From Rhodospirillales bacterium (GTDB taxonomy: Bacteria > Pseudomonadota > Alphaproteobacteria > ATCC43930 > CGMCC-115725), in contig CANJCB010000001.1 in the NCBI GenBank assembly GCA_947473305.1, positions 124,001 to 188,000 on the forward strand: a DNA stretch of 64,000 nt. The letters run 5' to 3'. The translations under genes and the position numbers were made by a program. Below are positions 1 to 64,000 of this stretch, one piece after another. Position 1 is the stretch's first letter, and every line of letters starts with the position of its first letter. Under the pieces are notes generated by a model, which did no database searches, was not told the DNA's origin, and worked only from the letters and a program-made list of their open reading frames with translations.

Positions 1-995
1 CGCAGCATATGCCGGCGGCGCTCGGGCTCGGGATAATCCTCATAGGCCGTGCGGGTATGGGTCAGCACGAGGTTGTTGAGGAATTGGATATCGCCCTTTT
101 CGAGCTGCATGCTCAGGTGGATATCCCGGTCATTGGCGATCTCGTCCACCAGATCGAGCGCTTCCAGCTGGCGGGCGGTCAGCTTCGGGATCTCCGGCAT
201 CATCTGACCGGCGCGGATGCCGCCCGGAAAATGATGCCCGACGAAGCGGCCGTTGTGGATCTGGAACATCGGCATGCGGAACCAGGGCTCGGCACCTTCC
301 GGGATCTCGCCCTTGCGGCTGACCCAGAAAGGTTCGTAGAGCACGTCCATAAGGTCCGGCCGGCGCTTCAGCACCTCGTTATGGATGGTGGCTGAGCTGG
401 CGACGAGGCTCTCGCCGCCCGTCTTGGCAGGATGGAGGCACATGAGCCCAACGATGTCGCAGGAATCCACGTGGAAGAAGAAGCGCTCGTTGCTGCTGTA
501 GCCGCGGACCTCCGGGTGGATGAAAATCTTGTCCTTGAGCTTCTCGACCTCAGGCTTGAGCTTGCCGGATTTGGTGCCGAGGTCGGTCACATGGCCCAAA
601 AGCTGGCCCCGCGTATTCTGGGAGACCTGCTTTCCCAGATGACAGCCGACGCCCCAGTAGAGCGCCGCGATATCCTCGCGCGAGTAGCCGTCCACCGGGA
701 AGCCGCGCAGCAGCACGAAGCCGCGCCCGTTGAGGATCTCCCCCTTGAGTTCGGCGAGCTTGCGACCGAAGGCGCCGAGGGGAAAATCCTCCCGCTTGAT
801 CGCGATCAGATCGAGTTTCTTGGCCCTTACCGAGCGGAGCGCCGCCCCGAGTTCGGCGATGTCGCCCTCACTCAGGCGATACTGCCAAGCCCGCGATTCC
901 CGGAGATCCTTGCCCTTCCAGCAGGCCGGCTCATCGACCGGCAGATGCTTGCCCCTGCTCGTCTCGAACGTTGCGGTCTGGGTGGTTGCGGTCAT
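1..995 (-). CDS. TauD/TfdA-family Fe(II)/2-oxoglutarate dioxygenase (C-terminus cut by window edge)
   Basis: The reading frame opens at ATG 993-995 on the minus strand and runs off the left edge, giving 331 residues without a stop. It shows the TauD fold signature: an iron-binding His-x-Asp (H175, D177, in FFFHVDSCD) and a distal His with downstream Arg (H313, R315, in LTHTRTAYED). Family members couple 2-oxoglutarate decarboxylation to hydroxylation of small substrates such as taurine or herbicides; the substrate cannot be told here. A Cys residue follows the His-x-Asp (DSCD), as I recall for a subgroup of uncharacterised proteobacterial TauD-like proteins. It is divergent from the ABC exporter pair. 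Only a few C-terminal residues are probably missing. Confidence 0.9.
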   Translation of the reverse strand, partial: MTATTQTATFETSRGKHLPVDEPACWKGKDLRESRAWQYRLSEGDIAELGAALRSVRAKKLDLIAIKREDFPLGAFGRKLAELKGEILNGRGFVLLRGFPVDGYSREDIAALYWGVGCHLGKQVSQNTRGQLLGHVTDLGTKSGKLKPEVEKLKDKIFIHPEVRGYSSNERFFFHVDSCDIVGLMCLHPAKTGGESLVASSATIHNEVLKRRPDLMDVLYEPFWVSRKGEIPEGAEPWFRMPMFQIHNGRFVGHHFPGGIRAGQMMPEIPKLTARQLEALDLVDEIANDRDIHLSMQLEKGDIQFLNNLVLTHTRTAYEDYPEPERRRHML

Positions 996-1140
996 GATGC
1001 GATCCCATCTTCAGCAAGGAAGTCCGGTCGATCATAGGTTGCGAGGGCGCGCGCTTCAATGCCGAGCCCCGCCTCCCGCTTGTCACCGACATTTCAAATG
1101 CCAGAGCCGCAACCCGCCTGTAGGCTGCGCGGCCCATCGG

Positions 1141-1146
1141 AAGGAG
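1141..1146 (+). promoter_or_regulatory. Ribosome binding site choosing a GTG start for the NodI-like ATPase
   Basis: AAGGAG lies six bases before GTG 1153. The in-frame ATG at 1174 has no Shine-Dalgarno match, so the GTG is preferred. Confidence 0.6.
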
Positions 1147-1152
1147 CCTGAC

Positions 1153-2073
1153 GTGGACGGAACCGCTGCGGATATGACGCCCGTGATCGAGGTCGAAGCG
1201 CTGGAAAAGCGCTATGGCGACGTCCATGCCGTACGCGGCGTCAGCTTCTCGATCATGCGGGGCACCTGCGTCGGTCTCCTCGGCCCAAACGGAGCGGGCA
1301 AGACCACAACCATGCGCATGATCCTGGCGCTCGCCCATCCGACCGCCGGCCGGCTGCGGCTCTTCGGACAATCCCCGGAGGCCCTGGGCCGCACCATGCG
1401 GGAGCGCATCGGTCTCGTTCCCCAGGAAGACAACCTCGATCCCGACCTTTCCGTGCGGCAAAACCTCGAAGTCTATGGCCGCTATTTCGGCCTTCCCGCC
1501 GCGACGCTGGCGGAACGGGTGCCGAAGCTCCTCGACTTCATGCAATTGACCGAGCGCGGCGACGCCAAGGTCATGCAGCTCTCGGGCGGCATGAAACGCC
1601 GGTTGATCGTCGCACGCTCCCTGATCGCCGATCCGGAGCTGATCGTCCTTGACGAGCCTACCACCGGCCTCGATCCCCAGGCGCGGGTGCTCATCTGGCG
1701 GCGGCTTCTCGACCTTCGGCGCGAGGGCAAGACGCTGCTCCTCACCACCCATTACATGGACGAGGCCCAGCGGCTCTGCGACCGGATCATCATCATCGAC
1801 GGCGGCAAGGTGCTCGACGAGGGCACGCCGGAGGAACTGATCGGCCGCCACGTGAAGGGCCATGTGTTCGAGATCCCGAAGCCCCTGCCGGAAAGTTTCG
1901 ACGAGGAAGGCCTCGAAAGCACCGATATCGGCGATGCGATGCTCTATTACGTATCGGACCCGCTGGAGGTGACCCGGCGGCTGCCGCCGCACGCCACTTT
2001 CTCGCGCCGCGACGCCAATCTGGAGGATGTCTTCCTGCGCCTGACCGGCCATACCCTGCGGCAAGGGGCATAG
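1153..2073 (+). CDS. ABC-2 type exporter ATPase (NodI/DRA family)
   Basis: This 306-residue protein is the ATP-hydrolysing subunit of an ABC exporter. Walker A (GPNGAGKTT, about residues 44-52), Q-loop, signature LSGGM (143-147), Walker B ending LDEPTTGLDP and an H-loop in TTHYMDEA are all present. A C-terminal domain of about 90 residues is typical of NodI/drug-resistance ATPases. The partner permease starts one base after the stop, so the two form an operon. In rhizobia NodIJ exports lipochitooligosaccharide; outside symbionts such pairs are generic and the substrate is unknown. No nod genes are visible nearby. A start at ATG 1174 (299 aa) is the alternative. Confidence 0.93.
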   Translation: MDGTAADMTPVIEVEALEKRYGDVHAVRGVSFSIMRGTCVGLLGPNGAGKTTTMRMILALAHPTAGRLRLFGQSPEALGRTMRERIGLVPQEDNLDPDLSVRQNLEVYGRYFGLPAATLAERVPKLLDFMQLTERGDAKVMQLSGGMKRRLIVARSLIADPELIVLDEPTTGLDPQARVLIWRRLLDLRREGKTLLLTTHYMDEAQRLCDRIIIIDGGKVLDEGTPEELIGRHVKGHVFEIPKPLPESFDEEGLESTDIGDAMLYYVSDPLEVTRRLPPHATFSRRDANLEDVFLRLTGHTLRQGA

Positions 2074-2074
2074 C

Positions 2075-2845
2075 ATGCTGCTCAATCGCTTTAGCTTCGC
2101 GGTCTGGATGCGCAACGCCACGGTCTGGCGGCGTCTGGCAGGCCCATCCCTCACCACCAACGTGCTCGATCCGCTGATCTTCCTCTTCGCCTTCGGCTAT
2201 GGCCTCGGCGCGGTCATGGGCACGGTCAATGGGATCGACTACCTGAGCTTCGTCGTGCCCGGCATGATGTGCTACGCGGCCATGTTCGCGTCGAGCTTCG
2301 AATCGACGATCAGCACCTATGCCCGCTTCAGCATGCAGCACACCTGGGAGGCGATCCTCGCGACCCCGGTCAGGCTCGGCGAGCTGATGTTGGGCGAGAT
2401 GTCCTGGGCCGCCACCAAAGGCATCTTCTCCGCCTGCTGCGTCATCGTCGTCGGCTCGGTCTGGGGCGGTGTCGGCAGCATTTCCGGGGCGCTGCTCTCG
2501 ATCCCGGTATTGGCATTGGGCGCAGTTTGCTTTGCCTGCTGCGGCCTCGTCGCCACGGCCCATGCGAAAAGCTGGGACATCTTCGCCTATTACTTCACCT
2601 TCTGGGTGACGCCGAGCTTCATGTTCTCGGGCACCTTCTTCGAGGTGACGCGCTTTCCCTGGTTTATCCAAGCCTTCGCCTGGGTATTGCCGACGACCCA
2701 TGTGATCGCGGTGGTGCGCCCCTTGACGGCAGGACTGCCCATCGAGCTTCTCACGATAGCGGGGCACCTCGCCTATATCGCGGCGCTGGCGATCGTGGCT
2801 TTCACTGTCGCGCGGCTGAGGTTCAGCAAGCGGCTTTACGGGTAG
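2075..2845 (+). CDS. ABC-2 type exporter permease (NodJ family)
   Basis: A 256-residue integral membrane protein with about six hydrophobic segments, of the ABC-2 permease family. It begins one base after the stop of the upstream ATPase gene, with a purine-rich AAGGGG in the end of that gene as ribosome site, so translation is probably coupled. The conserved region around PGMMCYAA and the segment leading to FSGTFFEV are what I recognise from NodJ-like permeases. It would form the membrane channel with the ATPase. The exported substrate cannot be deduced. Confidence 0.92.
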   Translation: MLLNRFSFAVWMRNATVWRRLAGPSLTTNVLDPLIFLFAFGYGLGAVMGTVNGIDYLSFVVPGMMCYAAMFASSFESTISTYARFSMQHTWEAILATPVRLGELMLGEMSWAATKGIFSACCVIVVGSVWGGVGSISGALLSIPVLALGAVCFACCGLVATAHAKSWDIFAYYFTFWVTPSFMFSGTFFEVTRFPWFIQAFAWVLPTTHVIAVVRPLTAGLPIELLTIAGHLAYIAALAIVAFTVARLRFSKRLYG

Positions 2846-2870
2846 CGCCCTCCCCTCGCAGAACCCCGTA

Positions 2871-3689
2871 ATGTCCCGTAAAAAGTCTTCCCTCAAACGC
2901 CCGCGCCGTCCCACCCGAAGGCGTCGTCAAAGCCCGCAGGGGAGGTTTCGTAAGCTCGCGCGACTCGTGCTGGCGCGGACCGCGCGCTTCCGGACGGCTC
3001 GCGCAGGGATCGTCGCTTTGGCCATGGTGGCTTTTCTCGCGGCGGCGAACCTCGTCTATCAGGTGGCCCGCAAGCCGGCTGAGCTTTTCTATCCGGTCAG
3101 CGGCACCCTCGCCAAAAGTCCGGCCGAGACCTGGCGGAGTTACGGTCCGCTCTTCCTGCGCTATTCGACGGGATCGGTCAGTCCTGCGCTTCTCGCCGCA
3201 CTGGCCCAGGCCGAGGGCTCGGGCGATCCTGTCGCCCATACTTACTGGCGCTGGCGACTGAGCTGGCATCCCTTCTCGATCTACGGCCCCGCTTCGAGCG
3301 CGGTGGGCATGTATCAGATGACCGACGGGGCCTTCGCCGATGCGCGGCCATATTGCATCCGCAACCACGCGGTGGCTGAGCCCGGCGCCTGTTGGCTCAC
3401 CGGCTTCTACACGCGGGTGGTGCCAAGCCATGCGGTGGAGCTGACCGCGATCTATCTCGACCGCAACGTGGCCCAGATCCTCGCCCGACAGGCTATCGGA
3501 GCCACAGCGCAGCAGAAGCAAGACCTTGCCGCCCTGGTGCATCTCTGCGGCTCCGGTCCCGCCGCCGCCTTTGCCCATCGTGGCTTCCACCCGTCGGACG
3601 CCGAGCGCTGCGGAGACCATGAGGTTTCCGGCTATCTGAGGCGGGTGAACGCCATGAAGCGCAGCTTCGAGCGATATGCGCAAAATTGA
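2871..3689 (+). CDS. Membrane-anchored protein with lytic-transglycosylase (SLT-like) fold
   Basis: The 272-residue protein opens with a very basic tail (many Arg/Lys in residues 1-45), then one transmembrane helix (about 43-63), so the rest should face the periplasm. The region around LAQAEGSGDP (E115 is the candidate catalytic acid) followed by SSAVGMYQMTDGAF resembles the SLT/goose-lysozyme active-site region. The role is presumably peptidoglycan cleavage, but enzymatic activity is inferred. It lies 25 bases after the exporter permease and may belong to that transcription unit. It is convergent with the MFS gene. Confidence 0.75.
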   Translation: MSRKKSSLKRPRRPTRRRRQSPQGRFRKLARLVLARTARFRTARAGIVALAMVAFLAAANLVYQVARKPAELFYPVSGTLAKSPAETWRSYGPLFLRYSTGSVSPALLAALAQAEGSGDPVAHTYWRWRLSWHPFSIYGPASSAVGMYQMTDGAFADARPYCIRNHAVAEPGACWLTGFYTRVVPSHAVELTAIYLDRNVAQILARQAIGATAQQKQDLAALVHLCGSGPAAAFAHRGFHPSDAERCGDHEVSGYLRRVNAMKRSFERYAQN

Positions 3690-3701
3690 TCCGCCCCAGG
3701 C

Positions 3702-4921
3702 TCAATTCGACGCGGCCGACCTCGTCTCCGGCACGGCGACGATGAGAAGGCCCAAGGCCGCCAGCGCGACAATACCAGCCGCGACAAAAGTCACCTCATA
3801 CCCGAAGCGGTCGACGAACACGCCAGCCCCGAAGCCCCCGAGCGCCGCCCCTATTCCATGGGCGGTCACCACCGCGCCCAGGGCCATATTATAGCGGCCG
3901 GTTCCTCGCATGAGGTCGGCCACGATAAGCGGCAACAGAACGCTCAAGATGCCCGCGCCGACGCCGTCCAAGAGCTGCACCGCGACGAGCCACCAGGCGT
4001 CATGGGAAAGTGTGTAGAGAAAGGACCGGAGTGGCAGGATCGCGAAAGCGGCCAGCAGCACCGGCTTTCGGCCCCAGCGATCCGCGCCGCGGCCCGAGGC
4101 AAGGGCCACCGGCAGCATCACGAGCTGGGCGGCGACGATGCAGCTCGACATCATGGCGCTGGCCATATCCGGATATTGCAGCGCCAGCTGCTGACCCACC
4201 AGGGGCAGCAGCGGCCCATTGGCAAAATGAAACAGAAGCCCGGCGACCGCGAATCCCAGCAGCGGCTTGCACTCGACGAGCACCCGCCAGCCGACCCGGT
4301 CGCCCGGCGCGTCGTCGGATGCCTCGCCCCGCGCACGCTGATGGTCGATCGCCCCCGGAGGAATAGCGAGGACTGCGAGGATCCCCAAGAGTCCAAATAC
4401 GGGGACCAGCAGGAAGACCGCGCGTTGCCCGAAGAGCCAGCCAACCGCCCCGCCAGAAGGGCGACAGCCACATTGCCCGCATGATCGAAAGCCGCGTTGC
4501 GGCCCATCCGGCCGGGCCACTGCCTTTCGATGAAAAGGCCGAGAGTGAGCGCGGCGATGGCGGGGCCGAATACGTCGCCCACGACCGCCATCACGGTGCT
4601 CGCCGTGAAAACGGCCCAGAACGACGAATCCAGGAAAATGAGCGCGGCGGCTCCCGCGAGGATGACCAGCGCCACGACGATCACGCCCCGTTTCGCGCGG
4701 CTGTTGTCGATCGCCGCGCCGATGGGCGTTTGAGCCGCCAGCCCGAGCAGCCCCGAGATCATTGTGACAAGGCCGACGCCCGATTGGCTCCAGCCCTGCT
4801 GAGTGACGAGATAGACGTTGAGATAGGGTCCGACTGCCCCCCGGACATCGGCCAGCAGGAAATTCAGCGCGTCGAGCGCTCCGCCGGTTCTCGTCGCCGA
4901 ACCGGCCAAGGGCGTCGCCAC
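3702..4921 (-). pseudogene. MFS transporter interrupted by a one-base frameshift
   Basis: Two reading frames together encode one 12-helix major facilitator protein. The N-terminal half starts at GTG 4921 and stays in frame to about 4450 (ending in VALLAG). The C-terminal half continues one frame over (AVGWLFGQRAVF onward) to the TGA at 3702-3704. The switch falls at a CCCC run (4448-4451, GGGG on the coding strand); one extra G would restore a single product of about 406 residues. The 1220-base span is one short of a multiple of three. Cause may be a sequencing slip, a recent mutation or, less likely, programmed slippage. The gene is nine bases after the Usp gene on the same strand. Substrate unknown. 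Confidence 0.85.
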
Positions 4922-4930
4922 CGCGCCCGC

Positions 4931-5818
4931 TTAATGCGCCAGCAGGATCGGCAGATGGCTCGTCGACAGGATGTCGCGGGTGGCGCCGCCGAAGAGCATC
5001 TCCCGCCACGGAGCCCGGCCATAGCCGCCCATCACCAGAAGGTCGGCGCCTTCCTCCCGAGCGCTCGACAGCAGAAACTCGCCCATGGCCACGCCTTCGG
5101 GCGCGCCCACATGGCGGGGAATCGCGGAAATCCCATGCCAGGCAAGCTGCTGCACCACGGCAAGCCCTTCCTGCGCCTCGGTCGGCTCGGCGGTGAGAAT
5201 GATCACCTTCGTGGCCTTCTCCAGGAAAGGTATGGCGGCAGCCAGCGCGCGAGCGGCCTCGCCGGAGCCGTTCCAGGCCACCGCGATCGTCTCGCCGAGC
5301 GAGGCGGGAGCCTGCGCGGGCGCCACCAGGACCGGACGGCCGCCTTCCACCAGAAGCGTCTCGATCAGCGAACTGTGGGGCTGATCCTCGACCCGGTCGG
5401 ACCTGCCCACGACGACCAGATCGAAAAGACGCGCGCGGCGGGGAAGGAACTCCGAGGGGAGCGAGGTTTCCTCCCGCCATTCGGCCGAGGCCGCGCTCGG
5501 CTTGCCGCCGAGCGGAACGTTCGTGAGCGCGATCTGATAGGAGGACAGCGCATGATCGAAAGCGCGCCTCGATGTCTGGGAGACTTCGTCCTCCGCCGCT
5601 TCCAGACCTTCGAAAAACTCCGCCGTGACCGGCGCTCCAACGCCAAGGCCAGCCCCTACCCCCGCGCCATAGTCGATGCCGACCATGCGGGGATCCTGGC
5701 GCACATGTAGGCCTTCGAGATGCGCGTCGAAGCGGTTGGCGACCCGGCAGGCGGTATCGGCCGCGCCGAGGCTGGCGCTGCCACCGCCCAAAGCCAAAAG
5801 GATGGTGCGGATGGTCAT
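4931..5818 (-). CDS. Tandem universal stress protein (UspA family)
   Basis: This 295-residue cytoplasmic protein holds two UspA-like halves. The second half ends in a nucleotide-binding motif of the G-x2-G-x9-G-(S/T) type, seen as MGGYGRAPWREMLFGGATR. The first half starts TIRTILLALGGG and is more degenerate. Tandem Usp proteins bind ATP or small ligands and are linked to stress survival; the exact function is unknown. The gene precedes the frameshifted MFS transporter by nine bases and probably shares its transcript. About 90 bases separate it from pdxH upstream. Confidence 0.9.
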   Translation of the reverse strand: MTIRTILLALGGGSASLGAADTACRVANRFDAHLEGLHVRQDPRMVGIDYGAGVGAGLGVGAPVTAEFFEGLEAAEDEVSQTSRRAFDHALSSYQIALTNVPLGGKPSAASAEWREETSLPSEFLPRRARLFDLVVVGRSDRVEDQPHSSLIETLLVEGGRPVLVAPAQAPASLGETIAVAWNGSGEAARALAAAIPFLEKATKVIILTAEPTEAQEGLAVVQQLAWHGISAIPRHVGAPEGVAMGEFLLSSAREEGADLLVMGGYGRAPWREMLFGGATRDILSTSHLPILLAH

Positions 5819-5908
5819 GAATGCTCTCCTTCGAGGAACGGGCTTGCGCGCAAAAACCTACGAAGGGTCAATTATGGTGCCGACGCGCCAAGTCAAGGCG
5901 CGGCCCCC

Positions 5909-6523
5909 TCAGGGATAAAGCCTAATCTGCTTCCAACCCGCCCCGTCCCGGTCATAAATGATGCGGTCGTGAAGGCGATAGGGGCGTTCCTGCCAGAATT
6001 CGATATGCTCGGGGATGATCCGGAAACCCGACCAATGAGGCGGCCGGGGAATGGGACCACCGGCAAAGCGAGCCTCGACTTCCCGGAGCCGTGCCTCCAG
6101 CACGTTGCGATCCGCCACGGGCCGCGATTGATCGGAAGCCCAGGCTCCGGCCTGGCTCTGCGGATGGCGAGTCGCGAAATAGGCGTCGGCCTCAGTATCC
6201 GCCACGCGCTCCGTAGCGCCTTCGATCCGGACCTGACGCTGCAGGGATTTCCAATGGAAGCACAGCGCCGCCCAGGTATTGCGGGTCAGCTCCTCGCCCT
6301 TGCGGCTCTGGAAATTCGTGAAGAAGACGAAGCCTTTAGGATCCACGCCCTTCAAAAGCACGATGCGGGCGGAAGGCCTTCCGCCCGCATCCACCGTGGC
6401 GAGCGTCATGGCGTTGGCGTCCGCGGGCTCGCTCGCCTTGGCCTCGGCAAACCAGCGGTCGAATTCCTCGAAAGGCTGCTCGTAGCGGATCACCTTGTGC
6501 CCATCTCCCAGCTTTCGGTTCAA
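5909..6523 (-). CDS. pdxH: Pyridoxamine 5'-phosphate oxidase
   Basis: PdxH oxidises pyridoxine or pyridoxamine 5'-phosphate to pyridoxal 5'-phosphate with FMN and oxygen. The 204-residue length and landmarks fit: FMN-binding ARIVLLKG and [12 protein letters not shown] in the N-terminal half, [11 protein letters not shown] in the middle, and the C-terminal RLYP. Together with pdxA (50434-51438) this gives the window two steps of vitamin B6 synthesis and salvage. It is divergent from the DnaJ-class gene across about 180 bases. Confidence 0.96.
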
Positions 6524-6704
6524 ACCACAGAAATATCGTAACTATTTTAGCGGTTGCCGCTTCAATGCAAGCGCCTCGATCCCCAATTTACCAAGGCCCC
6601 TGGACGATCCCGCCACCATTCGGCGGTTGCGGCGGGAGAAGCTCGGGGCCACTATTTCTCAACCCGGTGACAGCGCCGCACCACCAGCTCCTGGCCCAAA
6701 GCAG

Positions 6705-7604
6705 ATGAACGATCCTTATACCGTCCTAGGGGTGGCCCGCAACGCGTCCGATGCGGACATCAAGAAGACTTACCGGAAACTCGCGAAGAAGCTTCATCCC
6801 GATCTCAATCCGGGCGACAAGAAGATCGAAGCGCAGTTCAAGGAGGTGACAGCCGCCTACGACATGCTCTCCGATCCCGAAAAGCGCGCCCGCTTCGACC
6901 GGGGAGAAATCGATGCGGCAGGCGCCGAGCGCGCCGCCCGGCATTATCAGCGCCAGCAATCCGCCGCCGGAGCCGGTCCCTGGGGCCAGGCCCAGGGCGA
7001 GGGCAACCTGAACGTGGACGACATCCTGTCGGAACTCTTCGGCCGGGGCCGGCGCGGTCCGGCAAAGGGGCGCGGGCAGGACGCGAGCTACACGATCAAG
7101 ATCGCCTTTCTGGAAGCCGCCCAGGGCGCCAAGAAACGGATCACCATGCCGGACGGCAGGACTCTCGATGTCAATGTTCCGCCGGGCCTGGAATCGGGCC
7201 AGACGCTGCGGCTTCGCGGCCAGGGCCAGCCAGGGATTGGCGGCGGACCGGCGGGCGACGCCCTGATCCTGGTCGAGATCGAGCCACATCCCTTCTTCAC
7301 CCGCAAGGAACGCGACATCCACCTGGAATTGCCGATCACGCTGCCCGAAGCGGTGCTCGGCGCCACGGTCACCGTGCCGACGATCCAGGGCGAGGTCGCC
7401 TTGAAAGTTCCCCCCGGCTCCAACTCAGGCGCGACCCTGCGTCTCAAGGGCAAGGGCATCGCCGGCAAGCAGGAAGCCGGAGATCAATACGTCAAGTTCA
7501 AGGTCGTCCTGCCGGAGAAACCCGACCCTGAACTGATAGCCTTCCTGGAGAAATGGGGCCTGGAGCACGCCTACGACGTGCGCCGCAAGCTCGGAATAGG
7601 CTGA
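6705..7604 (+). CDS. DnaJ-class (CbpA-type) co-chaperone
   Basis: A 299-residue J-domain protein: J domain at residues 1-65 with the HPD motif (31-33), a Gly/Gln-rich linker, then the DnaJ C-terminal substrate-binding domains ([17 protein letters not shown] and a later [17 protein letters not shown]). It lacks the zinc-finger cysteines, so it is class B/CbpA-like rather than DnaJ itself. It would stimulate DnaK ATP hydrolysis. ATG 6705 puts the J domain at the N-terminus; an upstream in-frame start at 6495 would lie inside pdxH and is unlikely. The stop region overlaps the convergent BrkB-family gene by 34 bases. Confidence 0.92.
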
Positions 7605-8908
7605 GGCCGGCGAGGGCTTGTCTCGATCTCGGCCAGGATCGGCGCCAGAGGGATGCGGAGGGCCGCCGTCTCGCCTTCGATGATATGCTGGAGGGCGGCG
7701 GCAACCCTGGGGTGCCATGCCTCCTCCTGGTCGCCCCGCCAATTGGCGGCAAGCGGCAGCTTCAGCGCTTCGTAGATATCGATCAGCATGATGCTATCGG
7801 GCTGTCGGGCGATGAGCCAGCAGCCCTCGGCCGTTTGCGCCACCAGTCCCTTGGGTTGCAGCAAGGTCAGATGCTCGTCGATCAACGCGACATTGACACC
7901 CAGCCGCTGAGCCAATTCCGGCGTCCCGACCATACCTCCCTTGCGGCTCTGGGCGAAGAGCTCGGCCAGCAAGGCCAAGGCTAGGCCTAGCCTCGGCGTC
8001 GCCACCGGCGCCTTCGGCAGGCCCTCGTCCACCCGCCACTCCGGCAGCGCTGCCGCGATCACCGCGCCGAGCAGCACCACGCACCACAGGATATACATCC
8101 AGGCCAGGAAGATCGGGATGACCGCCAGCGCCCCATAGACCGCGCGATAGGTGGAGAGCTGCAGGATATAGATCCCGAAGGCGAGCTTCATGGGCTCGAT
8201 CAGGATCGCCGCGATCAGCCCCCCGGCGAGCGCTTCGCGCCAGCGAACGGTCCGGTTGGGGATCATGCAATAGACCAGGACCAGGGTCACCGCCTCCAGC
8301 AAGAAGGGCAGGAGGCGCGCGAGGCTGTGCAACCAGGTCCGCGTCAGGAGATCGCCGAGCTGCTGGCTGAAACCCATGCGCTGGGCGATCAGGTCGAAAT
8401 AGCCGGAAAACGACAAGCCGACGCCCAGCAGGATCGGCCCGAGCGTCAGGATGGTCCAATAGATCAGGACCCGCTGGAACCACGGCCGGGCCGCCGTCAC
8501 CCGCCAGATCGCGTTGAGCTGCTCCTCGACGGCGGCGAGCAGCAGGATCGAGGTGAAGGCCAGCGCGGCCACCCCGAAGGCTGTGGTCTTCAACGCGACT
8601 CCGGCGAAATAGCGGAACCACCACTCGATCTCTGTGCCGATCTGGGGCACGAAATTCGTGAAGAGCGTCGCCAGCATCTGGTCGCGGGTATCGGCGAAAA
8701 TCGGGAAGGCCGAGAGCACCGCCAGCACGATCGCGGTCAGCGGGATCAGCGACACCAGCGTCGTGTAACTTAAGGCGCCAGCTGAGGTGAAGCAGCCATC
8801 CTTCAGAAAGCGCAGGGCCACATGGCGGCTGAAGGCGGAGACGGTATGACACCCCTCCGCCAGGATCGAGCGCCATGCGGCGGCCTTGCGAGCGACTACG
8901 CTTGCCAT
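7571..8908 (-). CDS. YihY/BrkB-family inner membrane protein
   Basis: A 445-residue protein with about six transmembrane helices in its first 300 residues (for example [18 protein letters not shown] and [18 protein letters not shown]), the pattern of the YihY/BrkB family once misnamed ribonuclease BN. A soluble C-terminal part of about 130 residues looks like a winged-helix domain ([18 protein letters not shown]), as often found in this family. Function is not established; transport or envelope roles have been suggested. Its 3' end overlaps the DnaJ-class gene on the opposite strand by 34 bases, and its 5' end is divergent from fabI. Confidence 0.88.
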
Positions 8909-8982
8909 GCGTCTAGCCGCCCTCTTCCGCTTTCGTGTAGGATGCCGCGCCTTTCAGCGATTTTCCCAGGAGTAAGAGCCCA

Positions 8983-9795
8983 ATGCCCGACGTGAAACCC
9001 CTCATGGCCGGGAAGCGTGGCCTTGTCATGGGCCTGGCGAACGACCGTTCGCTCGCCTGGGGCATTGCCAAAGCCGTCCATGATCAGGGCGCGGAACTCG
9101 CCTTCACTTTCCAGGGGGAAGCCTTGGGCAAGCGGGTAAAGCCGCTCGCCGAAAGCCTCGGCAGCAATCTCATCGTCGACTGCGACGTGCTCGACGCGCC
9201 AAGTCTCGACAATCTCTTCGCCGTCTTGAGCGAGAAGTGGGGCCGGCTCGATTTCCTGGTTCATGCCATTGCCTTCTCCGACAAGGAGGAACTCAAGGGA
9301 AAGTATGTCGATACCACGCGAAACAACTTCCTGAGGACGATGGAAGTTTCCTGCTACTCCTTCACCGACCTCGCGCGCCGCGCGGCACCCCTGATGACCG
9401 AGGGCGGCAGCCTGTTGACGTTGACCTATTATGGGGCCGAGCGGGTGATGCCGCACTACAATGTGATGGGGGTCGCCAAAGCCGCGCTTGAGGCGAGCGT
9501 CCGCTATATGGCGGTCGATCTCGGCGGGCAGAACATCCGGGTCAATGCGATCTCGGCCGGCCCGATCAAGACGCTCGCGGCCTCGGGAATTGGCGACTTC
9601 CGCTATATCCTGAAGTGGAACCAGTACAATTCACCGCTGAAGCGGAACGTCACCATCGAGGAAGTCGGCGGCGCCGGGCTCTATCTCCTCAGCGATCTCT
9701 CCTCGGGCGTCTCGGGCGAAACCCATCATGTGGACTGCGGCTATCACGTCGTCGGCATGAAGGCGGTGGACGCCCCCGACATCGCGGTGGTCTGA
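8983..9795 (+). CDS. fabI: Enoyl-[acyl-carrier-protein] reductase (NADH)
   Basis: FabI reduces the trans-2 double bond of enoyl-ACP in the last step of each fatty-acid elongation cycle. The 270-residue protein carries the FabI-type NAD-binding start ([15 protein letters not shown]) and the catalytic set Y149, Y159 and K166 in the [20 protein letters not shown] region. A ribosome site AGGAG sits before ATG 8983. It heads a same-strand run with aroC (8 bases later) and sppA. FabI joins the other fatty-acid genes of the window (54.9-58.3 kb). Triclosan-type inhibitors target this family. Confidence 0.97.
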
Positions 9796-9802
9796 GCAGA
9801 AC

Positions 9803-10873
9803 ATGGCAGGCAACAGTTTCGGCGAACTCTTCCGCTTCACCACCTGGGGCGAGAGCCATGGGCCGGCGATCGGCTGCGTGGTCGATGGCGCGCCGGCTAA
9901 ACTCAAGCTCTCAGAAGCGGATCTTCAGGTCTGGCTCGACCGGCGCAAGCCTGGCCAGTCGCGCTTCACGACCCAGCGGCAGGAACCCGATCAGGTCAAG
10001 ATCCTCTCCGGCGTCTTCGAGGGCGAGACCACCGGCACCCCGATCATGCTGATGATCGAGAACGAGGATGCGCGCTCCAAGGATTACAGCGCGATCAAAG
10101 ACAGCTTCCGCCCCGGCCATGCCGATTACACCTATTGGAAGAAATACGGCATCCGCGACTATCGCGGCGGCGGCCGGTCTTCGGCCCGGGAAACCGCTTC
10201 GCGGGTGGCAGCGGGCGGCGTCGCGCGCAAGGTGCTGGGCGACGGCATCCAGATCCGCGGCGCGCTGGTCCAGATCGGCCCTCACAAGGTGGATCGCAGC
10301 CGCTGGGAATGGGACGCGGTGCAGGACAATCCCTTCTGGTGCCCCGACCGCCAGATGGCCCAGCAATGGGAAGGCTATCTCGATGGCGTGCGGAAATCGG
10401 GCTCCTCGACCGGCGCGGTGATCGAGGTCGTGGCAAGCGGGGTGCCGGTCGGGCTGGGCGAGCCGATCTACGACAAGCTCGACGCCGATCTCGCCAAGGC
10501 CATGATGAGCATCAATGCCGTGAAGGCGGTGGAAATCGGCGCGGGCTTTGCCGCCGCCTCCTTGAGCGGCGAGGAGAACGCCGACGAGATGCGGATGCGC
10601 GACGGCAAGGTGGAGTTCCTGTCCAATCAAGCGGGCGGCATCCTCGGGGGCATCTCGACGGGCCAGGATATCGTCGTGCGCTTCGCCGTGAAGCCGACAA
10701 GTTCCATCCTCTCGCCGCGCCGAACTGTGGACATTCACGGCAACGAGGTCGAAGTCTTCACCAAGGGACGCCACGATCCCTGTGTCGGCATCCGCGGCGT
10801 GCCCGTGGGCGAGGCCATGATGGCGGTCGTGCTGGCGGACCATCTCCTGAGGCAACGGGCGCTGGGCGGCTGA
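9803..10873 (+). CDS. aroC: Chorismate synthase
   Basis: AroC converts 5-enolpyruvylshikimate 3-phosphate to chorismate with reduced FMN, the last common step to aromatic amino acids. The 356-residue length matches bacterial AroC. Signature regions are present: [14 protein letters not shown] near the N-terminus, [14 protein letters not shown], the [15 protein letters not shown] segment, and [13 protein letters not shown] near the C-terminus. It follows fabI by eight bases and precedes sppA by 26, consistent with one transcript. Confidence 0.97.
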
Positions 10874-10899
10874 CGCCCTTCCGCCGAGGTAATCAATCG

Positions 10900-12672
10900 A
10901 TGCGGCGTTTCCTGGTCCGGTTCTTCGCGGTCGTCGGCTTTCTGTTCCTGCTCATGGTGGCGGGCGTCGTCGGAGCCTTCTTCTGGCTGGCGCCCGGCGC
11001 TCCCTCGCTCGGCGCGGCCGATATCCTGGTGCTCGACCTTAACCACGGCTATGGCGAGGCCCCCACCTCCACGGCGCTCACCTCGCTCCTGAGCGAGGAG
11101 GAGCCTTCCCTGCGCGACCTGCTCGACGGGATCGAGCGGGCGGGCGGCGATCCCCGGATCAAGGGCATCGTCGCCCATCTGGGCGCCCAGGAATACGGTT
11201 CCGGCCAGACCCAGGAGATCCGCGAGGCGATCCTCGCCTTCAGGGCGCATGGCAAATTCGCCATCGCCCATGCGGAGACCTTCGGGGAAGCGGGACCCGG
11301 AACCCGCTCCTATTACCTCGCGACCGCCTTCGACCAGATCCTGCTTCAGCCTTTCGGCCTGGTGGGACTGACCGGCTTCCGCGCCGAGGTGCCTTTCGCC
11401 AAGGACCTGCTCGACAAGCTCGGCATCGAAGCCAAGTTCGAGCATCGTTCCGAATACAAGACCGCGATGAACAGCCTGACCGAACGCGGCATGACGCCCG
11501 CTCATCGCGAGGAAACGGACAGCATCGTTACGTCGATCTTCGGTCAGACCGTGCGGGATATCGCCGCCGCCCGCCAGATGGGCGAGGCGGAGGTGCGCAG
11601 GCTGGTTGACGGCGGCCCCTATCTCTATCGCGACGCCCAGAGGCTGAAGCTCGTGGATGGCATCGGCTATTGGGCCGATGCGCTCCAAGCCGCCCAAAGC
11701 CGCGCGGCCAACGCCAAGACGGTGCCCCTGCGCCGCTATCTTGATGCCGCCGGCCGACCCAATGCCAAGGGCCCGACCGTGGCGCTCATCCATGCCGTCG
11801 GCATCATCCAGCGGGGAAGCAGCGGGGGAAGCCCCCTTTCCGGCTCCACCTTCGTCGGCTCAGACACCTTGGTTCGCGCCCTCCGCAAAGCGTCGGAGGA
11901 TAAGAACATACGCGCCATTCTTCTGCGCATCGACAGCCCGGGCGGCTCGGCGACGGCTTCGGAAACCATCTGGAACGAGGTCGCCCATGTTCGCAACAGC
12001 GGCAAGCCCATCGTCGTCAGCATGGGCGACGTGGCGGGCTCGGGCGGCTATTACATCGCGGCGGGGGCGACCAAGATCGTGGCCCAGCCGGGCACCCTGA
12101 CCGGCTCCATCGGCGTCGTCGCGGGCAAGATCATGACCGGGGGACTCTGGGAAAAACTGGGAGTTCGCTGGGAAGCGAGCGAGGCCGGGGGGAATGCCTC
12201 CATGTACAGCTCGATCCAGGATTACACGCCGCAAGGAAAGCAGCGCTTCGAAGCTTCGCTCGACGAAATCTACGAAGGCTTCAAGAGCCGGGTCGCCATG
12301 GGCCGCAAGCTGTCCCCCGAAAAGGTCGAGGAAATCGCCAAGGGCCGCGTCTGGACCGGCGAGGAAGCCAAGGCGCGGGGCCTGGTCGACGAATTGGGCG
12401 GCTATGCCATGGCCCTGCGGCTGATCAAGGAGGCCATGGGAGTGCCGGTGGAGCAGGAAGTTTCGCTGAAAGCCTATCCGCCACCGAAAGATGCCCGGGA
12501 GGTGCTGCTGAGCCGCCTCCTGGGCCGAGACGAGGAAGAGACTTCCGTAACCAGTCCCGCGGCAAGCCAGGCACTTGCCCCGCTCCGGCCCCTCTTGCAG
12601 CGGATCGAACTTCTGACCGCGCCACCCGGGGTATTGATCATGCAGCCTCCGGGTCTTCGCCCGGAACCTTGA
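10900..12672 (+). CDS. sppA: Signal peptide peptidase SppA, 67-kDa type
   Basis: SppA is a membrane-bound serine protease that degrades cleaved signal peptides. The 590-residue protein has an N-terminal membrane anchor (about residues 8-31) and two ClpP-like halves, as in the long E. coli form. The Ser/Lys dyad is visible: general-base K187 in HRSEYKTAM in the first half and nucleophile S381 in [12 protein letters not shown] in the second. ATG 10900 has GAGGT upstream and begins with the expected anchor; the frame stays open further upstream through aroC, which is a shadow. It is convergent with the 2OG oxygenase, nine bases apart. Confidence 0.95.
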
Positions 12673-12681
12673 CCCTGGCGA

Positions 12682-13347
12682 TCAGCCGCCGAAATGCCCG
12701 ATAAGCCGCTTCACCCGCGCGGAAAGCCGATGCCGGTTGCGTTCGCGGCGGACGACCGCTTCGCTTTCCACCCAGTTCAACTGGATGGCCCGGCGCGGTC
12801 CTTCCACCGAATGATGGCCATGCCACGAATTTTCCGTGACCCGGAAAGCCAGCAGGGTGCCGGCGTCGGGCGGAACCTCGACCACCGGATCCTCCAGGCT
12901 GTCCGGAGACCGAAGAAGACGTAACCGTCCGGCCTCAGGCTCCCATTGCTCGTTCATATAGATCAGGACGGTGATGAGCTTCGTGCGGCTGTCGTTGTGG
13001 ATCTGGCCGTCACGCGCCCTCGCCTGCCCGCGAACCGTGATCATGGTGGGGCGGCCGGAAAGATCCATATCGAATTTCCGCTCGAAGGCTTGCTTGAGTT
13101 CCGGCGATTCGAGTTCGTCGAGGAAATTCCGGAACACCGGCCCGATCGAGAGTTCGGCTGTCGGAAAGCTGCCGGCCTGATCGATCCGCGGGAAATTCGC
13201 ACTAAGTTCCTGACGTCTTTCCGGATCGAGGAAACCAGGTACAACCATATGAGGAAAAGGCTCCCCCACAAGCTTGGCGCGCTCGAAAGCGGCAAGATCG
13301 AGATACCTCAAGTCCCGCTGCGTCGTGGTCTCGGCCCCAGCCCGCAC
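12682..13347 (-). CDS. Small 2OG-Fe(II) oxygenase family protein
   Basis: A 221-residue protein with the double-stranded beta-helix oxygenase triad: H117 and D119 in GQIHNDS, distal His 178 or 179 in SWHGHHSVEG, and R186 (GPRRAIQLNW) as the likely 2-oxoglutarate ligand. It resembles prolyl-4-hydroxylase-like oxygenases often found near surface-polysaccharide genes. The substrate is unknown. It stands alone between sppA (convergent) and the lipoprotein gene (divergent), so context does not help. It is unrelated to the TauD-type enzyme at the left edge. Confidence 0.82.
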   Translation of the reverse strand: MRAGAETTTQRDLRYLDLAAFERAKLVGEPFPHMVVPGFLDPERRQELSANFPRIDQAGSFPTAELSIGPVFRNFLDELESPELKQAFERKFDMDLSGRPTMITVRGQARARDGQIHNDSRTKLITVLIYMNEQWEPEAGRLRLLRSPDSLEDPVVEVPPDAGTLLAFRVTENSWHGHHSVEGPRRAIQLNWVESEAVVRRERNRHRLSARVKRLIGHFGG

Positions 13348-13547
13348 ATCCGTCTCCCGTCGCGGGAATCTTGTCCCCGGAACGCGAAATTATAACAGCC
13401 CTGTCCCATTTCGGTCAGACAATAGGTCGCAATACCCATAAGTGATTGGGTTGCGTTGACTGAGTTTTAAGGACGTTGGGCGGATTTTATATGCAGGTGT
13501 ACGACCAAAGGCACGGAACCACTGCGACGAAGGCGGGTTGGGCATCA

Positions 13548-14105
13548 ATGGATGCGAACCGGGGTCTCGGTCTCGTTTTTGCCGCTCTTCTGACATTGAC
13601 AGGGTGCGGTATGGAAACACCCGAGCCCGTTGCCACTTCTAAGCTTCCGGAGCCACCGCCGATCGTCGTGGAGGAGACCCCGGTAGCCCGACTGCCGCTG
13701 CCACCGCCGTCAAAGCCTATGCCGCCGACCCAGATCGCGCGGTTGCCTGCGACCCCGGCTGCCCCGTCGTCGCCTTCGGTGGTCGGGACTCCCGGACCGG
13801 CCGCGGAGCCGCCGAATCCCGGGCGGTTGATGGGTCTCGACCAAGGGCAAACCCAGGAACTTTTGGGCGAGCCTCGGCAAAGAGCGGAAGCCGCGCCGGC
13901 TACGATCTGGCGTTACATGGGTAGAAGCTGCGAACTCGACGTCTACTTCTATCTTGATCTGCAAAGTAAGGTCATGAGGGTATTGCACTATGAAGTCCGA
14001 AGCGAGGATCCCCCAGAGCAGCGACCGGAGCGATGTTTCGGCGATCTCGTCGCTCAACGCCGGCCCACGGAGCGGGCAGCAGCCGATACGGATCGTGCTC
14101 GTTGA
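13548..14105 (+). CDS. BamE/SmpA-like outer-membrane lipoprotein
   Basis: The 185-residue product has a lipoprotein signal: charged start, hydrophobic LVFAALLTLTG and lipobox Cys20. A proline-rich linker (about 28-90) follows, then a compact domain of BamE/SmpA character (GLDQGQTQELLGEP, then IWRYMGRSCELDVYFYL). The last 39 codons overlap the response regulator gene in another frame, which is a long overlap. ATG 13548 is chosen because it places the signal peptide correctly; a start at 13476 or 13491 would add an implausible tail. It may report envelope state to the adjacent two-component system, which is inference from position only. Confidence 0.7.
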   Translation: MDANRGLGLVFAALLTLTGCGMETPEPVATSKLPEPPPIVVEETPVARLPLPPPSKPMPPTQIARLPATPAAPSSPSVVGTPGPAAEPPNPGRLMGLDQGQTQELLGEPRQRAEAAPATIWRYMGRSCELDVYFYLDLQSKVMRVLHYEVRSEDPPEQRPERCFGDLVAQRRPTERAAADTDRAR

Positions 14106-14808
14106 CGATGACGATTTCTTCCGGGAATCGCTCGGTCTCAACCTGTTGGACGAAGGTTTCGAGGTCACGAGCTTCGCGTCCGGCGCTCCGGCCCTGGAGC
14201 ATTTTAGGGACGGCGGCCTCGCCGATGTAATCCTTTTGGACTGGCGCATGCCGGGAATGAACGGCCTGGAAGTGCTGCGCCAGCTCCGGCGCGACGGCAC
14301 CATGACGCCTGTGATCTTCCTGACCGTGCTCAGCGACGACATCTACGAAGAGGCGGCGCTCGAAGGCGGCGCGGTCGACTTCATAGACAAGTCGCGGCGG
14401 CTCGCGATCCTTATGAAGCGCGTCCAGCTGATCGCCGACGGGATGCGCCCCACGCCTGACGCTGAACCGCAGCGCACGCCTCCCGGCGACGTCATCCATC
14501 TCGGCCCCTTAGAACTGCGCTTCGACATCAGCCGCGCCAGCTGGAACGGCCATACGCCGCCCCTCACCCTGACCGAATTCAAGATCGTGGCGCTCATGGC
14601 CATGCGCCCCGGCGAGGATGTCGGCTATCGGGAGATTTACGACCTGGTCCATGGCAAGGACTTCATCGCGGGCTATGGCAACGACGGCTACCGCGCCAAC
14701 GTCCGTACCTTCATCAAGCGTATCCGCAAGAAATTCCGGGATGTCGATCCTAGCTTCGACCAAATTCACAACTACGCCGGCTTTGGATACCGCTGGATCG
14801 CCGGCTGA
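13990..14808 (+). CDS. OmpR-family response regulator
   Basis: A 272-residue transcription factor with a receiver domain (acidic DDDD at 39-42, phospho-acceptor D84 in LLDWRMPG, T112 and K134) and a C-terminal winged helix ending HNYAGFGYRW. The DNA-binding part reads LTLTEFKIVALM and later RTFIKRIRKKF. Residues 1-32 are an unusual hydrophilic extension, and the gene overlaps the lipoprotein gene by 116 bases. Translation might instead begin near 14086 (ATA) or 14095 (GTG), matching a typical receiver start. The kinase follows immediately. Called ChvI-like only in architecture. Confidence 0.9.
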   Translation: MKSEARIPQSSDRSDVSAISSLNAGPRSGQQPIRIVLVDDDDFFRESLGLNLLDEGFEVTSFASGAPALEHFRDGGLADVILLDWRMPGMNGLEVLRQLRRDGTMTPVIFLTVLSDDIYEEAALEGGAVDFIDKSRRLAILMKRVQLIADGMRPTPDAEPQRTPPGDVIHLGPLELRFDISRASWNGHTPPLTLTEFKIVALMAMRPGEDVGYREIYDLVHGKDFIAGYGNDGYRANVRTFIKRIRKKFRDVDPSFDQIHNYAGFGYRWIAG

Positions 14809-16369
14809 GGCGGTCACCCCAACGGTCATCGAGCGAAGCAGCGAACCGGCCGACCCCGCCCCAACGGCGCGGCCGCCCCGTTTTTACCGGTCGCTCGCCG
14901 CCAAGGCGGCGGTCCTGGCGGTCATCTTTCTCGTGGTACCGCTGATCGTCTACGACCAGTTTCGTCGCGCCGACGAGGCCGGCCGGGCGATGCTGCTGAA
15001 GAGCGTCGGCGAGCAGGGCCGCGTCATGAGCCAGGCGCTGATGCCGCTTCTTTCGACCAGCGAACGGCCTTCCCTGCCCCAGCTGGGCCGGGAACTCGCG
15101 CGGTTCGCGGGCGATGTCACCAATGTGAAGCTGCTTTACGCGCCGGTGGGCGAGAATGCGTTCTTTTATGTCGCTTCCTGGCCGACGGTACCGGCGGCGC
15201 AACTCGACATGGAGCGGGAAAGACTCTCCCAACAAGGGGTGCTCGAACGGCTTTCCTCGTCATGCCAAGGCGATCTGCCCTTCGCGGTACGCTACCGGAC
15301 GCCAACCGGCGACGACGAGATCGTCACCTCCACCACCCCCATCAAGGCGACCAACGGCTGCTGGGCGCTGGTAACGTCCTTCTCGGCTGGCGCCTATCCC
15401 GGCTCGAACCTGGGAAGGCCCTATTGGGCGACGCCCGAGGTCCGCATCGCGGCCGCCGCTTACCTCGCCATGGCTTTCCTGACCTTCACGGCCTTTTGGG
15501 GCATTCGCCGGGGTCTCTATCGCTTCACCGAGCGGGCGCGAGCCATCCGCGACCGCCAGGCCGGCAAAGGCTCCTTCAGCGCCACGAACGAGGTCCCCGA
15601 ACTGACCGTGGTCGCCTATGAGTTCGACCGTATGGTAGAGGTCCTTGGCCACTCGGCTCAATCGATTCGCCGGGCGGCAGAGGACAATGCCCATGCCTTT
15701 AAAACCCCTATCGCGGTGATCCGCCAATCTCTGGAGCCCCTGAAACGCGCGGTCGGCGACCAAAATCTCCGGGGCAGCCGTGCGCTGGGCCTCATCGAAA
15801 GCTCGCTCGACAAGCTCGACGGCCTGGTCGCTTCGGCCCGCCGACTCGACGAAACCACGGCGGATCTGATCGACACCGCCCGCGCGCCGGTCAACCTGTC
15901 GCGCCTTCTGAAGCATCTCCTTCAGACCCATACGGAGACCGCGGCCAGCCAGCAGATCGCCTTCCGCGGCCATATCGATTCCGACGTCACGGTCTTCGCC
16001 GACGAGGGCATGCTGGAGACCGTGATCGAGAACCTGCTGGAGAATGCGATCTCCTTCTCACCCAAGGGCTCGGGCATCGGCGTGACTTTGGAGGCGCGCG
16101 GCCGGATGGCGGAACTCGTCATCGCCGATTCAGGCCCCGGCGTGGAGCCCGACAATCTGCAACGCATCTTCGAGCGCTATTTCTCCCAACGCCCCCATCG
16201 CAACGAGGACGGCGACAGCGAGGCGACCCATTTCGGCATCGGCCTCTGGATCGCCCGGCGCAACATCGAGGCGCTGGGCGGCAAGCTCCGAGCGGAAAAC
16301 CGGACGCCCCACGGATTGGTGATGCGTATAACGCTCCCCCTCCATACGCCCGGCCGCGCGCCCTCATGA
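14741..16369 (+). CDS. Membrane sensor histidine kinase
   Basis: The 542-residue kinase has an N-terminal helix (about 52-71), a periplasmic sensor region to about 232, a second helix (235-255), a HAMP-like linker, and a transmitter domain. The H-box reads DNAHAFKTPIAVI with H318; it is closer to the PhoQ style (x-K-T-P) than to the usual HELxxP. N-box ENLLENAISFSP, G1 DSGPGV and G2 FGIGLWIAR are intact. Start choice is uncertain: ATG 14741 overlaps the regulator by 68 bases, and TTG 14783 is an alternative. It should phosphorylate the adjacent OmpR-type regulator. Confidence 0.9.
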   Translation: MSILASTKFTTTPALDTAGSPAEAVTPTVIERSSEPADPAPTARPPRFYRSLAAKAAVLAVIFLVVPLIVYDQFRRADEAGRAMLLKSVGEQGRVMSQALMPLLSTSERPSLPQLGRELARFAGDVTNVKLLYAPVGENAFFYVASWPTVPAAQLDMERERLSQQGVLERLSSSCQGDLPFAVRYRTPTGDDEIVTSTTPIKATNGCWALVTSFSAGAYPGSNLGRPYWATPEVRIAAAAYLAMAFLTFTAFWGIRRGLYRFTERARAIRDRQAGKGSFSATNEVPELTVVAYEFDRMVEVLGHSAQSIRRAAEDNAHAFKTPIAVIRQSLEPLKRAVGDQNLRGSRALGLIESSLDKLDGLVASARRLDETTADLIDTARAPVNLSRLLKHLLQTHTETAASQQIAFRGHIDSDVTVFADEGMLETVIENLLENAISFSPKGSGIGVTLEARGRMAELVIADSGPGVEPDNLQRIFERYFSQRPHRNEDGDSEATHFGIGLWIARRNIEALGGKLRAENRTPHGLVMRITLPLHTPGRAPS

Positions 16370-16989
16370 GCGACGACGTCGAGATCCTCGAAAAGCTGAC
16401 ACCCTACAAGGGCTTCTTCCGGATCGACCGTTACAAGCTGCGGCATCGGCTCCATGCGGGCGGCTGGTCCGAGCCGATGATCCGCGAGGTCTTCGAGCGC
16501 GGCAACGCGGTCGGCGTGCTGCTCTACGACCCGGACCGGGACAAGGTGGTGCTGGTCGAGCAATTCCGCCTGCCTGCTCATCTCGCCGGCCGCAGCGCCT
16601 GGCAGTTGGAAATCGTCGCGGGCGTGACCGATGGCGGCGCGGATGAAAGTCCAGGCGACCTCGCCCGCCGCGAGGCTCGCGAGGAAGCGGGCGTCGCGAT
16701 CCTGGGACCGCTCGTTCCGATCCATCGCTTCATGCCGAGCCCCGGCGGGTCCACCGAGGCGATCGAGCTTTTCTGCGGCAGGGTCGACGCCCGAACCGCC
16801 GAAGGCATCCATGGCCTGGCCGAAGAGCATGAAGACATCAAGGTCGTCACGCTTCACTATCGCGAGGCGATGAAGCTCGTCCGGCAGCAGAAGATCGAGA
16901 ATTCCCCCGCGCTCATCTCGCTTTATTGGCTGGCCGCCAATCGTATCAGGCTTCGCCAAATGTGGAACGAGCCACCCTCACTTGTCTGA
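16366..16989 (+). CDS. NUDIX hydrolase, ADP-ribose pyrophosphatase-like
   Basis: This 207-residue enzyme probably hydrolyses ADP-ribose or a related nucleoside diphosphate sugar. The NUDIX box is present as LARREAREEAGV with an upstream Glu, but the distance from the leading AG to that Glu is two residues longer than the GX5E consensus. The C-terminal part (FMPSPGGSTEAIELFCG) is typical of the ADP-ribose pyrophosphatase branch. It overlaps the kinase stop by ATGA, so it is translationally coupled to the two-component system, though a functional link is not evident. It ends directly against the convergent GNAT gene. Confidence 0.88.
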   Translation: MSDDVEILEKLTPYKGFFRIDRYKLRHRLHAGGWSEPMIREVFERGNAVGVLLYDPDRDKVVLVEQFRLPAHLAGRSAWQLEIVAGVTDGGADESPGDLARREAREEAGVAILGPLVPIHRFMPSPGGSTEAIELFCGRVDARTAEGIHGLAEEHEDIKVVTLHYREAMKLVRQQKIENSPALISLYWLAANRIRLRQMWNEPPSLV

Positions 16990-17532
16990 TCAGTCGGTAT
17001 CGAGCCGCGCATAAAGCACGGCGCTTCGATAACTGTCGTCGATGCGCCAGCGGTCGCGAATGACACCGCTCTCCCGCTTGAACCCCAGCCCCTCAATGAG
17101 GCGGCAGGAAGCAAGGTTGCCAGGATCGATATAAGCTTCGGCACGATGCGTCTTCAAAGTCTCGAAGCAATGCTTCAGGAAGGGGATCATCGCCTCGGTC
17201 ATGAGACCTTGCCGCCAATATCGGGGCGCGAGGATATAGCCGACCTCGAGCCGCCGGTCCCTCGACTCCCGATGATGGTAATTGACGAAGCCCCGGCAGG
17301 CATCGTCTTCCCTCCCCGCCACCGCCCAGCCCACATGGGAATAAAGGTTGGGCTTCATCAGCCAGCGGAGCAGCCGCGCGGTCTCGTCGCGATCGGCATA
17401 GAGCGGCCCATCCCAATAGCGCATCGCTTCAGGATCGCCGACGGCGGCATGCAGCCCGTCGAGATCCCGTTCTGTGCAGGGGCGCAGCCGCAGCCGCGCG
17501 GTCTCGAAGATCGGTTGTATCTCTGTCGCCAT
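16990..17532 (-). CDS. GNAT acetyltransferase, RimJ/RimL type
   Basis: A 180-residue acetyltransferase of the RimJ/RimL subgroup: N-terminal TARLRLRPCTERDLDGL, a central LEVGYILAPRYWRQGLMTEA segment with the acetyl-CoA binding (Q/R)-x-x-G region, and C-terminal CRLIEGLGFKRE. Such enzymes acetylate N-termini of ribosomal proteins or small molecules; the substrate is not predictable. Its stop codon is immediately next to that of the NUDIX gene on the other strand, with no intergenic base. Confidence 0.88.
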   Translation of the reverse strand: MATEIQPIFETARLRLRPCTERDLDGLHAAVGDPEAMRYWDGPLYADRDETARLLRWLMKPNLYSHVGWAVAGREDDACRGFVNYHHRESRDRRLEVGYILAPRYWRQGLMTEAMIPFLKHCFETLKTHRAEAYIDPGNLASCRLIEGLGFKRESGVIRDRWRIDDSYRSAVLYARLDTD

Positions 17533-17650
17533 GGTTCCCCCAAGCCAAAGTGCCGACCGACCGGGACGGGGTCAATCTCTTGATCCCCTTTCGATCGTCC
17601 CTATAGTGTCGCGAAGCCGCTCTTTGCGGCAGGCGAGGGCGTTTCTGAAG

Positions 17651-18661
17651 ATGACGATTCGGCAGGACTTTATCGATACGATCGGCAATACGCCGCTCAT
17701 CAGGCTGCGGCGCGCGTCGGAAATGACGGGCTGCACCATTCTCGGCAAGGCCGAGTTCCTGAACCCCGGCGGGTCGGTCAAGGATCGTGCGGCGCTTTCC
17801 ATCGTCCGGGACGCTGAAGCCAAGGGCCTGCTCCACCCTGGCGGGGTCATCGTCGAAGGCACCGCCGGCAATACCGGAATCGGGCTGGCGCTCGTGGGCA
17901 ATGCCCTGGGATATCGCACCGTCATCGTGATGCCGGAGACCCAGAGCCAGGAAAAGAAGGACATGCTGCGGCTTTGCGGCGCGGACCTTCGGCTGGTGCC
18001 GGCCGCGCCCTATTCCAATCCCATGAATTACGTCCGCTATTCCGAACGCCTCGCCGCCGAGGTCGCGGCCTCGGAGCCCAAGGGCGCCATCTGGGCCAAT
18101 CAGTTCGACAATGTCGCCAACCGCCAGGCCCATTATGAAACGACGGGTCCCGAGATCTGGGCCGACACGAACGGCAAGGTCGATGCCTTCGTCGCCTCGG
18201 TCGGCACCGGCGGGACGCTCTGCGGCACCGCCATGGCGCTGAAGGAGCGGAACCGCGACATCAAGGTCTACCTCGCCGACCCCATGGGCTCGGCCATCTA
18301 TGACTATTACGCGCATGGAGAGTTGAAGGCCGAGGGCAATTCGATCACGGAAGGCATCGGCCAGGGCCGCATCACCAAAAACCTCGAAGGCGTGCCGCTC
18401 GACGGCCAGTTCCAGATCACCGACGAGGAGATGCTGCCCCTGCTCTTCGACCTCGTCCGCGAGGAAGGCTTGGTGCTGGGCGGCTCGACGGGCATCAACC
18501 TCATGGGCGCGATCCGCGCGGCCCAGGAACTTGGTCCCGGCCATACTGTGGTGACTGTGCTCTGCGACGGCGGCAGCCGCTACCAGTCGAAGCTCTTCAA
18601 CCCCGCCTTCCTGCGGGAAAAGGGCCTGCCGACGCCGCCCTGGCTCGACCAGGAGGGCTGA
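17651..18661 (+). CDS. cysK: Cysteine synthase A (O-acetylserine sulfhydrylase)
   Basis: CysK makes cysteine from O-acetylserine and sulfide with PLP. The 336-residue protein has the PLP lysine K44 in NPGGSVKDRAA, the phosphate-binding TAGNTGIGLA loop, and GTGGTLCGTA. ATG 17651 gives the standard start (TIRQDFIDTIGNTPLIRL). It opens a packed operon: its TGA overlaps the alaX ATG by one base, followed by sseA and two acetyltransferases. CysK forms found next to alanyl-tRNA editing genes are, as far as I recall, recurrent in Alphaproteobacteria. Confidence 0.95.
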   Translation: MTIRQDFIDTIGNTPLIRLRRASEMTGCTILGKAEFLNPGGSVKDRAALSIVRDAEAKGLLHPGGVIVEGTAGNTGIGLALVGNALGYRTVIVMPETQSQEKKDMLRLCGADLRLVPAAPYSNPMNYVRYSERLAAEVAASEPKGAIWANQFDNVANRQAHYETTGPEIWADTNGKVDAFVASVGTGGTLCGTAMALKERNRDIKVYLADPMGSAIYDYYAHGELKAEGNSITEGIGQGRITKNLEGVPLDGQFQITDEEMLPLLFDLVREEGLVLGGSTGINLMGAIRAAQELGPGHTVVTVLCDGGSRYQSKLFNPAFLREKGLPTPPWLDQEG

Positions 18662-19368
18662 TGATTCCCATCTTTCGCGAGGATGCCTATCGGAAGAGCT
18701 GCGAAGCTGAAGTGCTCGGCGTCGATGAGCGCGGCATTCGCCTCGACCGGACGGTTTTCTATCCGACAGGCGGCGGCCAGCCGGGCGACAGCGGCAGGCT
18801 GATCCTCGAGGACGGTTCGGAAATTGTCATAATCGAGGCGCGCAAAGGCGACACGCCGGACGACGTGATCCATGTCCCCGCTCCCGGCTCGCCATCGCCA
18901 AGCCCCGGCCAGCAGCTGGTGGCGGAGATCGATTGGGACCGCCGCCATCGCCACATGCGGATGCATACCTGCCTGCACCTCCTCTGTTCGGTCGTCACCG
19001 GCGCGGTGACCGGCGGCCAGGTATCCGACGGCAAGGGCCGGCTCGATTTCGACGTGCCGGGCGACGCCCTCGATAAGGAGAAGATCCAGCAGGACCTCAA
19101 TCGCCTCATCGCGGAGGATCACGGCGTCACCCCGCGCTGGATCACCGACGAGGAGATAGCGGCCCGGCCCGAGCTTGTGCGCACCATGTCGGTGAAGCCG
19201 CCCTCCGGCTTCGGCAAGGTCCGTCTTCTCGACATAGAAGGCGTCGATCTGCAGCCTTGCGGCGGGACCCATGTCGCGCGCACCGGCGAGATCGGCCGTG
19301 TCGAAGTGGTGAAGATCGAGAACAAAGGCAAGCAGAACCGCCGCGTCAGCGTCGCCTTCGCCGATTGA
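18661..19368 (+). CDS. alaX: AlaX-type alanyl-tRNA editing hydrolase
   Basis: A free-standing editing domain of 235 residues that hydrolyses mischarged Ser- or Gly-tRNA(Ala). It shows the AlaX start (YPTGGGQPGDSG), the zinc ligands H102 and H106 in MHTCLHLL, and the second pair C200 and H204 in CGGTHVARTGEIG. No tRNA-synthetase domains are attached. The ATG overlaps the cysK stop (TGATG). Its place between cysteine synthase and a sulfurtransferase suggests co-regulation with serine and sulfur metabolism, where serine build-up could raise mischarging; this is inference. Confidence 0.93.
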   Translation: MIPIFREDAYRKSCEAEVLGVDERGIRLDRTVFYPTGGGQPGDSGRLILEDGSEIVIIEARKGDTPDDVIHVPAPGSPSPSPGQQLVAEIDWDRRHRHMRMHTCLHLLCSVVTGAVTGGQVSDGKGRLDFDVPGDALDKEKIQQDLNRLIAEDHGVTPRWITDEEIAARPELVRTMSVKPPSGFGKVRLLDIEGVDLQPCGGTHVARTGEIGRVEVVKIENKGKQNRRVSVAFAD

Positions 19369-19385
19369 GTTCCCAGGAGAACAGT

Positions 19386-20255
19386 ATGCCTTACGCCCAC
19401 CCCGAAGCCCTCGTCTCGACGGAATGGCTCGCAGCCCATCTCGACGATCCCCTGGTCCGGGTGGTGGACGGTTCTTTCAAGATGCCCAGGAGCCCTTCGA
19501 CCGCTCGGGAGGATTACGAGCGCCAGCACATCCCCGGCGCGGTCTTTTTCGACATCGACGAGATCGCGGATACCTCCGTGCCGCTGCCGCATATGCTGCC
19601 GGACGAAACCAAGTTCGCCTCTCGGATGCGCAAGCTGGGGATCGGCGACGGCCACCGCATCGTCGTCTATGACAGCGCAGGCCTGATGTCCGCGCCTCGG
19701 GTGTGGTGGACCCTTCGCGTCTTCGGCCACCGCAATGTGGCGGTGCTGGATGGCGGCCTGCCCCGATGGCTCGCCGAGGGCCGGGCCGTGACGGCCGAGG
19801 TCCCGCATCCGCGGGAGAGCCACTTTGCCGCCCATCTCGACAAGGCCCAGGTCCGGAACAAGGCCGAGATTCTGGCCAATGTCGAAAGCCGCCGGGAGCA
19901 GGTCGTCGATGCCCGGGCCGCCAATCGCTTCGAGGGAACCGTGGACGAACCCCGGCCGGGCCTTCGCAGGGGCCATATCCCCGACAGCCGCAATCTTCCC
20001 TTCGACCGGTTGAGCGATCCCGCCACCAAGACCGTGAAGCCGGCCGAAGAACTGGCCCGGCTTTTCGACGAGGCGGGCATCGATCCCAAGGTCCCGCTCG
20101 TCGCCTCTTGCGGCTCGGGCGTTACCGCCTCGGTCCTGGCGTTTGCCTGGCATCTTCTGGGACGGCCCGAGGCGGCGGTCTATGACGGATCCTGGTCCGA
20201 ATGGGGCTTGCCCGGCGATACTCCCGTCGCCACCGGCCCTGCCGAAAAGCGGTGA
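19386..20255 (+). CDS. sseA: 3-mercaptopyruvate/thiosulfate sulfurtransferase
   Basis: A 289-residue two-domain rhodanese. The C-terminal domain holds the catalytic Cys242 in the loop CGSGVTAS, the loop type of 3-mercaptopyruvate sulfurtransferases; the N-terminal domain lacks Cys as expected. It transfers sulfane sulfur from mercaptopyruvate, a cysteine breakdown product, to thiols or cyanide. ATG 19386 has AGGAGA five bases upstream; a longer in-frame reading from 19257 would lie in alaX. It is followed by a GTGA overlap into the next gene. Confidence 0.93.
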   Translation: MPYAHPEALVSTEWLAAHLDDPLVRVVDGSFKMPRSPSTAREDYERQHIPGAVFFDIDEIADTSVPLPHMLPDETKFASRMRKLGIGDGHRIVVYDSAGLMSAPRVWWTLRVFGHRNVAVLDGGLPRWLAEGRAVTAEVPHPRESHFAAHLDKAQVRNKAEILANVESRREQVVDARAANRFEGTVDEPRPGLRRGHIPDSRNLPFDRLSDPATKTVKPAEELARLFDEAGIDPKVPLVASCGSGVTASVLAFAWHLLGRPEAAVYDGSWSEWGLPGDTPVATGPAEKR

Positions 20256-20668
20256 GCGCGATCCGGCCTTTTCAGGACGCGGACCTCGAAGGCGTCCTGG
20301 CCCTTTGGGAGGCTTGCGATCTCACCCGCCCCTGGAACCCGCCCGCCGCCGATATCGCCTTCTGCCGCGCTTCGGGCCATGGCGACGTCTTCGTGAGCGA
20401 GCGGGACGGCCGCATCGTCGGCACCGTCATGGCGGGCCATGACGGTCATCGCGGCTGGCTTTACTACGTCGCCGTCGATCCGGGTTTGCGTCGTTCGGGG
20501 CTCGGGCGGGATCTGACGGCTCATGGAGAGGCTTGGCTCAAGGGCCTCGGCGTCCGGAAAGTCATGCTGCTGATCCGCGAGACCAACACCGCGGTGAAGG
20601 GCTTCTATGACGCGCTTGGATATGAGGAAGAACCCCGCGTCCTCATGACCAAGTGGCTCGACCGGTGA
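20252..20668 (+). CDS. GNAT acetyltransferase, YpeA-like
   Basis: A small 138-residue acetyltransferase of the YpeA type: start AIRPFQDADLEGVLALWEAC, the acetyl-CoA loop VDPGLRRSGLGRDL, and the C-terminal NTAVKGFYDALGYEEE. The GTG start at 20252 overlaps the sseA stop as GTGA, the usual coupling within this operon. Substrate unknown. Fourth gene of the cysK operon. Confidence 0.9.
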   Translation: MSAIRPFQDADLEGVLALWEACDLTRPWNPPAADIAFCRASGHGDVFVSERDGRIVGTVMAGHDGHRGWLYYVAVDPGLRRSGLGRDLTAHGEAWLKGLGVRKVMLLIRETNTAVKGFYDALGYEEEPRVLMTKWLDR

Positions 20669-21255
20669 AGAAACCGCCGATCGGTCGCCTCACCGACACG
20701 ATCACTTATCTTGAAATGAGGGAGCGACCGGGAAGGCCGCCCTTGCCGATTCCCGCCGGCAAGCTCGCGCTCATGCGGGTCGAGCGCTGCCCGGTGCCCT
20801 TCTATCGCTATCTCTACGATACGATCGGCGAACCCTGGATCTGGTTCGAGCGGCGGCTCTGGTCCGACGAAAAGCTCGCCGCCGCCCTCGCGCGCCCCGA
20901 AACCGAGGTGACCGCGCTTTACCTGGCAGGAGTTCCGGCGGGATATTTCGAGCTCGACCGGATGCCCGACGGGAACGTGGAACTCGCCTATTTCGGCCTG
21001 GCGCCCGATTTCATCGGCCGGGGCCTTGGCACCTGGTTCATGCGCGCGGCGGTGGATCAGGCCTGGCTCCATCCCGAAGCCAGACGCTTCTGGGTCCATA
21101 CCTGCACCTTCGATCATCCCCGTGCGCTCGGCGCCTATCAGAAGGCCGGGTTCCAGGTCTATCGCCAACGGCCTGTCGAATTCGCCGATCCCCGGCTCCT
21201 GGGTGCATTGAGGCGCGACCACCCGCATCCTAAGTTGCCGCCCCTGACTGCATAA
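20665..21255 (+). CDS. GNAT acetyltransferase
   Basis: A 196-residue GNAT protein with the acetyl-CoA pyrophosphate loop in GLAPDFIGRGLGTWF and a C-terminal FDHPRALGAYQKAGFQVY. The long N-terminal region (TYLEMRERPGRPP, YRYLYDTIGEPWIWFERR) is shared by a recognisable but uncharacterised proteobacterial subgroup. I chose GTG 20665 because it overlaps the previous stop as GTGA; GTG 20653 is also possible. Fifth and last gene of the cysK operon; a candidate terminator follows. Confidence 0.88.
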   Translation: MKKPPIGRLTDTITYLEMRERPGRPPLPIPAGKLALMRVERCPVPFYRYLYDTIGEPWIWFERRLWSDEKLAAALARPETEVTALYLAGVPAGYFELDRMPDGNVELAYFGLAPDFIGRGLGTWFMRAAVDQAWLHPEARRFWVHTCTFDHPRALGAYQKAGFQVYRQRPVEFADPRLLGALRRDHPHPKLPPLTA

Positions 21256-21290
21256 AGGTCCCGGACCGTTTTTCGGCGCGGAACCTTTTT
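21254..21290 (+). terminator. Candidate terminator of the cysK operon
   Basis: Arms at 21254-21263 and 21279-21288 pair at nine of ten positions around a 15-base loop, and T residues continue to 21290. The loop is large and itself T-rich, so confidence is limited. Confidence 0.35.
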
Positions 21291-21347
21291 CAAGCTCTCT
21301 CGTTGTTCAGTCGAAAATATCGCATTGAACTTTAGACGGAGGGGAAA

Positions 21348-21509
21348 ATGGTAGAATCGACAAAGAAATTCACGAGCGTGATCGTGGCCCTATTTCTGCT
21401 CGCTGGCGCAGCCGCCGCGCTGAGCGCCTGCGAGACCACCGCGGGCTTCGGTCAGGATGTGGCGAAAACCGGTAATGCGATTACCAATTCCGCTGAAAAG
21501 AACAAATAA
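21348..21509 (+). CDS. Entericidin A/B-type small lipoprotein
   Basis: A 53-residue peptide in a gap otherwise empty. After a short basic start and a hydrophobic run (VIVALFLLAGAAAA) comes the lipobox LSAC and the family-typical tail CETTAGFGQDVAKTGNAI, matching entericidin EcnA/EcnB. A strong ribosome site GGAGGGG precedes ATG 21348. In enterobacteria these peptides form a toxin/antidote pair of membrane lipoproteins; only one copy is seen here, so the role in this organism is open. It is convergent with the aap operon, with a shared hairpin between them. Confidence 0.88.
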   Translation: MVESTKKFTSVIVALFLLAGAAAALSACETTAGFGQDVAKTGNAITNSAEKNK

Positions 21510-21514
21510 CAAAG

Positions 21515-21536
21515 CGGCGGTGGCTTAAAGCCGCCG
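21515..21536. terminator. Hairpin between the entericidin gene and the aap operon
   Basis: CGGCGG (21515-21520) pairs with CCGCCG (21531-21536) around a ten-base loop that is partly self-complementary. On the minus strand it is followed by a T-rich stretch (CTTTGTTATTTG), so it fits best as the terminator of aapJQMP, which ends at 21557. Confidence 0.55.
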
Positions 21537-21556
21537 ATAGCCTGACGGACGAAGAC

Positions 21557-22329
<773 letters not shown>

Positions 22330-22330
<1 letters not shown>

Positions 22331-23421
22331 CAGCGTCGCTTTCCTTTGTTGAAGCTCATCTCGAGATGTTGGCTATAGCGGGACATGAAGAAGCAGAAGA
22401 CGAAATAGATGATGCTGATCATGACATAGGCTTCGACGTAATAGCCCCGCCAGGCGGGGTCGTTGAGCGCGGCGTTCGCCGTGTTCAACAGGTCGAAGAG
22501 CCCGATCACGATCACCAGGGAGGTGTCCTTGAAGGCGCCGATGAAGGTATTGACCAGCGGCGGGATCGCGATGGTGAGAGCTTGGGGCAGCACGATCTTC
22601 TGCATCTTCTGCCGGTAGCTGAGGCCCAGGGCGTCGGCCGCCTCGAACTGTCCCTTGGGCACCGCCTGGAGCCCGCCGCGGACCACTTCCGCGAGATAGG
22701 CCGCCGAGAACAGGATGAAGGCCACCTCCGCGCGCAACAGCTTGTTGATGGTCGTGCCGGTCGGCAGGAAGAGCGGCAGCATCACCGAGGCCATGAAGAG
22801 CACGGTGATCAGCGGCACGCCCCGGATGAACTCGATATAGCCCACCGACAGAGCCCGGATCGCCGGCATATGGGAACGCCGCCCCAAAGCTAGCAGGATG
22901 GCCAGCGGGAAGGCGAAGCCCAGGCCGAAGACCGCCAGGATCAAGGTCAGCGGCAGGCCGTTCCAGAGATCGGTCTCGACGAAGGTCATGCCAAGCACGC
23001 CGCCCCACATGAGCGTCGCGATGACGGCCGTGCCGGCGACCCAGATCAGCATGAGCCAGGAATTCCAGAACCGCCGGTCGCAGCTCATCAGCAGGAGCGC
23101 GATGAAGATGAAGCACACCAGCAACGGCCGCCATTGCTCGTCGTAGGGGAAGCGGCCGAAGAGGATGAAGCGGTACCAGACCCCGATGAAGGCCCAGCAC
23201 GCCCCTAACGCGGCGCGGCAGACGCTGTTGTCCGGCGCGCTCCAGACGCTGTCGAGGAAAGCCCATTGGATGACGGGCGGCACCAGCCGCACGACCCCAT
23301 AGATGATCACCAGGGTGATAATCGTATTGAGCCAGCTGTTGAAGAGATTGGCGCGGGCCCAGAAGACCGCCTTGCCGATGGGCCCCTTGGGCGCTACGCC
23401 CGGTACGGTGATTTCGCTCAT
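22330..23421 (-). CDS. aapM: General L-amino acid ABC transporter permease AapM
   Basis: A 363-residue permease of the polar amino-acid (HisM/GlnP) family. The N-terminal part has several helices; the C-terminal half carries the binding-protein-dependent permease domain with the EAA loop ([21 protein letters not shown]). Seven bases separate it from aapQ and one base overlaps aapP. It pairs with AapQ to form the membrane channel of the Aap system known from Rhizobium leguminosarum. Confidence 0.95.
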
Positions 23422-23428
23422 GCCGTCC

Positions 23429-24619
23429 TCACCGCGTCTGCAGCGCGATGGCGCTGTTGTACCAGTTCATGAAGAGCGAGATCGACAGGCTGATGATGAG
23501 GTAAACCGCCATGACCATGGCGATGACCTCCACCGCCTGCCCCGTCTGATTGAGGCTCGTATTGCCAATCGAGACGAGATCCGGGAAACCGATCGCCACC
23601 GCGAGCGAACTGTTCTTGGTGATGTTGAGATACTGGCTCGTCATGGGCGGCACGATGACCCGCAACGCCTGGGGCAGGACGACGAGGCGAAGCGACCTTG
23701 CCTTGCTGAGCCCAAGGGCCGCCGCAGCCTCGCTCTGGCCCCAGTTCACCGCCTGGATGCCGCTGCGCACGATCTCGCCGATATAGGCCGAGGTATAGAC
23801 ACTGAGGCCGATCAGGAGCGCCGCGAATTCGGGCGAAACGCCGTGACCGCCCACGAAATTGAAGCCGCTCAGCACCGGCTTGTTAAGCTCGGTCGGAGCA
23901 CCACCGGCGAGATAGACCAGCAGCGGCAGACCCAGGATCAAGCCAAGGCCGACTTTCAGAAGCGGGAACTGCTGGCCGGTCTGCGCCTGCCGCGCTTTCG
24001 CCCATTTTCCCAGGATATAGGTCCCGACGATCCCGACGAGGCTCGCGATCCCCATCCAGGCATGGACCTCGGTCCAGACCGGCACCGGATAGAGAAGACC
24101 TCGGTTTGAAACGAAGACGTCGGGCAACGGCTGCCAAGCCTGGCGAGGCCCGGGGGCGCTGACCCGCAGCAGGTCCCACCAGACGAAAAGCTGGAGCAGC
24201 AAGGGAATGTTGCGCAGGAACTCCACATAGACCTGGGCGAGCTTGCGGATGAGCCAATTGGTGGAAAGCCGCGCGATCCCGACGAAAACCCCGAGGATCG
24301 TCGCAAAAACGATGCCGGTGATCGCCACGCTCAAGGTATTGAGGAGGCCGACCACGAAGGCCCGGCGGTAGGTGTCCGACGGGTCATAGGCAATCAGGGA
24401 TTCGCCGATGGCGAAGGAAGATTCCTTGTCGAGGAACCCGAAGCCCGTGGCGATGCCCTGGCGAGCCATGTTGACGAGCGTGTTGTTGACGAGGAAGACC
24501 GCCAGCGCAACCACCGCGCCGACCACGACAACCTGGAAGAAAATCGCCCGGATACGGGGATCGCGGTAGAACGCGACCTTGCTCGTTTCCGCCGGCTTAT
24601 AGACCGCGTCGGTCGTCAT
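23429..24619 (-). CDS. aapQ: General L-amino acid ABC transporter permease AapQ
   Basis: A 396-residue permease paralogous to AapM, longer than simple GlnP-type permeases because of an inserted region of hydrophobic segments between the N-terminal part (FVEFLRNIPLLLQLF) and the EAA loop (EAAAALGLSKARSLRLVVLPQ), as usual for AapQ. It follows aapJ by 78 bases that contain a 12-bp hairpin, a common arrangement letting the binding protein be made in excess over the membrane subunits. Confidence 0.95.
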   Translation of the reverse strand: MTTDAVYKPAETSKVAFYRDPRIRAIFFQVVVVGAVVALAVFLVNNTLVNMARQGIATGFGFLDKESSFAIGESLIAYDPSDTYRRAFVVGLLNTLSVAITGIVFATILGVFVGIARLSTNWLIRKLAQVYVEFLRNIPLLLQLFVWWDLLRVSAPGPRQAWQPLPDVFVSNRGLLYPVPVWTEVHAWMGIASLVGIVGTYILGKWAKARQAQTGQQFPLLKVGLGLILGLPLLVYLAGGAPTELNKPVLSGFNFVGGHGVSPEFAALLIGLSVYTSAYIGEIVRSGIQAVNWGQSEAAAALGLSKARSLRLVVLPQALRVIVPPMTSQYLNITKNSSLAVAIGFPDLVSIGNTSLNQTGQAVEVIAMVMAVYLIISLSISLFMNWYNSAIALQTR

Positions 24620-24656
24620 GATCCCCCGCCCCTCAGAAGGATAGACCCTGAAACGA

Positions 24657-24686
24657 CACCGCCCCGTCTGATCGGACGGGGCGGTG
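24657..24686 (-). terminator. Intra-operon hairpin between aapJ and aapQ
   Basis: A perfect 12-bp inverted repeat (CACCGCCCCGTC at 24657-24668, its complement at 24675-24686) encloses a six-base loop. It begins a few bases past the aapJ stop in the transcript direction. A full T-run is missing (TCGTTTC follows), so partial termination or 3'-end protection of aapJ mRNA is more likely than complete termination. Confidence 0.75.
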
Positions 24687-24697
24687 CATCTTGCGGT

Positions 24698-25726
24698 CTA
24701 GCGAACCGGCATGCCGTACATCAGGCCGCCTTTGGTCCAGAGCTCGTTCACGCCGCGCTCCAGCTTCAAGGCGGAATCCTTGCCGACGTTACGGTCGAAG
24801 GTTTCACCGTAGTTGCCGACCAGCTTGATGGCGTTATAGGCCCACTTCTCGTCGAGATGGAGCGACTTGCCCATGCCCGGCGTCACGCCCAGCAGCCGCT
24901 TCACGTTGGGATCGTCGCTCTTCAGCATATCGTCGACGTTCTTCGAGGTGATGCCCCGCTCTTCGGCTTCGAGCATGGCGTATTGGACCCATTCGATCAC
25001 CGTGTACCACTCGTCGTCGCCGCGACGAACGGCCGGGGCCAGCGGCTCCTTGGAGATGACATCCGGCAGCACGACATAGTCGTCAGGCTTCGGCGCCTTG
25101 GAGATACGGGTCGAGGCGAGGCCCGACCGATCCGTCGTATAGGCATCGCAACGGCCGGAGAAGAAGGCGTTTTCGACTTCGTCGAGCTTCTCGATCACGA
25201 CCGGCTTGAAGTCGATCTTGTTCGACCGGAAGAAGTCGGCAAGGTTCAGCTCGGTGGTGGTGCCGGGCTGGACGCAGACCGTGGCGCCCTTCAATTCCTT
25301 GGCGCTCTTCACATTGAGCGCCTTGGCGACCATGAAGCCCTGGCCGTCATAGAAATTGACCGGCGCGAAGCTCAGACCCAGATCAGCCTCACGGGTCAAA
25401 GTACGGGTCGTGTTGCGGGTGAGCACATCGATCTCGCCCGACTGCAGGAGCGTGAAGCGCTGCTGCGCGGTCGCCGGCACGAATTTGACCTTATTCACAT
25501 CGCCGAAGATCGCCGCAGCATAGGCGCGGCAGGTGTCGGCGTCGATGCCGGTGTACTTGCCGGTGCTGTCGGCGATCGAGAAGCCCGCTACGCCGGTCGA
25601 GACGCCGCAGGTGATCATGCCCTTGCCCTTAACGGTGTCGAGCGTCCCGGCCGAGGCCGAACCCGCCGCCACCATCGCCGCGAGCCCAGTGGCCGCCGCG
25701 ATCCCCATAAGCTTTAATGTTGCCAT
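24698..25726 (-). CDS. aapJ: General L-amino acid ABC transporter substrate-binding protein AapJ
   Basis: A 342-residue periplasmic binding protein with a cleavable signal peptide (MGIAAATGLAAMVAAGSASAG). Family landmarks include GMITCGVSTGVAGFS, the ligand region DTCRAYAAAIFGD and DVLTRNTTRTLTRE, and VCVQPGTTTELNLADFF. It binds polar L-amino acids and delivers them to AapQM. First gene of the operon, with a strong ribosome site GGGAGGGG before ATG 25726. A 218-base gap holding both promoters separates it from modC. Confidence 0.96.
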   Translation of the reverse strand: MATLKLMGIAAATGLAAMVAAGSASAGTLDTVKGKGMITCGVSTGVAGFSIADSTGKYTGIDADTCRAYAAAIFGDVNKVKFVPATAQQRFTLLQSGEIDVLTRNTTRTLTREADLGLSFAPVNFYDGQGFMVAKALNVKSAKELKGATVCVQPGTTTELNLADFFRSNKIDFKPVVIEKLDEVENAFFSGRCDAYTTDRSGLASTRISKAPKPDDYVVLPDVISKEPLAPAVRRGDDEWYTVIEWVQYAMLEAEERGITSKNVDDMLKSDDPNVKRLLGVTPGMGKSLHLDEKWAYNAIKLVGNYGETFDRNVGKDSALKLERGVNELWTKGGLMYGMPVR

Positions 25727-25932
25727 TTAAACCCCTCCCAAGACTGGTAAAAACCATCCCGGCGGCTCGCTGCCCCTCGCCTTCGAGCCCCAACCGCCGA
25801 CGCGAACCTAAGATCCCCACAAGGGGGAAGCAGTCGAGGCTAACACAGGCTCATTGACGCCCGCAATCGCGAGCCTTCGCAAGAGCTTAATCGACCCGCC
25901 ACGGGAGACGGGCAAGGCGCTCTATTTCGGGA

Positions 25933-25938
25933 TATACT
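25933..25938 (+). promoter_or_regulatory. Candidate -10 element directly before modC
   Basis: TATACT lies six bases before ATG 25945. Transcription would begin at or next to the start codon, which also lacks a Shine-Dalgarno match. I see no good -35 element, so this is tentative. Confidence 0.3.
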
Positions 25939-25944
25939 GCCCCC

Positions 25945-27048
25945 ATGGATCGGATAGAGGTCGATATCGGGAAACGGCTGGGCGATTTCACGCTCGACGC
26001 CCGCTTCACGTCAGCCGCTTCTGGCATTACCGCGCTTTTCGGCCGCTCCGGCAGCGGGAAAACAAGCCTCGTCAATGCGCTCGCCGGTCTTATCCGGCCC
26101 GATCGCGGGCAGATCGTCGTGCGCGGCGAGATCCTGTTTTCCAGTCGGCAGGGCATAGATCTGCCACCCGAGCGCCGCCGCCTTGGGTATGTTTTCCAGG
26201 AAGACCGGCTTTTCCCTCACTATTCCGTGCGCGGCAATCTTCGCTACGGGATGAAGCGGACCTCCCAGGATCCCACCCTCGGTTTCGATCACATCGTCGA
26301 GCTTCTGGACTTGCGAAGCCTGCTCGATCGCCATCCCCGCGACCTTTCCGGCGGCGAGAAGCAGCGGGTCGCCATCGGCCGGGCGCTGCTGGCCGACCCG
26401 AGGCTTCTGCTGATGGACGAGCCGCTGGCCTCGCTCGATATCGCGCGCAAAAACGAGATCATCCCTTTCATCGAGAGGCTGCGCGACGAGTTGCGCCTGC
26501 CCATCGTCTACGTGACCCACGCGATGGAAGAGATCATCCGGCTTGCCGATACCCTGGTTCTTGTGTCGGAAGGGAAAGTCGCGGCCACCGGCACGGTCGA
26601 GGATCTGACGAGCCGGATGGAGCTTGCGTCACTGACCGGCCGCTACGAGGCCGGCGCCGTGATCCGTTGCGCAGTCACCCGGCATGACCCCGCCTACGGG
26701 CTTGCCGAACTCACCTTTCCGGGCGGCACTTTGCGAATCCCTCAGACGGATCTCCCTCTCGGCCTGGAAGTCCGTGCACGGATCCGCGCGAGGGACGTGG
26801 CCCTGGCGCTGGAGCGGCCGGCCGGGCTTTCGATCCGCAACGTCTTTCCCGCCAAGGTCACGGAAATTGCGGAAACGGCGGATGCGCTCGTCGATGTCCG
26901 CCTTGATATCGGCCAGCCGGGAGAACCCGTGGCGCTGTGGTCCCGCATCACCCGCAGCGCCCGCGACGAGCTTGGTTTGAGCATCGGCATGCCGGTTCAT
27001 GCACTGGTCAAGACCGTAGCGCTCGATCGCGGATCGCTGGGTCGGTGA
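25945..27048 (+). CDS. modC: Molybdate ABC transporter ATPase
   Basis: A 367-residue ATPase: Walker A GRSGSGKTS, Q-loop VFQEDRLFPHYSVRGNL (the ModC type), signature LSGGEKQRVAIGRAL, Walker B LLLMDEPLASLD, H-loop YVTHAMEE, and a C-terminal TOBE/MOP-like domain (about 290-360) that senses molybdate. modA and modB are not adjacent: upstream is the divergent aapJ and downstream the convergent pirin gene, so it appears orphaned here. Partners may be elsewhere, or it may serve another anion transporter. Confidence 0.9.
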   Translation: MDRIEVDIGKRLGDFTLDARFTSAASGITALFGRSGSGKTSLVNALAGLIRPDRGQIVVRGEILFSSRQGIDLPPERRRLGYVFQEDRLFPHYSVRGNLRYGMKRTSQDPTLGFDHIVELLDLRSLLDRHPRDLSGGEKQRVAIGRALLADPRLLLMDEPLASLDIARKNEIIPFIERLRDELRLPIVYVTHAMEEIIRLADTLVLVSEGKVAATGTVEDLTSRMELASLTGRYEAGAVIRCAVTRHDPAYGLAELTFPGGTLRIPQTDLPLGLEVRARIRARDVALALERPAGLSIRNVFPAKVTEIAETADALVDVRLDIGQPGEPVALWSRITRSARDELGLSIGMPVHALVKTVALDRGSLGR

Positions 27049-27051
27049 GGA

Positions 27052-27750
27052 TCAGGCCAGGTCGAAGACCAGGAGTTCCGACGGCGCTTCGCCGACGATC
27101 TCGATCCTGGGCTCGCCGCTCACCGCAGCGCCATCGCCTTCCTTCAAAAGCGTGCCGTTGAGCCGGACCTGTCCCCGCGCCACCTGGACCCAGCCGTAAC
27201 GGCCGGGTGCAAGGTCAAGGCTTGCCGTTTCCCCTTCCCCCAGCAGGGACGCATAGAGATCCACGTCCTGATGAATGGTAAGGCTGCCATCGCGGCCTTC
27301 GGGCGAGCCCACCAGCCGCAGCTTGCCTTGCCGTTCCTCGGTCGAAAACGCCTTCTGCTCATAGCCTGGCGCGATACCCGTTTCCCCCGGCAAAAGCCAG
27401 ATCTGGAGGAAATGGACACCCTGCGTCTTCGAGGAATTGAACTCGCTGTGACGGATGCCGGTGCCGGCGCTCATGCGCTGCACCTCGCCGGGGCGGATCA
27501 CCGAACTGGTGCCAAGCGTGTCCTTGTGCTCCAGGGCGCCCTCCAAGACATAGGAAATGATCTCCATATCGTTGTGGCCATGGGTCGGGAAACCCGCGCC
27601 AGGGATCACGCGGTCCTCGTTGATGACCCGGAGCGCCCGGAAGCCCATGCGATGCGGATTATAGTAATGGCCGAAGGAGAAGCTGTGCTTGCTGTCAAGC
27701 CAGCCCAGCCTGGCTTCGCCTCTTTCATCTCTCGGAAGAACGTCAATCAT
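27052..27750 (-). CDS. Pirin family protein (YhaK/YhhW type)
   Basis: A 232-residue bicupin protein. The N-terminal cupin has the pirin metal-binding set in FPTHGHNDMEIISYVLEG and MSAGTGIRHSEFN. E. coli YhhW has quercetinase activity; other pirins act as redox-responsive co-regulators. ATG 27750 is preferred over an in-frame start at 27792 because AAGGAG lies seven bases before it. Divergent from a LysR regulator with palindromes between them, the arrangement of a regulator controlling its neighbour. Confidence 0.9.
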   Translation of the reverse strand: MIDVLPRDERGEARLGWLDSKHSFSFGHYYNPHRMGFRALRVINEDRVIPGAGFPTHGHNDMEIISYVLEGALEHKDTLGTSSVIRPGEVQRMSAGTGIRHSEFNSSKTQGVHFLQIWLLPGETGIAPGYEQKAFSTEERQGKLRLVGSPEGRDGSLTIHQDVDLYASLLGEGETASLDLAPGRYGWVQVARGQVRLNGTLLKEGDGAAVSGEPRIEIVGEAPSELLVFDLA

Positions 27751-27757
27751 GGTTGAT

Positions 27758-27763
27758 CTCCTT
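27758..27763 (-). promoter_or_regulatory. Ribosome binding site fixing the pirin gene start
   Basis: CTCCTT on the plus strand reads AAGGAG on the coding strand, seven bases before ATG 27750. No such site precedes the longer in-frame start. Confidence 0.65.
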
Positions 27764-27801
27764 GCTCTGAAGAGAAGATGGGCCTTTCCCATTTCATTGA
27801 T

Positions 27802-27813
27802 AATCAGCTGATT
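27802..27813. promoter_or_regulatory. Perfect 12-bp palindrome in the pirin/lysR intergenic region
   Basis: AATCAGCTGATT is fully self-complementary and lies in the AT-rich divergent promoter region, 52 bases from the pirin start and 42 from lysR. It could be an operator half-complex for the LysR protein or for another regulator. Confidence 0.4.
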
Positions 27814-27822
27814 TATGGATTA

Positions 27823-27845
27823 ATTGTCTTCTGTATAGAGACAAT
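27823..27845. promoter_or_regulatory. Probable LysR-type operator (T-N11-A inverted repeat)
   Basis: Seven-base arms ATTGTCT (27823-27829) and AGACAAT (27839-27845) flank a nine-base spacer, containing the T-N11-A pattern of LysR operators. It ends nine bases before the lysR ATG, a position suited to autorepression. Confidence 0.55.
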
Positions 27846-27854
27846 AAGGTTGCC

Positions 27855-28763
27855 ATGGATCAGCTTGCGAACCTGAGGATCTTCTCCCGCGTCGTCGAGA
27901 CGGGGGGCTTCACCGCTGCCGCCGTCAGGCTCGGACTCTCGCGGGCCGCGGTCAGCAAGGCCGTCATCGACCTTGAACATTCGCTTGGCGCTCGGCTCGT
28001 GGAGCGGACAACTCGAAGGGTGCGGGTCAATGAAGTGGGACAGGCCTATTACGATCGCGCTCAACGGATCCTGGCCGACCTCGAGGAGGCGGACCTCGCG
28101 GTGCGCAATCTCCAGCAGGAGCCGCGCGGAACGCTTCGGATCAACGCTCCCTCCTCCTTCGCGCTCCTGCATCTGAAGCCCGTCGTGACGCGCTACATGG
28201 CCGCCTATCCCCAGGTGACGCTGGCGCTCAATCTCACGGATCGTTTCGTGGACCTCATCGACGAGGGCTATGATTTGGCAATCCGCATCGCGCAGCTCGA
28301 AGATTCGAGCCTTGTCGCCCGCCGCATCGCACCGGCCCGGCGGGTGCTCTGCGCGGCTCCCGACTATCTCGCGAAAGCCGGGATGCCTCAGCGGCCGGGC
28401 GATCTCACGACCCATCGCTGCCTCTCCTATGGAGATGGCTTCCACGCCGAGGACTGGAAACTCTCAGGTCCGGACGGAGACCATAGCCTGCGGGTCACCG
28501 GCCCCCTCTCCTCCAACAGCGGGGATATTCTGTGCTGTGCGGCGGTAGACGGCCAGGGCATCGCTCTCCTGCCGACCTTCATCGTCGGGCCGGACCTTCA
28601 GGCCGGGCGGCTGCAGACCGTGTTGCCGGACTATTCGCCGTCCGAATTGTCGATAAACGCGGTCTATCCCCCCAATCGACAACTCGCGGCGAAGGTTCGC
28701 GCCTTCATCGACATGGCTATCGCCCATTTCGGGCAGCGGCCCCATTGGGACCTGATCGGCTAG
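27855..28763 (+). CDS. LysR-family transcriptional regulator
   Basis: A 302-residue regulator: N-terminal winged helix (LRIFSRVVETGGFTAAAV, then SRAAVSKAVIDLEHSLGARL) and a C-terminal effector-binding domain from about residue 90. It belongs to the CrgA/DsdC-like subgroup whose members often control an adjacent divergent enzyme. The likely target is the pirin gene, through the palindromes at 27802-27845. The TAG stop shares a CTAG with the stop of the convergent ppx gene. Confidence 0.93.
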   Translation: MDQLANLRIFSRVVETGGFTAAAVRLGLSRAAVSKAVIDLEHSLGARLVERTTRRVRVNEVGQAYYDRAQRILADLEEADLAVRNLQQEPRGTLRINAPSSFALLHLKPVVTRYMAAYPQVTLALNLTDRFVDLIDEGYDLAIRIAQLEDSSLVARRIAPARRVLCAAPDYLAKAGMPQRPGDLTTHRCLSYGDGFHAEDWKLSGPDGDHSLRVTGPLSSNSGDILCCAAVDGQGIALLPTFIVGPDLQAGRLQTVLPDYSPSELSINAVYPPNRQLAAKVRAFIDMAIAHFGQRPHWDLIG

Positions 28764-30292
28764 CGCTTGCGCGCGAGGCGGATGCCCTCGGCCGAGGAAA
28801 GATCGCGGACCGCGGTGGCGAGGTTGAGCATCCGTCCCAAAGCGTCGAGCCGGCGCTGGACGCTTTCGCCGAAGTAGACCGCCCCCTCGCGGGGCAGCGC
28901 CAGGGTCAATTTCCCTTCATGGATCGAGAGATGCGTGAGGGAAAGAACCCCCGGCACGCCGCCGGAGAGCGTATAGGCCAGCCGCATGGCCAGCCCGCGA
29001 GCCCGAGCCGCCGCCACCGCCTCCTCGTCGAGGAGCCGCTGGATCGTCTCCCGCACCTCGCCCTCGCCGCCGCCGTAGCGCGCGTGGAGGGTCGTCGCCA
29101 GGAAACTTCGCTCCTCATGGGTCATTCCCGCGACCGGCATGTAGAGACATCGGCGGAAAGCCTGATCCGCGCGATAGTCCGGATGCTCGGCCCAGGCGAG
29201 ATCGCTGAGGATCGCCGCCGCCAATCTCAGCCGCGACCGACTTCCCGATTCGCCCTCAAAAATGGGACTTGTCCAGGCGAAGACCTCCTGCCCTTCGGCG
29301 CCGAAGCGACGGCTTGCGGCGGCCATGGCGATGCAGCCGGCAATCAGCGGATCGTCGCGGCGCTGCTGGTCGTCGAGCAGCGAATAGACATGCCCCTCCC
29401 GAAGCCCATAGGCGGAAAAGACGAGCCGCTCCGGCTGGATCGTGCGGATGAGCCGCCACAGCAGATAGGCCGCCGTCGGCACCACTTCGAGCCGCTTGCG
29501 CGAGATGGTGAAGACCTTTTCCAGCGACTTCCTCGATTGCCGCGCGAGGATATCGAGGAAGGCTTCGGCCTCGGCACGGGAAAGGCTGTATTGCTGGATC
29601 ACGTGAAGCGGGTAATGGGTCTGCTCCATATGGATCCGTGCGAGCGCCCGCCACGCACCGCCGACGGGATAGAAATTCGTGCAACGACGCTCTTTCAGCC
29701 AGCTGACGTCCGCGACCCGCCTGTCGATCGTCTCCCGCGCATGCTCTTCGCTCCCGCCGAGTTCCTGGAGCCGCAGGGGTCCGAGCGGCAGGGTCGTCGC
29801 GACCCCCGCCCCTTGGGACGAAAGCGGCACCAATTCGATGCTGCCGCCGCCCAGATCGCCCATGATCCCATTGGCATCGGGAATGCCGGCCAGCACGCCG
29901 AGCGCCGACAGCTTTCCCTCTTCCTCGCCGCTCAGGATGCGGACCTTGACGTCGAAGCTGCCTTCGATCTCGGCAACGAACCGGGGGCCGTCCTCGGCGT
30001 CGCGCACGGCGGCGGTCGCCAGCACATCGAGCCTTGTCACCTTGATCGCCCGCGCCAGCATCACGAAACGCCGCAGATTGACCAGCGCCAGCTTCACGCC
30101 TTCCGCGTTCAGCCGGCCGTCGATTCCCATCCCGCGGCCGAGCCCGCAAAGGACCTTCTCGTTGAAAAGCACGTTCAAGGCCCGCCCGAGCCCGTCGAAA
30201 ACGACGAGCCGGAGCGAGTTTGACCCGATATCGATGACCGCGACCCGACCGCTCTGCTGCGCAGGTGCTATTGCCGGGCGCTGTCCTGCCAT
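28760..30292 (-). CDS. ppx: Exopolyphosphatase / guanosine pentaphosphate phosphatase (Ppx/GppA)
   Basis: A 510-residue ASKHA-fold phosphatase that hydrolyses polyphosphate or pppGpp. N-terminal phosphate-binding motif VAVIDIGSNSLRLVVFD, then LATAAVRDAEDG, GDLGGGSIEL and a helical C-terminal domain. ATG 30292 lies two bases after the ppk1 stop (TGA GG ATG), so polyphosphate synthesis and breakdown genes form an operon. The stop codon shares a CTAG with lysR. Ppx and GppA cannot be told apart from sequence alone; the ppk1 link favours Ppx. Confidence 0.93.
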   Translation of the reverse strand: MAGQRPAIAPAQQSGRVAVIDIGSNSLRLVVFDGLGRALNVLFNEKVLCGLGRGMGIDGRLNAEGVKLALVNLRRFVMLARAIKVTRLDVLATAAVRDAEDGPRFVAEIEGSFDVKVRILSGEEEGKLSALGVLAGIPDANGIMGDLGGGSIELVPLSSQGAGVATTLPLGPLRLQELGGSEEHARETIDRRVADVSWLKERRCTNFYPVGGAWRALARIHMEQTHYPLHVIQQYSLSRAEAEAFLDILARQSRKSLEKVFTISRKRLEVVPTAAYLLWRLIRTIQPERLVFSAYGLREGHVYSLLDDQQRRDDPLIAGCIAMAAASRRFGAEGQEVFAWTSPIFEGESGSRSRLRLAAAILSDLAWAEHPDYRADQAFRRCLYMPVAGMTHEERSFLATTLHARYGGGEGEVRETIQRLLDEEAVAAARARGLAMRLAYTLSGGVPGVLSLTHLSIHEGKLTLALPREGAVYFGESVQRRLDALGRMLNLATAVRDLSSAEGIRLARKR

Positions 30293-30294
30293 CC

Positions 30295-32466
30295 TCAATC
30301 CGCTGCCTTTGCCGCCTCGAGCACAAGCTTCGGCACGTGATGGTGGTGATGCACCGGATCGCCATGCAGCGCGCTGCCACGGCCGGAGAGGCTCGGATTG
30401 GTCATGAAATAAGTATGAGCGCTGAAAGCATCGGGTCCACCGGGTTCGCGCAGATAGATGCCATCGGCCTGGAGGTTCCAGCTCTGCGCCGTGTCCTTCA
30501 GATTGGCGACCATGATCTCATCGAGCACCTGGCGATGCACCGTCTCGTTCTCGATCGGGACCAGGGATTCGACGCGCCAGTCGAGGTTTCGCGGCATCCA
30601 ATCCGCCGAGGAGATGAACACCTTGGCGGATTTCGACGGCAGCTTGTGACCGTTGCCGAAACAGACGATCCGGCCATGCTCCAGGAAGCGCCCGACGATG
30701 CTCTTGACCCGGATATTCTCCGAAAGCCCCGTCACCCCCGGCCGCAGGCAGCAGATGCCCCGTACCACGAGATCGATCTGCACCCCCGCCATCGAGGCGC
30801 GATAAAGCGCATCGATAATGCCGGGATCGACCAGCGAATTGAGTTTCGCCCAGATCTGCGCGGGCTTGCCGGCCCGGGCATGGGCGATTTCGGCATCGAT
30901 GAATTCGAGGAGCCGCTTGCGCAGGGTCAGCGGCGCCACCGCGATCTTCTCGAGCTTCTCGGGCGTCGCATAGCCGGTCATATAGTTGAAGATCCGCGCC
31001 GCATCGCGGCAGAGTGCTGGATCGCAGGTGAAAAACGACAGGTCGGTATAAACCCGTGCCGTCACCGGATGATAATTTCCGGTCCCGAAATGGACGTAGG
31101 AACGCAGGCCCGCGCTCTCGCGCCGAACGACCATCGAGACCTTGGCATGGGTCTTCAGTTCCAGGAAGCCGTAGACGACCTGAACGCCCGCGCGCTCCAA
31201 GTCGCGCGCCCATTTGATATTGGCCTCCTCGTCGAAGCGCGCCTTCAACTCGACCAGCGCGGTTACCGACTTCCCGGCTTCCGCCGCTTCGATCAGCGCC
31301 CGGACGATGGGACTGTCGTCGCTGGTGCGGTAGAGCGTCTGCTTGATCGCCACCGCCGCGGGATCGCGCGCCGCCTGGCGCAGGAACTGCACCACCACGT
31401 CGAAGCTCTCGTAGGGGTGGTGGACGATGATGTCCTTCTGCTGGATCGCCGCGAAGCAATCCCCGCCGAAGTCGCGGATGCGCTCGGGGAAGCGGGGATT
31501 ATAGGGCGTATAGACGAGGTCCGGACGGTCGTCGGTGATGAGCTTGCGCGTGTCCGCCAAACCCAGCAGCCCGTCCAATTGGAAGATGTCGTCGGGCGAG
31601 GCGTCGAAATTATCGGCCAGGAACCGCAGGAGATCCTTCGGCATGCCCGCGTCGACGCTCAGCAGGATCACGTGGCCGCGGCGGCGGCGCTTCAGCGCGG
31701 TCTCGTAGAGGCGCACCAGGTCCTCGGCCTCTTCCTCCACCTCGATGTCGCTGTCGCGCAGGATGCGGAACATGCCCTTGCCCTTGACCGCGAAACCGGG
31801 GAAGAGCCGGTCGAGGAACAGACCGATGACCTGTTCCATCGGCATGAAGCGGATCGCCGGTCCCGGCAGCCGCACGAAACGGCCGACCGAGGGCGGCACC
31901 GGCAGCAGCGCCTGCATCCGCGTGCCGTCGCTGGCGCGAAGCAATTGAAGCGCGATGCCGAGCCCGAGATTGGCGATGAAAGGGAATGGATGGGCGGGGT
32001 CGATGGCAAGCGGTGTCAAAACCGGGAAGATGTCGGCCATGAAGCGCTCGCCGAGCCAGGTCTTGTCCTCTTCCGAGAGCTCGGAAGGGTCTAGAAGACC
32101 GATACCGGCGGAGCGCAATTCCTGGCGCAGCGCCAGCCAGCGGACCTGCTGGTCGAGGGTCAGGCGGCCCGCCCTTTCGGAAATGGCCGTCAGCTGTTGC
32201 GCCGTGGTCAGTCCGTCCTGGCTGCGCGCGGTGATACCGCCCAGCACATGGCCTTTGAGGCCCGCGACACGAACCATGTAGAATTCGTCGAGGTTGCTCG
32301 CCGAGATCGACAGGAAGCGCAGCCGCTCGAAGAGGGGCTGGTTGGGGTTGTCCGCTTCCGCCAGCACGCGCTCGTTGAACGCGAGCCATGAAAGCTCGCG
32401 GTTGATGAAACGGGCTTCGGAAGTAAGGTCGATCGATTTCTGCGCTGCGCGCTGGACCCGTGCCAC
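30295..32466 (-). CDS. ppk1: Polyphosphate kinase 1
   Basis: PPK1 reversibly builds polyphosphate from ATP. The 723-residue length is standard. It has the N-terminal [16 protein letters not shown] signature, the membrane-independent four-domain layout, and the autophosphorylated His at about 440 in [14 protein letters not shown] 32466 is the start: AAGGAG lies nine bases upstream, and a longer frame from 32688 would cross the divergent sixA gene. The C-terminus carries five consecutive His residues (PVHHHHHVP). Followed two bases later by ppx. Confidence 0.96.
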
Positions 32467-32475
32467 GTCGGGGGA

Positions 32476-32481
32476 CTCCTT
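32476..32481 (-). promoter_or_regulatory. Ribosome binding site for the GTG start of ppk1
   Basis: CTCCTT on the plus strand reads AAGGAG on the coding strand, nine bases before GTG 32466, supporting that start over upstream ATGs. Confidence 0.65.
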
Positions 32482-32561
32482 GTTTTCTTGCCGGCACGAC
32501 GAGTCTATAACCTCAACATGGCGTTCTCGTGACGCCCTGTCCAGCGAGGAAAACAGATACC

Positions 32562-33074
32562 GTGCGAGAGCTTTATCTGCTGCGCCACGCCAAGACGAAG
32601 CTGGCCGAGCCGGGACAAGCGGACCGGGACCGGGCACTGGCCCCTCGGGGCCGCCGTGCATCGCCCGAGATCGGCACCTATATGGCAACCGAGGGAATGA
32701 TCCCCGACCTCGTGCTTTGCTCGACCGCTCTAAGGACGCGGGAGACGCTCTCGCTTCTGCTCACGGGCCTGCGCGCCACGCCGGGGATCCTCTTCGAGGA
32801 AGAGCTTTACCTCGCCGAGGCCCAGACCCTCCTCGACCGCTTGAGCGACCTCCCGGCGAATTCCAGCCGGGTGCTTGTCGTGGGCCATAATCCCGGCATC
32901 CATGAACTGGCTCATCACTTCGCCCGACATGGCGCGTCGGAAGCGGCCCTCGCGCTCGCCTCCGGATTTCCGACGGGAGCCCTCGCGCGTTATGAACTGG
33001 AAGGGGACTGGAGCGAGATCGACCGCCTGGTCCGGCTTGTCGGCTACAAGACGCCCCGGGGCGACGAGGCCTAG
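32562..33074 (+). CDS. SixA-type histidine phosphatase
   Basis: A 170-residue member of the histidine phosphatase superfamily, SixA branch: catalytic His in [10 protein letters not shown] (RHA rather than RHG, as usual for SixA), [11 protein letters not shown], and the second His in [10 protein letters not shown]. SixA dephosphorylates His residues of phosphotransfer proteins, in E. coli the PTS-Ntr protein NPr. GTG 32562 puts the catalytic motif at the N-terminus; GTG 32529 is an alternative. Divergent from ppk1; its stop shares a CTAG with the convergent hda gene. Confidence 0.9.
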
Positions 33075-33736
33075 GTTCCAGCCCCGAAGATCCGGCGCGC
33101 CAGCGGAACCGTGATGGACCGGTGTTCGGTCAGCGCCGCTTCATCCAGTTCTCGAACGACTCGCCGGGCGGCCTCGAACGAACGTTCCATCTGACGCAGA
33201 AGGAAGAGGATCACCTCCTCCCCGACAGCAAGCTGCCGGTCGGCGAAGAGCTTCTTCAAGACACCGCCCAGAAGCGCGTCGTCCGGCGGCGCGATCGGCA
33301 CGGCGGCGGCGGCCAGCAGGCGCGACCGCAGATCGGGGAGCACCACCATCCAGTGAGCCGGGGCCCGCGTGGCCGTCAGCAGAAGGCTGCCGCCCCGTTC
33401 GGCCACGACGTTGTAGAGATGCAGCAAGGCTTCCTCCTCGACACCTTCCGCATCGTCGAGGATGACCGAAGACGCCGCCCCCAGAAGATCGGGAACGCTG
33501 TCGGTCCTGAGATCCTCGCGTTTTATGAAGGAGGCGCCCGCCCTCGCCTGCCAGACATGGGCGAGATGGGTCTTGCCGCAGCCCGCAGGCCCATAGAGCG
33601 CCAACGCCGGTCCCGGCCAGGCGGGCCAGCGATCGATCCAGGCTACCGCCGTTTCATTGCAGGGAGCGACCAGGAAATCGGCCTCGCCATAGGCCGTCCG
33701 GTGGCCCAGATCGAGGATGAACTGCGCCAAGATCAC
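33071..33736 (-). CDS. hdaA: DnaA-regulatory ATPase homologous to DnaA (HdaA)
   Basis: HdaA with the sliding clamp promotes ATP hydrolysis on DnaA to prevent re-initiation. The 221-residue protein has Walker A GPAGCGKTHL, a Walker B-like VILDDAEG and sensor regions, and lacks the DnaA DNA-binding domain. The N-terminal AQFILDLGHR resembles the clamp-binding peptide QF(V/I)LDL. GTG 33736 overlaps the stop of the upstream AI-2E gene as GTGA. Last gene of a four-gene operon with DUF2066 and pgsA-like genes, an arrangement I recall from other Alphaproteobacteria. Confidence 0.93.
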   Translation of the reverse strand: MILAQFILDLGHRTAYGEADFLVAPCNETAVAWIDRWPAWPGPALALYGPAGCGKTHLAHVWQARAGASFIKREDLRTDSVPDLLGAASSVILDDAEGVEEEALLHLYNVVAERGGSLLLTATRAPAHWMVVLPDLRSRLLAAAAVPIAPPDDALLGGVLKKLFADRQLAVGEEVILFLLRQMERSFEAARRVVRELDEAALTEHRSITVPLARRIFGAGT

Positions 33737-34803
33737 TCCCGGATATTGGCAGGATCGTAGAGCGGGCTTCGCAGGTATTGCTGGATCGAAAAGCGCACGA
33801 CCACGCCGATCACCGCCGCCAGCGGTACGGCGATCACGACACCGACGAAACCGAAGAGCTTGCCGAAAGCCAGAAGGGCGAACATCAGCCAGACGGGATG
33901 GAGATTGACCCGCGCCCCGACGAGCTTGGGCGTCAGCACGTTGCTTTCCATCGTCTGCCCGAAGACGAAGAGGCCGACCACGACCAGCACCTGGCTCCAA
34001 TGCTGGAACTGCGCCGCCGCGAGCCCGATCGCCAGGGTACCGCCCACCGCCGCCCCCACATAGGGCACGAAGACGAAAATCCCGATGAGGAGCCCGATCA
34101 CCAGCCCGAAATCGAGGCCCGCCACCGTCAAGGTGATGGCGTAGTAAATCCCCATCACGACGCAGACCGTGAGCTGTCCACGCAGGAATCCGGCGAGGGT
34201 CAGATCAACCTGGCGGGCCTGTTCGCGGAGCAGGGCAACATGCGGGCGCGGAAGCCAGCTGTCGATCCGCGCGACCATCCGGTCCCAATCGCGCAGCAGG
34301 AAGAAGGCGACGATGGGCGTGATGAAGATCAGCGACAGGAGGTTCGCTATGGCGATGCCGCTGGTGAGCACGCTCTGCAGCGCCGTCGCGCCCCAGGCCA
34401 GCACGCTCGACAGCTTGCCACTCGCCGCTTCCCGCACCTTGGCCAGATCCTCGGGCGAAAGACGTTCCTGGGCGAATTGCAGAAGCTGTTCAACATTCTG
34501 CCGGGCGGCGGTCACAAGATTCGGCAGGCGTCGGATGAAATCACTCACCTGCCCCTGGAGGACCGGCACCAGGAGCAGCAGGACCAACAAAATCGCCAGG
34601 AAAAAAAGCCCCAACGCCAATGTCGCGGCCAGACCGCGCGAGAGCTTGAGCTTCTCAAACTGGTCGGCGACGGGGTCCAACACATAGGCGATGGCGAAAC
34701 CCACCGCGAAGGGCAGCAGGATCGCGCTCACCGACTGGAGCAGCAACAGGACGAGGCCGAGCGCCACCGCCCAGTAGATGACGATCCAGGCGCGGGGGCT
34801 CAC
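33733..34803 (-). CDS. AI-2E/PerM family transporter
   Basis: A 356-residue inner-membrane protein with about seven or eight helices, of the AI-2 exporter superfamily (UPF0118/PerM). Landmarks are LSRGLAATLALGLFF near helix 2, the amphipathic region FIRRLPNLVTAARQNVEQLL, and GIYYAITLTVAGLDFGLVIGLLIG with IFVFVPYVGAAVGG. Reported roles include autoinducer export and Na+/H+ antiport; the substrate here is unknown. It overlaps pgsA upstream (ATGA) and hdaA downstream (GTGA). Confidence 0.92.
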   Translation of the reverse strand: MSPRAWIVIYWAVALGLVLLLLQSVSAILLPFAVGFAIAYVLDPVADQFEKLKLSRGLAATLALGLFFLAILLVLLLLVPVLQGQVSDFIRRLPNLVTAARQNVEQLLQFAQERLSPEDLAKVREAASGKLSSVLAWGATALQSVLTSGIAIANLLSLIFITPIVAFFLLRDWDRMVARIDSWLPRPHVALLREQARQVDLTLAGFLRGQLTVCVVMGIYYAITLTVAGLDFGLVIGLLIGIFVFVPYVGAAVGGTLAIGLAAAQFQHWSQVLVVVGLFVFGQTMESNVLTPKLVGARVNLHPVWLMFALLAFGKLFGFVGVVIAVPLAAVIGVVVRFSIQQYLRSPLYDPANIRE

Positions 34804-35345
34804 GAGGCTTCCTCCACCCCGGTCAACCCTCTCGCCCAGCGGATCACATAGGCCGCCCCCGACATGAAAGTCGTGACTGCGACCGCATAGATCAGAGGCT
34901 TCGACAGACCGAAATCGTCGAGGCCGAGACCCGTCCGCGCCAGGATCAGGGCCACCAATACGATTTGGAGCGTCGTGTTGAGCTTGCTGATCATGAGGGG
35001 CTGCCAGCGCACGGGCTGGGCCAAAGCAAGCACAAGAAGCGCCCCTCCAATGATCAGAAGATCCCGGAATACTACCAGAATTACGAGCCAGAGGGGCAGC
35101 TTATCGGTGGCCGCCAACGCGACGTAAACGCTGACCAGCAGAACCTTGTCCGCGATCGGATCGAGCACGGCGCCGAGCTTGGTGCTGCTGTCGAAATGCT
35201 TGGCGAGATAGCCATCGACCGCGTCGGAGATGCCGGCCAGGACGAAGAGCGCAAAGGCGAAACCCAATTCGCCGGAAACGATCAGCCAGACCGTCAAGGG
35301 CACTGCCATGAGGCGGCCCAGGGTGATGATGTTGGGAATGCTCAC
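34800..35345 (-). CDS. CDP-alcohol phosphatidyltransferase (PgsA-like)
   Basis: A 181-residue, about six-helix enzyme that exchanges CMP of CDP-diacylglycerol for an alcohol. The CDP-OH signature D-x2-D-G-x2-A-x9-G-x3-D-x3-D is complete in the ISDAVDGYLA to LDPIADK region, with Lys in place of the usual Arg after Ala. Glycerol 3-phosphate (phosphatidylglycerophosphate synthesis) is the likeliest acceptor, but a cardiolipin-type role is possible. ATGA overlaps join it to the DUF2066 gene and the AI-2E gene. Confidence 0.9.
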   Translation of the reverse strand: MSIPNIITLGRLMAVPLTVWLIVSGELGFAFALFVLAGISDAVDGYLAKHFDSSTKLGAVLDPIADKVLLVSVYVALAATDKLPLWLVILVVFRDLLIIGGALLVLALAQPVRWQPLMISKLNTTLQIVLVALILARTGLGLDDFGLSKPLIYAVAVTTFMSGAAYVIRWARGLTGVEEAS

Positions 35346-36430
35346 CGCTGGGATCGGGGTTTCAGCGTCCAGTCGGGTGAGCCCTCGACCAGATCGAGGT
35401 CCCGCTGGGCCAGCGCCAGGCGAAGCTGCGCCGCCTCGCCCAGATAATGCAGCGTCAACCGCACCCCGCCTCGGTCGAGCGACAAGACGTCGGTGCTGCG
35501 GATCGAGGCGACACCCGAGAGCCGCTCGCGGATCGCGAGCCAGTCCTTGAGCTCGTTGATCGGCACGTTGACCGTCATCGTGCCGGCTTGTCCGAAGCGC
35601 AGGAGATTGGACTGTTTCCAGACGTCTTCCAGATGATCAAGCGTAGCGGTAATGGCGCGCTGGAGAAAATCCGCGTCGCTCTCGCCGGCTTGCGCCTTGA
35701 GCTGGGACGTCCAGCTCTGGTTGCCAGCGCCCGGTCCCTCGCGTTCGCTCTGCAATTCGAGGGTTCGGGCGTCTCCGCTCCCGCTCATGGTCGCCTGAGC
35801 AACCAGCGTGTCGCCGGCCTTGTAACGCGCGGCCAGCGCCTGAAGCGGGCCGTCATCACCGTTGATCGCGGCTTCCGCGTCGATGGCGGTAGCGTCGTTG
35901 ATATCGCCCAGGGGCAGAACGATGGGCACGAGCCCCTGGGACGACGACCGGGTTCCCCAGGCCGCCCGCCAGGGATTGGGGTCGTCCCAAAGGATGGGCC
36001 TTTCGCTGTCTCGCCAGACCGCCAGGACGACGACCGGCTTGCTCTGGGTTTCGGCGAAGGGAATGTTCGCATCGCGCAGGAGACGGCGCACGGCCTCCGG
36101 ATTGAAGCGATAGGTGTATCGGGCGATATAGCGGACTGTGGAACTGCGTTCCCCCGCCACCTCGAATCCCTGGATCATGTCGCTGAGCGCATTGTCGCTG
36201 ACCCGCGGCAGCCGGCTGCGGTCGGCCGAGAGCGTCAACCGCTCGAAAAGCATCCGCAGGGCGCGGCGCTGACCCTCCGCCCGAGCGGTGTCGCGCGCGG
36301 CGGAAACGCTTGCCGCCGTGGCATCGAGGGGCACGCCTTCCACGGTAAAAACTTCGGCGGCGCGCAGCGGAACGGCCGCAACCAGGAGAAGAAGCACCAG
36401 CGCCAGAAAGCTCAGACGGCGCTTTAGCAT
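35342..36430 (-). CDS. DUF2066 domain-containing exported protein
   Basis: A 362-residue protein with a signal peptide (MLKRRLSFLALVLLLLVAAV, cleavage after RAA). The mature N-terminal part (VEGVPLDATAASVSAARDTARAEGQRRA region) is the DUF2066 domain. The function is unknown; the domain has been proposed to act in the envelope. ATG 36430 gives the correct signal peptide. It heads the DUF2066-pgsA-perM-hdaA operon and is divergent from purM, which fits the usual alphaproteobacterial order. Confidence 0.85.
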   Translation of the reverse strand: MLKRRLSFLALVLLLLVAAVPLRAAEVFTVEGVPLDATAASVSAARDTARAEGQRRALRMLFERLTLSADRSRLPRVSDNALSDMIQGFEVAGERSSTVRYIARYTYRFNPEAVRRLLRDANIPFAETQSKPVVVLAVWRDSERPILWDDPNPWRAAWGTRSSSQGLVPIVLPLGDINDATAIDAEAAINGDDGPLQALAARYKAGDTLVAQATMSGSGDARTLELQSEREGPGAGNQSWTSQLKAQAGESDADFLQRAITATLDHLEDVWKQSNLLRFGQAGTMTVNVPINELKDWLAIRERLSGVASIRSTDVLSLDRGGVRLTLHYLGEAAQLRLALAQRDLDLVEGSPDWTLKPRSQR

Positions 36431-36530
36431 CGTTGCAAACCAAACGAGATCAAGTATCTTCGCCTCCACCTCGACCGCGCTGTGGCGGCCTTCGCCCCTG
36501 CGGTCTTAGCCTAGATCGTGCGAGGACGCC

Positions 36531-37607
36531 ATACCGAGCCCCACTTCCCGCGACGCCTACCGCGCCGCCGGCGTCGATATCGATGCGGGCAACGCCCTGG
36601 TGGATGCGATCAAGCCGCTTGCCCGCGCGACCGCGCGCAAAGGCGCCGACGCCGGCCTGGGCGGCTTCGGCGCGCTCTTCGACCTGAAGGCCGCAGGCTT
36701 CAAGGACCCGATCCTAGTCGCCACCACCGATGGGGTGGGCACCAAGCTCAAGATCGCCATCGCCAGCGGCCGCCACGAGAGCATCGGGATTGACCTCGTC
36801 GCCATGTGCGTCAACGATCTGGTGGTGCAAGGTGCCGAACCCCTCTTCTTCCTCGACTATTTCGCAACCGGGAAACTCGATGTGACGGCGGGCCGCACCA
36901 TCGTCGCCGGCATCGCCCAGGCCTGTAAGGAAGTAGGTTGCGCCCTCGTCGGAGGCGAGACCGCCGAGATGCCCGGAATGTACGCGGCGGGCGACTACGA
37001 TCTGGCCGGCTTCGCCGTGGGCGCCATGGAGCGCGGCAAGGGGATCGACGGCAGCACGGTCGCGGAAGGCGATATCATCCTGGGGCTCGCCTCAACGGGC
37101 GTCCATTCCAACGGTTTCTCGCTGGTTCGGCGGGTCGTGGAGCAGGCGAAACTCGGTTGGAGCGACCCCGCCCCCTTCGCGCCGGGCAAGAATGTCGCCG
37201 AGGCCCTGCTCGCCCCGACCCGGCTTTACGTCACGAGTTGTCTCGCCGCCGCCAGGACAGGCAAGGTCAAGGCGCTTGCCCATATCACCGGGGGCGGGCT
37301 TCTCGAAAACATCCCGCGGGTGCTGCCCGAGACGCTTGCGGCCGAAATCGACGCGAAAGCCTGGACACTGCCGCCGGTGTTCCGTTGGCTGGCGGAAACG
37401 GCAGGACTCGATCACACCGAACTCGCCCGAACCTTCAATTGCGGGATCGGGATGATCGCGGTGGTCGCGGCCAAGGATGCCGGCGGCGTTGCCGAGATCC
37501 TGACCCAACACGGCGAGACCGTTCACCAGATCGGCCGCATCCTTCGCCGTCCCCCGGGCTCCGGCGGGACGATCATTCTCGGCACGGAAGCAAATTGGCC
37601 CGGCTGA
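36531..37607 (+). CDS. purM: Phosphoribosylformylglycinamidine cyclo-ligase, apparent ATA start
   Basis: PurM closes the imidazole ring (FGAM to AIR) in purine synthesis. ATP-binding region [23 protein letters not shown] and [14 protein letters not shown] are clear. The conserved N-terminus ([20 protein letters not shown]) begins before GTG 36600, yet the frame back to the TAG at 36507 holds no ATG, GTG or TTG. ATA 36531, with GAGGA four bases upstream, is the only reasonable initiator and gives 358 residues, a normal PurM length. A base error ATG to ATA is possible. purN overlaps its end. Confidence 0.92.
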
Positions 37608-38251
37608 AGGTCGGCGTTCTGATCTCGGGTCGAGGCTCCAATCTCCAGGCCCTGATCGACGCCTGCGCCGCGCCCGATTTCCCGGCGGAGATCGCGCTTG
37701 TGCTGTCGAACCGCGCCGATGCGGGCGGGCTCACCCGCGCCCAGGAAGCGGGCATCGCCACCGCCGTCGTGCCCCACCGCGACTTCGGCGAACGCCCGCT
37801 CTTCGATGCGGCGATCGGCAAGGTGCTGAAAGAAGCGGGGATCGAGCTCGTCTGCCTCGCCGGCTTCATGCGGGTTCTGGGGGATGCCTTCGTCGAGAGC
37901 TGGCGGGACCGGCTCATCAATATCCATCCGTCGCTGCTGCCGGCCTTCCCGGGCCTCCACACCCATGAGCGGGCACTGGAGGCCGGCGTGCGCTTCACCG
38001 GCTGCACGGTCCACTATGTCCGAACGGCGGTCGACGACGGGCCGATCATTATTCAGGCCGCCGTTCCGGTGCTGCCGGGCGACGATGCGGACCTGCTGGC
38101 GGAACGTGTCCTGACCGCCGAGCATCGGGCCTATCCCCTGGCTCTCCGCCTCATCGCGGAAGGCAGAATCAAGGTCGTCGGGAACCGCGCCCTGGTGGAG
38201 GGCTCTTATGCCGCGCCCGCGATCGGGCTCAATCCTCCCGATGGGCCTTGA
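37595..38251 (+). CDS. purN: Phosphoribosylglycinamide formyltransferase
   Basis: PurN transfers a formyl group from 10-formyl-tetrahydrofolate to GAR. The 218-residue protein has [17 protein letters not shown] at the start and the active-site region LAGFMRVL ... [17 protein letters not shown] with catalytic His, then the Asp in [10 protein letters not shown]. The start is TTG 37595, inside the last codons of purM (13-base overlap) with GGAAG just upstream. The frame stays open further back through purM but that is a shadow, not a PurM-PurN fusion. Confidence 0.93.
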
Positions 38252-38311
38252 GCAGGCGGCCTTCCTTCCGTTATATCGAGAGCAACCACCCGAAATATGC
38301 GAGCGACTTCC

Positions 38312-38434
38312 ATGGCCTCAGACTTCGATATGCGCGCCCATCGTCAAACTTGGCATAGTTTCACGATTCTCATGAAGTGGACCATCGGCCTGGTGGTGGT
38401 CACGCTCGGCGGCATGGCCTACTTCCTGCTCTAG
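38312..38434 (+). CDS. aa3-type cytochrome c oxidase subunit IV micropeptide
   Basis: A 40-residue protein: short hydrophilic start with the family motif MRAHRQTWHSFTILMKW and one transmembrane helix (about 20-40). This is the bacterial aa3 oxidase subunit IV family known from Paracoccus and Rhodobacter, where it is dispensable for catalysis. The core oxidase genes are not in the window, so it is encoded apart from its complex, 60 bases after purN. An inverted repeat follows. Confidence 0.9.
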   Translation: MASDFDMRAHRQTWHSFTILMKWTIGLVVVTLGGMAYFLL

Positions 38435-38459
38435 CAGGTCTTTGGCTTCTTAAAATGAA

Positions 38460-38485
38460 AACGGCCGGGACTTAGCCCGGCCGTT
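38460..38485. terminator. Strong hairpin between the oxidase micropeptide and ndk
   Basis: AACGGCCGGG (38460-38469) and its complement (38476-38485) form a ten-base stem with a six-base loop. On the minus strand it is followed by TTCATTTTA, so it works best as the ndk terminator and may also end the purMN transcript. Confidence 0.75.
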
Positions 38486-38508
38486 AGCGCTTCCTGCCTG
38501 ATCGGCCC

Positions 38509-38931
38509 TCAGGGGCAGATTTCGGTCGCCGCGAAGAAATAGGAAATCTCCGTCGCCGCGTTTTCGGCCGAGTCGGACCCATGGACCGAATTCGCCTCGA
38601 TCGATTCGGCGAAATCCTTGCGGATCGTGCCGGCCGCCGCATTGGCTGGATTGGTGGCGCCCATGATCTCGCGGTTCAGCGCGACGGCATTGGCACCTTC
38701 CAGAACCTGGACCACAACCGGACCCGAGATCATGAATGCGCAGAGGTCCTTGAAGAAGGGACGCTCGCGGTGGACGGCGTAAAAGCCCTCCGCCTGAGCC
38801 GGGGTGAGCTGCAGCCGCTTCTGAGCGACGATCTTCAGCCCCTTCTCCTCGAAGCGGGCATTGATCTTGCCGGTCAGGTTGCGACGCGTGGCGTCGGGCT
38901 TGATGATCGACAAGGTACGTTCGCTGGACAT
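38509..38931 (-). CDS. ndk: Nucleoside diphosphate kinase
   Basis: Ndk equalises nucleoside triphosphate pools through a phospho-His intermediate. The 140-residue protein has the start [13 protein letters not shown], the active-site His117 in NSVHGSDS and the usual C-terminal FF...E. AGGAG precedes ATG 38931, and a recognisable promoter and terminator flank the gene, so it appears monocistronic. Confidence 0.97.
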
Positions 38932-38961
38932 GGAAACTCCTCTTGAGCGGATTTGCGGCGC

Positions 38962-38990
38962 GTTATAGCCGCCCCGCCCCCGCCCCGCAA
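38962..38990 (-). promoter_or_regulatory. Candidate ndk promoter
   Basis: On the minus strand TTGCGG (38990-38985) and TATAAC (38967-38962) are 17 bases apart, about 30 bases before the ndk start, with an all-GC spacer. Confidence 0.45.
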
Positions 38991-39016
38991 CCCGCAGAGG
39001 GTTGTCGGCATAGGAT

Positions 39017-39463
39017 TCAGGCGCGCTTCGCCCAGCCCGTGCCGGTCTGCTCCCAATAGGTCAACGCGTGGCCCGCGGCCTTGCCCGCCCGCCAGCGTGC
39101 CCTCGCCGCTTCGACCGCGACCGGGTCGTTGCCGTCGAAAAGGTCGCAGCAGCGCTCATACTCGGAAAGCTTCGCGCTCTCCATCCCGTCCGTCAGGAAA
39201 AGCACGGTCGCCTTGTTGGGGTTCTCGTCCGAAGCGGTCAGCCAGACCGGCTGCCGCGCGGCATTACCCTCCTTGGCGGTGCCATGGGCCAGGAAACTCG
39301 CGTCGTCATAGGTCCAGAGGAGCTGATCGAGATAATCGACCCGTTCCCCGGAACTCGCCATGACCACCACGCGCAAACCCTGCCCCACGGCACGTTCCAA
39401 GAGCTTCGGCAGCGCCCTTTCGAGCGGCGAGGAGGTCAGATGGTAGAAGCCGATCTCGGTCAG
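39017..39463 (-). CDS. holC: DNA polymerase III chi subunit, apparent CTG start
   Basis: HolC links the clamp loader to SSB. The 148-residue product matches the family along its length: [18 protein letters not shown] at the start, [25 protein letters not shown] in the middle and a C-terminal [18 protein letters not shown]. The conserved start immediately follows CTG 39461-39463, five bases after the pepA stop; no ATG, GTG or TTG exists upstream without running into pepA in a wrong frame. ATA at 39472-39470 is the other option. pepA-holC is a usual operon. Confidence 0.88.
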
Positions 39464-39468
39464 AAGAC

Positions 39469-40968
39469 CTATCCCTCGTAATTGGCCGCGACGAACTGGT
39501 CGAGAAGGCGGAGACCGAAGGCGGTCGCGCCCTTCGGCACCGTGGCCGTATCCTTCTTCGACCAGGCGACACCCGCGATGTCGAGATGCGCCCAGGGAAC
39601 CCCATTGGTGAAACGCTGGAGGAATTGCGCCGCGACGATGCTCCCGGCGTCGCGGCCCCCGGCAATGTTCTTCATATCGGCCGCGTCGCTGTCGATCATC
39701 CGGTCGTAGGCATCGCCGAGCGGCATCCGCCACAAGGCCTCTCCCGCCTGCTTGCCCGCTGCGGTCAGCCGCTCGGCAAGCTCGTCGTTATTGGCGAAAA
39801 GACCGGCATGCTCATGGCCCAGCGAGATGATGATGGCGCCCGTAAGCGTCGCCAGATCCACCATGAACTTGGGCTTGAAGCGGTCCTGGCAGTACCACAT
39901 GACGTCGCAGAGCACGAGGCGGCCTTCCGCATCCGTATTCAGGACCTCGATGGTCTGCCCTGACATGGAGGTGACGATATCGCCCGGCCGCTGGGCGGTG
40001 CCGGAGGGCATGTTTTCCACAAGGCCGACCAGCCCCACCGCATTGACCTTGGCCTTCCGACCGGCCAGCGCCTTCATCAGGCCGATCACCACGCCCGCGC
40101 CGGCCATATCCCACTTCATGTCCTCCATGCCGGCGGAGGGCTTGATCGAGATGCCGCCGGTGTCGAAAGTGACGCCCTTGCCGAGAAAGGCGATCGGCGC
40201 CTGATCCTTGGCCTTGGGCGCGCCCTTCCATTGCATCACGACGAGACGCGGCGGCCGGGCGCTCCCCTGCGCCACGCCGAGCAGAGAGCCCATGCCGAGC
40301 TTCCGCATCTTCTTCTCGTCGAGTATCTCGATCTCGACGCCGAGGGCAGCCAGCGTTGCGGCCTGGGCGGCCAAGGTCTCCGGATAGATGATATTGGCGG
40401 GTTCCGACACGAGGTCACGCGTCAGGAAAATTCCGTCGGCGATCTTGTCGAGAGGCTGGAAGGCCCGGCGGGCCGCCGTCGTTTCGGCACTCAGCAGGGA
40501 GAACTTCGCCATGGTGGGCTTTTGCTCGGGCTTCTGCTTGGTGCGGTATTTATCGAAGCGATAGGAGCGTAGCCGCGCGCCGTAACCCACCTGGGCGGCC
40601 GCTTCCGCCGCTCCCAGGGGACTGCCCTGGACCGGATCGAGCAGCACCGAGGCCTCGGTCTCGCCCACGCCGTTCAAATGCTGGAGGATCTGCCCGCCGA
40701 GATTCTGCCAGCCGAGCGTATCGAGCCCCGCCGCCTTGCCGAGACCGATCAGCACGATCCGGGTAAGTTCGGTGCCGGCGGGGGCCAGGATCGCCAGGAT
40801 CTCGTCCTTCTTGCCGGTGAAACGGCTGGCCTTCAGCGCCCGGGTGATGGCGCCTCCCGCTGCCTTGTCCACCGCCTTGGCCGAGGCCGTCAGGCGCCGC
40901 TCGTCCAGCGCGCCCACGACGACGGCGCCGGATTTGGGCAGCGATAGCTCGGCAAAGGCGATCTTCAT
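39469..40968 (-). CDS. pepA: Leucyl aminopeptidase
   Basis: A 499-residue M17 aminopeptidase releasing N-terminal Leu and other residues with two metal ions. The metal and active-site regions LGKGVTFDTGGISIKPS, MKWDMAGAGVV and the signature NTDAEGRLVL are intact. In E. coli PepA also binds DNA in plasmid recombination and carAB control. ATG 40968 has AGGA seven bases upstream; GTG 40974 is two codons earlier. holC follows. Confidence 0.96.
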   Translation of the reverse strand: MKIAFAELSLPKSGAVVVGALDERRLTASAKAVDKAAGGAITRALKASRFTGKKDEILAILAPAGTELTRIVLIGLGKAAGLDTLGWQNLGGQILQHLNGVGETEASVLLDPVQGSPLGAAEAAAQVGYGARLRSYRFDKYRTKQKPEQKPTMAKFSLLSAETTAARRAFQPLDKIADGIFLTRDLVSEPANIIYPETLAAQAATLAALGVEIEILDEKKMRKLGMGSLLGVAQGSARPPRLVVMQWKGAPKAKDQAPIAFLGKGVTFDTGGISIKPSAGMEDMKWDMAGAGVVIGLMKALAGRKAKVNAVGLVGLVENMPSGTAQRPGDIVTSMSGQTIEVLNTDAEGRLVLCDVMWYCQDRFKPKFMVDLATLTGAIIISLGHEHAGLFANNDELAERLTAAGKQAGEALWRMPLGDAYDRMIDSDAADMKNIAGGRDAGSIVAAQFLQRFTNGVPWAHLDIAGVAWSKKDTATVPKGATAFGLRLLDQFVAANYEG

Positions 40969-41031
40969 GGGCACATCCTGTCAGGAGGGATCGGGGTCAT
41001 GGGAGCGATAGTCGCAAACTCGGCGAGCCTG

Positions 41032-42945
41032 TCAATTCGAATGCGCGGGCGGAAGGTCGGAGTCGGCATCGGCTCCCGCCGCGCCGGGGCGGCAGAACGG
41101 ACCGCTCGAAAGATTGCCGACCCAACGCTCTCGCGGGTCGGAAGGGGGATAGGCCAAGGTTTCCACAGGGTGCCATTCCCCCCCCTCCTCGACCAGGAAG
41201 ATCGCGCTGCGGGGCGGCAGATCGGGGAAAGCCGGAGTGGTACAGCTCAAAAGCGCTTTACGATATCCCTGCGCGGCAAGGGAGGACAAGGTCGCCGGAT
41301 CGGCGACGCCGCTTTCCGCGATATCGAGATTAAGCCGCCGGGGCGGGACAAAGCGGATCCAGGATTTTAGCATCCAGGAGACGGTCGTATTGTCGCCGGG
41401 CAGCAAAAGAGCGACTTTCTCGTCTGGCCCGACGTGGCGCGCGACGAGTTGAGCCAGATCCGCGACATAGGGCTGCGGCGGGATGATATCGAAGCGCAAC
41501 CGCTTCACGAACAGCAGCGGCGCCGCCAGCATCAGAACGATCCCCGCCGCGGGCACGATCCGGCGCCAGCGTCCGCCGTCCGGCGACCAATCCGACCAGA
41601 AGGCCGCCAAGACCAGTACGATCACCAGCGAAAGATGCGTGCTGTAGCGGAAATAGGAATGAGCCCCGGGCTCGCCCTCATGGGCGAAATGCCCGATGTA
41701 GGTCACGATCAGGAAGACGTTGTAAGCCAGGAAGACGACCGTGGCCAAACCCGCCAGCCGCACCGTTCCACCGAAGCCCCGGCGAAGGGCGAGCAGCCCG
41801 AAACCGGCGATCACGACCGCCAGGCATCCGAAAAAATAGCCCTTATCGGTCATGATCTTGAGCATTTCGAGGACGAGCGACGGAATTGTCTCGAACTGCC
41901 ATTGCGAAAAGGGAGCGGGTTTCAATTCACCGATGGCGAAATGGGCCTGAACATACCACCGCCAAACCAGATAGAGCGCCGCGGCCGGCAGGGCCGCACA
42001 GGCCAAATCGCGGAGCGCGTTCAGGAGGCGGATGCGCCGGTCGATCAGGGCCAGGACGCCCATGCTTCCCAGTGTCGCGGCGACCAGAGCGACGCTTGCC
42101 TGCTTGATATTGACGAGCGCCGCGAGAACGAGCGCCAATTGCCAGATCACGCCGCCGCGCGGTTCTCCGGTCTCGATCCGGTTCAGGAGCCTTGCCGCCA
42201 GCCAGACCGCCCCCCCCAGGGCGACGGAGATCGGCGCCTCGCCATAGCCCGAGAAATGAACGCGGGGAGAAAAACCGGGATTGATCGCGATCGCGATCAG
42301 CAATCCCCAGGCACAGAGCGCCCAGGAAGGCGGGGCATCGAGCCGTCCCCATAGCACCCGGGCGAGAAGCAGGCCCGACAAAACCTGAAGCAGGATGTTG
42401 AAATGGGCCATTCCCGAGACGGGATAGAAACCCGGGGTGAGCAACGAGCCGATAAACGCCACGAATTGCGTGTTGTAGGGAGCGCCGGGCAGGAAGGAAT
42501 AGCTGGGAGGCCGGACATCCGCCGGAAACATGCCGTGGTCGACCAGATAGGCCAGGTTCGGCAGCAGGTTCATGAAGGTGTCGGTCATCGCCGGGCGCGC
42601 CGGCGCGAGAATGATCCAGACCGGCAGGGAAAGGACCATGACGCGAAGAAGCGCTCCCCATTCGTCGCGCCGCGGGCGGGAATGAGGCAAGACGAGGCCG
42701 GCAAGACCGGCGCAGAGGATGAGCGCCGCGGGAATCCGCAGGGAAACGTCCGTCACGGCCCCCCAAAACGTGAGGACGAGACAGGCCAAGCCCCAGCCCG
42801 CGATCACATCGATTTCCACCAGACCGGATTTTGGCGCCACGAGGCGTCCCAGTCCCAGAAAGGCCGCTGCGACGACGAGGATCGAGGCGAGTTCCCAAAG
42901 ATCCGACCAATGGGGGAAATAGGCCGGCAACAAGGCAGCTGTCAT
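41032..42945 (-). CDS. Polytopic membrane protein, probable GT-C type glycosyltransferase
   Basis: A 637-residue protein with a dozen or more hydrophobic helices up to about residue 490 and a soluble C-terminal part that ends in a low-complexity Ala/Gly/Asp tail. The first large exoplasmic loop holds an acidic motif (ARPAMTDTFMNL) where GT-C enzymes place the catalytic Asp, followed by LPGAPYNTQF. This layout suggests transfer of a sugar from a polyprenyl-phosphate donor, but I recognise no specific family. It overlaps the preceding gene by ATGA, so the pair is coupled. Confidence 0.6.
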   Translation of the reverse strand: MTAALLPAYFPHWSDLWELASILVVAAAFLGLGRLVAPKSGLVEIDVIAGWGLACLVLTFWGAVTDVSLRIPAALILCAGLAGLVLPHSRPRRDEWGALLRVMVLSLPVWIILAPARPAMTDTFMNLLPNLAYLVDHGMFPADVRPPSYSFLPGAPYNTQFVAFIGSLLTPGFYPVSGMAHFNILLQVLSGLLLARVLWGRLDAPPSWALCAWGLLIAIAINPGFSPRVHFSGYGEAPISVALGGAVWLAARLLNRIETGEPRGGVIWQLALVLAALVNIKQASVALVAATLGSMGVLALIDRRIRLLNALRDLACAALPAAALYLVWRWYVQAHFAIGELKPAPFSQWQFETIPSLVLEMLKIMTDKGYFFGCLAVVIAGFGLLALRRGFGGTVRLAGLATVVFLAYNVFLIVTYIGHFAHEGEPGAHSYFRYSTHLSLVIVLVLAAFWSDWSPDGGRWRRIVPAAGIVLMLAAPLLFVKRLRFDIIPPQPYVADLAQLVARHVGPDEKVALLLPGDNTTVSWMLKSWIRFVPPRRLNLDIAESGVADPATLSSLAAQGYRKALLSCTTPAFPDLPPRSAIFLVEEGGEWHPVETLAYPPSDPRERWVGNLSSGPFCRPGAAGADADSDLPPAHSN

Positions 42946-44444
42946 TTAACGATCCTGAAGAGCTGCATTCCCTCACCTTGAAACACCGGCTCAAGCAAAG
43001 GCGACGGCATGACCTGGAAGGGCGCTCGATTAACGAAGACGAGATAGTCGAAGCGCTCCAGAGCCGCATCCGCCTTGCCGCCGCTCTCGGTCACGAACAC
43101 CGACCACAGAATGCTGGGGCTGGTCTTTTCGGCGACGCGGCGCACGCCGGCCTTTATGGCGACGGGCTGCTGGGTCGGGTAGGCGAAGAGCGTCGGCACG
43201 AAGGCATCCCGCCGCGCAATCGCCAGCGTCGGGAAATGAAGGACCGGCATTCGGTCCGCATGAATGGACGAAGGCGGAAAGGCGACCGCCAGGCAGGCCC
43301 CTTCGGGGATCTTGTCGAGCGCCGCGAGAAGCGGGGCATATCCCCGGTCGTCCCCGATCCAAACCCCATAGATCACCGCCATCCGCGCGACGAACACGCA
43401 TCCCACCACCCAGGCGAAAGCCTTGCGGCCCCGGTCCCGCAGGAGAGGTTCCGTGCTGCCCAGGAAAAGAAGCGCCAGGGCAAGGGGTATCCGATGATCG
43501 GCTCCGGTCGCCGTCATGAGTCGACTCGGCATAGCCAGATAGGTCAGCAGCAGGAAGATAAGCGGCCAGCGCATTCTGCGGTCGATGCGCAAACCGCCCC
43601 GCCAGGCGATCCAGATGAAGAGCAGAACCATGCCGGCAAAGCAGGCGACGTCAAAGGGCCGGCTGTAATTGTCGAAAAGACTGAAGGGCAGGTCGAATTT
43701 TCGCAGCGGGTTGCCGAAGCTAATCTCGGCACCCGATCCGCCGTCCGACATCAGCCCGAAGATCAGAAGCGGCGGCAGGAACGGAAGGGACTGGAGAAGA
43801 AGCTCGCCTGCCCCCCGCAGGCTTAAAAGACGCCGCTCCTGGATCCTGGCGCCCAGTTCGAACCCCGCCGCCATGACCGCCCAGAGCCCAAAGGCAAGGA
43901 AATGACTACTATAAAGGGCCAGCGAAAAGATCGCTGATATCGGCAGCCGCAACCCTGGCCGGTCCCGCAGCCAGATCCAGGCGGCAAGAGCCCAGAAGGC
44001 AAGCCCCAGGCCGAACAGGTAGTTGAGGAAACCCCACAGGAAAACACGATTGTAGAGCAGCAGGAACACGAGGCACGGCCAAACCGACCAACGGCCGAAA
44101 AGGACCCGATGAAGCACCATCGGGCCCCCGGCGATGAGCAGGAAAATAGCCAGCAGGAAGACCTTGCCCCCAGCGGCCAGGGGCATGATCCAGGCAAGCG
44201 GCGGGACGATCAGATCCATCGCCAGATTAGGCAGTGGCCGCCAATTGATTTCGTAATAGCGCTGCAGCCAGGCCGATTGATCCCAGCGCGCCAGGATATG
44301 CATGCGGGCCAGATGGTTCGGATAATCGACCAGAGGGGGTAAATTTACCCACAGCAGAGGCAGCGCGACCACGGCAAAGAGCGCGACGAACAGGCCAAGG
44401 ACGGCAGCCGGCCGCCAAGGGGGTGGATTCGTCGCTTCCGCCAT
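42942..44444 (-). CDS. Polytopic membrane protein, GT-C-like, uncharacterised
   Basis: A 500-residue protein with about ten to twelve helices. After the first helix a loop reads NLPPLVDYPNHLAR; the Asp there sits where GT-C glycosyltransferases have their catalytic acid. The last 130 residues form a soluble domain (IPEGACLAVAFPP, RFDYLVFVNRAPF). I know similar hypothetical proteins in other Proteobacteria but no tested function. First gene of a two-gene operon, divergent from lptF across 145 bases, hinting at a surface-glycan role. Confidence 0.6.
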   Translation of the reverse strand: MAEATNPPPWRPAAVLGLFVALFAVVALPLLWVNLPPLVDYPNHLARMHILARWDQSAWLQRYYEINWRPLPNLAMDLIVPPLAWIMPLAAGGKVFLLAIFLLIAGGPMVLHRVLFGRWSVWPCLVFLLLYNRVFLWGFLNYLFGLGLAFWALAAWIWLRDRPGLRLPISAIFSLALYSSHFLAFGLWAVMAAGFELGARIQERRLLSLRGAGELLLQSLPFLPPLLIFGLMSDGGSGAEISFGNPLRKFDLPFSLFDNYSRPFDVACFAGMVLLFIWIAWRGGLRIDRRMRWPLIFLLLTYLAMPSRLMTATGADHRIPLALALLFLGSTEPLLRDRGRKAFAWVVGCVFVARMAVIYGVWIGDDRGYAPLLAALDKIPEGACLAVAFPPSSIHADRMPVLHFPTLAIARRDAFVPTLFAYPTQQPVAIKAGVRRVAEKTSPSILWSVFVTESGGKADAALERFDYLVFVNRAPFQVMPSPLLEPVFQGEGMQLFRIVK

Positions 44445-44575
44445 TCGCGTGTTGGCAGCCCCGTGTCAATGTTTGGAACGCAGTTATGAGACCCAGACTT
44501 CGCCGGAGCAACCGGAAATCCCGGACCCCATCGGATGGCGGCGATTCGCCCTAGGCGTCGTGCTTGCCGCCCCCC

Positions 44576-44581
44576 TATAAT
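44576..44581 (+). promoter_or_regulatory. Candidate -10 element very close to lptF
   Basis: A perfect TATAAT lies eight bases before ATG 44590, rare in such GC-rich DNA. Transcription would begin about two bases before the start codon, and no Shine-Dalgarno match is present. No clear -35. Confidence 0.35.
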
Positions 44582-44589
44582 CCGCGACC

Positions 44590-45708
44590 ATGAAAGGGAT
44601 AACCCGTTACATCCTGCGCCAAAACATCATCATCCTGGCCGCGGTCACGGTGGCCTTCACCGCCGCTGTTTGGCTCATCGAATCCCTGCGCCTTATCGAC
44701 CTGATCGTGAACCGCGGTCTGTCGGCGGGGACGTTCCTCTATCTGGCGATGCTCATCATCCCGCGCTTTATCAATGTCGTGCTGCCGATCGCGGTCTTCA
44801 TCGCCGTGGTCTTCACCTACAACAAGCTGATCGCCGAGAGCGAACTGGTGGTCATGCGCGCCTCCGGCATGAGCCCGCTCGACCTGGCGCGCCCCGCGGT
44901 CATCGCGGGGGTTCTCGGCTCCATCATCCTGCTTTTCTTGTCGCTCTGGCTGATGCCGGCTGCCAATCGAGCTTTCAAGGACCTGCAGTTCGAGATCCGC
45001 AATCGCTTTGCCTCGGCCCTCCTGCAGGAAGGCGTTTTCAATACGCTCTCGGACAAGCTCACTGTCTATGTCCGCAGCCGTGACCAGAACAACGAGCTCT
45101 ACGGTCTTCTCATCCAGGACAGCCACGACCCGGCCAAGCCCACCACGATCATGGCCGAGCGGGGCGCCTTCGTGGACGGGCCGGACGGCCCCCGCGTTCT
45201 CATGGCGAACGGCAATCGCCAGCAATACGATCGCGCTTCGGGAAAGCTCTCGGTCCTGAGTTTCGAGAAATACACGCTCGACCTCGCCAATCTGCGGGAT
45301 ACACCGACCTCGCGCTCCCGTCAGCCGGATGAGCGCTATCTTCCCGAATTGATCGGGCCATTCGATGAGGATGTGGAACGGCAATGGGGCCGCTGGCTCA
45401 GGCTGGAACTGCATCAAAGGCTTGCCATGCCTCTAAGCGCCCTGGCCTTCGCGGCCATTCCGCTGGCCTGCCTTCTTCCCGGAGAATTCAATCGGCGGGG
45501 TCAAACCAGACGCGTGCTCCTGGCCGTCGTACTTGCCCTGCTTCTCGAAATACTGCAACTCGGGGCGCGCAATCTGGCGGCCGGAAATCTTGCCGCGATC
45601 CCACTCCTTTATGTCATGGTCATTCTGCCGATCCTTGCCACCTATTGGCTCCTGTGGCGCGATGCGCGGCGACGCCCCGCGCGTGTGGCTGAGGCGCCGG
45701 CGGAATAG
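44590..45708 (+). CDS. lptF: LPS export permease LptF
   Basis: One of two paralogous permeases that, with LptB, extract LPS from the inner membrane. The 372-residue protein has three N-terminal and three C-terminal helices around a periplasmic beta-jellyroll, with the family start RYILRQNIIILAAVTVAF and the cytoplasmic ESELVVMRASGMSPLDLARPA segment that contacts LptB. lptG follows one base after the stop. ATG 44590 has no ribosome site. Confidence 0.94.
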   Translation: MKGITRYILRQNIIILAAVTVAFTAAVWLIESLRLIDLIVNRGLSAGTFLYLAMLIIPRFINVVLPIAVFIAVVFTYNKLIAESELVVMRASGMSPLDLARPAVIAGVLGSIILLFLSLWLMPAANRAFKDLQFEIRNRFASALLQEGVFNTLSDKLTVYVRSRDQNNELYGLLIQDSHDPAKPTTIMAERGAFVDGPDGPRVLMANGNRQQYDRASGKLSVLSFEKYTLDLANLRDTPTSRSRQPDERYLPELIGPFDEDVERQWGRWLRLELHQRLAMPLSALAFAAIPLACLLPGEFNRRGQTRRVLLAVVLALLLEILQLGARNLAAGNLAAIPLLYVMVILPILATYWLLWRDARRRPARVAEAPAE

Positions 45709-45709
45709 C

Positions 45710-46807
45710 ATGTCTCCCTGGAAAACGCTTTCGCGCTACATCGCCCGCCAGTTCCTCCTGTGGGTCGTCAGCATCTTCCTGGCGATGACCAGCATCGTGT
45801 TCCTGTTGGATTATATAGAACTCATCCGCCGAGGGGGCGTGAAGACAGAAGCGACCCTGCTAACGCTTTTGGCCATGGCAGCCCTGAAACAGCCCTATAT
45901 GGCCCAGCAGATCCTGCCTTTCGCGATCCTCTTCGGGACGATGATGGCGTTCTGGCGCATGACCCGCAGCAACGAGCTTGTGGTCGCGCGCGCCGCCGGC
46001 ATTTCGGTATGGCAATTCCTGACCCCGGCGGTGACTTGCGCGCTCGTTATCGGCGTCATCGCGGTGACGGTCTTCAATCCGGTCGCTTCGGTCATGCAAG
46101 CCGGCTACGAAGCTTTAGAGAACCGCATCCTCCGCAGCAACGGCGATCAGCTTTCCCTTTCCCATACGGGCTTCTGGCTGCGTCAGAGCGACGACGAAGG
46201 AAACCATTCGGTTATCCATGCCGAGCGACTAGGATCCGGAGATATCGCCCTGGAGGACGTGATCGTTCTTTTTTTCAATGATGACAACCGGCTACGCGCT
46301 CGCCTCGACGCGCGGGAGGCACATCTGCGCGACGGCTATTGGAGCGTTCGCGATGGCACGCGCTGGGCTCCCGATAAACCGCCGGAGGCATTTACCGAGT
46401 TGACTGTCCCGACCAATCTGACGCCCCGTAAGATCCAGGAAAGCTTCGCATCGCCTGAAAGCATGTCCTTCTGGGAGCTGCCCGGCTTCATCAAGCTGCT
46501 TCAGGAATCGGGCTTCGCGACCCAGCACCACCGGCTCTATTACAACGCGCTTCTGGCCCGCCCGTTTCTGTTCGTCGCCATGGTGCTGATCGCCGCCACC
46601 TTCAGCCTCCGCATGCATCGGCGAGGCGGCACCGCCTTGATGATATCCGGGGGCATCGGCGCGGGCTTCCTGCTCTATTTCGGCTCTAACGTCGTCTTCG
46701 CGCTGGGCCTTTCCTCGACCATCCCGGTCATCCTCGCCGCCTGGACCCCGACGGGGGTCAGCTGGCTCCTGGGGGCCACCTTGCTTCTCCACCTGGAGGA
46801 TGGCTGA
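45710..46807 (+). CDS. lptG: LPS export permease LptG
   Basis: The partner of LptF, 365 residues, same architecture: SRYIARQFLLWVVSIFLAM start, coupling helix region SNELVVARAAGISVWQFL, periplasmic jellyroll, and a final three-helix bundle (RPFLFVAMVLIAATFSLR). It begins one base after lptF and its TGA overlaps the lptD ATG by one base, so lptF-lptG-lptD are read as one unit. Confidence 0.95.
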   Translation: MSPWKTLSRYIARQFLLWVVSIFLAMTSIVFLLDYIELIRRGGVKTEATLLTLLAMAALKQPYMAQQILPFAILFGTMMAFWRMTRSNELVVARAAGISVWQFLTPAVTCALVIGVIAVTVFNPVASVMQAGYEALENRILRSNGDQLSLSHTGFWLRQSDDEGNHSVIHAERLGSGDIALEDVIVLFFNDDNRLRARLDAREAHLRDGYWSVRDGTRWAPDKPPEAFTELTVPTNLTPRKIQESFASPESMSFWELPGFIKLLQESGFATQHHRLYYNALLARPFLFVAMVLIAATFSLRMHRRGGTALMISGGIGAGFLLYFGSNVVFALGLSSTIPVILAAWTPTGVSWLLGATLLLHLEDG

Positions 46808-49083
46808 TGGCCTTCATGGGGGGGAAGAGCCATCGGCGAAGCCTGGCGGCAGGGAGCATCGTTCTCCTTACGGCTCTGCTCGGGCTCTGGTTGAACGAAC
46901 CGGCAGCAGCGCAGGAAAGACGGCCTGGCCGGATAGCTTCATCCTCGTCGATCCGGCAATCGCCAGTGCTCTTCAACGCGAACGAAGTGCAATACGACCA
47001 GGACCTGTCGCTGATCGTCGCGCGCGGCAACGTCGAAATTTCGCAGAACGACCAGGTCCTTCTGGCCGATACGGTAACCTATAACCAGCGCAGCGACACT
47101 GTGACGGCGTCAGGCCATGTGAGCCTCTTGACGCCCTCCGGAGAAATCGTCTTCGCCGAATACATGGAACTCACCCAAGAGCTCCGAGACGGCTTCGTCA
47201 AGGACGTCCGGATGCTGTTGAGCGATCGGTCGCGGCTCGCGGCCAACGCCGGCCGGCGTATCGAAGGCAATCGCACGGAACTGCGCCGCGCGGTCTATTC
47301 GCCCTGCGATCTTTGCGCCCGGAATCCCAATTCGCCGCCGCTTTGGCAGATCGAGGCGGATCGGATCACCCACGACAAGGAATTGCAGCTCGTCGAATAC
47401 CGGGATGCCTTCATGGAGATCGACGGGATTCCAGTCTTCTATCTTCCCTATTTTTCCCATCCCGACCCGTCGGTCCGTCGCCGCAGCGGCTTTCTCGCGC
47501 CCAGCTTCGGCTATTCCAATACCCTGGGAGCCCGGGTCGAAATCCCCTACTACTGGGCGATTTCCCCCGACAAGGACATGACCTTCAGCCCGCTTTTCAC
47601 AAGCAAGGGCGGGGAAATCTTCGCGGGCGAATATCGCCAGCGCTTTGTGAACGGCAGTCTCCAGACCTCAGGCAGCGCCGGCTATGCCCCCTTGCAACTC
47701 GGCACGGCCACCAATCCCACGCCGCCGAAGGACGATTTCCGCTATCACATTTTCAGCAAGGGATCCTTCGATCTCAACGATGTTTGGCGGGGCGGCTTCG
47801 ATGTCCGCCGCACCTCGGATCAGACCTACCTCCGGCGTTACGGCTTCGGCGGCAGCGAGCCGTTCCTGACCAGCCACGGCTTCGCCGAGGGCTTTCTGGA
47901 TCGCACCTATGCGAATATCGACGCCTATTCCTTCCAGAGTCTCCGCTCGGGGTTTGGAGACAGCAACCAGGCGATCGTCTCCCCCGCGGCAGGCATCAAC
48001 TGGGTCAGTACGCCCGATGCCCTGGGCGGACGCTGGAACACCAACGCCAATCTCCTTAATCTCGTCCGTCCGAATGCGGCGAACCTGCAAAGATTGTCGC
48101 TGGGAACCTTGTGGGAGCGGCCCTTCAACGGTCTGATCGGCGACCGCTTCACCTTTACCGCCAGCATGCGGGGCGATGGCTATTTCTCCAGGAATGTGCA
48201 ACCGACCCCCTCCAACCGGCCGATAGACGCGCTGACCGGCCGAGCCTATCCCCAGATGTCTCTTACTTGGCGTTATCCCTGGGTACGCCGGGGTGACGGA
48301 TATAGTCAGATGTTCGAACCCATTGTCGCGGCCATCGGAGCGCCCGTCGGGGGCAATTCGGCCCTCATTCCCAATAGCGACAGCAGCGGTTTCGAGTTCG
48401 ACGAAACGAAACTCTTCTCCACCAACCGCTTTCCCGGCTACGACCGGGTCGATGGCGGCCAGCGCGTTGATTATGGCTTCAGGGCAGCCGTCTACGGCGA
48501 CGGCGGCGGAAGCACGCGTCTCATCGTCGGTCAGAGCTATCGCTTTCAGAAGATTGCGGGCTTCCCGATAGGTAGCGGCGTCGAGAATCAGAAATCCGAC
48601 ATCGTCGGGCGTGTCGTCGTGTCGCCCGACTCCTTTTTCGACATGGTTTATCGCTTTCGTCTCGATAAGGAGGACTTCGCCTCCCGCCGGCAGGAATTCG
48701 GGATCATCACTGGGCCGGATACCTTCCGCGTCAACCTCAACTATGTGGCACTTTCAGCGAATGGCGCGAGCACGGATCTGGTTTCCTCCCATCAGGTCAC
48801 GGGCGCCCTCACCGCGCAGGTCAGCCAATATTGGTCCGTGGCTCTCAGCGGCACGCGCAATATCGGCAGTGGCAGCGCGACATTGGGATCCGGCATTGCG
48901 CTCATCTATCGGGACGAGTGCCTGAGCTTCGTTACCTCCTTGACCCAATCCGGCACGCGCGACCGGGATGTCACCCCTGGCACGACGCTTCTCTTCAGCA
49001 TCGTCTTCAAGAATCTTGGCGACGTCGGGATCAAAGGTTTCTCGACCGGCAGTCAGTCGACGAACCAGACCGTTACCCGTTGA
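46807..49083 (+). CDS. lptD: LPS-assembly outer membrane protein LptD
   Basis: The 758-residue outer-membrane barrel inserts LPS into the outer leaflet. A signal peptide ends near AAAQ (about residue 36); an N-terminal jellyroll of OstA/LptA type (NEVQYDQDLSLIVARGNVEI) is followed by the barrel domain with many aromatic-alternating strands. Paired cysteines in the SPCDLCARNPNSPPLW segment and a later DECLSF may form the disulfides needed for folding. It overlaps lptG by one base; surA, which folds barrel proteins, follows. Confidence 0.95.
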   Translation: MAFMGGKSHRRSLAAGSIVLLTALLGLWLNEPAAAQERRPGRIASSSSIRQSPVLFNANEVQYDQDLSLIVARGNVEISQNDQVLLADTVTYNQRSDTVTASGHVSLLTPSGEIVFAEYMELTQELRDGFVKDVRMLLSDRSRLAANAGRRIEGNRTELRRAVYSPCDLCARNPNSPPLWQIEADRITHDKELQLVEYRDAFMEIDGIPVFYLPYFSHPDPSVRRRSGFLAPSFGYSNTLGARVEIPYYWAISPDKDMTFSPLFTSKGGEIFAGEYRQRFVNGSLQTSGSAGYAPLQLGTATNPTPPKDDFRYHIFSKGSFDLNDVWRGGFDVRRTSDQTYLRRYGFGGSEPFLTSHGFAEGFLDRTYANIDAYSFQSLRSGFGDSNQAIVSPAAGINWVSTPDALGGRWNTNANLLNLVRPNAANLQRLSLGTLWERPFNGLIGDRFTFTASMRGDGYFSRNVQPTPSNRPIDALTGRAYPQMSLTWRYPWVRRGDGYSQMFEPIVAAIGAPVGGNSALIPNSDSSGFEFDETKLFSTNRFPGYDRVDGGQRVDYGFRAAVYGDGGGSTRLIVGQSYRFQKIAGFPIGSGVENQKSDIVGRVVVSPDSFFDMVYRFRLDKEDFASRRQEFGIITGPDTFRVNLNYVALSANGASTDLVSSHQVTGALTAQVSQYWSVALSGTRNIGSGSATLGSGIALIYRDECLSFVTSLTQSGTRDRDVTPGTTLLFSIVFKNLGDVGIKGFSTGSQSTNQTVTR

Positions 49084-49186
49084 GATCGGGCGCCAGGATC
49101 AGAGGCAGAGGCTGGGGAAGACAGGCCGGGGCCATCCGGTGTATGATTACGCCCCTTCATCTTCGTTGACCGATATCACTGTGCGT

Positions 49187-50437
49187 ATGGCCTTCATGCT
49201 CCGAATCCTCGTGCTCTTTCTGCTGCTGATTTCTTCAGCCGTCGCGTCGGCTCAGGAGAGTCGGATCGCCGCCATCGTCAACGACGAGGTGATCTCGATC
49301 AGCGATCTGACCGCGCGCATCCGGCTTGGCCTTTTATCTTCCGGGCTTGAGGACAACGAACAGACCCGCCAGCGCATGGTGGGCCAGGTGCTTCGATCCC
49401 TCGTTGATGAAACGCTGCAGATGCAAGAGGCCAAGCGCAACAGCATCACCGCCGCCGATAGAGAAATTGCCGCGGCGGTCGGGCGCATCGAGGCGCAGAA
49501 CAAGATGCCGAAAGGCGGTCTTGAGCAATTCCTCAAGGCCAATGGAATTCCCGAAAGCACGCTGACCAATCAGATTCGCGCCTCTCTCAGCTGGAACAAG
49601 CTGGTGCAGAACCGCCTGCTCCAGGACGCGCAGGTTTCCGAGGACGAGATCAACGAGGCGCTCCAACAGTACAACGAAAATTCCGGGCAGGCTCAGGTCC
49701 GGGTGGCGGAAATATTCCTGGCCGTCGACAACCCGAGCCAGGAGGACGAGGTCCTTCGTCTCGCCGCCCGCTTGAGCGACCAGATCCGGAATGGCGCCAG
49801 CTTTGCCGCCGTTGCCCAGCAATTCTCGCAATCGCCGACGGCGGCGGTCGGCGGCGACGTCGGCTGGATGGCCCCGGCCCAGCTCGGGCCGGAACTGGGT
49901 GGCGCGGTCGAGCGGATGAATATGGGGGAACTTTCCCCGCCCGTCCGGTCCGCAGGCGGCATCTATATTCTCTACCTCATCGATAAAAAGCTGCCCCACA
50001 GCAATGGCGACACGATGCTGTCGCTTTCCCAGGTGGTCTTCCCCTTGGCCGCAAACGCGTCCCCCACCGAGCGAAACGCGGTGATCGCCAAGGCGCAAGC
50101 CGCAGCCGACCAGGCCAAGAGTTGCGGTGAGATGTCCCGCATCGGGCGGGAGCAATCCCCCGATCTCTCCGGCGACATCGGGCAAATCAAGGTGTCGGAT
50201 CTGCCCGCAGAAGTTCGCGAGGTGGTTCTGGCGCTTAAAGTGGCCGAAGCCAGCAAGCCCCTCGCGCTTCGCGGCGGCATGGGGGTGCTGATGGTTTGCG
50301 AGCGTCAGGATGCCGGCGATGCGGCCCCAACCCGGGAACAGATGGCCGATATGATCGGCAAGCAGCGGCTCGACACCCTCGCCCGCCGCTATCTTCGGGA
50401 TCTTCGGCGCATTGCCTTTGTCGATATGCGTGTATGA
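49187..50437 (+). CDS. surA: Periplasmic chaperone and peptidyl-prolyl isomerase SurA
   Basis: A 416-residue periplasmic chaperone with a signal peptide (LRILVLFLLLISSAVASAQ). The SurA N-terminal domain (IAAIVNDEVISISDLTARI) is followed by a parvulin domain (VRVAEIFLAV ... GGDVGWMAPAQL ... VRSAGGIYILYL) and a shortened second one. Its main clients include LptD, encoded just upstream. ATG 49187 is used; ATG 49196 and GTG 49181 are near alternatives. The stop overlaps pdxA by ATGA. Confidence 0.92.
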   Translation: MAFMLRILVLFLLLISSAVASAQESRIAAIVNDEVISISDLTARIRLGLLSSGLEDNEQTRQRMVGQVLRSLVDETLQMQEAKRNSITAADREIAAAVGRIEAQNKMPKGGLEQFLKANGIPESTLTNQIRASLSWNKLVQNRLLQDAQVSEDEINEALQQYNENSGQAQVRVAEIFLAVDNPSQEDEVLRLAARLSDQIRNGASFAAVAQQFSQSPTAAVGGDVGWMAPAQLGPELGGAVERMNMGELSPPVRSAGGIYILYLIDKKLPHSNGDTMLSLSQVVFPLAANASPTERNAVIAKAQAAADQAKSCGEMSRIGREQSPDLSGDIGQIKVSDLPAEVREVVLALKVAEASKPLALRGGMGVLMVCERQDAGDAAPTREQMADMIGKQRLDTLARRYLRDLRRIAFVDMRV

Positions 50438-51438
50438 GCGCTCCGCTGGCCCTCACCATGGGCGAACCAGCGGGCATCGGGGGGGAGATCGCGCTCAAGG
50501 CGTGGTCGCGGCGGGCCGAGGGAGTCCCTCCCTTTTTCCTGATCGACGATCCTGAAAGGCTGCGTTCCCTGGCGAGGGCGATGGACTGGACCGGCGCGCT
50601 GGAAACAATCACGCGGCCAGAAGACGCCAATCGGATATTCGCCAGAGCATTGCCTGTTCTGGCCCGTCCCCTGCCCGCCCCGGTGACGCCGGGACAGGCC
50701 GAAGCCGCCAATTCCGCTTCGGTCATCGCCGCGATCGAAACCGCGGTCGATCTCATTCAAAAAGGCCAGGCTTCGGCCATGGTCACCAATCCGATCAACA
50801 AGGAATGCCTCTACCAGGCCGGCTTCGCCCACCCCGGCCATACGGAATTCCTGGCCGCGCTCGCCGGCGGCGTTACCCCGGTGATGATGCTGGCCTGCCC
50901 CGGTCTCAGGGTCATCCCGGTGACGGTGCATCTGTCGCTCAAGGAGGCGATACCCGCCCTCACGACAGAAAAGATCGTTACCACCGGGCGGATCACGGCC
51001 GAAGGCCTCAAACGGGATTTCGCCATCGACCGGCCCCGTCTCGCTGTCGCCGCGCTCAATCCCCATGCCGGCGAAAATGGATCGCTCGGGCGCGAAGAGA
51101 TCGACATCATACGCCCGGCGGTGGAACAGTTGCGCGCCCTCGGCATCTCGGCTTCAGGCCCTGCTCCCGCCGACACCCTTTTCCACGCCGAGGCGCGGAA
51201 GCATTATGACGCGGCGCTCTGCATGTATCACGACCAGGCGCTCATCCCGCTGAAGACCATCGATTTCGACCGGGGCGTCAATGTGACCCTCGGCCTGCCC
51301 TTCATCCGGACCTCGCCCGATCACGGCACCGCTTTCGATATAGCCGGCAAGGGGATCGCCAGCCCCGAAAGCCTGATCGCCGCCTTGAAGCTGGCAGGCG
51401 AAATGGTCGAGCGCCGGGCGCAACGCCACGCTGCCTGA
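50434..51438 (+). CDS. pdxA: 4-hydroxythreonine-4-phosphate dehydrogenase
   Basis: PdxA oxidises 4-phosphohydroxy-threonine in the DXP-dependent pyridoxal phosphate route. The 334-residue protein has the start [20 protein letters not shown], the substrate/metal regions [20 protein letters not shown] and [13 protein letters not shown] with metal-binding His. Gene coupling to surA by ATGA and to rsmA by overlap matches the pdxA-rsmA order seen in E. coli as well. Confidence 0.96.
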
Positions 51439-52273
51439 CCTGCCGCAGATAGAGCTTCCGCCCCTGCGGGAGGTCATCCAGCGCCACGGGCTCGCCGCCC
51501 GCAAGTCGCTCGGCCAGAATTTCCTGCTCGACCTCAATCTGACCGGCCGGATTGCCCGCGCGGCCGGTCCGCTGGACGGCGTCCAGGTCATCGAGATCGG
51601 CCCCGGCCCGGGCGGTCTTACCCGCGCGCTGCTCAGTCAGGGCGCGGTGGTCACCGCCATCGAGCGGGATGACCGTTGCCTTGCGGCGCTTGAGGAGGTT
51701 GCCGCCGCTTGGCCTGGCCGGCTAACCCTGGTGCCGGGAGACGCGCTGGAAATCGATCCGGCAGCCTTGGCACCGTCCCCCCGGAAGATCGTGGCCAATC
51801 TGCCCTATAATATCGCGACGCCGCTGCTCCTGCGCTGGATGGCGAATATCGAGGCTTACGAAAGCCTGACCCTCATGTTCCAGAAAGAGGTGGCGCAACG
51901 CCTGACCGCCGCTCCGCGCAGCAAGGACTATGGCCGGCTCTCGATAGCCGTCCAATGGCGGGCGACCTGCCGCCCCTGTTTCGACATACCGCCCCAGGCC
52001 TTTGTCCCGGCGCCCAAGGTCACCTCGACCGTCGTGCAGATCGTTCCCAGGCCCCAACCCCTGGGCGCCTGCGCGCTGGAGATCCTCGAACGCGTCACCG
52101 CCGCAGCCTTCGGTCAGCGCCGCAAGATGCTGCGCCAGAGCCTGAAGAGCCTGGGCGGCGATACGGACGGCCTCATCGCCGCCGCCGGGATTACCCCGAC
52201 GGCGCGCGCCGAGGAACTCTCGGTCGAGGAATTCTGCGGGCTCGCCCGAGCTTTCGAAGAGCTGCGCGGATAG
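51431..52273 (+). CDS. rsmA: 16S rRNA dimethyladenosine transferase RsmA/KsgA, start codon unclear
   Basis: RsmA dimethylates two adjacent adenines near the 3' end of 16S rRNA. The SAM site ([15 protein letters not shown]) and the catalytic [12 protein letters not shown] motif are clear. The conserved N-terminus ([20 protein letters not shown]) lies before GTG 51647, which would remove about 60 conserved residues. From the TGA at 51386 no ATG, GTG or TTG precedes it; CTG 51431 (overlapping the pdxA stop) and CTG 51440 are the best candidates. CTG 51431 gives 280 residues, a normal size. Confidence 0.9.
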
Positions 52274-52282
52274 ACCGGACGC

Positions 52283-52948
52283 TTAACCTCCGCGCCGCAG
52301 ATCCCTGACGAAATCCGTCAGCCCCAGCCGGCGCAGCCGCTTCAGGCGCTCGACCTTCAGGATCGAGCTGACGGTGTCCAGGGTCTCGTCGAGGTCGTCG
52401 TTCACGATCACATAGTCGTATTCGGGCCAATGGCTGATCTCGGATTCGGCCAGAGCCATGCGGCTCTGCACGACCTCCTCCCCATCCTGCGCCCGCGCCC
52501 GCAACCGCCTCTCGAGTTCATCGATGGAAGGCGGCAGGACGAAGATGCTGACCATGTCGTCCCGAAAACTCTGGCGCAATTGCTGGGTGCCCTGCCAATC
52601 GACGTCCGCCACCACATCGAGCCCCTGCCCCAGCATCGCGTCCACCGGCGCCTTGGGCGTGCCATAGAGATTGCCAAAGACCTCGGCATATTCGAGCAAT
52701 TCTCCCTTGGCGATCATGCGGCGGAATTGGGGCTCGTCGACGAAGAAATAGTGGACGCCCTCGACTTCGCCGGGCCGCTTCGGCCGAGTGGTCGCAGAGA
52801 CCGAAATCCGCAGCTCCGGATCGATATCCAAAAGCCGGCGCGTGATGGTCGTCTTCCCCGCACCCGAGGGGGAGGACAGCACCAGGGCTAGTCCCCGGCG
52901 CCTCTCCAAAGGAGAGGGAGGGACTTTCTTGATGGAAGCCTTACTCAA
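52283..52948 (-). CDS. gmk: Guanylate kinase
   Basis: Gmk phosphorylates GMP to GDP. The 221-residue protein has P-loop SSPSGAGKTTI, the GMP-binding SVSATTRPKRPGEVEGVHY region and DVDWQGTQQLR. It overlaps the end of the yicC gene by eight bases, and both belong to the minus-strand unit yicC-gmk, a pairing common in bacteria. It is convergent with rsmA, nine bases apart. Confidence 0.96.
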   Translation of the reverse strand: MSKASIKKVPPSPLERRRGLALVLSSPSGAGKTTITRRLLDIDPELRISVSATTRPKRPGEVEGVHYFFVDEPQFRRMIAKGELLEYAEVFGNLYGTPKAPVDAMLGQGLDVVADVDWQGTQQLRQSFRDDMVSIFVLPPSIDELERRLRARAQDGEEVVQSRMALAESEISHWPEYDYVIVNDDLDETLDTVSSILKVERLKRLRRLGLTDFVRDLRRGG

Positions 52949-53828
52949 TGTTCTGAACCTGCTCTCTCAGCTGTTCGATCGATGCTTTGAGCGCAAGACC
53001 GATGCGGGTCAGTTCCACATCCGCGGATTTGGAACAGAGCGTATTGGCCTCGCGATTGAACTCCTGGCAGAGAAAATCGAAACGTCGCCCGATCGCGGCA
53101 CCCTCGGCAAGGAGGTCCCGGGCGGCGGCGATATGAGCCGTCAGCCGGTCGAGTTCCTCCCGCACATCCGCCTTCGCGACCAGGAGAGCCGCCTCCTGCG
53201 CCAGCCGTTCCTCCGGCAGCGTGGGGCTCGCGTCGAGAAGCGTGCGCACCAGATCCCTGAGACGCGCCTTCAAGGCTGCCGGCTGGGTCGCGGCGCTCGC
53301 CTCGGCCCGGGCGACGAAGCCCTCGACCTCCGCAAGCCGCGCTTCCAACACATCCTTCAACCGCGCGCCTTCGCCGAGTCGCATCGAGGCAAGCTCGCCG
53401 AGCGCCCGCTCTCCGTCTTTCAATATGATGGCGACCCGCTTCTCATGGGCTTCCGGATCGGCCGGTTCCTCGCCGCTATCGAGAACGCCGCGCAGGGACA
53501 GGATGCCGTCGATGCGGGCCGGTGCGACATCGAGTTGGGTCTCGATCTCGCGAGCCACCGCGATGACCTGTGCCAGCACCTCCCGGTTGATCCGGAGCCC
53601 GCCCGAACCAGCCGCTTTCACGATATTCAGCGAAACCGAAACATTGCCGCGCTTCAGCCGCTGGACAAGCGCTGTCCTCATCGGGACTTCCAACTGGTCG
53701 TAGCCGGGCGGCAGGCGAAAACGGAGGTCCAGCGACTTGCCGTTGACGCTCTTGACCTCCCAAGCCCAGGAGACGGTAGCGTCCTGGCCCTCGGCGCGGG
53801 CGAATCCCGTCATGCTGGCGACGCTCAT
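52941..53828 (-). CDS. YicC family endoribonuclease
   Basis: A 295-residue YicC protein: the start ASMTGFARAEGQ, the central SVNGKSLDLRFRLPPGYD and the C-terminal GRRFDFLCQEFNREANTLCSKS are diagnostic. YicC was long uncharacterised and is now linked to endoribonuclease activity affecting small RNAs in E. coli. ATG 53828 is used; an ATG five codons later is also possible. It overlaps gmk by eight bases and follows mltG by about 70. Confidence 0.93.
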   Translation of the reverse strand: MSVASMTGFARAEGQDATVSWAWEVKSVNGKSLDLRFRLPPGYDQLEVPMRTALVQRLKRGNVSVSLNIVKAAGSGGLRINREVLAQVIAVAREIETQLDVAPARIDGILSLRGVLDSGEEPADPEAHEKRVAIILKDGERALGELASMRLGEGARLKDVLEARLAEVEGFVARAEASAATQPAALKARLRDLVRTLLDASPTLPEERLAQEAALLVAKADVREELDRLTAHIAAARDLLAEGAAIGRRFDFLCQEFNREANTLCSKSADVELTRIGLALKASIEQLREQVQNIE

Positions 53829-53896
53829 GCTCGTGGGGACCTCAGGCTGTCATGGACGGCAGGGTTATAGCCCAGCTTGCCTTCAGCCGCGATGCT

Positions 53897-54874
53897 TCAT
53901 TGGCCGCTCTGTAGGCGGCGCAATGCCGCGACGTTGCGGTTGTGTTCCGCGAGCGTCCTGGCAAAAAGGTGCCGACCCTGCTGCCCTTCCGCGACGAAGT
54001 AGAGTTCGTCGCTCCCGGCCGGATGAAGCACCGCTTTGAGCGAAGCGAGCCCTGGATTACCGATCGGGGTCGGCGGCAGGCCCTTCGCCACATAGGTATT
54101 GAAGGGCGACGCCAAAGCCAGGTCGTCATGGTTCAAAGGGCGATCCAGCGTTCCCCTGCCCTCGCTCAAGGCATAGATCACGGTGGGATCGGCTTGGAGC
54201 CTCATGCCAATCTTGAGACGATTGAGATAAACGGCCGCCACCCGTGAACGTTCGTCGTCCCTCGCGGTCTCCCGTTCGACGATCGAGGCGAGCGCCACTG
54301 CCTCGCCGGGGCTGGAGAGAGGGAGATCGGGGCTGCGCTCGGCCCACAACCCTTCGAGCGCCCGGCTCATGCCCCGACGCATGCGATCGATGATCTCCTG
54401 GCGCTTGTCGCCCAGGGAATAGAGATAGGTATCAGGCAGCAGAACGCCCTCGGAGGGTGGAGCGTCGATGGCGCCGTCGAGGGCGGTTTGCGCCTTCACC
54501 AGGGCCACTACCATGGCGCTGGTTGTCCCTTCGGGAACGGTCAGCTTATGCCGGACCGTGCGCCCCGAAGCGATAAGGGCTGCGGCGTCCCGGGGCGCGA
54601 CGGCCGCCGGAAACTCATATTCCCCCGCCTTCAAGGCGCCGCTGCGCTTGTCCAAGGCGGTTCCCGCGATGAAGACCCAGGGATGAGTGATCACCCCCGC
54701 CTCGGCAAGCTGCTGGCCCACGGCGCGCAGTCCTGCCCCGCGCGGGATGACGATAATTCGGTTTTCGGCGAGCGGTCCGGGGCTTTGATAATCGGACCAG
54801 CCAACAGCGGTAATGCCAACAATCACCAGGAGAGCGGCGGTTCCGACCAGCCAAGGCCAGGACCGCCGTCCCAT
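53897..54874 (-). CDS. mltG: Endolytic murein transglycosylase MltG
   Basis: MltG cleaves nascent glycan strands and helps set their length. The 325-residue protein has one N-terminal membrane helix (about 7-26), a LysM-like segment, and the YceG catalytic domain with Glu200 in [13 protein letters not shown] and the C-terminal [18 protein letters not shown]. It starts six bases after the fabF stop, so it is co-transcribed with fatty-acid genes, as in many Alphaproteobacteria. Confidence 0.95.
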
Positions 54875-54880
54875 CCTGAT

Positions 54881-56152
54881 TTAGGGCGCCGGGGCGAAGA
54901 TCAGCGAAGCGTTGGTGCCGCCGAAACCGAAGGAATTGGAAAGCGCGTAACGCAATTTCTTTTCCTTGGCCTGAAGCGGGACCAGATCGATGTCGCAGCC
55001 TTCCGACGGGTTTTCGAGGTTGAGCGTCGGCGGCACCACGCCATCACGCAGCGCCAGGATAGAGAATATCGCCTCCACGCTGCCGGCCGCGCCCAGAAGA
55101 TGCCCGATCGCCGACTTGGTCGAGGACATCGAGAGCTTATAGGCGTGGTCGCCGAAGAGCCGCTTCACCGCGCCCAATTCGATCTCGTCGCCCAGCGGCG
55201 TCGAAGTGCCATGGGCGTTCACATAATCGATCTGGTCGGGGTTGAGATTGGCGCGCTTCAGCGCGTTCTGCATGGCGCGGAAAGCGCCCCGTCCGTCCTC
55301 GGTCGGTGCCGTGATGTGATAGGCGTCGCCCGACATGCCGTAGCCGATGACCTCGGCATAGATTTTGGCGCCCCGCTTCTTGGCGTGCTCAAGCTCTTCC
55401 AGCACAAGTACGCCCGAGCCCTCGCCCATGACGAAGCCGTCGCGGTCCTTGTCCCAGGGCCGCGACGCCCGGGTTGGCGTATCGTTGAAATTGGTGGAAA
55501 GCGCCCGCGCCGCCGCGAAACCCGCGAGGCCGAGCCGGCAGATCGCCGCCTCGGCGCCGCCGCAGACCATGACGTCCGCGTCATCCCACATGATGAGCCG
55601 CGCCGCGTCACCGATCGCATGGGCGCCGGTCGAACAGGCGGTCACCACCGCATGGTTCGGCCCGCTAAAACCGTAGCGGATCGAGACGTGGCCCGACGCG
55701 AGGTTGATGAGGCTCTGGGGGATGAAGAAGGGCGAAATCCGCCGGGGACCCTTTTCCTGAAGGGTGATCGCACCCTCCATGATGCTCGGCAGTCCGCCGA
55801 TGCCGGAGCCGATCATGACGCCGGTGCGGTCCTTCGACTCCTGGTCCTCGGGCTTCCAGCCGGAATCCTCGACCGCTTCCACGGCCGCGCCCATCGCAAA
55901 GACGATGAATTCATCCATCTTGCGCTGGTCCTTGGTCGGGATCCAGTCGTCAGGGTTGAAGAGCCCTTCGGAGGTTTCACCTCTCGGCACCTGCCCGGCG
56001 ATCTTCGCGGGCAGGTCGGAAACGTCGAAGGATTGAATGGCGCGGATGCCGGATTGGCTTTCCAGGATCTGTTTCCAGACCCGCTCTGCGCCGATGCCAA
56101 GAGGAGTGACCGCCCCGATACCGGTGACGACCACCCGACGCGTGATATCCAT
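54881..56152 (-). CDS. fabF: 3-oxoacyl-ACP synthase II
   Basis: FabF condenses malonyl-ACP with acyl-ACP. The 423-residue protein has the Cys-His-His triad: C173 in TACSTGAHA, His in VNAHGTSTPLGD (about 311) and His in KSAIGHLLGAAG (about 347). It lies 19 bases after acpP and six before mltG, in the order fabD-fabG-acpP-fabF-mltG on the minus strand. Confidence 0.97.
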   Translation of the reverse strand: MDITRRVVVTGIGAVTPLGIGAERVWKQILESQSGIRAIQSFDVSDLPAKIAGQVPRGETSEGLFNPDDWIPTKDQRKMDEFIVFAMGAAVEAVEDSGWKPEDQESKDRTGVMIGSGIGGLPSIMEGAITLQEKGPRRISPFFIPQSLINLASGHVSIRYGFSGPNHAVVTACSTGAHAIGDAARLIMWDDADVMVCGGAEAAICRLGLAGFAAARALSTNFNDTPTRASRPWDKDRDGFVMGEGSGVLVLEELEHAKKRGAKIYAEVIGYGMSGDAYHITAPTEDGRGAFRAMQNALKRANLNPDQIDYVNAHGTSTPLGDEIELGAVKRLFGDHAYKLSMSSTKSAIGHLLGAAGSVEAIFSILALRDGVVPPTLNLENPSEGCDIDLVPLQAKEKKLRYALSNSFGFGGTNASLIFAPAP

Positions 56153-56171
56153 CTAGAATACCTGAGTTATG

Positions 56172-56405
56172 TCAGGAATGAGCCTCGATGAAGCTGACCG
56201 CATCCTTGACGGTCACGATCTTTTCCGCGGCGTCATCAGGGATCTCGCAGCCGAACTCTTCTTCGAAGGCCATGACGAGTTCGACGGTGTCGAGGCTGTC
56301 CGCACCGAGGTCGTCGATGAAGCTCGCATTCTCAGTCACCTTGGCCTCGTCGACACCAAGATGTTCGACGACAATTTTCTTAACTCGATCCGCGACATCG
56401 CTCAT
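56172..56405 (-). CDS. acpP: Acyl carrier protein
   Basis: A 77-residue acidic carrier with the phosphopantetheine attachment Ser37 in the motif [12 protein letters not shown]. It shuttles growing acyl chains between FabD, FabG, FabF and FabI. ATG 56405, preceded by GAGGT, is the family-typical start ([17 protein letters not shown]); a longer in-frame reading from 56471 adds an implausible tail. A gap of about 210 bases to fabG probably holds its own promoter, usual for this highly expressed gene. Confidence 0.97.
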
Positions 56406-56614
56406 AGCATCGTACCTCGGGAGAATTGACAGTCTTTCCACTAAAGAAAGATCGGGTTTCGGCTTTGACAAGGGGCGCGAACAAACCGCTCTACCGCCCC
56501 TTACGCCCCAGGATTAAGGCCCAGGGATTACCTTGAAAGCGCCGTCACATAACATGATTCATAGGACATTGCCAGTACCGCACTTGCGAAGAAAACCGCT
56601 TCCGGAGCCTCAGA

Positions 56615-57352
56615 TCAGATCATCGCCAGACCGCCATTGACGTGGATCGTCTGGCCGGTGACATAGCCCGCCTCGTCGCTCGCCAGGAAGAGCACGCAGG
56701 CTGCCACATCCTCGGGCTTGCCGATCTGGCCCAGCGGAATGGAGCCCGTGATCCGCCCCTTCTGCTCGTCGTTCAGCACGTCGGTCATGGCCGTGGCGAT
56801 GAAGCCCGGCGCCACGCAATTCACAGTGATTCCGCGGGATGCGACCTCCAGCGCGAGGGATTTCGAGAAGCCCACCATGCCGGCTTTCGACGCCGCGTAA
56901 TTGGCCTGGCCCGGATTGCCCGTGGCGCCCACCACCGAGGTGATATTGACGATCCGGCCGGTGCGCCGCTTCATCATGCCGCGCAAGGCCCCGCGCGCCA
57001 GCCGGAAGCCAGCACCTAGATTGACGTCGAGGACCTTGGCCCATTCCTCGTCCTTCATGCGGATCATCAGATTATCCTTGGTGAGACCCGCGTTGTTCAC
57101 CAGGATATCGAGCTTTCCCATCGCCGAGTCGCAGGCCTTGACCAGCACGTCGGCGGCCGCCGCATCCCCGAGATCGGCCGTCTCCACATGGACTCGCGAG
57201 CCCAGTTCCGCCGCCAGCTTGTCGAGCGCGTCGCGCCGGGTCCCCGCCAGCATCACCACGGCGCCGGCACCGTGGAGCGCCTTGGCGATCGCTCCCCCGA
57301 TGCCGCCCGAAGCGCCGGTGACAAGCGCGCTTTTGCCGGTGAGATCGAACAT
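56615..57352 (-). CDS. fabG: 3-oxoacyl-ACP reductase
   Basis: FabG reduces 3-oxoacyl-ACP with NADPH. The 245-residue short-chain dehydrogenase has the cofactor loop TGASGGIGGA, NNAG, and the catalytic Ser139, Tyr152 and Lys156 (NYAASK). It starts 11 bases after fabD ends. Downstream lies acpP. Confidence 0.96.
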   Translation of the reverse strand: MFDLTGKSALVTGASGGIGGAIAKALHGAGAVVMLAGTRRDALDKLAAELGSRVHVETADLGDAAAADVLVKACDSAMGKLDILVNNAGLTKDNLMIRMKDEEWAKVLDVNLGAGFRLARGALRGMMKRRTGRIVNITSVVGATGNPGQANYAASKAGMVGFSKSLALEVASRGITVNCVAPGFIATAMTDVLNDEQKGRITGSIPLGQIGKPEDVAACVLFLASDEAGYVTGQTIHVNGGLAMI

Positions 57353-57363
57353 GTCGGCAGCTC

Positions 57364-58302
57364 CTAGAGCGACTTCAGGAAGGCGTCGATATCGGCGGGC
57401 GTGCCGACCGAGGTCGTGGCGACTTCCTTGTCGATCCGGCGGATAAGGCCGCTCAGGATCTTGCCGGAGCCCACCTCGACGGTCTGATCAACCCCCTGCG
57501 CCTTCATATAAAGAACGCTTTCGCGCCAGCGCACTAGGCCGGTCACCTGCTCCACGAGGAGAGCGCGGATCCGATCCGGATCGCTCACCGCCTCGGCGGT
57601 CACATTGGCAACGACCGGAACTTTCGGCGCGGAAACAGTGATGCCGGCGAGCGCCTCCCGCATCGCCTCGGCGGCCGGGGCCATCAGGGGACAATGGAAG
57701 GGGGCGCTTACGGGAAGCAGCATGGACCGCCTGGCCCCGCGTTCGGCGGCAATAGCGATGGCGCGCTCGACCGCGGCCTTGTCGCCGCTCACCACGACCT
57801 GCCCCGCGCCGTTGTCGTTGGCGGCGGCACAGACCTGACCCTGGGCCGCGGCGGCGGCGATCTCCCGCGCCGCGTCGAGTTCGAGGCCGAGCAAAGCCGC
57901 CATCGCGCCGACGCCCACCGGCACGGCGCGTTGCATGGCCTGTCCGCGCCGCTTCAGGAGGCGAGCGGCATCAGGCACCGCAATCGCCCCGGCGGCCGCG
58001 AGCGCCGAATATTCGCCGAGCGAATGCCCCGCCACGAAAACCGCCTGCTTCGACAGATCGAAGCCGCCCTCGGCCAGGACGCGCGCCACGGCGAGGCTCA
58101 CCGCCATCAGGGCGGGCTGCGCGTTCTCCGTCAGAATAAGGTCGCTCTCGGGTCCTTCGAACATGAGCTGCGAGAGTTTCTGGCCCAGCGCCTCGTCGAC
58201 CTCGTCGAAGGTGCGGCGCGCGGTGGGGAAAGCCTCCGCAAGTTCCTTGCCCATGCCAACCGCCTGGGAGCCCTGCCCCGGAAATACCAATGCCCTGGTC
58301 AT
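57364..58302 (-). CDS. fabD: Malonyl-CoA:ACP transacylase
   Basis: FabD loads malonyl groups onto ACP. The 312-residue protein has the start [18 protein letters not shown], the nucleophile Ser94 in [10 protein letters not shown], and the active His in APFHCPLM. It opens the minus-strand fatty-acid block and is divergent from rpsF across about 200 bases. Confidence 0.96.
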
Positions 58303-58367
58303 CGTCGCTCAAGCCTCCCCCGACACTCATCCGCACTCATACGCAGCGGGTCCAAGGTGTCAAGCGC

Positions 58368-58395
58368 TTGCAACCGCGCCGTAGATATGTATAGT
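58368..58395 (+). promoter_or_regulatory. Probable rpsF operon promoter
   Basis: TTGCAA (58368-58373) and TATAGT (58390-58395) are 16 bases apart, about 105 bases before the rpsF ATG. This is one of the clearest promoter-like pairs in the window and leaves a leader of roughly 100 bases. Confidence 0.55.
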
Positions 58396-58401
58396 CCCGC
58401 G

Positions 58402-58500
58402 CCTTGCTCCTTGCCGGCCTTCGCGTCGGCTAGGTCCGTTCGGCTGTTGTCGAGTGTCGACCAGCTCCGGGCCGCTAAAAGCCAAAAGGGACAGCAACCT
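58402..58500 (+). promoter_or_regulatory. rpsF leader, possible S6:S18 autoregulatory site
   Basis: The roughly 100-base leader contains a GCCG...CGGC pairing (within 58415-58433) and several CCG triplets. S6:S18 complexes repress their own mRNA in other bacteria through a hairpin with a CCG element. I could not confirm the defined consensus. Confidence 0.25.
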
Positions 58501-58962
58501 ATGCCACTTTATGAAAACGTGTTTATTGCGCGCCAGGATATCTCGGCGACGCAGGTGGACACCCTCTGCGACACCTTCACGGCAACCCTGACCGAAAACG
58601 GCGGGACTGTCGCGAAGCGGGAATACTGGGGTCTCCGCAACATCACCTTCCGCATCAAGAAGAACCGCAAGGGCCATTACGTGCTCTTCAACATCGACGC
58701 CCCGCCCGCGGCGGTCGCCGAGATGGAGCGGACGATGCGGATCAACGAAGACATCCTCCGCTACATGACGGTTCGCGTCGACGAGCTCGAAGAAGGCCCG
58801 TCCGCCGTCATGCAGAACCGCGGACGCGGCGACGACCGGCCCCGTCGGGGCTTCGGTGAGCGCGGCGGCTTCGGCGAGCGCGGTGGATACGGCGGCGGTG
58901 GATACGGCGACCGCGGCTATGGCGACGCTCCGGTGGCGCCTGTTGAGGGAGGCGAGGCATGA
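58501..58962 (+). CDS. rpsF: 30S ribosomal protein S6 with Gly/Arg-rich tail
   Basis: S6 binds S18 and 16S rRNA at the platform of the small subunit. Residues 1-105 form the ferredoxin-like fold ([44 protein letters not shown]). The last 45 residues are a low-complexity tail rich in Gly, Arg and Tyr ([18 protein letters not shown]), giving 153 residues in total, longer than the roughly 95-135 common elsewhere. It overlaps rpsR by ATGA. AGGGA precedes the ATG. Confidence 0.96.
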
Positions 58963-59255
58963 CCGATATTACGGCTGGCGGCGGCGACCGCGAGGAACGT
59001 GGGGAACGGGGCCGAGGCGGTGGTGGCGGTCAGCGCCGTCCCTTCTTCCGGCGGCGCAAGTCCTGCCCCTTCTCGGGCCCCAATGCGCCCAAGATCGACT
59101 ACAAGGACATCAAACTCCTGCAGCGCTTCATCTCCGAGCGCGGCAAGATCGTCCCGAGCCGCATCACCGCAGTCTCGACCAAGAAGCAGCGCGAGCTTTC
59201 CCAGGCGATCAAGCGCGCCCGCTTCCTGGGTCTCCTGCCCTATATCGTGAAGTAG
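58959..59255 (+). CDS. rpsR: 30S ribosomal protein S18 with Gly/Arg-rich head
   Basis: S18 forms a heterodimer with S6. The 98-residue protein has the conserved core ([37 protein letters not shown]) preceded by about 28 residues rich in Gly, Arg and Glu ([18 protein letters not shown]). The ATG overlaps the rpsF stop. Both tails of the pair are therefore low-complexity and lie in neighbouring places of the 30S subunit. Confidence 0.96.
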
Positions 59256-59265
59256 GAGGAACGAG

Positions 59266-59835
59266 ATGGTAGAAGTCATCCTCCTGGAACGAGTCGAAAA
59301 ACTCGGCCAGATGGGCCAGACCGTGAAGGTGCGCCCCGGTTTCGCGCGCAACTTCCTGCTGCCGCAGAAAAAGGCGCTCCGCGCGACCAAGGCCAATATG
59401 GCCGTGTTCGAGAAGCAGCGCGTCCAGCTCGAGGCGCAGAACCTGACCCGGAAGTCGGAAGCCGAGCAGGTCGCCAAGAAGCTCGACGGCCTCAAGGTCG
59501 TGCTGATCCGTCAGGCCGGCGAAAGCGGGCAGCTCTATGGTTCGGTCAGCGGCCGCGACATCGCGACCGCAGTGACCGACGCGGGCTTCAGTGTCACGCG
59601 CGGCCAGATCGTGCTCGAGACGACGATCAAGACCCTGGGCCTCCACAAGATGCGGGTCGTCCTGCATCCGGAAGTCTCGGTCGCGATCACCGTCAACGTC
59701 GCGCAATCGGCCGAAGAGGCCGAGATGCAGGCCAAGGGCGTCGATCCGATCCGCGCTGCGGCGGAAGAGGTCCTGGGCGGCGACGACGACGCGCAGCCCG
59801 AGGCTCCGGCGGAAGAAGCGGCTCCGACCGCCTGA
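59266..59835 (+). CDS. rplI: 50S ribosomal protein L9
   Basis: L9 binds 23S rRNA near the L1 stalk. The 189-residue protein has the N-terminal domain ([32 protein letters not shown]), the long connecting helix and the C-terminal domain, plus an acidic Ala/Glu-rich tail ([17 protein letters not shown]) that is a common alphaproteobacterial addition. It lies ten bases after rpsR, without the DUF2232 membrane-protein gene that often sits between them in Alphaproteobacteria. A strong terminator follows. Confidence 0.96.
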
Positions 59836-59857
59836 CGCTTCAGAGTTTAATGATCAA

Positions 59858-59895
59858 CCCCTCTCCCGCCTGGCGCGGGAGAGGGGGTTTTCTTT
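59858..59895 (+). terminator. Rho-independent terminator of rpsF-rpsR-rplI
   Basis: A 12-bp perfect stem (59858-59869 with 59075-equivalent arm at 59875-59886) with a five-base loop is followed by G, TTTT, C and TTT. It is the strongest terminator in the window and ends just before the convergent MBL-fold gene. Confidence 0.9.
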
Positions 59896-59898
59896 GCC

Positions 59899-60813
59899 TC
59901 AGGCCTTTTTCACCGGCTTCAAGGAGCGGTAGACGAGGCGCACGAAATTGTCGCTGCCCTCCTGGGGCGCCCCGATCCTGGTCTGGATGTCCGTGAGCGG
60001 TCGCGCGGCCACGGCATCGTCTTCGGTCTTCTTCTGGGCGATCAGCTTGGCGACCCGATCGCGAGCCGTCACCAGCATCTGCCGATAGACCTTCAACTGC
60101 GCCTTGTCGATGAGAGGACCGTGGCCGGGGACGATCTTGGTCTTGTTGTCAGCGAGCTTCAGGTAGAGGTCCGTACCGGCGATCATCCCCTTGATATTGC
60201 CGCCGACCCCCACATCGATATTGGGGTAGCGGGTGCCGAGCGTGACGATATCGCCGGTCGAGAGCACATTAGCATCGGCGAACCAGACATAGGTGTCGCC
60301 GTCCGTATGGGCGTTCTTGATGTGGCCGAGCTGAGCCTTCCGGCCCTTTACCCGAAGCGCCAAGGCGCTTTCGTAGGTCTTGCCCGGCAGCGCACCTGGG
60401 GCCGCGGGCGCGGTCTTGGCGCCGGTCAGCGCATTTGTCGTCCCTTCGGCGAGCCGCTTCTTTACGTTGGAATGGGCAACGATCTCGATGCCGTCCTTGG
60501 CGAAGGGCGCGTTACCACCGGTATGGTCGCCGTGATAATGGGTATTCACGAGGTATCGGACCGGCGCTTTGGAAACCGCCATGACGGCGGCTTTGATCTT
60601 ATCGTGGAGCGGCGCGAACTCGCCATCCACCTGGATCGTTGCGTCATCCCCCACCGCGACGGTCATATTGCCACCCGAGCCTTCCATCATATAAGTGCGA
60701 TGCCCGAGATCGGTCGTCTTGATCTCAACCTTGGAGAAATCGGGCTGCTGCGCCCAGGTCGTTCCAGCAAAAAGTAGCGTGCCCGCCAGCGCGACCCCGA
60801 AGATCCGTCTCAT
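59899..60813 (-). CDS. Exported MBL-fold metallo-hydrolase
   Basis: A 304-residue protein with a signal peptide (MRRIFGVALAGTLLFAGTTWA) and a metallo-beta-lactamase fold. The two-metal site is visible: HYHGDH (H92, H94, D96, H97), a further His in KNAHTDGDTYVWF and a last one in IVPGHGPLI. It resembles periplasmic class B-like hydrolases of unknown substrate. Antibiotic hydrolysis cannot be assumed. GGGGAG seven bases before ATG 60813 supports this start over an in-frame one at 60945. Confidence 0.87.
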   Translation of the reverse strand: MRRIFGVALAGTLLFAGTTWAQQPDFSKVEIKTTDLGHRTYMMEGSGGNMTVAVGDDATIQVDGEFAPLHDKIKAAVMAVSKAPVRYLVNTHYHGDHTGGNAPFAKDGIEIVAHSNVKKRLAEGTTNALTGAKTAPAAPGALPGKTYESALALRVKGRKAQLGHIKNAHTDGDTYVWFADANVLSTGDIVTLGTRYPNIDVGVGGNIKGMIAGTDLYLKLADNKTKIVPGHGPLIDKAQLKVYRQMLVTARDRVAKLIAQKKTEDDAVAARPLTDIQTRIGAPQEGSDNFVRLVYRSLKPVKKA

Positions 60814-61000
60814 GAATTTCTCCCCATTTGTTTTGAAACCAACAAGTCGCGCGATGGTCTCATAGGGGAGGATCAATACAAACCAGCGCGGCCTTCTCTC
60901 ACGCGAATGTGCGGCGGAGTGTGCGAGGAAAACCGGTCGGGACATGCTTTGCGGGAGACCCGGCCTTGCAGAAGGCGCAGGCCTTAGCCCTTTGTGAGCC

Positions 61001-61028
61001 TTGTCAGGCGCAAATCCATTGATAATAG
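61001..61028 (+). promoter_or_regulatory. Weak candidate promoter upstream of the Cfa-family gene
   Basis: TTGTCA (61001-61006) and TAATAG (61023-61028) are 16 bases apart, in an AT-rich stretch about 40 bases before ATG 61069. The -10 match is poor. Confidence 0.25.
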
Positions 61029-61056
61029 TAATGTCAATGAAATAGTCGGGTCAATT

Positions 61057-61062
61057 GGAGGG
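61057..61062 (+). promoter_or_regulatory. Ribosome binding site fixing the Cfa-family gene start
   Basis: GGAGGG lies six bases before ATG 61069. An in-frame start at 60994 has no such site. Confidence 0.65.
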
Positions 61063-61068
61063 TTTTGG

Positions 61069-62313
61069 ATGCTCTTGGCGCATCTGCTCCGATATCTTGT
61101 CCGCAAAGGAACGCTCCGGGTCGTCGACTCGACCGGAAAGGCACATGTTTTTTCCGGTGAGCCGGGTCCCTCGCTTTCGATCCGGATCAAGACGCGGGCG
61201 GCGGAACGTAAGATCCTCCTGCATCCCACACTCTATACGGGTGAAACCTATATGGACGGGACGCTGACCGTCGAGAACGGCGGCGCCTTCGAACTCATCG
61301 ACTTTTTCGCGCTCAATACGAACTCAATTCCCAAGTCGATCATCACCCCGCTCTACGACGGACTTGGCCATCGCTTCCGCTGGCTCCAGCAGCATAATCC
61401 GCTCGAGCGGTCGCGACGGAACGTGGCCCATCATTACGATCTCTCGGCCACGCTTTACGACCTTTTTCTGGAGGCCGATCGCCAATATTCCTGCGCTTAT
61501 TTCGCCAATCCTGAAGTCTCGCTGGAGCAGGCCCAAGCCGACAAGAAACGCCATCTCGCGGCAAAGCTGCTGATTGAGCCCGGCATGCGGGTGCTCGATA
61601 TCGGCTGCGGCTGGGGCGGCCTCGCGCTTTATCTGGCTCAGGAATGCGGGGCGCAGGTGACCGGCCTGACCCTATCGGTCGAGCAACTCAAGGTCGCCCA
61701 GCGGCGGGCCGCCGAACTCGGCCTCTCCGACCGGGTGAAATTCGAGCTTGTGGATTACCGCAACGCCAAAGGCAGCTACGATCGCATCGTCTCGGTCGGC
61801 ATGTTCGAGCATGTCGGCGCGATGCAATACGAGACCTTCTTCAACAAGGTAAACGGGCTGCTGACCGACGATGGGGTGGCCGTGCTCCATTCGATCGGGC
61901 GAAGCGACGGTCCCGGGCAAACCAACGCCTGGATCCGGAAATACATCTTCCCCGGCGGCTATTGTCCGGCGCTCAGCGAAGTTATGCCCGTGGTCGAACG
62001 GGCGAAGCTTCTCGTGACCGATGTCGAGATTCTTCGGCTGCATTACGCCGAGACCCTGCGCCTGTGGCGCCAGCGCTTCTTCGCCAATCGCGACAAGATC
62101 AAGGCGGTCTACGACGAACGCTTCTGCCGGATGTGGGAGTTCTATCTCGCAGGCTGCGAGGTGGCCTTCCGGCGCCAGGCCCATATGGTCTTCCAGATCC
62201 AACTCGCGAAGAAGGTCGACGCGGTCCCGCTGACCCGCGACTATATGATCGATTGGGAGCGCGCCCACGCGCAGGAGGCGAAGACTTCCGTGGCGAACGA
62301 CCGGGCCGCCTGA
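61069..62313 (+). CDS. Cyclopropane-fatty-acyl-phospholipid synthase family methyltransferase
   Basis: A 414-residue enzyme that transfers methylene from SAM to double bonds of membrane phospholipids. The SAM loop VLDIGCGWGGLALYL, the YSCAYF motif, and GMFEHVGAMQYETFF are typical of the Cfa family, as is the N-terminal lipid-binding region (about 1-120). The C-terminal RLWRQRFFANRDKI segment is also family-typical. ATG 61069 is set by its ribosome site. It follows a 255-base gap after the divergent MBL gene and precedes dnaB. Confidence 0.93.
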   Translation: MLLAHLLRYLVRKGTLRVVDSTGKAHVFSGEPGPSLSIRIKTRAAERKILLHPTLYTGETYMDGTLTVENGGAFELIDFFALNTNSIPKSIITPLYDGLGHRFRWLQQHNPLERSRRNVAHHYDLSATLYDLFLEADRQYSCAYFANPEVSLEQAQADKKRHLAAKLLIEPGMRVLDIGCGWGGLALYLAQECGAQVTGLTLSVEQLKVAQRRAAELGLSDRVKFELVDYRNAKGSYDRIVSVGMFEHVGAMQYETFFNKVNGLLTDDGVAVLHSIGRSDGPGQTNAWIRKYIFPGGYCPALSEVMPVVERAKLLVTDVEILRLHYAETLRLWRQRFFANRDKIKAVYDERFCRMWEFYLAGCEVAFRRQAHMVFQIQLAKKVDAVPLTRDYMIDWERAHAQEAKTSVANDRAA

Positions 62314-62324
62314 AGCCACCCCCG

Positions 62325-62367
62325 TTTTCCACAGGCTGTGGACTTTTTTAGCCCTGCCTGTGGATAG
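62325..62367. promoter_or_regulatory. Cluster of DnaA-box-like sites before dnaB
   Basis: TTTTCCACA (62325-62333) and, inverted, TGTGGATAG (62359-62367) each differ by one base from the 9-mer TTATCCACA; TGTGGACTT (62337-62345) is a weaker copy. The last ends 24 bases before dnaB, where DnaA could adjust transcription of the helicase gene. Confidence 0.35.
62328..62349 (+). terminator. Candidate intrinsic terminator of the Cfa-family gene
   Basis: TCCACA (62328-62333) pairs with TGTGGA (62337-62342) over a three-base loop, followed by C and six T residues. The short stem overlaps the DnaA-box-like sites. Confidence 0.55.
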
Positions 62368-62390
62368 CTTCCGGCAGTAAGATCGCCGTC

Positions 62391-63917
62391 ATGGATCCCA
62401 TCTCCGCTCCCAATGTGACGCCGCTGCGCGACGGCGACGGCATCGGCTACCGCGCGCCGCCCCAGAACGTCGAAGCGGAGCAGGCCCTGCTGGGCGCGAT
62501 CCTGGTCAACAACCAGGCCTATCACCGGGTCTCGGAATTCCTGGTCGCGAGCCATTTCAGCGAGGCGGTGCATGGCCGCATCTTCGAGGCCATCGCGAAG
62601 CTGATCGAGCGCGGGCAGATCGCCAACCCGGTCACGCTCAAGAACCTCTTCGACCAGGACGGCGCGCTGGCCGAGATCGGGGGGGCGCAATATCTGGCCC
62701 GGCTCGCCGCTTCGGTCGTCACGATCATCAATTCCGAGGACTACGGCCGGACGATCCACGATCTCCATCTGCGCCGCCAGCTCATCACCCTGGGCGAGGA
62801 CGTGGTCAATGAAGCTTTCTCCCATGACCTCGACCATCACGCCCAGGCCCAGATCGAGACCGCGGAGAAACGGCTTTTCGAGCTTGCGACTTCCGGCCAG
62901 TTCGAGGGCGGCTTCGCGGCTTTTTCCAGCGCGCTGACGATCGCGATCAACCTCGCGGAGGCGGCCTTCAAGCGCGAAGGCAAGACGACCGGCGTTTCAA
63001 CCGGCTTCACCGATCTCGACAAGCTTCTGGGCGGCTTCCATCCTTCGGACCTGATCATCCTCGCGGGCCGGCCTTCCATGGGCAAGACCGCGCTCGCCAC
63101 CAATATTGCTTTTCACGCGGCCAAAACCTATCGGTCGGGCAAGGCCGCGGACGGCCGCACCGTGGCCGAAGACGGCGGCATCGTAGGGTTCTTCTCGCTC
63201 GAAATGTCCAGCGAGCAGCTCGCGACCCGCGTGCTTTCGGAAGAATCCGGTGTGGCCTCGGACCGTATCCGGCGAGGCGATGTCTCCCACGAGGATTTCG
63301 ATCGTTTCGTCCAGGCGAGCCAGAAACTGGCCTCGGTGCCCCTCTTCATCGACGACACGCCCGCCCTCAGCATCGCGGCGCTCCGTACCCGCGCCCGGCG
63401 GCTGCAGCGCCAGCAGGGCTTGCACATGATCGTGGTCGATTATCTCCAGCTTCTGCGTGGAGGTGGCGACGGCAGAGGCCCCGAAAACCGCGTCCAGGAA
63501 ATCTCCGAGATCACGCGGGGGCTTAAAGCTCTCGCCAAGGAACTCGCCGTGCCGGTCCTGGCTCTTTCGCAGCTTTCCCGTGCGGTGGAACAGCGCGAGG
63601 ACAAGCGGCCGATGCTCTCGGACCTGCGCGAATCAGGCTCCATCGAGCAGGACGCCGATGTCGTCATGTTCGTCTTCCGCGAGGAATATTACCTCGACCG
63701 CGCCGAGCCGATGCGCCGGCCGGAAGAGAACGACGACAAGTTCAACGAGCGCTACCAACATTGGCACGAGCGCTTGCAGCAGGTCCACGGCACCGGCGAA
63801 GTCATCATCGCCAAGCAGCGCCACGGCCCTATCGGCAAGGTCACGCTCCGCTTCGATGGCGAGCGCACCAAGTTCGAGAATTTCATCGGCGGGGACCAGA
63901 TCCCCGACCACCACTAG
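62391..63917 (+). CDS. dnaB: Replicative DNA helicase
   Basis: DnaB unwinds DNA at the fork as a hexamer. The 508-residue protein has the N-terminal DnaB domain (PPQNVEAEQALLGAILVNN), the linker, and the RecA-like domain with Walker A (GRPSMGKTAL), IGFFSLEMSSEQLATRVLSE, Walker B (IVVDYLQLL) and EISRGLK-type region. No intein is present. Its TAG stop shares a CTAG with the stop of a convergent gene at the window end. Confidence 0.97.
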   Translation: MDPISAPNVTPLRDGDGIGYRAPPQNVEAEQALLGAILVNNQAYHRVSEFLVASHFSEAVHGRIFEAIAKLIERGQIANPVTLKNLFDQDGALAEIGGAQYLARLAASVVTIINSEDYGRTIHDLHLRRQLITLGEDVVNEAFSHDLDHHAQAQIETAEKRLFELATSGQFEGGFAAFSSALTIAINLAEAAFKREGKTTGVSTGFTDLDKLLGGFHPSDLIILAGRPSMGKTALATNIAFHAAKTYRSGKAADGRTVAEDGGIVGFFSLEMSSEQLATRVLSEESGVASDRIRRGDVSHEDFDRFVQASQKLASVPLFIDDTPALSIAALRTRARRLQRQQGLHMIVVDYLQLLRGGGDGRGPENRVQEISEITRGLKALAKELAVPVLALSQLSRAVEQREDKRPMLSDLRESGSIEQDADVVMFVFREEYYLDRAEPMRRPEENDDKFNERYQHWHERLQQVHGTGEVIIAKQRHGPIGKVTLRFDGERTKFENFIGGDQIPDHH

Positions 63918-64000
63918 CGCGAAAGACGCTCCATAAAATCCATGGCGCGCGGGATGGCGGCAGCGCGCGCGGCGGGATCCGTGCCGACCATGGCCTTGCC
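63914..64000 (-). CDS. C-terminal fragment of an unidentified protein (cut by window edge)
   Basis: An open minus-strand frame enters at the right edge and ends at TAG 63916-63914, encoding 28 residues (ending ... PRAMDFMERLSR). The stop overlaps the dnaB stop within CTAG. Alphaproteobacterial dnaB is often followed by alr on the same strand; here a convergent gene lies instead. I cannot identify it from so short a piece. Confidence 0.5.
   Translation of the reverse strand, partial: GKAMVGTDPAARAAAIPRAMDFMERLSR

Follow-up and report, generated by a model that had tools for sequence, protein, structure and literature searches.

We present computational evidence that two unrelated membrane proteins, A and B, encoded beside lptF in a Rhodospirillales bacterium, combine a predicted GT-C glycosyltransferase fold with conserved acidic residues and candidate donor-making partners. 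We propose, at a probability of roughly 0.7, that they are the transferase parts of a multi-component polyprenyl-phosphate-sugar glycosylation system, with lipopolysaccharide (LPS) as the most likely acceptor. The pair probably belongs to a generally known type of system that decorates the cell surface with sugars, and represents two new enzyme families. In the window, the whole stretch of 64,000 nucleotides that was analysed, ORFs and junction sequence agree with a prior sequence-only reading that the two minus-strand genes overlap by ATGA (Table 1). Read directly from the sequence, the TGA stop of A occupies 42944-42942 and the ATG of B 42945-42943, an arrangement that likely couples their translation. 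The pair had also been seen to diverge from LPS-export genes, and Pfam confirmed LptF, LptG and LptD on the plus strand, with lptF transcribed in the opposite direction 145 bp from the start of A, as well as PepA and HolC on the minus strand beyond B.

Table 1. Features of the A/B locus, with positions as counted in the window
Feature	Position	Strand	Description and basis
gene A	42942..44444	-	500-aa membrane protein of predicted GT-C fold, sequence-orphan family; ORF, AF2 model, fold matches
gene B	41032..42945	-	637-aa membrane protein of predicted GT-C fold, 3 helices precede core, sequence-orphan family
ATGA overlap, A stop / B start	42942..42945	-	junction sequence and ORF coordinates
divergent intergenic region A/lptF, 145 bp	44445..44589	.	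ORF coordinates, sequence
lptF	44590..45708	+	PF03739, E 1.4e-79
lptG (start codon provisional)	45713..46807	+	PF03739, E 9.1e-74
lptD	46807..49083	+	PF04453, E 1.9e-54
pepA, next downstream of B	39469..40974	-	PF00883, E 1.2e-125
A Asp40 codon (DYPNHLAR)	44325..44327	-	putative catalytic acidic residue, first loop of GT-C core; alignments
A Asp77 codon	44214..44216	-	second acidic residue, loop of Asp40; alignments
A His181 codon	43902..43904	-	invariant in A1 and A3; 27/27 class-wide rows with a letter
A Arg318 codon	43491..43493	-	invariant in A1 and A3; 25/27 class-wide rows with a letter
B Asp122 codon (TDTFMNL)	42580..42582	-	putative catalytic acidic residue; alignments
B Glu236 codon	42238..42240	-	second conserved acidic position; alignments
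B Arg433 codon (FRY motif)	41647..41649	-	invariant in A2 and A4; 10/10 class-wide rows with a letter

Both proteins had been called uncharacterised, and at an E value of 1 neither A nor B matched any family in Pfam, PMT_2 (PF13231) included, or any NCBIfam model. Among relatives of A (alignments A1 and A3) and of B (A2 and A4), matches were isolated and weak. Pfam gave single ones at E 0.1 to DPM3 and MreD (A1) and to DUF1656 and PufX (A2); at E 0.01 an intein domain was matched by a single A3 member, and no A4 member matched any family. In NCBIfam, SirB2 was matched by one member of A3 (E 0.0025) and an LIC_10190 family membrane protein by one of A4 (E 8.2e-4). A sequence-profile search of the PDB sequences with A and B returned chance matches only and no characterised GT-C. 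Sequence similarity between A and B was undetectable as well (hhalign probability 0.7%, E 0.078), and the idea that they are recent duplicates was therefore dropped.

The AlphaFold2 models of A (pLDDT 89.7) and B (pLDDT 87.1) are mainly helical with a C-terminal part of mixed alpha/beta structure, in keeping with the many helices and soluble C-terminus read from the sequence. For A, Foldseek returned two rows at E <=0.001, both ArnT (best 3.5e-4), followed by ALG12, OST, AftB and AftA, and the 11 best VIA rows were Pmt4, OST, AftA and ArnT (Z 16.3-17.2, 327-437 residues, rmsd 4.2-6.4). For B, three Foldseek rows lay at E <=0.001 (AftA twice, best 4.1e-6, and OST), and VIA aligned 424 residues with ArnT (Z 17.9, rmsd 5.5). 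The top rows for both predicted models are GT-C proteins and cover most of the chain. Structure prediction thus bears out the GT-C-like fold first proposed from sequence: by their models, A and B carry a GT-C transmembrane core. Among the B rows, those clearly outside GT-C were a designed repeat protein (7rdr, VIA Z 10.5) and, in Foldseek, a CLC channel. It is very improbable that A and B belong to some other polytopic class, such as a flippase, an O-antigen ligase or an Lpt accessory protein, and merely resemble GT-C enzymes. Their lack of a sequence match to characterised GT-Cs fits such a reading, but the coverage of the GT-C matches does not, and the invariant Asp and the gene linkage described below also argue against it. 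WaaL (7TPG) appears among the VIA rows of B at Z 6.4 over 202 residues, below the listed GT-C rows.

That Asp lies in the first loop of the core, as placed by the model helices: D40 of A opens the motif DYPNHLAR (residues 40-47), and D122 of B is part of TDTFMNL (residues 121-127). The sequence-only reading had placed a conserved acidic motif in an early loop of each protein. The residues are indeed invariant, but in B the loop is not the first of the chain, as three helices (13-36, 43-64 and 70-85) precede the ArnT-aligned part, which begins at residue 92; in the predicted model D122 sits in the first loop of the GT-C core. D40 is invariant in alignment A1 (25 sequences) and in the wide alignment A3 (46 rows, 45 distinct), and D122 in A2 (21 sequences) and the wide A4 (16 rows). 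The class-wide search, in which column counts exclude rows without a letter at the position, likewise found the acidic first-loop residue throughout the homologs: D40 in 28/28 (30 rows, among them L213, which is the A of the window itself, and members of A1, with one place counted twice as L231/L238) and D122 in 11/11 (14 rows, some of them fragments, L188 and L190 included). D40 was also present in 82/82 rows with a letter (84 rows) from the best 80 of 203 A loci, a biased figure because that set was found partly by the pattern LxDYPNHL.

Conservation extends to a few further positions. The invariant columns of A3 are D40, G138, H181 and R318, the last a candidate donor-phosphate binder; this alignment mixes loci from the best 80 of 203 with class-wide loci, and in it L117/L244 are identical and L102/L106 97% identical. 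D77, a second acidic residue that shares the loop of D40, is invariant in A1 (25 of the 27 A candidates, L017 and L025 omitted and L029-L031 never among the candidates); at its position the 46 A3 rows have D 41 times and E 5 times, and the 28 class-wide rows D 24 times and E 4 times. In A4, D122, W328, R433, Y434 and eight more columns are invariant. E236 of B is nearly invariant in A2 (21 of the 27 B candidates; L040, L050, L051 and L053-L055 omitted, L056-L058 never among the candidates); the 16 A4 rows divide evenly between E (8) and D (8), and the 11 class-wide rows have D in 8 and E in 3. From the fold, the D40 and D122 loops would face the extracytoplasmic side, where A and B would transfer a glycosyl group from a polyprenyl-phosphate-linked donor, and we consider it very likely that both are GT-C enzymes of this kind.

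Many relatives of A and B adjoin a gene for a DPM1-like GT2, usually together with one for a GtrA-type flippase. Of the best 80 of 203 A loci, 21 have a GT2 within 3 kb of A, and 18 of these have GtrA as well, against two of the loci with the nearest GT2 farther off; these linkage counts are not independent, since the GT2 and GtrA query seeds for the class-wide flank search came from A/B neighbourhoods themselves and seven of the 21 loci are Nitrospira-type. GT2 is absent within 3 kb in the other 59, many of which end at contig ends, and in 16 of the 23 loci from the class-wide A search whose flanks were read. Observed gene orders include GT2-GtrA-A (L140), GT2-B-GtrA (L202), GT2GtrA-B-A (L194), A-B-GT2GtrA (L095) and convergent A and B followed by GT2GtrA (L075). 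Across 385 genomes of the class, taken from record titles to be Alphaproteobacteria, GtrA occurs in 20/21 A-positive versus 118/364 A-negative genomes (Fisher p 7e-9, or 4e-7 when the family of the window is left out) and in 11/14 B-positive versus 127/371 B-negative ones (p 0.001), in tests that treat genomes as independent and ignore their relatedness. The A-positive genome without a GtrA match is G049, and the three B-positive ones (G250, G339 and G416) all have a GT2 beside B. Linkage and co-occurrence together strengthen the earlier guess of a polyprenyl-phosphate-sugar donor.

The single GtrA-domain match in the window's genome (PF04138 over the cut-off) falls in a GT2-GtrA fusion (G000:C14:3303-4445) with a GT2 domain (PF00535, E 2.4e-30) and 53% identity to the L075 gene beside A/B. 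This fusion is encoded on another contig, unlinked to A/B. Its domain make-up suggests that it makes a polyprenyl-phosphate sugar, and A and B fairly probably use that donor. The same genome contains five PMT_2 matches and other GT2 proteins, which could be alternative donor users or makers. Four genomes of the order (G026, G030, G031 and G035) have the fusion without A or B, and the view that GT2-GtrA is confined to genomes with A/B was therefore given up.

In the 43 genomes of the order, at E 0.001, A was found 31 times and B 27 times. They are adjacent in 18 of the 26 genomes with both, 11 times in tandem and 7 times convergently as read from the coordinates; in three of this adjacent set (G010, G013 and G029) a contig end leaves just a fragment of A or of B. 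In three of the remaining eight genomes (G014, G015 and G042) A and B lie apart; in the other five, a contig end or extra copies of A obscure the arrangement. This adjacency in two orientations and the ATGA overlap in the window would suit an obligate heteromer comparable to Pmt1-Pmt2 or EmbA-EmbB, complexes named in entry titles among the VIA rows of A, with one protein catalysing and the other binding the acceptor. A review passage likewise speculates that small GT-Cs could depend on another protein to bind the acceptor (PMC8035078). Such a heteromer is nevertheless unlikely, given that a catalytic-type Asp is kept in both proteins, that the two lie apart in the three genomes named, and that 13 of the 385 class genomes have A without B and 6 B without A. 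In one locus (L203), B is interrupted by stops and thus dispensable there.

No more than two genes separate B from lptF or lptG in four families (f1, f58, f105 and f161), as at L194 in f58, at L198, L199 and L203 in f105, and at L201 in f161, where B lies between lptG and surA; these may reflect one ancestral location. At L194, in a family other than the window's, lptD-lptG-lptF and GT2GtrA-B-A are collinear. A general lpt linkage of A was dropped, because just 10 of the best 80 of 203 A loci, all from the window's family, have lptF at a distance of 3 kb or less. We put LPS as the acceptor at even odds. It is possible, though we lean away from it, that these GT-Cs act on a protein, an exopolysaccharide or capsule, or another lipid, and that lpt proximity is inherited housekeeping synteny. 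The low share of lptF-linked A loci is consistent with this, as are the protein glycosyltransferases PMT and OST that appear besides ArnT among the fold matches of A, the presence of A in Nitrospira and other phyla (by record titles, among the best 80 of 203 loci), and L197 (G145), where B lies among polysaccharide-like genes without lpt; names of genes lacking a Pfam match (ndk, the L194 kinase, the L197 polysaccharide genes) were given by eye or from similarity to window genes. The closeness of B to lptF or lptG in four families and the collinear L194 set argue against it.

In the multi-component system that we favour, a cytoplasmic DPM1-like GT2 would charge polyprenyl phosphate with a sugar, and the GtrA domain, fused to GT2 in the window's genome, would flip the sugar-lipid. 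A, through D40, and B, through D122, would then transfer a sugar at the periplasmic face as different inner-membrane GT-C enzymes, most likely to LPS (core, lipid A or O-chain) awaiting extraction by LptFG. The activity, the donor lipid, its flipping, a donor common to A and B, and the acceptor are what we infer here. The sequence-only reading had named the pair its best candidate for an undescribed two-component enzyme system. The pair is not self-contained: donor making and flipping would need another protein, for which the fusion is the best candidate. In a more specific version, A and B, as two undescribed GT-C families, would form a heteromer dedicated to LPS and fed by the separate fused synthase-flippase. 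It would modify lipid A or core while LptFG extracts the LPS, an alphaproteobacterial tailoring of LPS coupled to its export. This version seems doubtful to us.

Passages of PMC11127046 and PMC8035078 describe multi-component, in fact three-component, transmembrane glycosylation by GtrB/GtrA/GT-C in O-antigen glucosylation of Shigella and Salmonella and by CsbB/GtcA/YfhO in Firmicutes, and a passage of the latter adds that GT-Cs of different systems can be low in sequence similarity. The system proposed here shares with GtrB/GtrA/GT-C a GT2-type synthase, a GtrA flippase and a GT-C, whose three genes adjoin in L140 and L202; it differs in having two unrelated, lptF-adjacent GT-Cs side by side, neither with a Pfam or NCBIfam match, and a candidate synthase and flippase that are fused and, in the window's genome, unlinked to A/B. 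ArnT (PDB 5EZM/5F15), the Ara4N transferase to lipid A, is a GT-C that modifies LPS on the periplasmic side. It is the best or a near-best fold match for both proteins (VIA Z 16.4 for A, 17.9 for B), yet identity on the structural alignment is 9% (A) and 15% (B), B has three pre-core helices, and A and B lack a match to PMT_2 or, by sequence profile, to any GT-C of known structure. The mycobacterial arabinosyltransferases AftA, AftB, AftD and Emb (8IF8, 9DLH, 6W98, 7BVC) likewise join a GT-C to a soluble C-terminal part, and AftA is the best Foldseek match of B (8IF8, E 4.1e-6), at 15% identity. In the Rgt system of rhizobia, several GT-Cs of PMT_2 type use dodecaprenyl-phosphate-GalA. The concept of several GT-Cs drawing on one polyprenyl-phosphate sugar for alphaproteobacterial LPS would be the same; unlike the Rgt enzymes, A and B lack a match to PMT_2.

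Among the open-access papers searched, as judged by title, term counts and the opening of the abstract, none described the A/B pair or a GT-C linked to lptF. Should the acceptor be LPS, this locus beside lptF would indicate a periplasmic LPS modification not described in the literature searched. With a predicted fold, putative catalytic residues and likely partners for making the donor now proposed for two GT-C families that Pfam and NCBIfam do not cover, unassigned Rhodospirillales-like, Nitrospira and other membrane proteins become testable glycosyltransferases. GT-C enzymes too diverged for sequence profiles may be recognisable by fold together with GT2/GtrA context. Matches to A also occur in 13 plasmid records, seven of them from Azospirillum, where annotation is absent or reads 'hypothetical protein'; one of the records, from Methylobacterium bullatum, covers at least 80% of A.

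Genes A and B (table below), which encode membrane proteins of 500 and 637 amino acids, overlap by ATGA in the junction sequence and are divergent from lptF-lptG-lptD, with pepA and holC (Pfam) following downstream of B on the same strand. Their coordinates, overlap and divergence from lptFGD are as described in the sequence-only reading. Each has a single match within its own genome.

Coordinates of the paired genes in the window
Feature	Position	Strand	Basis
gene A	42942-44444	minus	ORF
gene B	41032-42945	minus	ORF

From same-order alignments (25 sequences for A, 21 for B), AlphaFold2 returned confident models for both proteins (pLDDT 89.7 and pTM 0.91 for A; 87.1 and 0.89 for B). The top Foldseek ranks were ArnT, ALG12, OST, AftB and AftA for A, with just two rows reaching E 0.001, and AftA, OST, AftB and bacterial/archaeal OST for B, with just three rows reaching that level and a CLC channel at rank 8. 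A second comparison with VIA-align, restricted to Foldseek's candidates, matched A to Pmt4 (Z 17.2, 327 residues, rmsd 4.5) and ArnT (Z 16.4, 411 residues, rmsd 4.3), and B to ArnT (Z 17.9, 424 residues, rmsd 5.5). The GT-C rows of B extend down to Z 7.3, interrupted by a single designed repeat protein (Z 10.5); the other rows that are not GT-C lie at Z 6.9 and below. Because of these matches, the best of which exceed the caution level for helical proteins (Z about 13), both predicted structures are GT-C by fold, as previously proposed; B is modeled with three extra helices N-terminal to its GT-C core.

This assignment was reached by structure. Neither A nor B matched Pfam or NCBIfam at E 1, a profile search of solved-structure sequences returned no related sequence for either, and comparison of the A and B profiles revealed no detectable relationship. 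Isolated weak Pfam matches were to DPM3 and MreD (one member each of the same-order A alignment), DUF1656 and PufX (one member each of the B alignment) and an intein domain (one member of the wide A alignment, E 0.0065); no member of the wide B alignment matched Pfam. The isolated weak NCBIfam matches were SirB2 for one wide-alignment A member (E 0.0025) and the LIC_10190 membrane family for one B member (E 8.2e-4).

Homologues were found class-wide (385 genomes) in 21 genomes for A and 14 for B. Residues were counted over 30 A rows, which include the window's own copy (L213), members of the same-order alignment and one place entered twice (L231/L238), and over 14 B rows, two of them fragments (L188, L190); rows without a letter were excluded from each n. 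In A, D40 is D in 28/28 rows and H181 is H in 27/27, R318 is R in 25 of 27, and the D77 column holds 24 D and 4 E. In B, D122 (11/11) and R433 (10/10) do not vary, and the E236 column holds 8 D and 3 E. Invariant columns of the wide alignments are D40, G138, H181 and R318, with no others, in A (46 rows), and D122, W328, R433, Y434 and eight others in B (16 rows). The conserved acidic loop residue that had been expected in each protein is therefore present, as D40 and D122. GT-C enzymes carry a DxD or modified DxD motif, according to excerpts of PMC8035078; a conserved acidic loop is an expected GT-C trait, and enzymatic activity is putative.

Both genes are present in 26 of the 43 genomes of the order, in tandem in 11, convergent in 7 and without visible adjacency in 8. 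Among the last, A and B are located apart in three (G014, G015, G042); in the other five, a contig end or extra A copies make adjacency or separation unreadable. Adjacency that persists across a change of orientation suggests a functional link of A and B. Across the class, however, A occurs without B in 13 genomes and B without A in 6. One genome of the order (G041) has five A-like matches.

In the first set of A relatives (the best 80 of 203, gathered partly with the pattern LxDYPNHL), a DPM1-like GT2 was the commonest clustered neighbour of A (19 loci), and B's cluster the next (18 loci). When these best 80 of 203 were searched directly, 21 loci had a GT2 no more than 3 kb from A, 18 of them with GtrA, and two more had one only beyond 3 kb. 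Among class-wide A loci with fetched flanks, GT2 lies within 3 kb in 7/23 (L194, L243, L245, L246, L253, L258, L259); L243 duplicates L125 from the first set. According to Pfam, GT2 and GtrA are fused in L072, L075, L076, L088 and L095, and precede A unfused in L140; L202 has the order GT2-B-GtrA. In L194 (G098), a second, divergent set at 12121-16404 (+), made up of GT2 and GtrA ahead of another B-like gene, plus an Acyl_transf_3 gene, lies beside the A-B-GT2GtrA set. Nitrospira-type records (L094, L096, L100, L101, L111, L112, L129) show an A homologue and then a close GT2-GtrA gene on the opposite strand. L089 encodes at 9182-11014 (+), 2.7 kb from A, an LPG_synthase_TM domain (PF03706) with GT2 fused behind, possibly another kind of synthase-transporter fusion.

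The sole GtrA-domain match in the window's genome is a GT2-GtrA fusion on another contig (C14:3303-4445), with 53% identity to the L075 gene adjoining A and B. Its relatives (E 1e-30) occur in 35/43 genomes of the order, directly adjoining an A in G014, G015, G018 and G019, the B of a convergent pair in G025 and B in G029, and lying 2.3 kb from B in G007. Class-wide, GtrA is present in 20/21 A-positive versus 118/364 A-negative genomes (Fisher p 7e-9) and in 11/14 B-positive versus 127/371 B-negative genomes (p 0.001), both tests ignoring relatedness.

A and B fit multi-component glycosylation systems of synthase, flippase and GT-C. Excerpts of two papers (PMC11127046, PMC8035078) describe three- or multi-component systems that combine a synthase of the sugar-lipid with a flippase, of GtrA or other type, and a GT-C, and that serve O-antigen, teichoic acid and other polymers; they allow low sequence similarity between GT-Cs of different systems and report one flippase serving three polymers. 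The interpretation given in the sequence-only reading is supported, corrected in that its two-component system is not self-contained, with GT2 and GtrA as candidates for the missing components. This kind of system is already known; the open-access literature searched yielded no description of the two GT-C families or their lpt-linked pairing.

As acceptor, LPS has about even odds. Loci of the window's family (L061-L067, L069, L071, L073) recurrently place lptD-lptG-lptF one way and A-B-pepA with further genes the other, several ending at contig ends so that not all genes are visible in each. Of the 11 class-wide B loci outside this family, 5 lie close to lptF or lptG, and in 7 a GT2 is next to B or separated from it by one gene. 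In family f58 (L194), GT2GtrA-B-A is collinear with lptFGD, one kinase-like ORF intervening. In f161 (L201:8156-9943 (-), G347), a B-like protein sits between lptG and surA, the slot of lptD in the window, and lptD was not seen within that 18-kb stretch. In f105 (L198, L199, L203), GT2 sits between B and lptF. The lpt-near B loci of different families may go back to a single ancestral location; what counts for the LPS link is therefore retention of lpt linkage, not independent gain. Stops interrupt the B homologue of L203 (8498-9373 (+), G339), a decaying copy, while pepA, GT2 and lptF still match there. Elsewhere in the window, a large ORF (30295-32688 (-)) resembles polyphosphate kinase, and the small ORF adjoining it (32529-33074 (+)) a SixA-type phosphatase, both by eye only.
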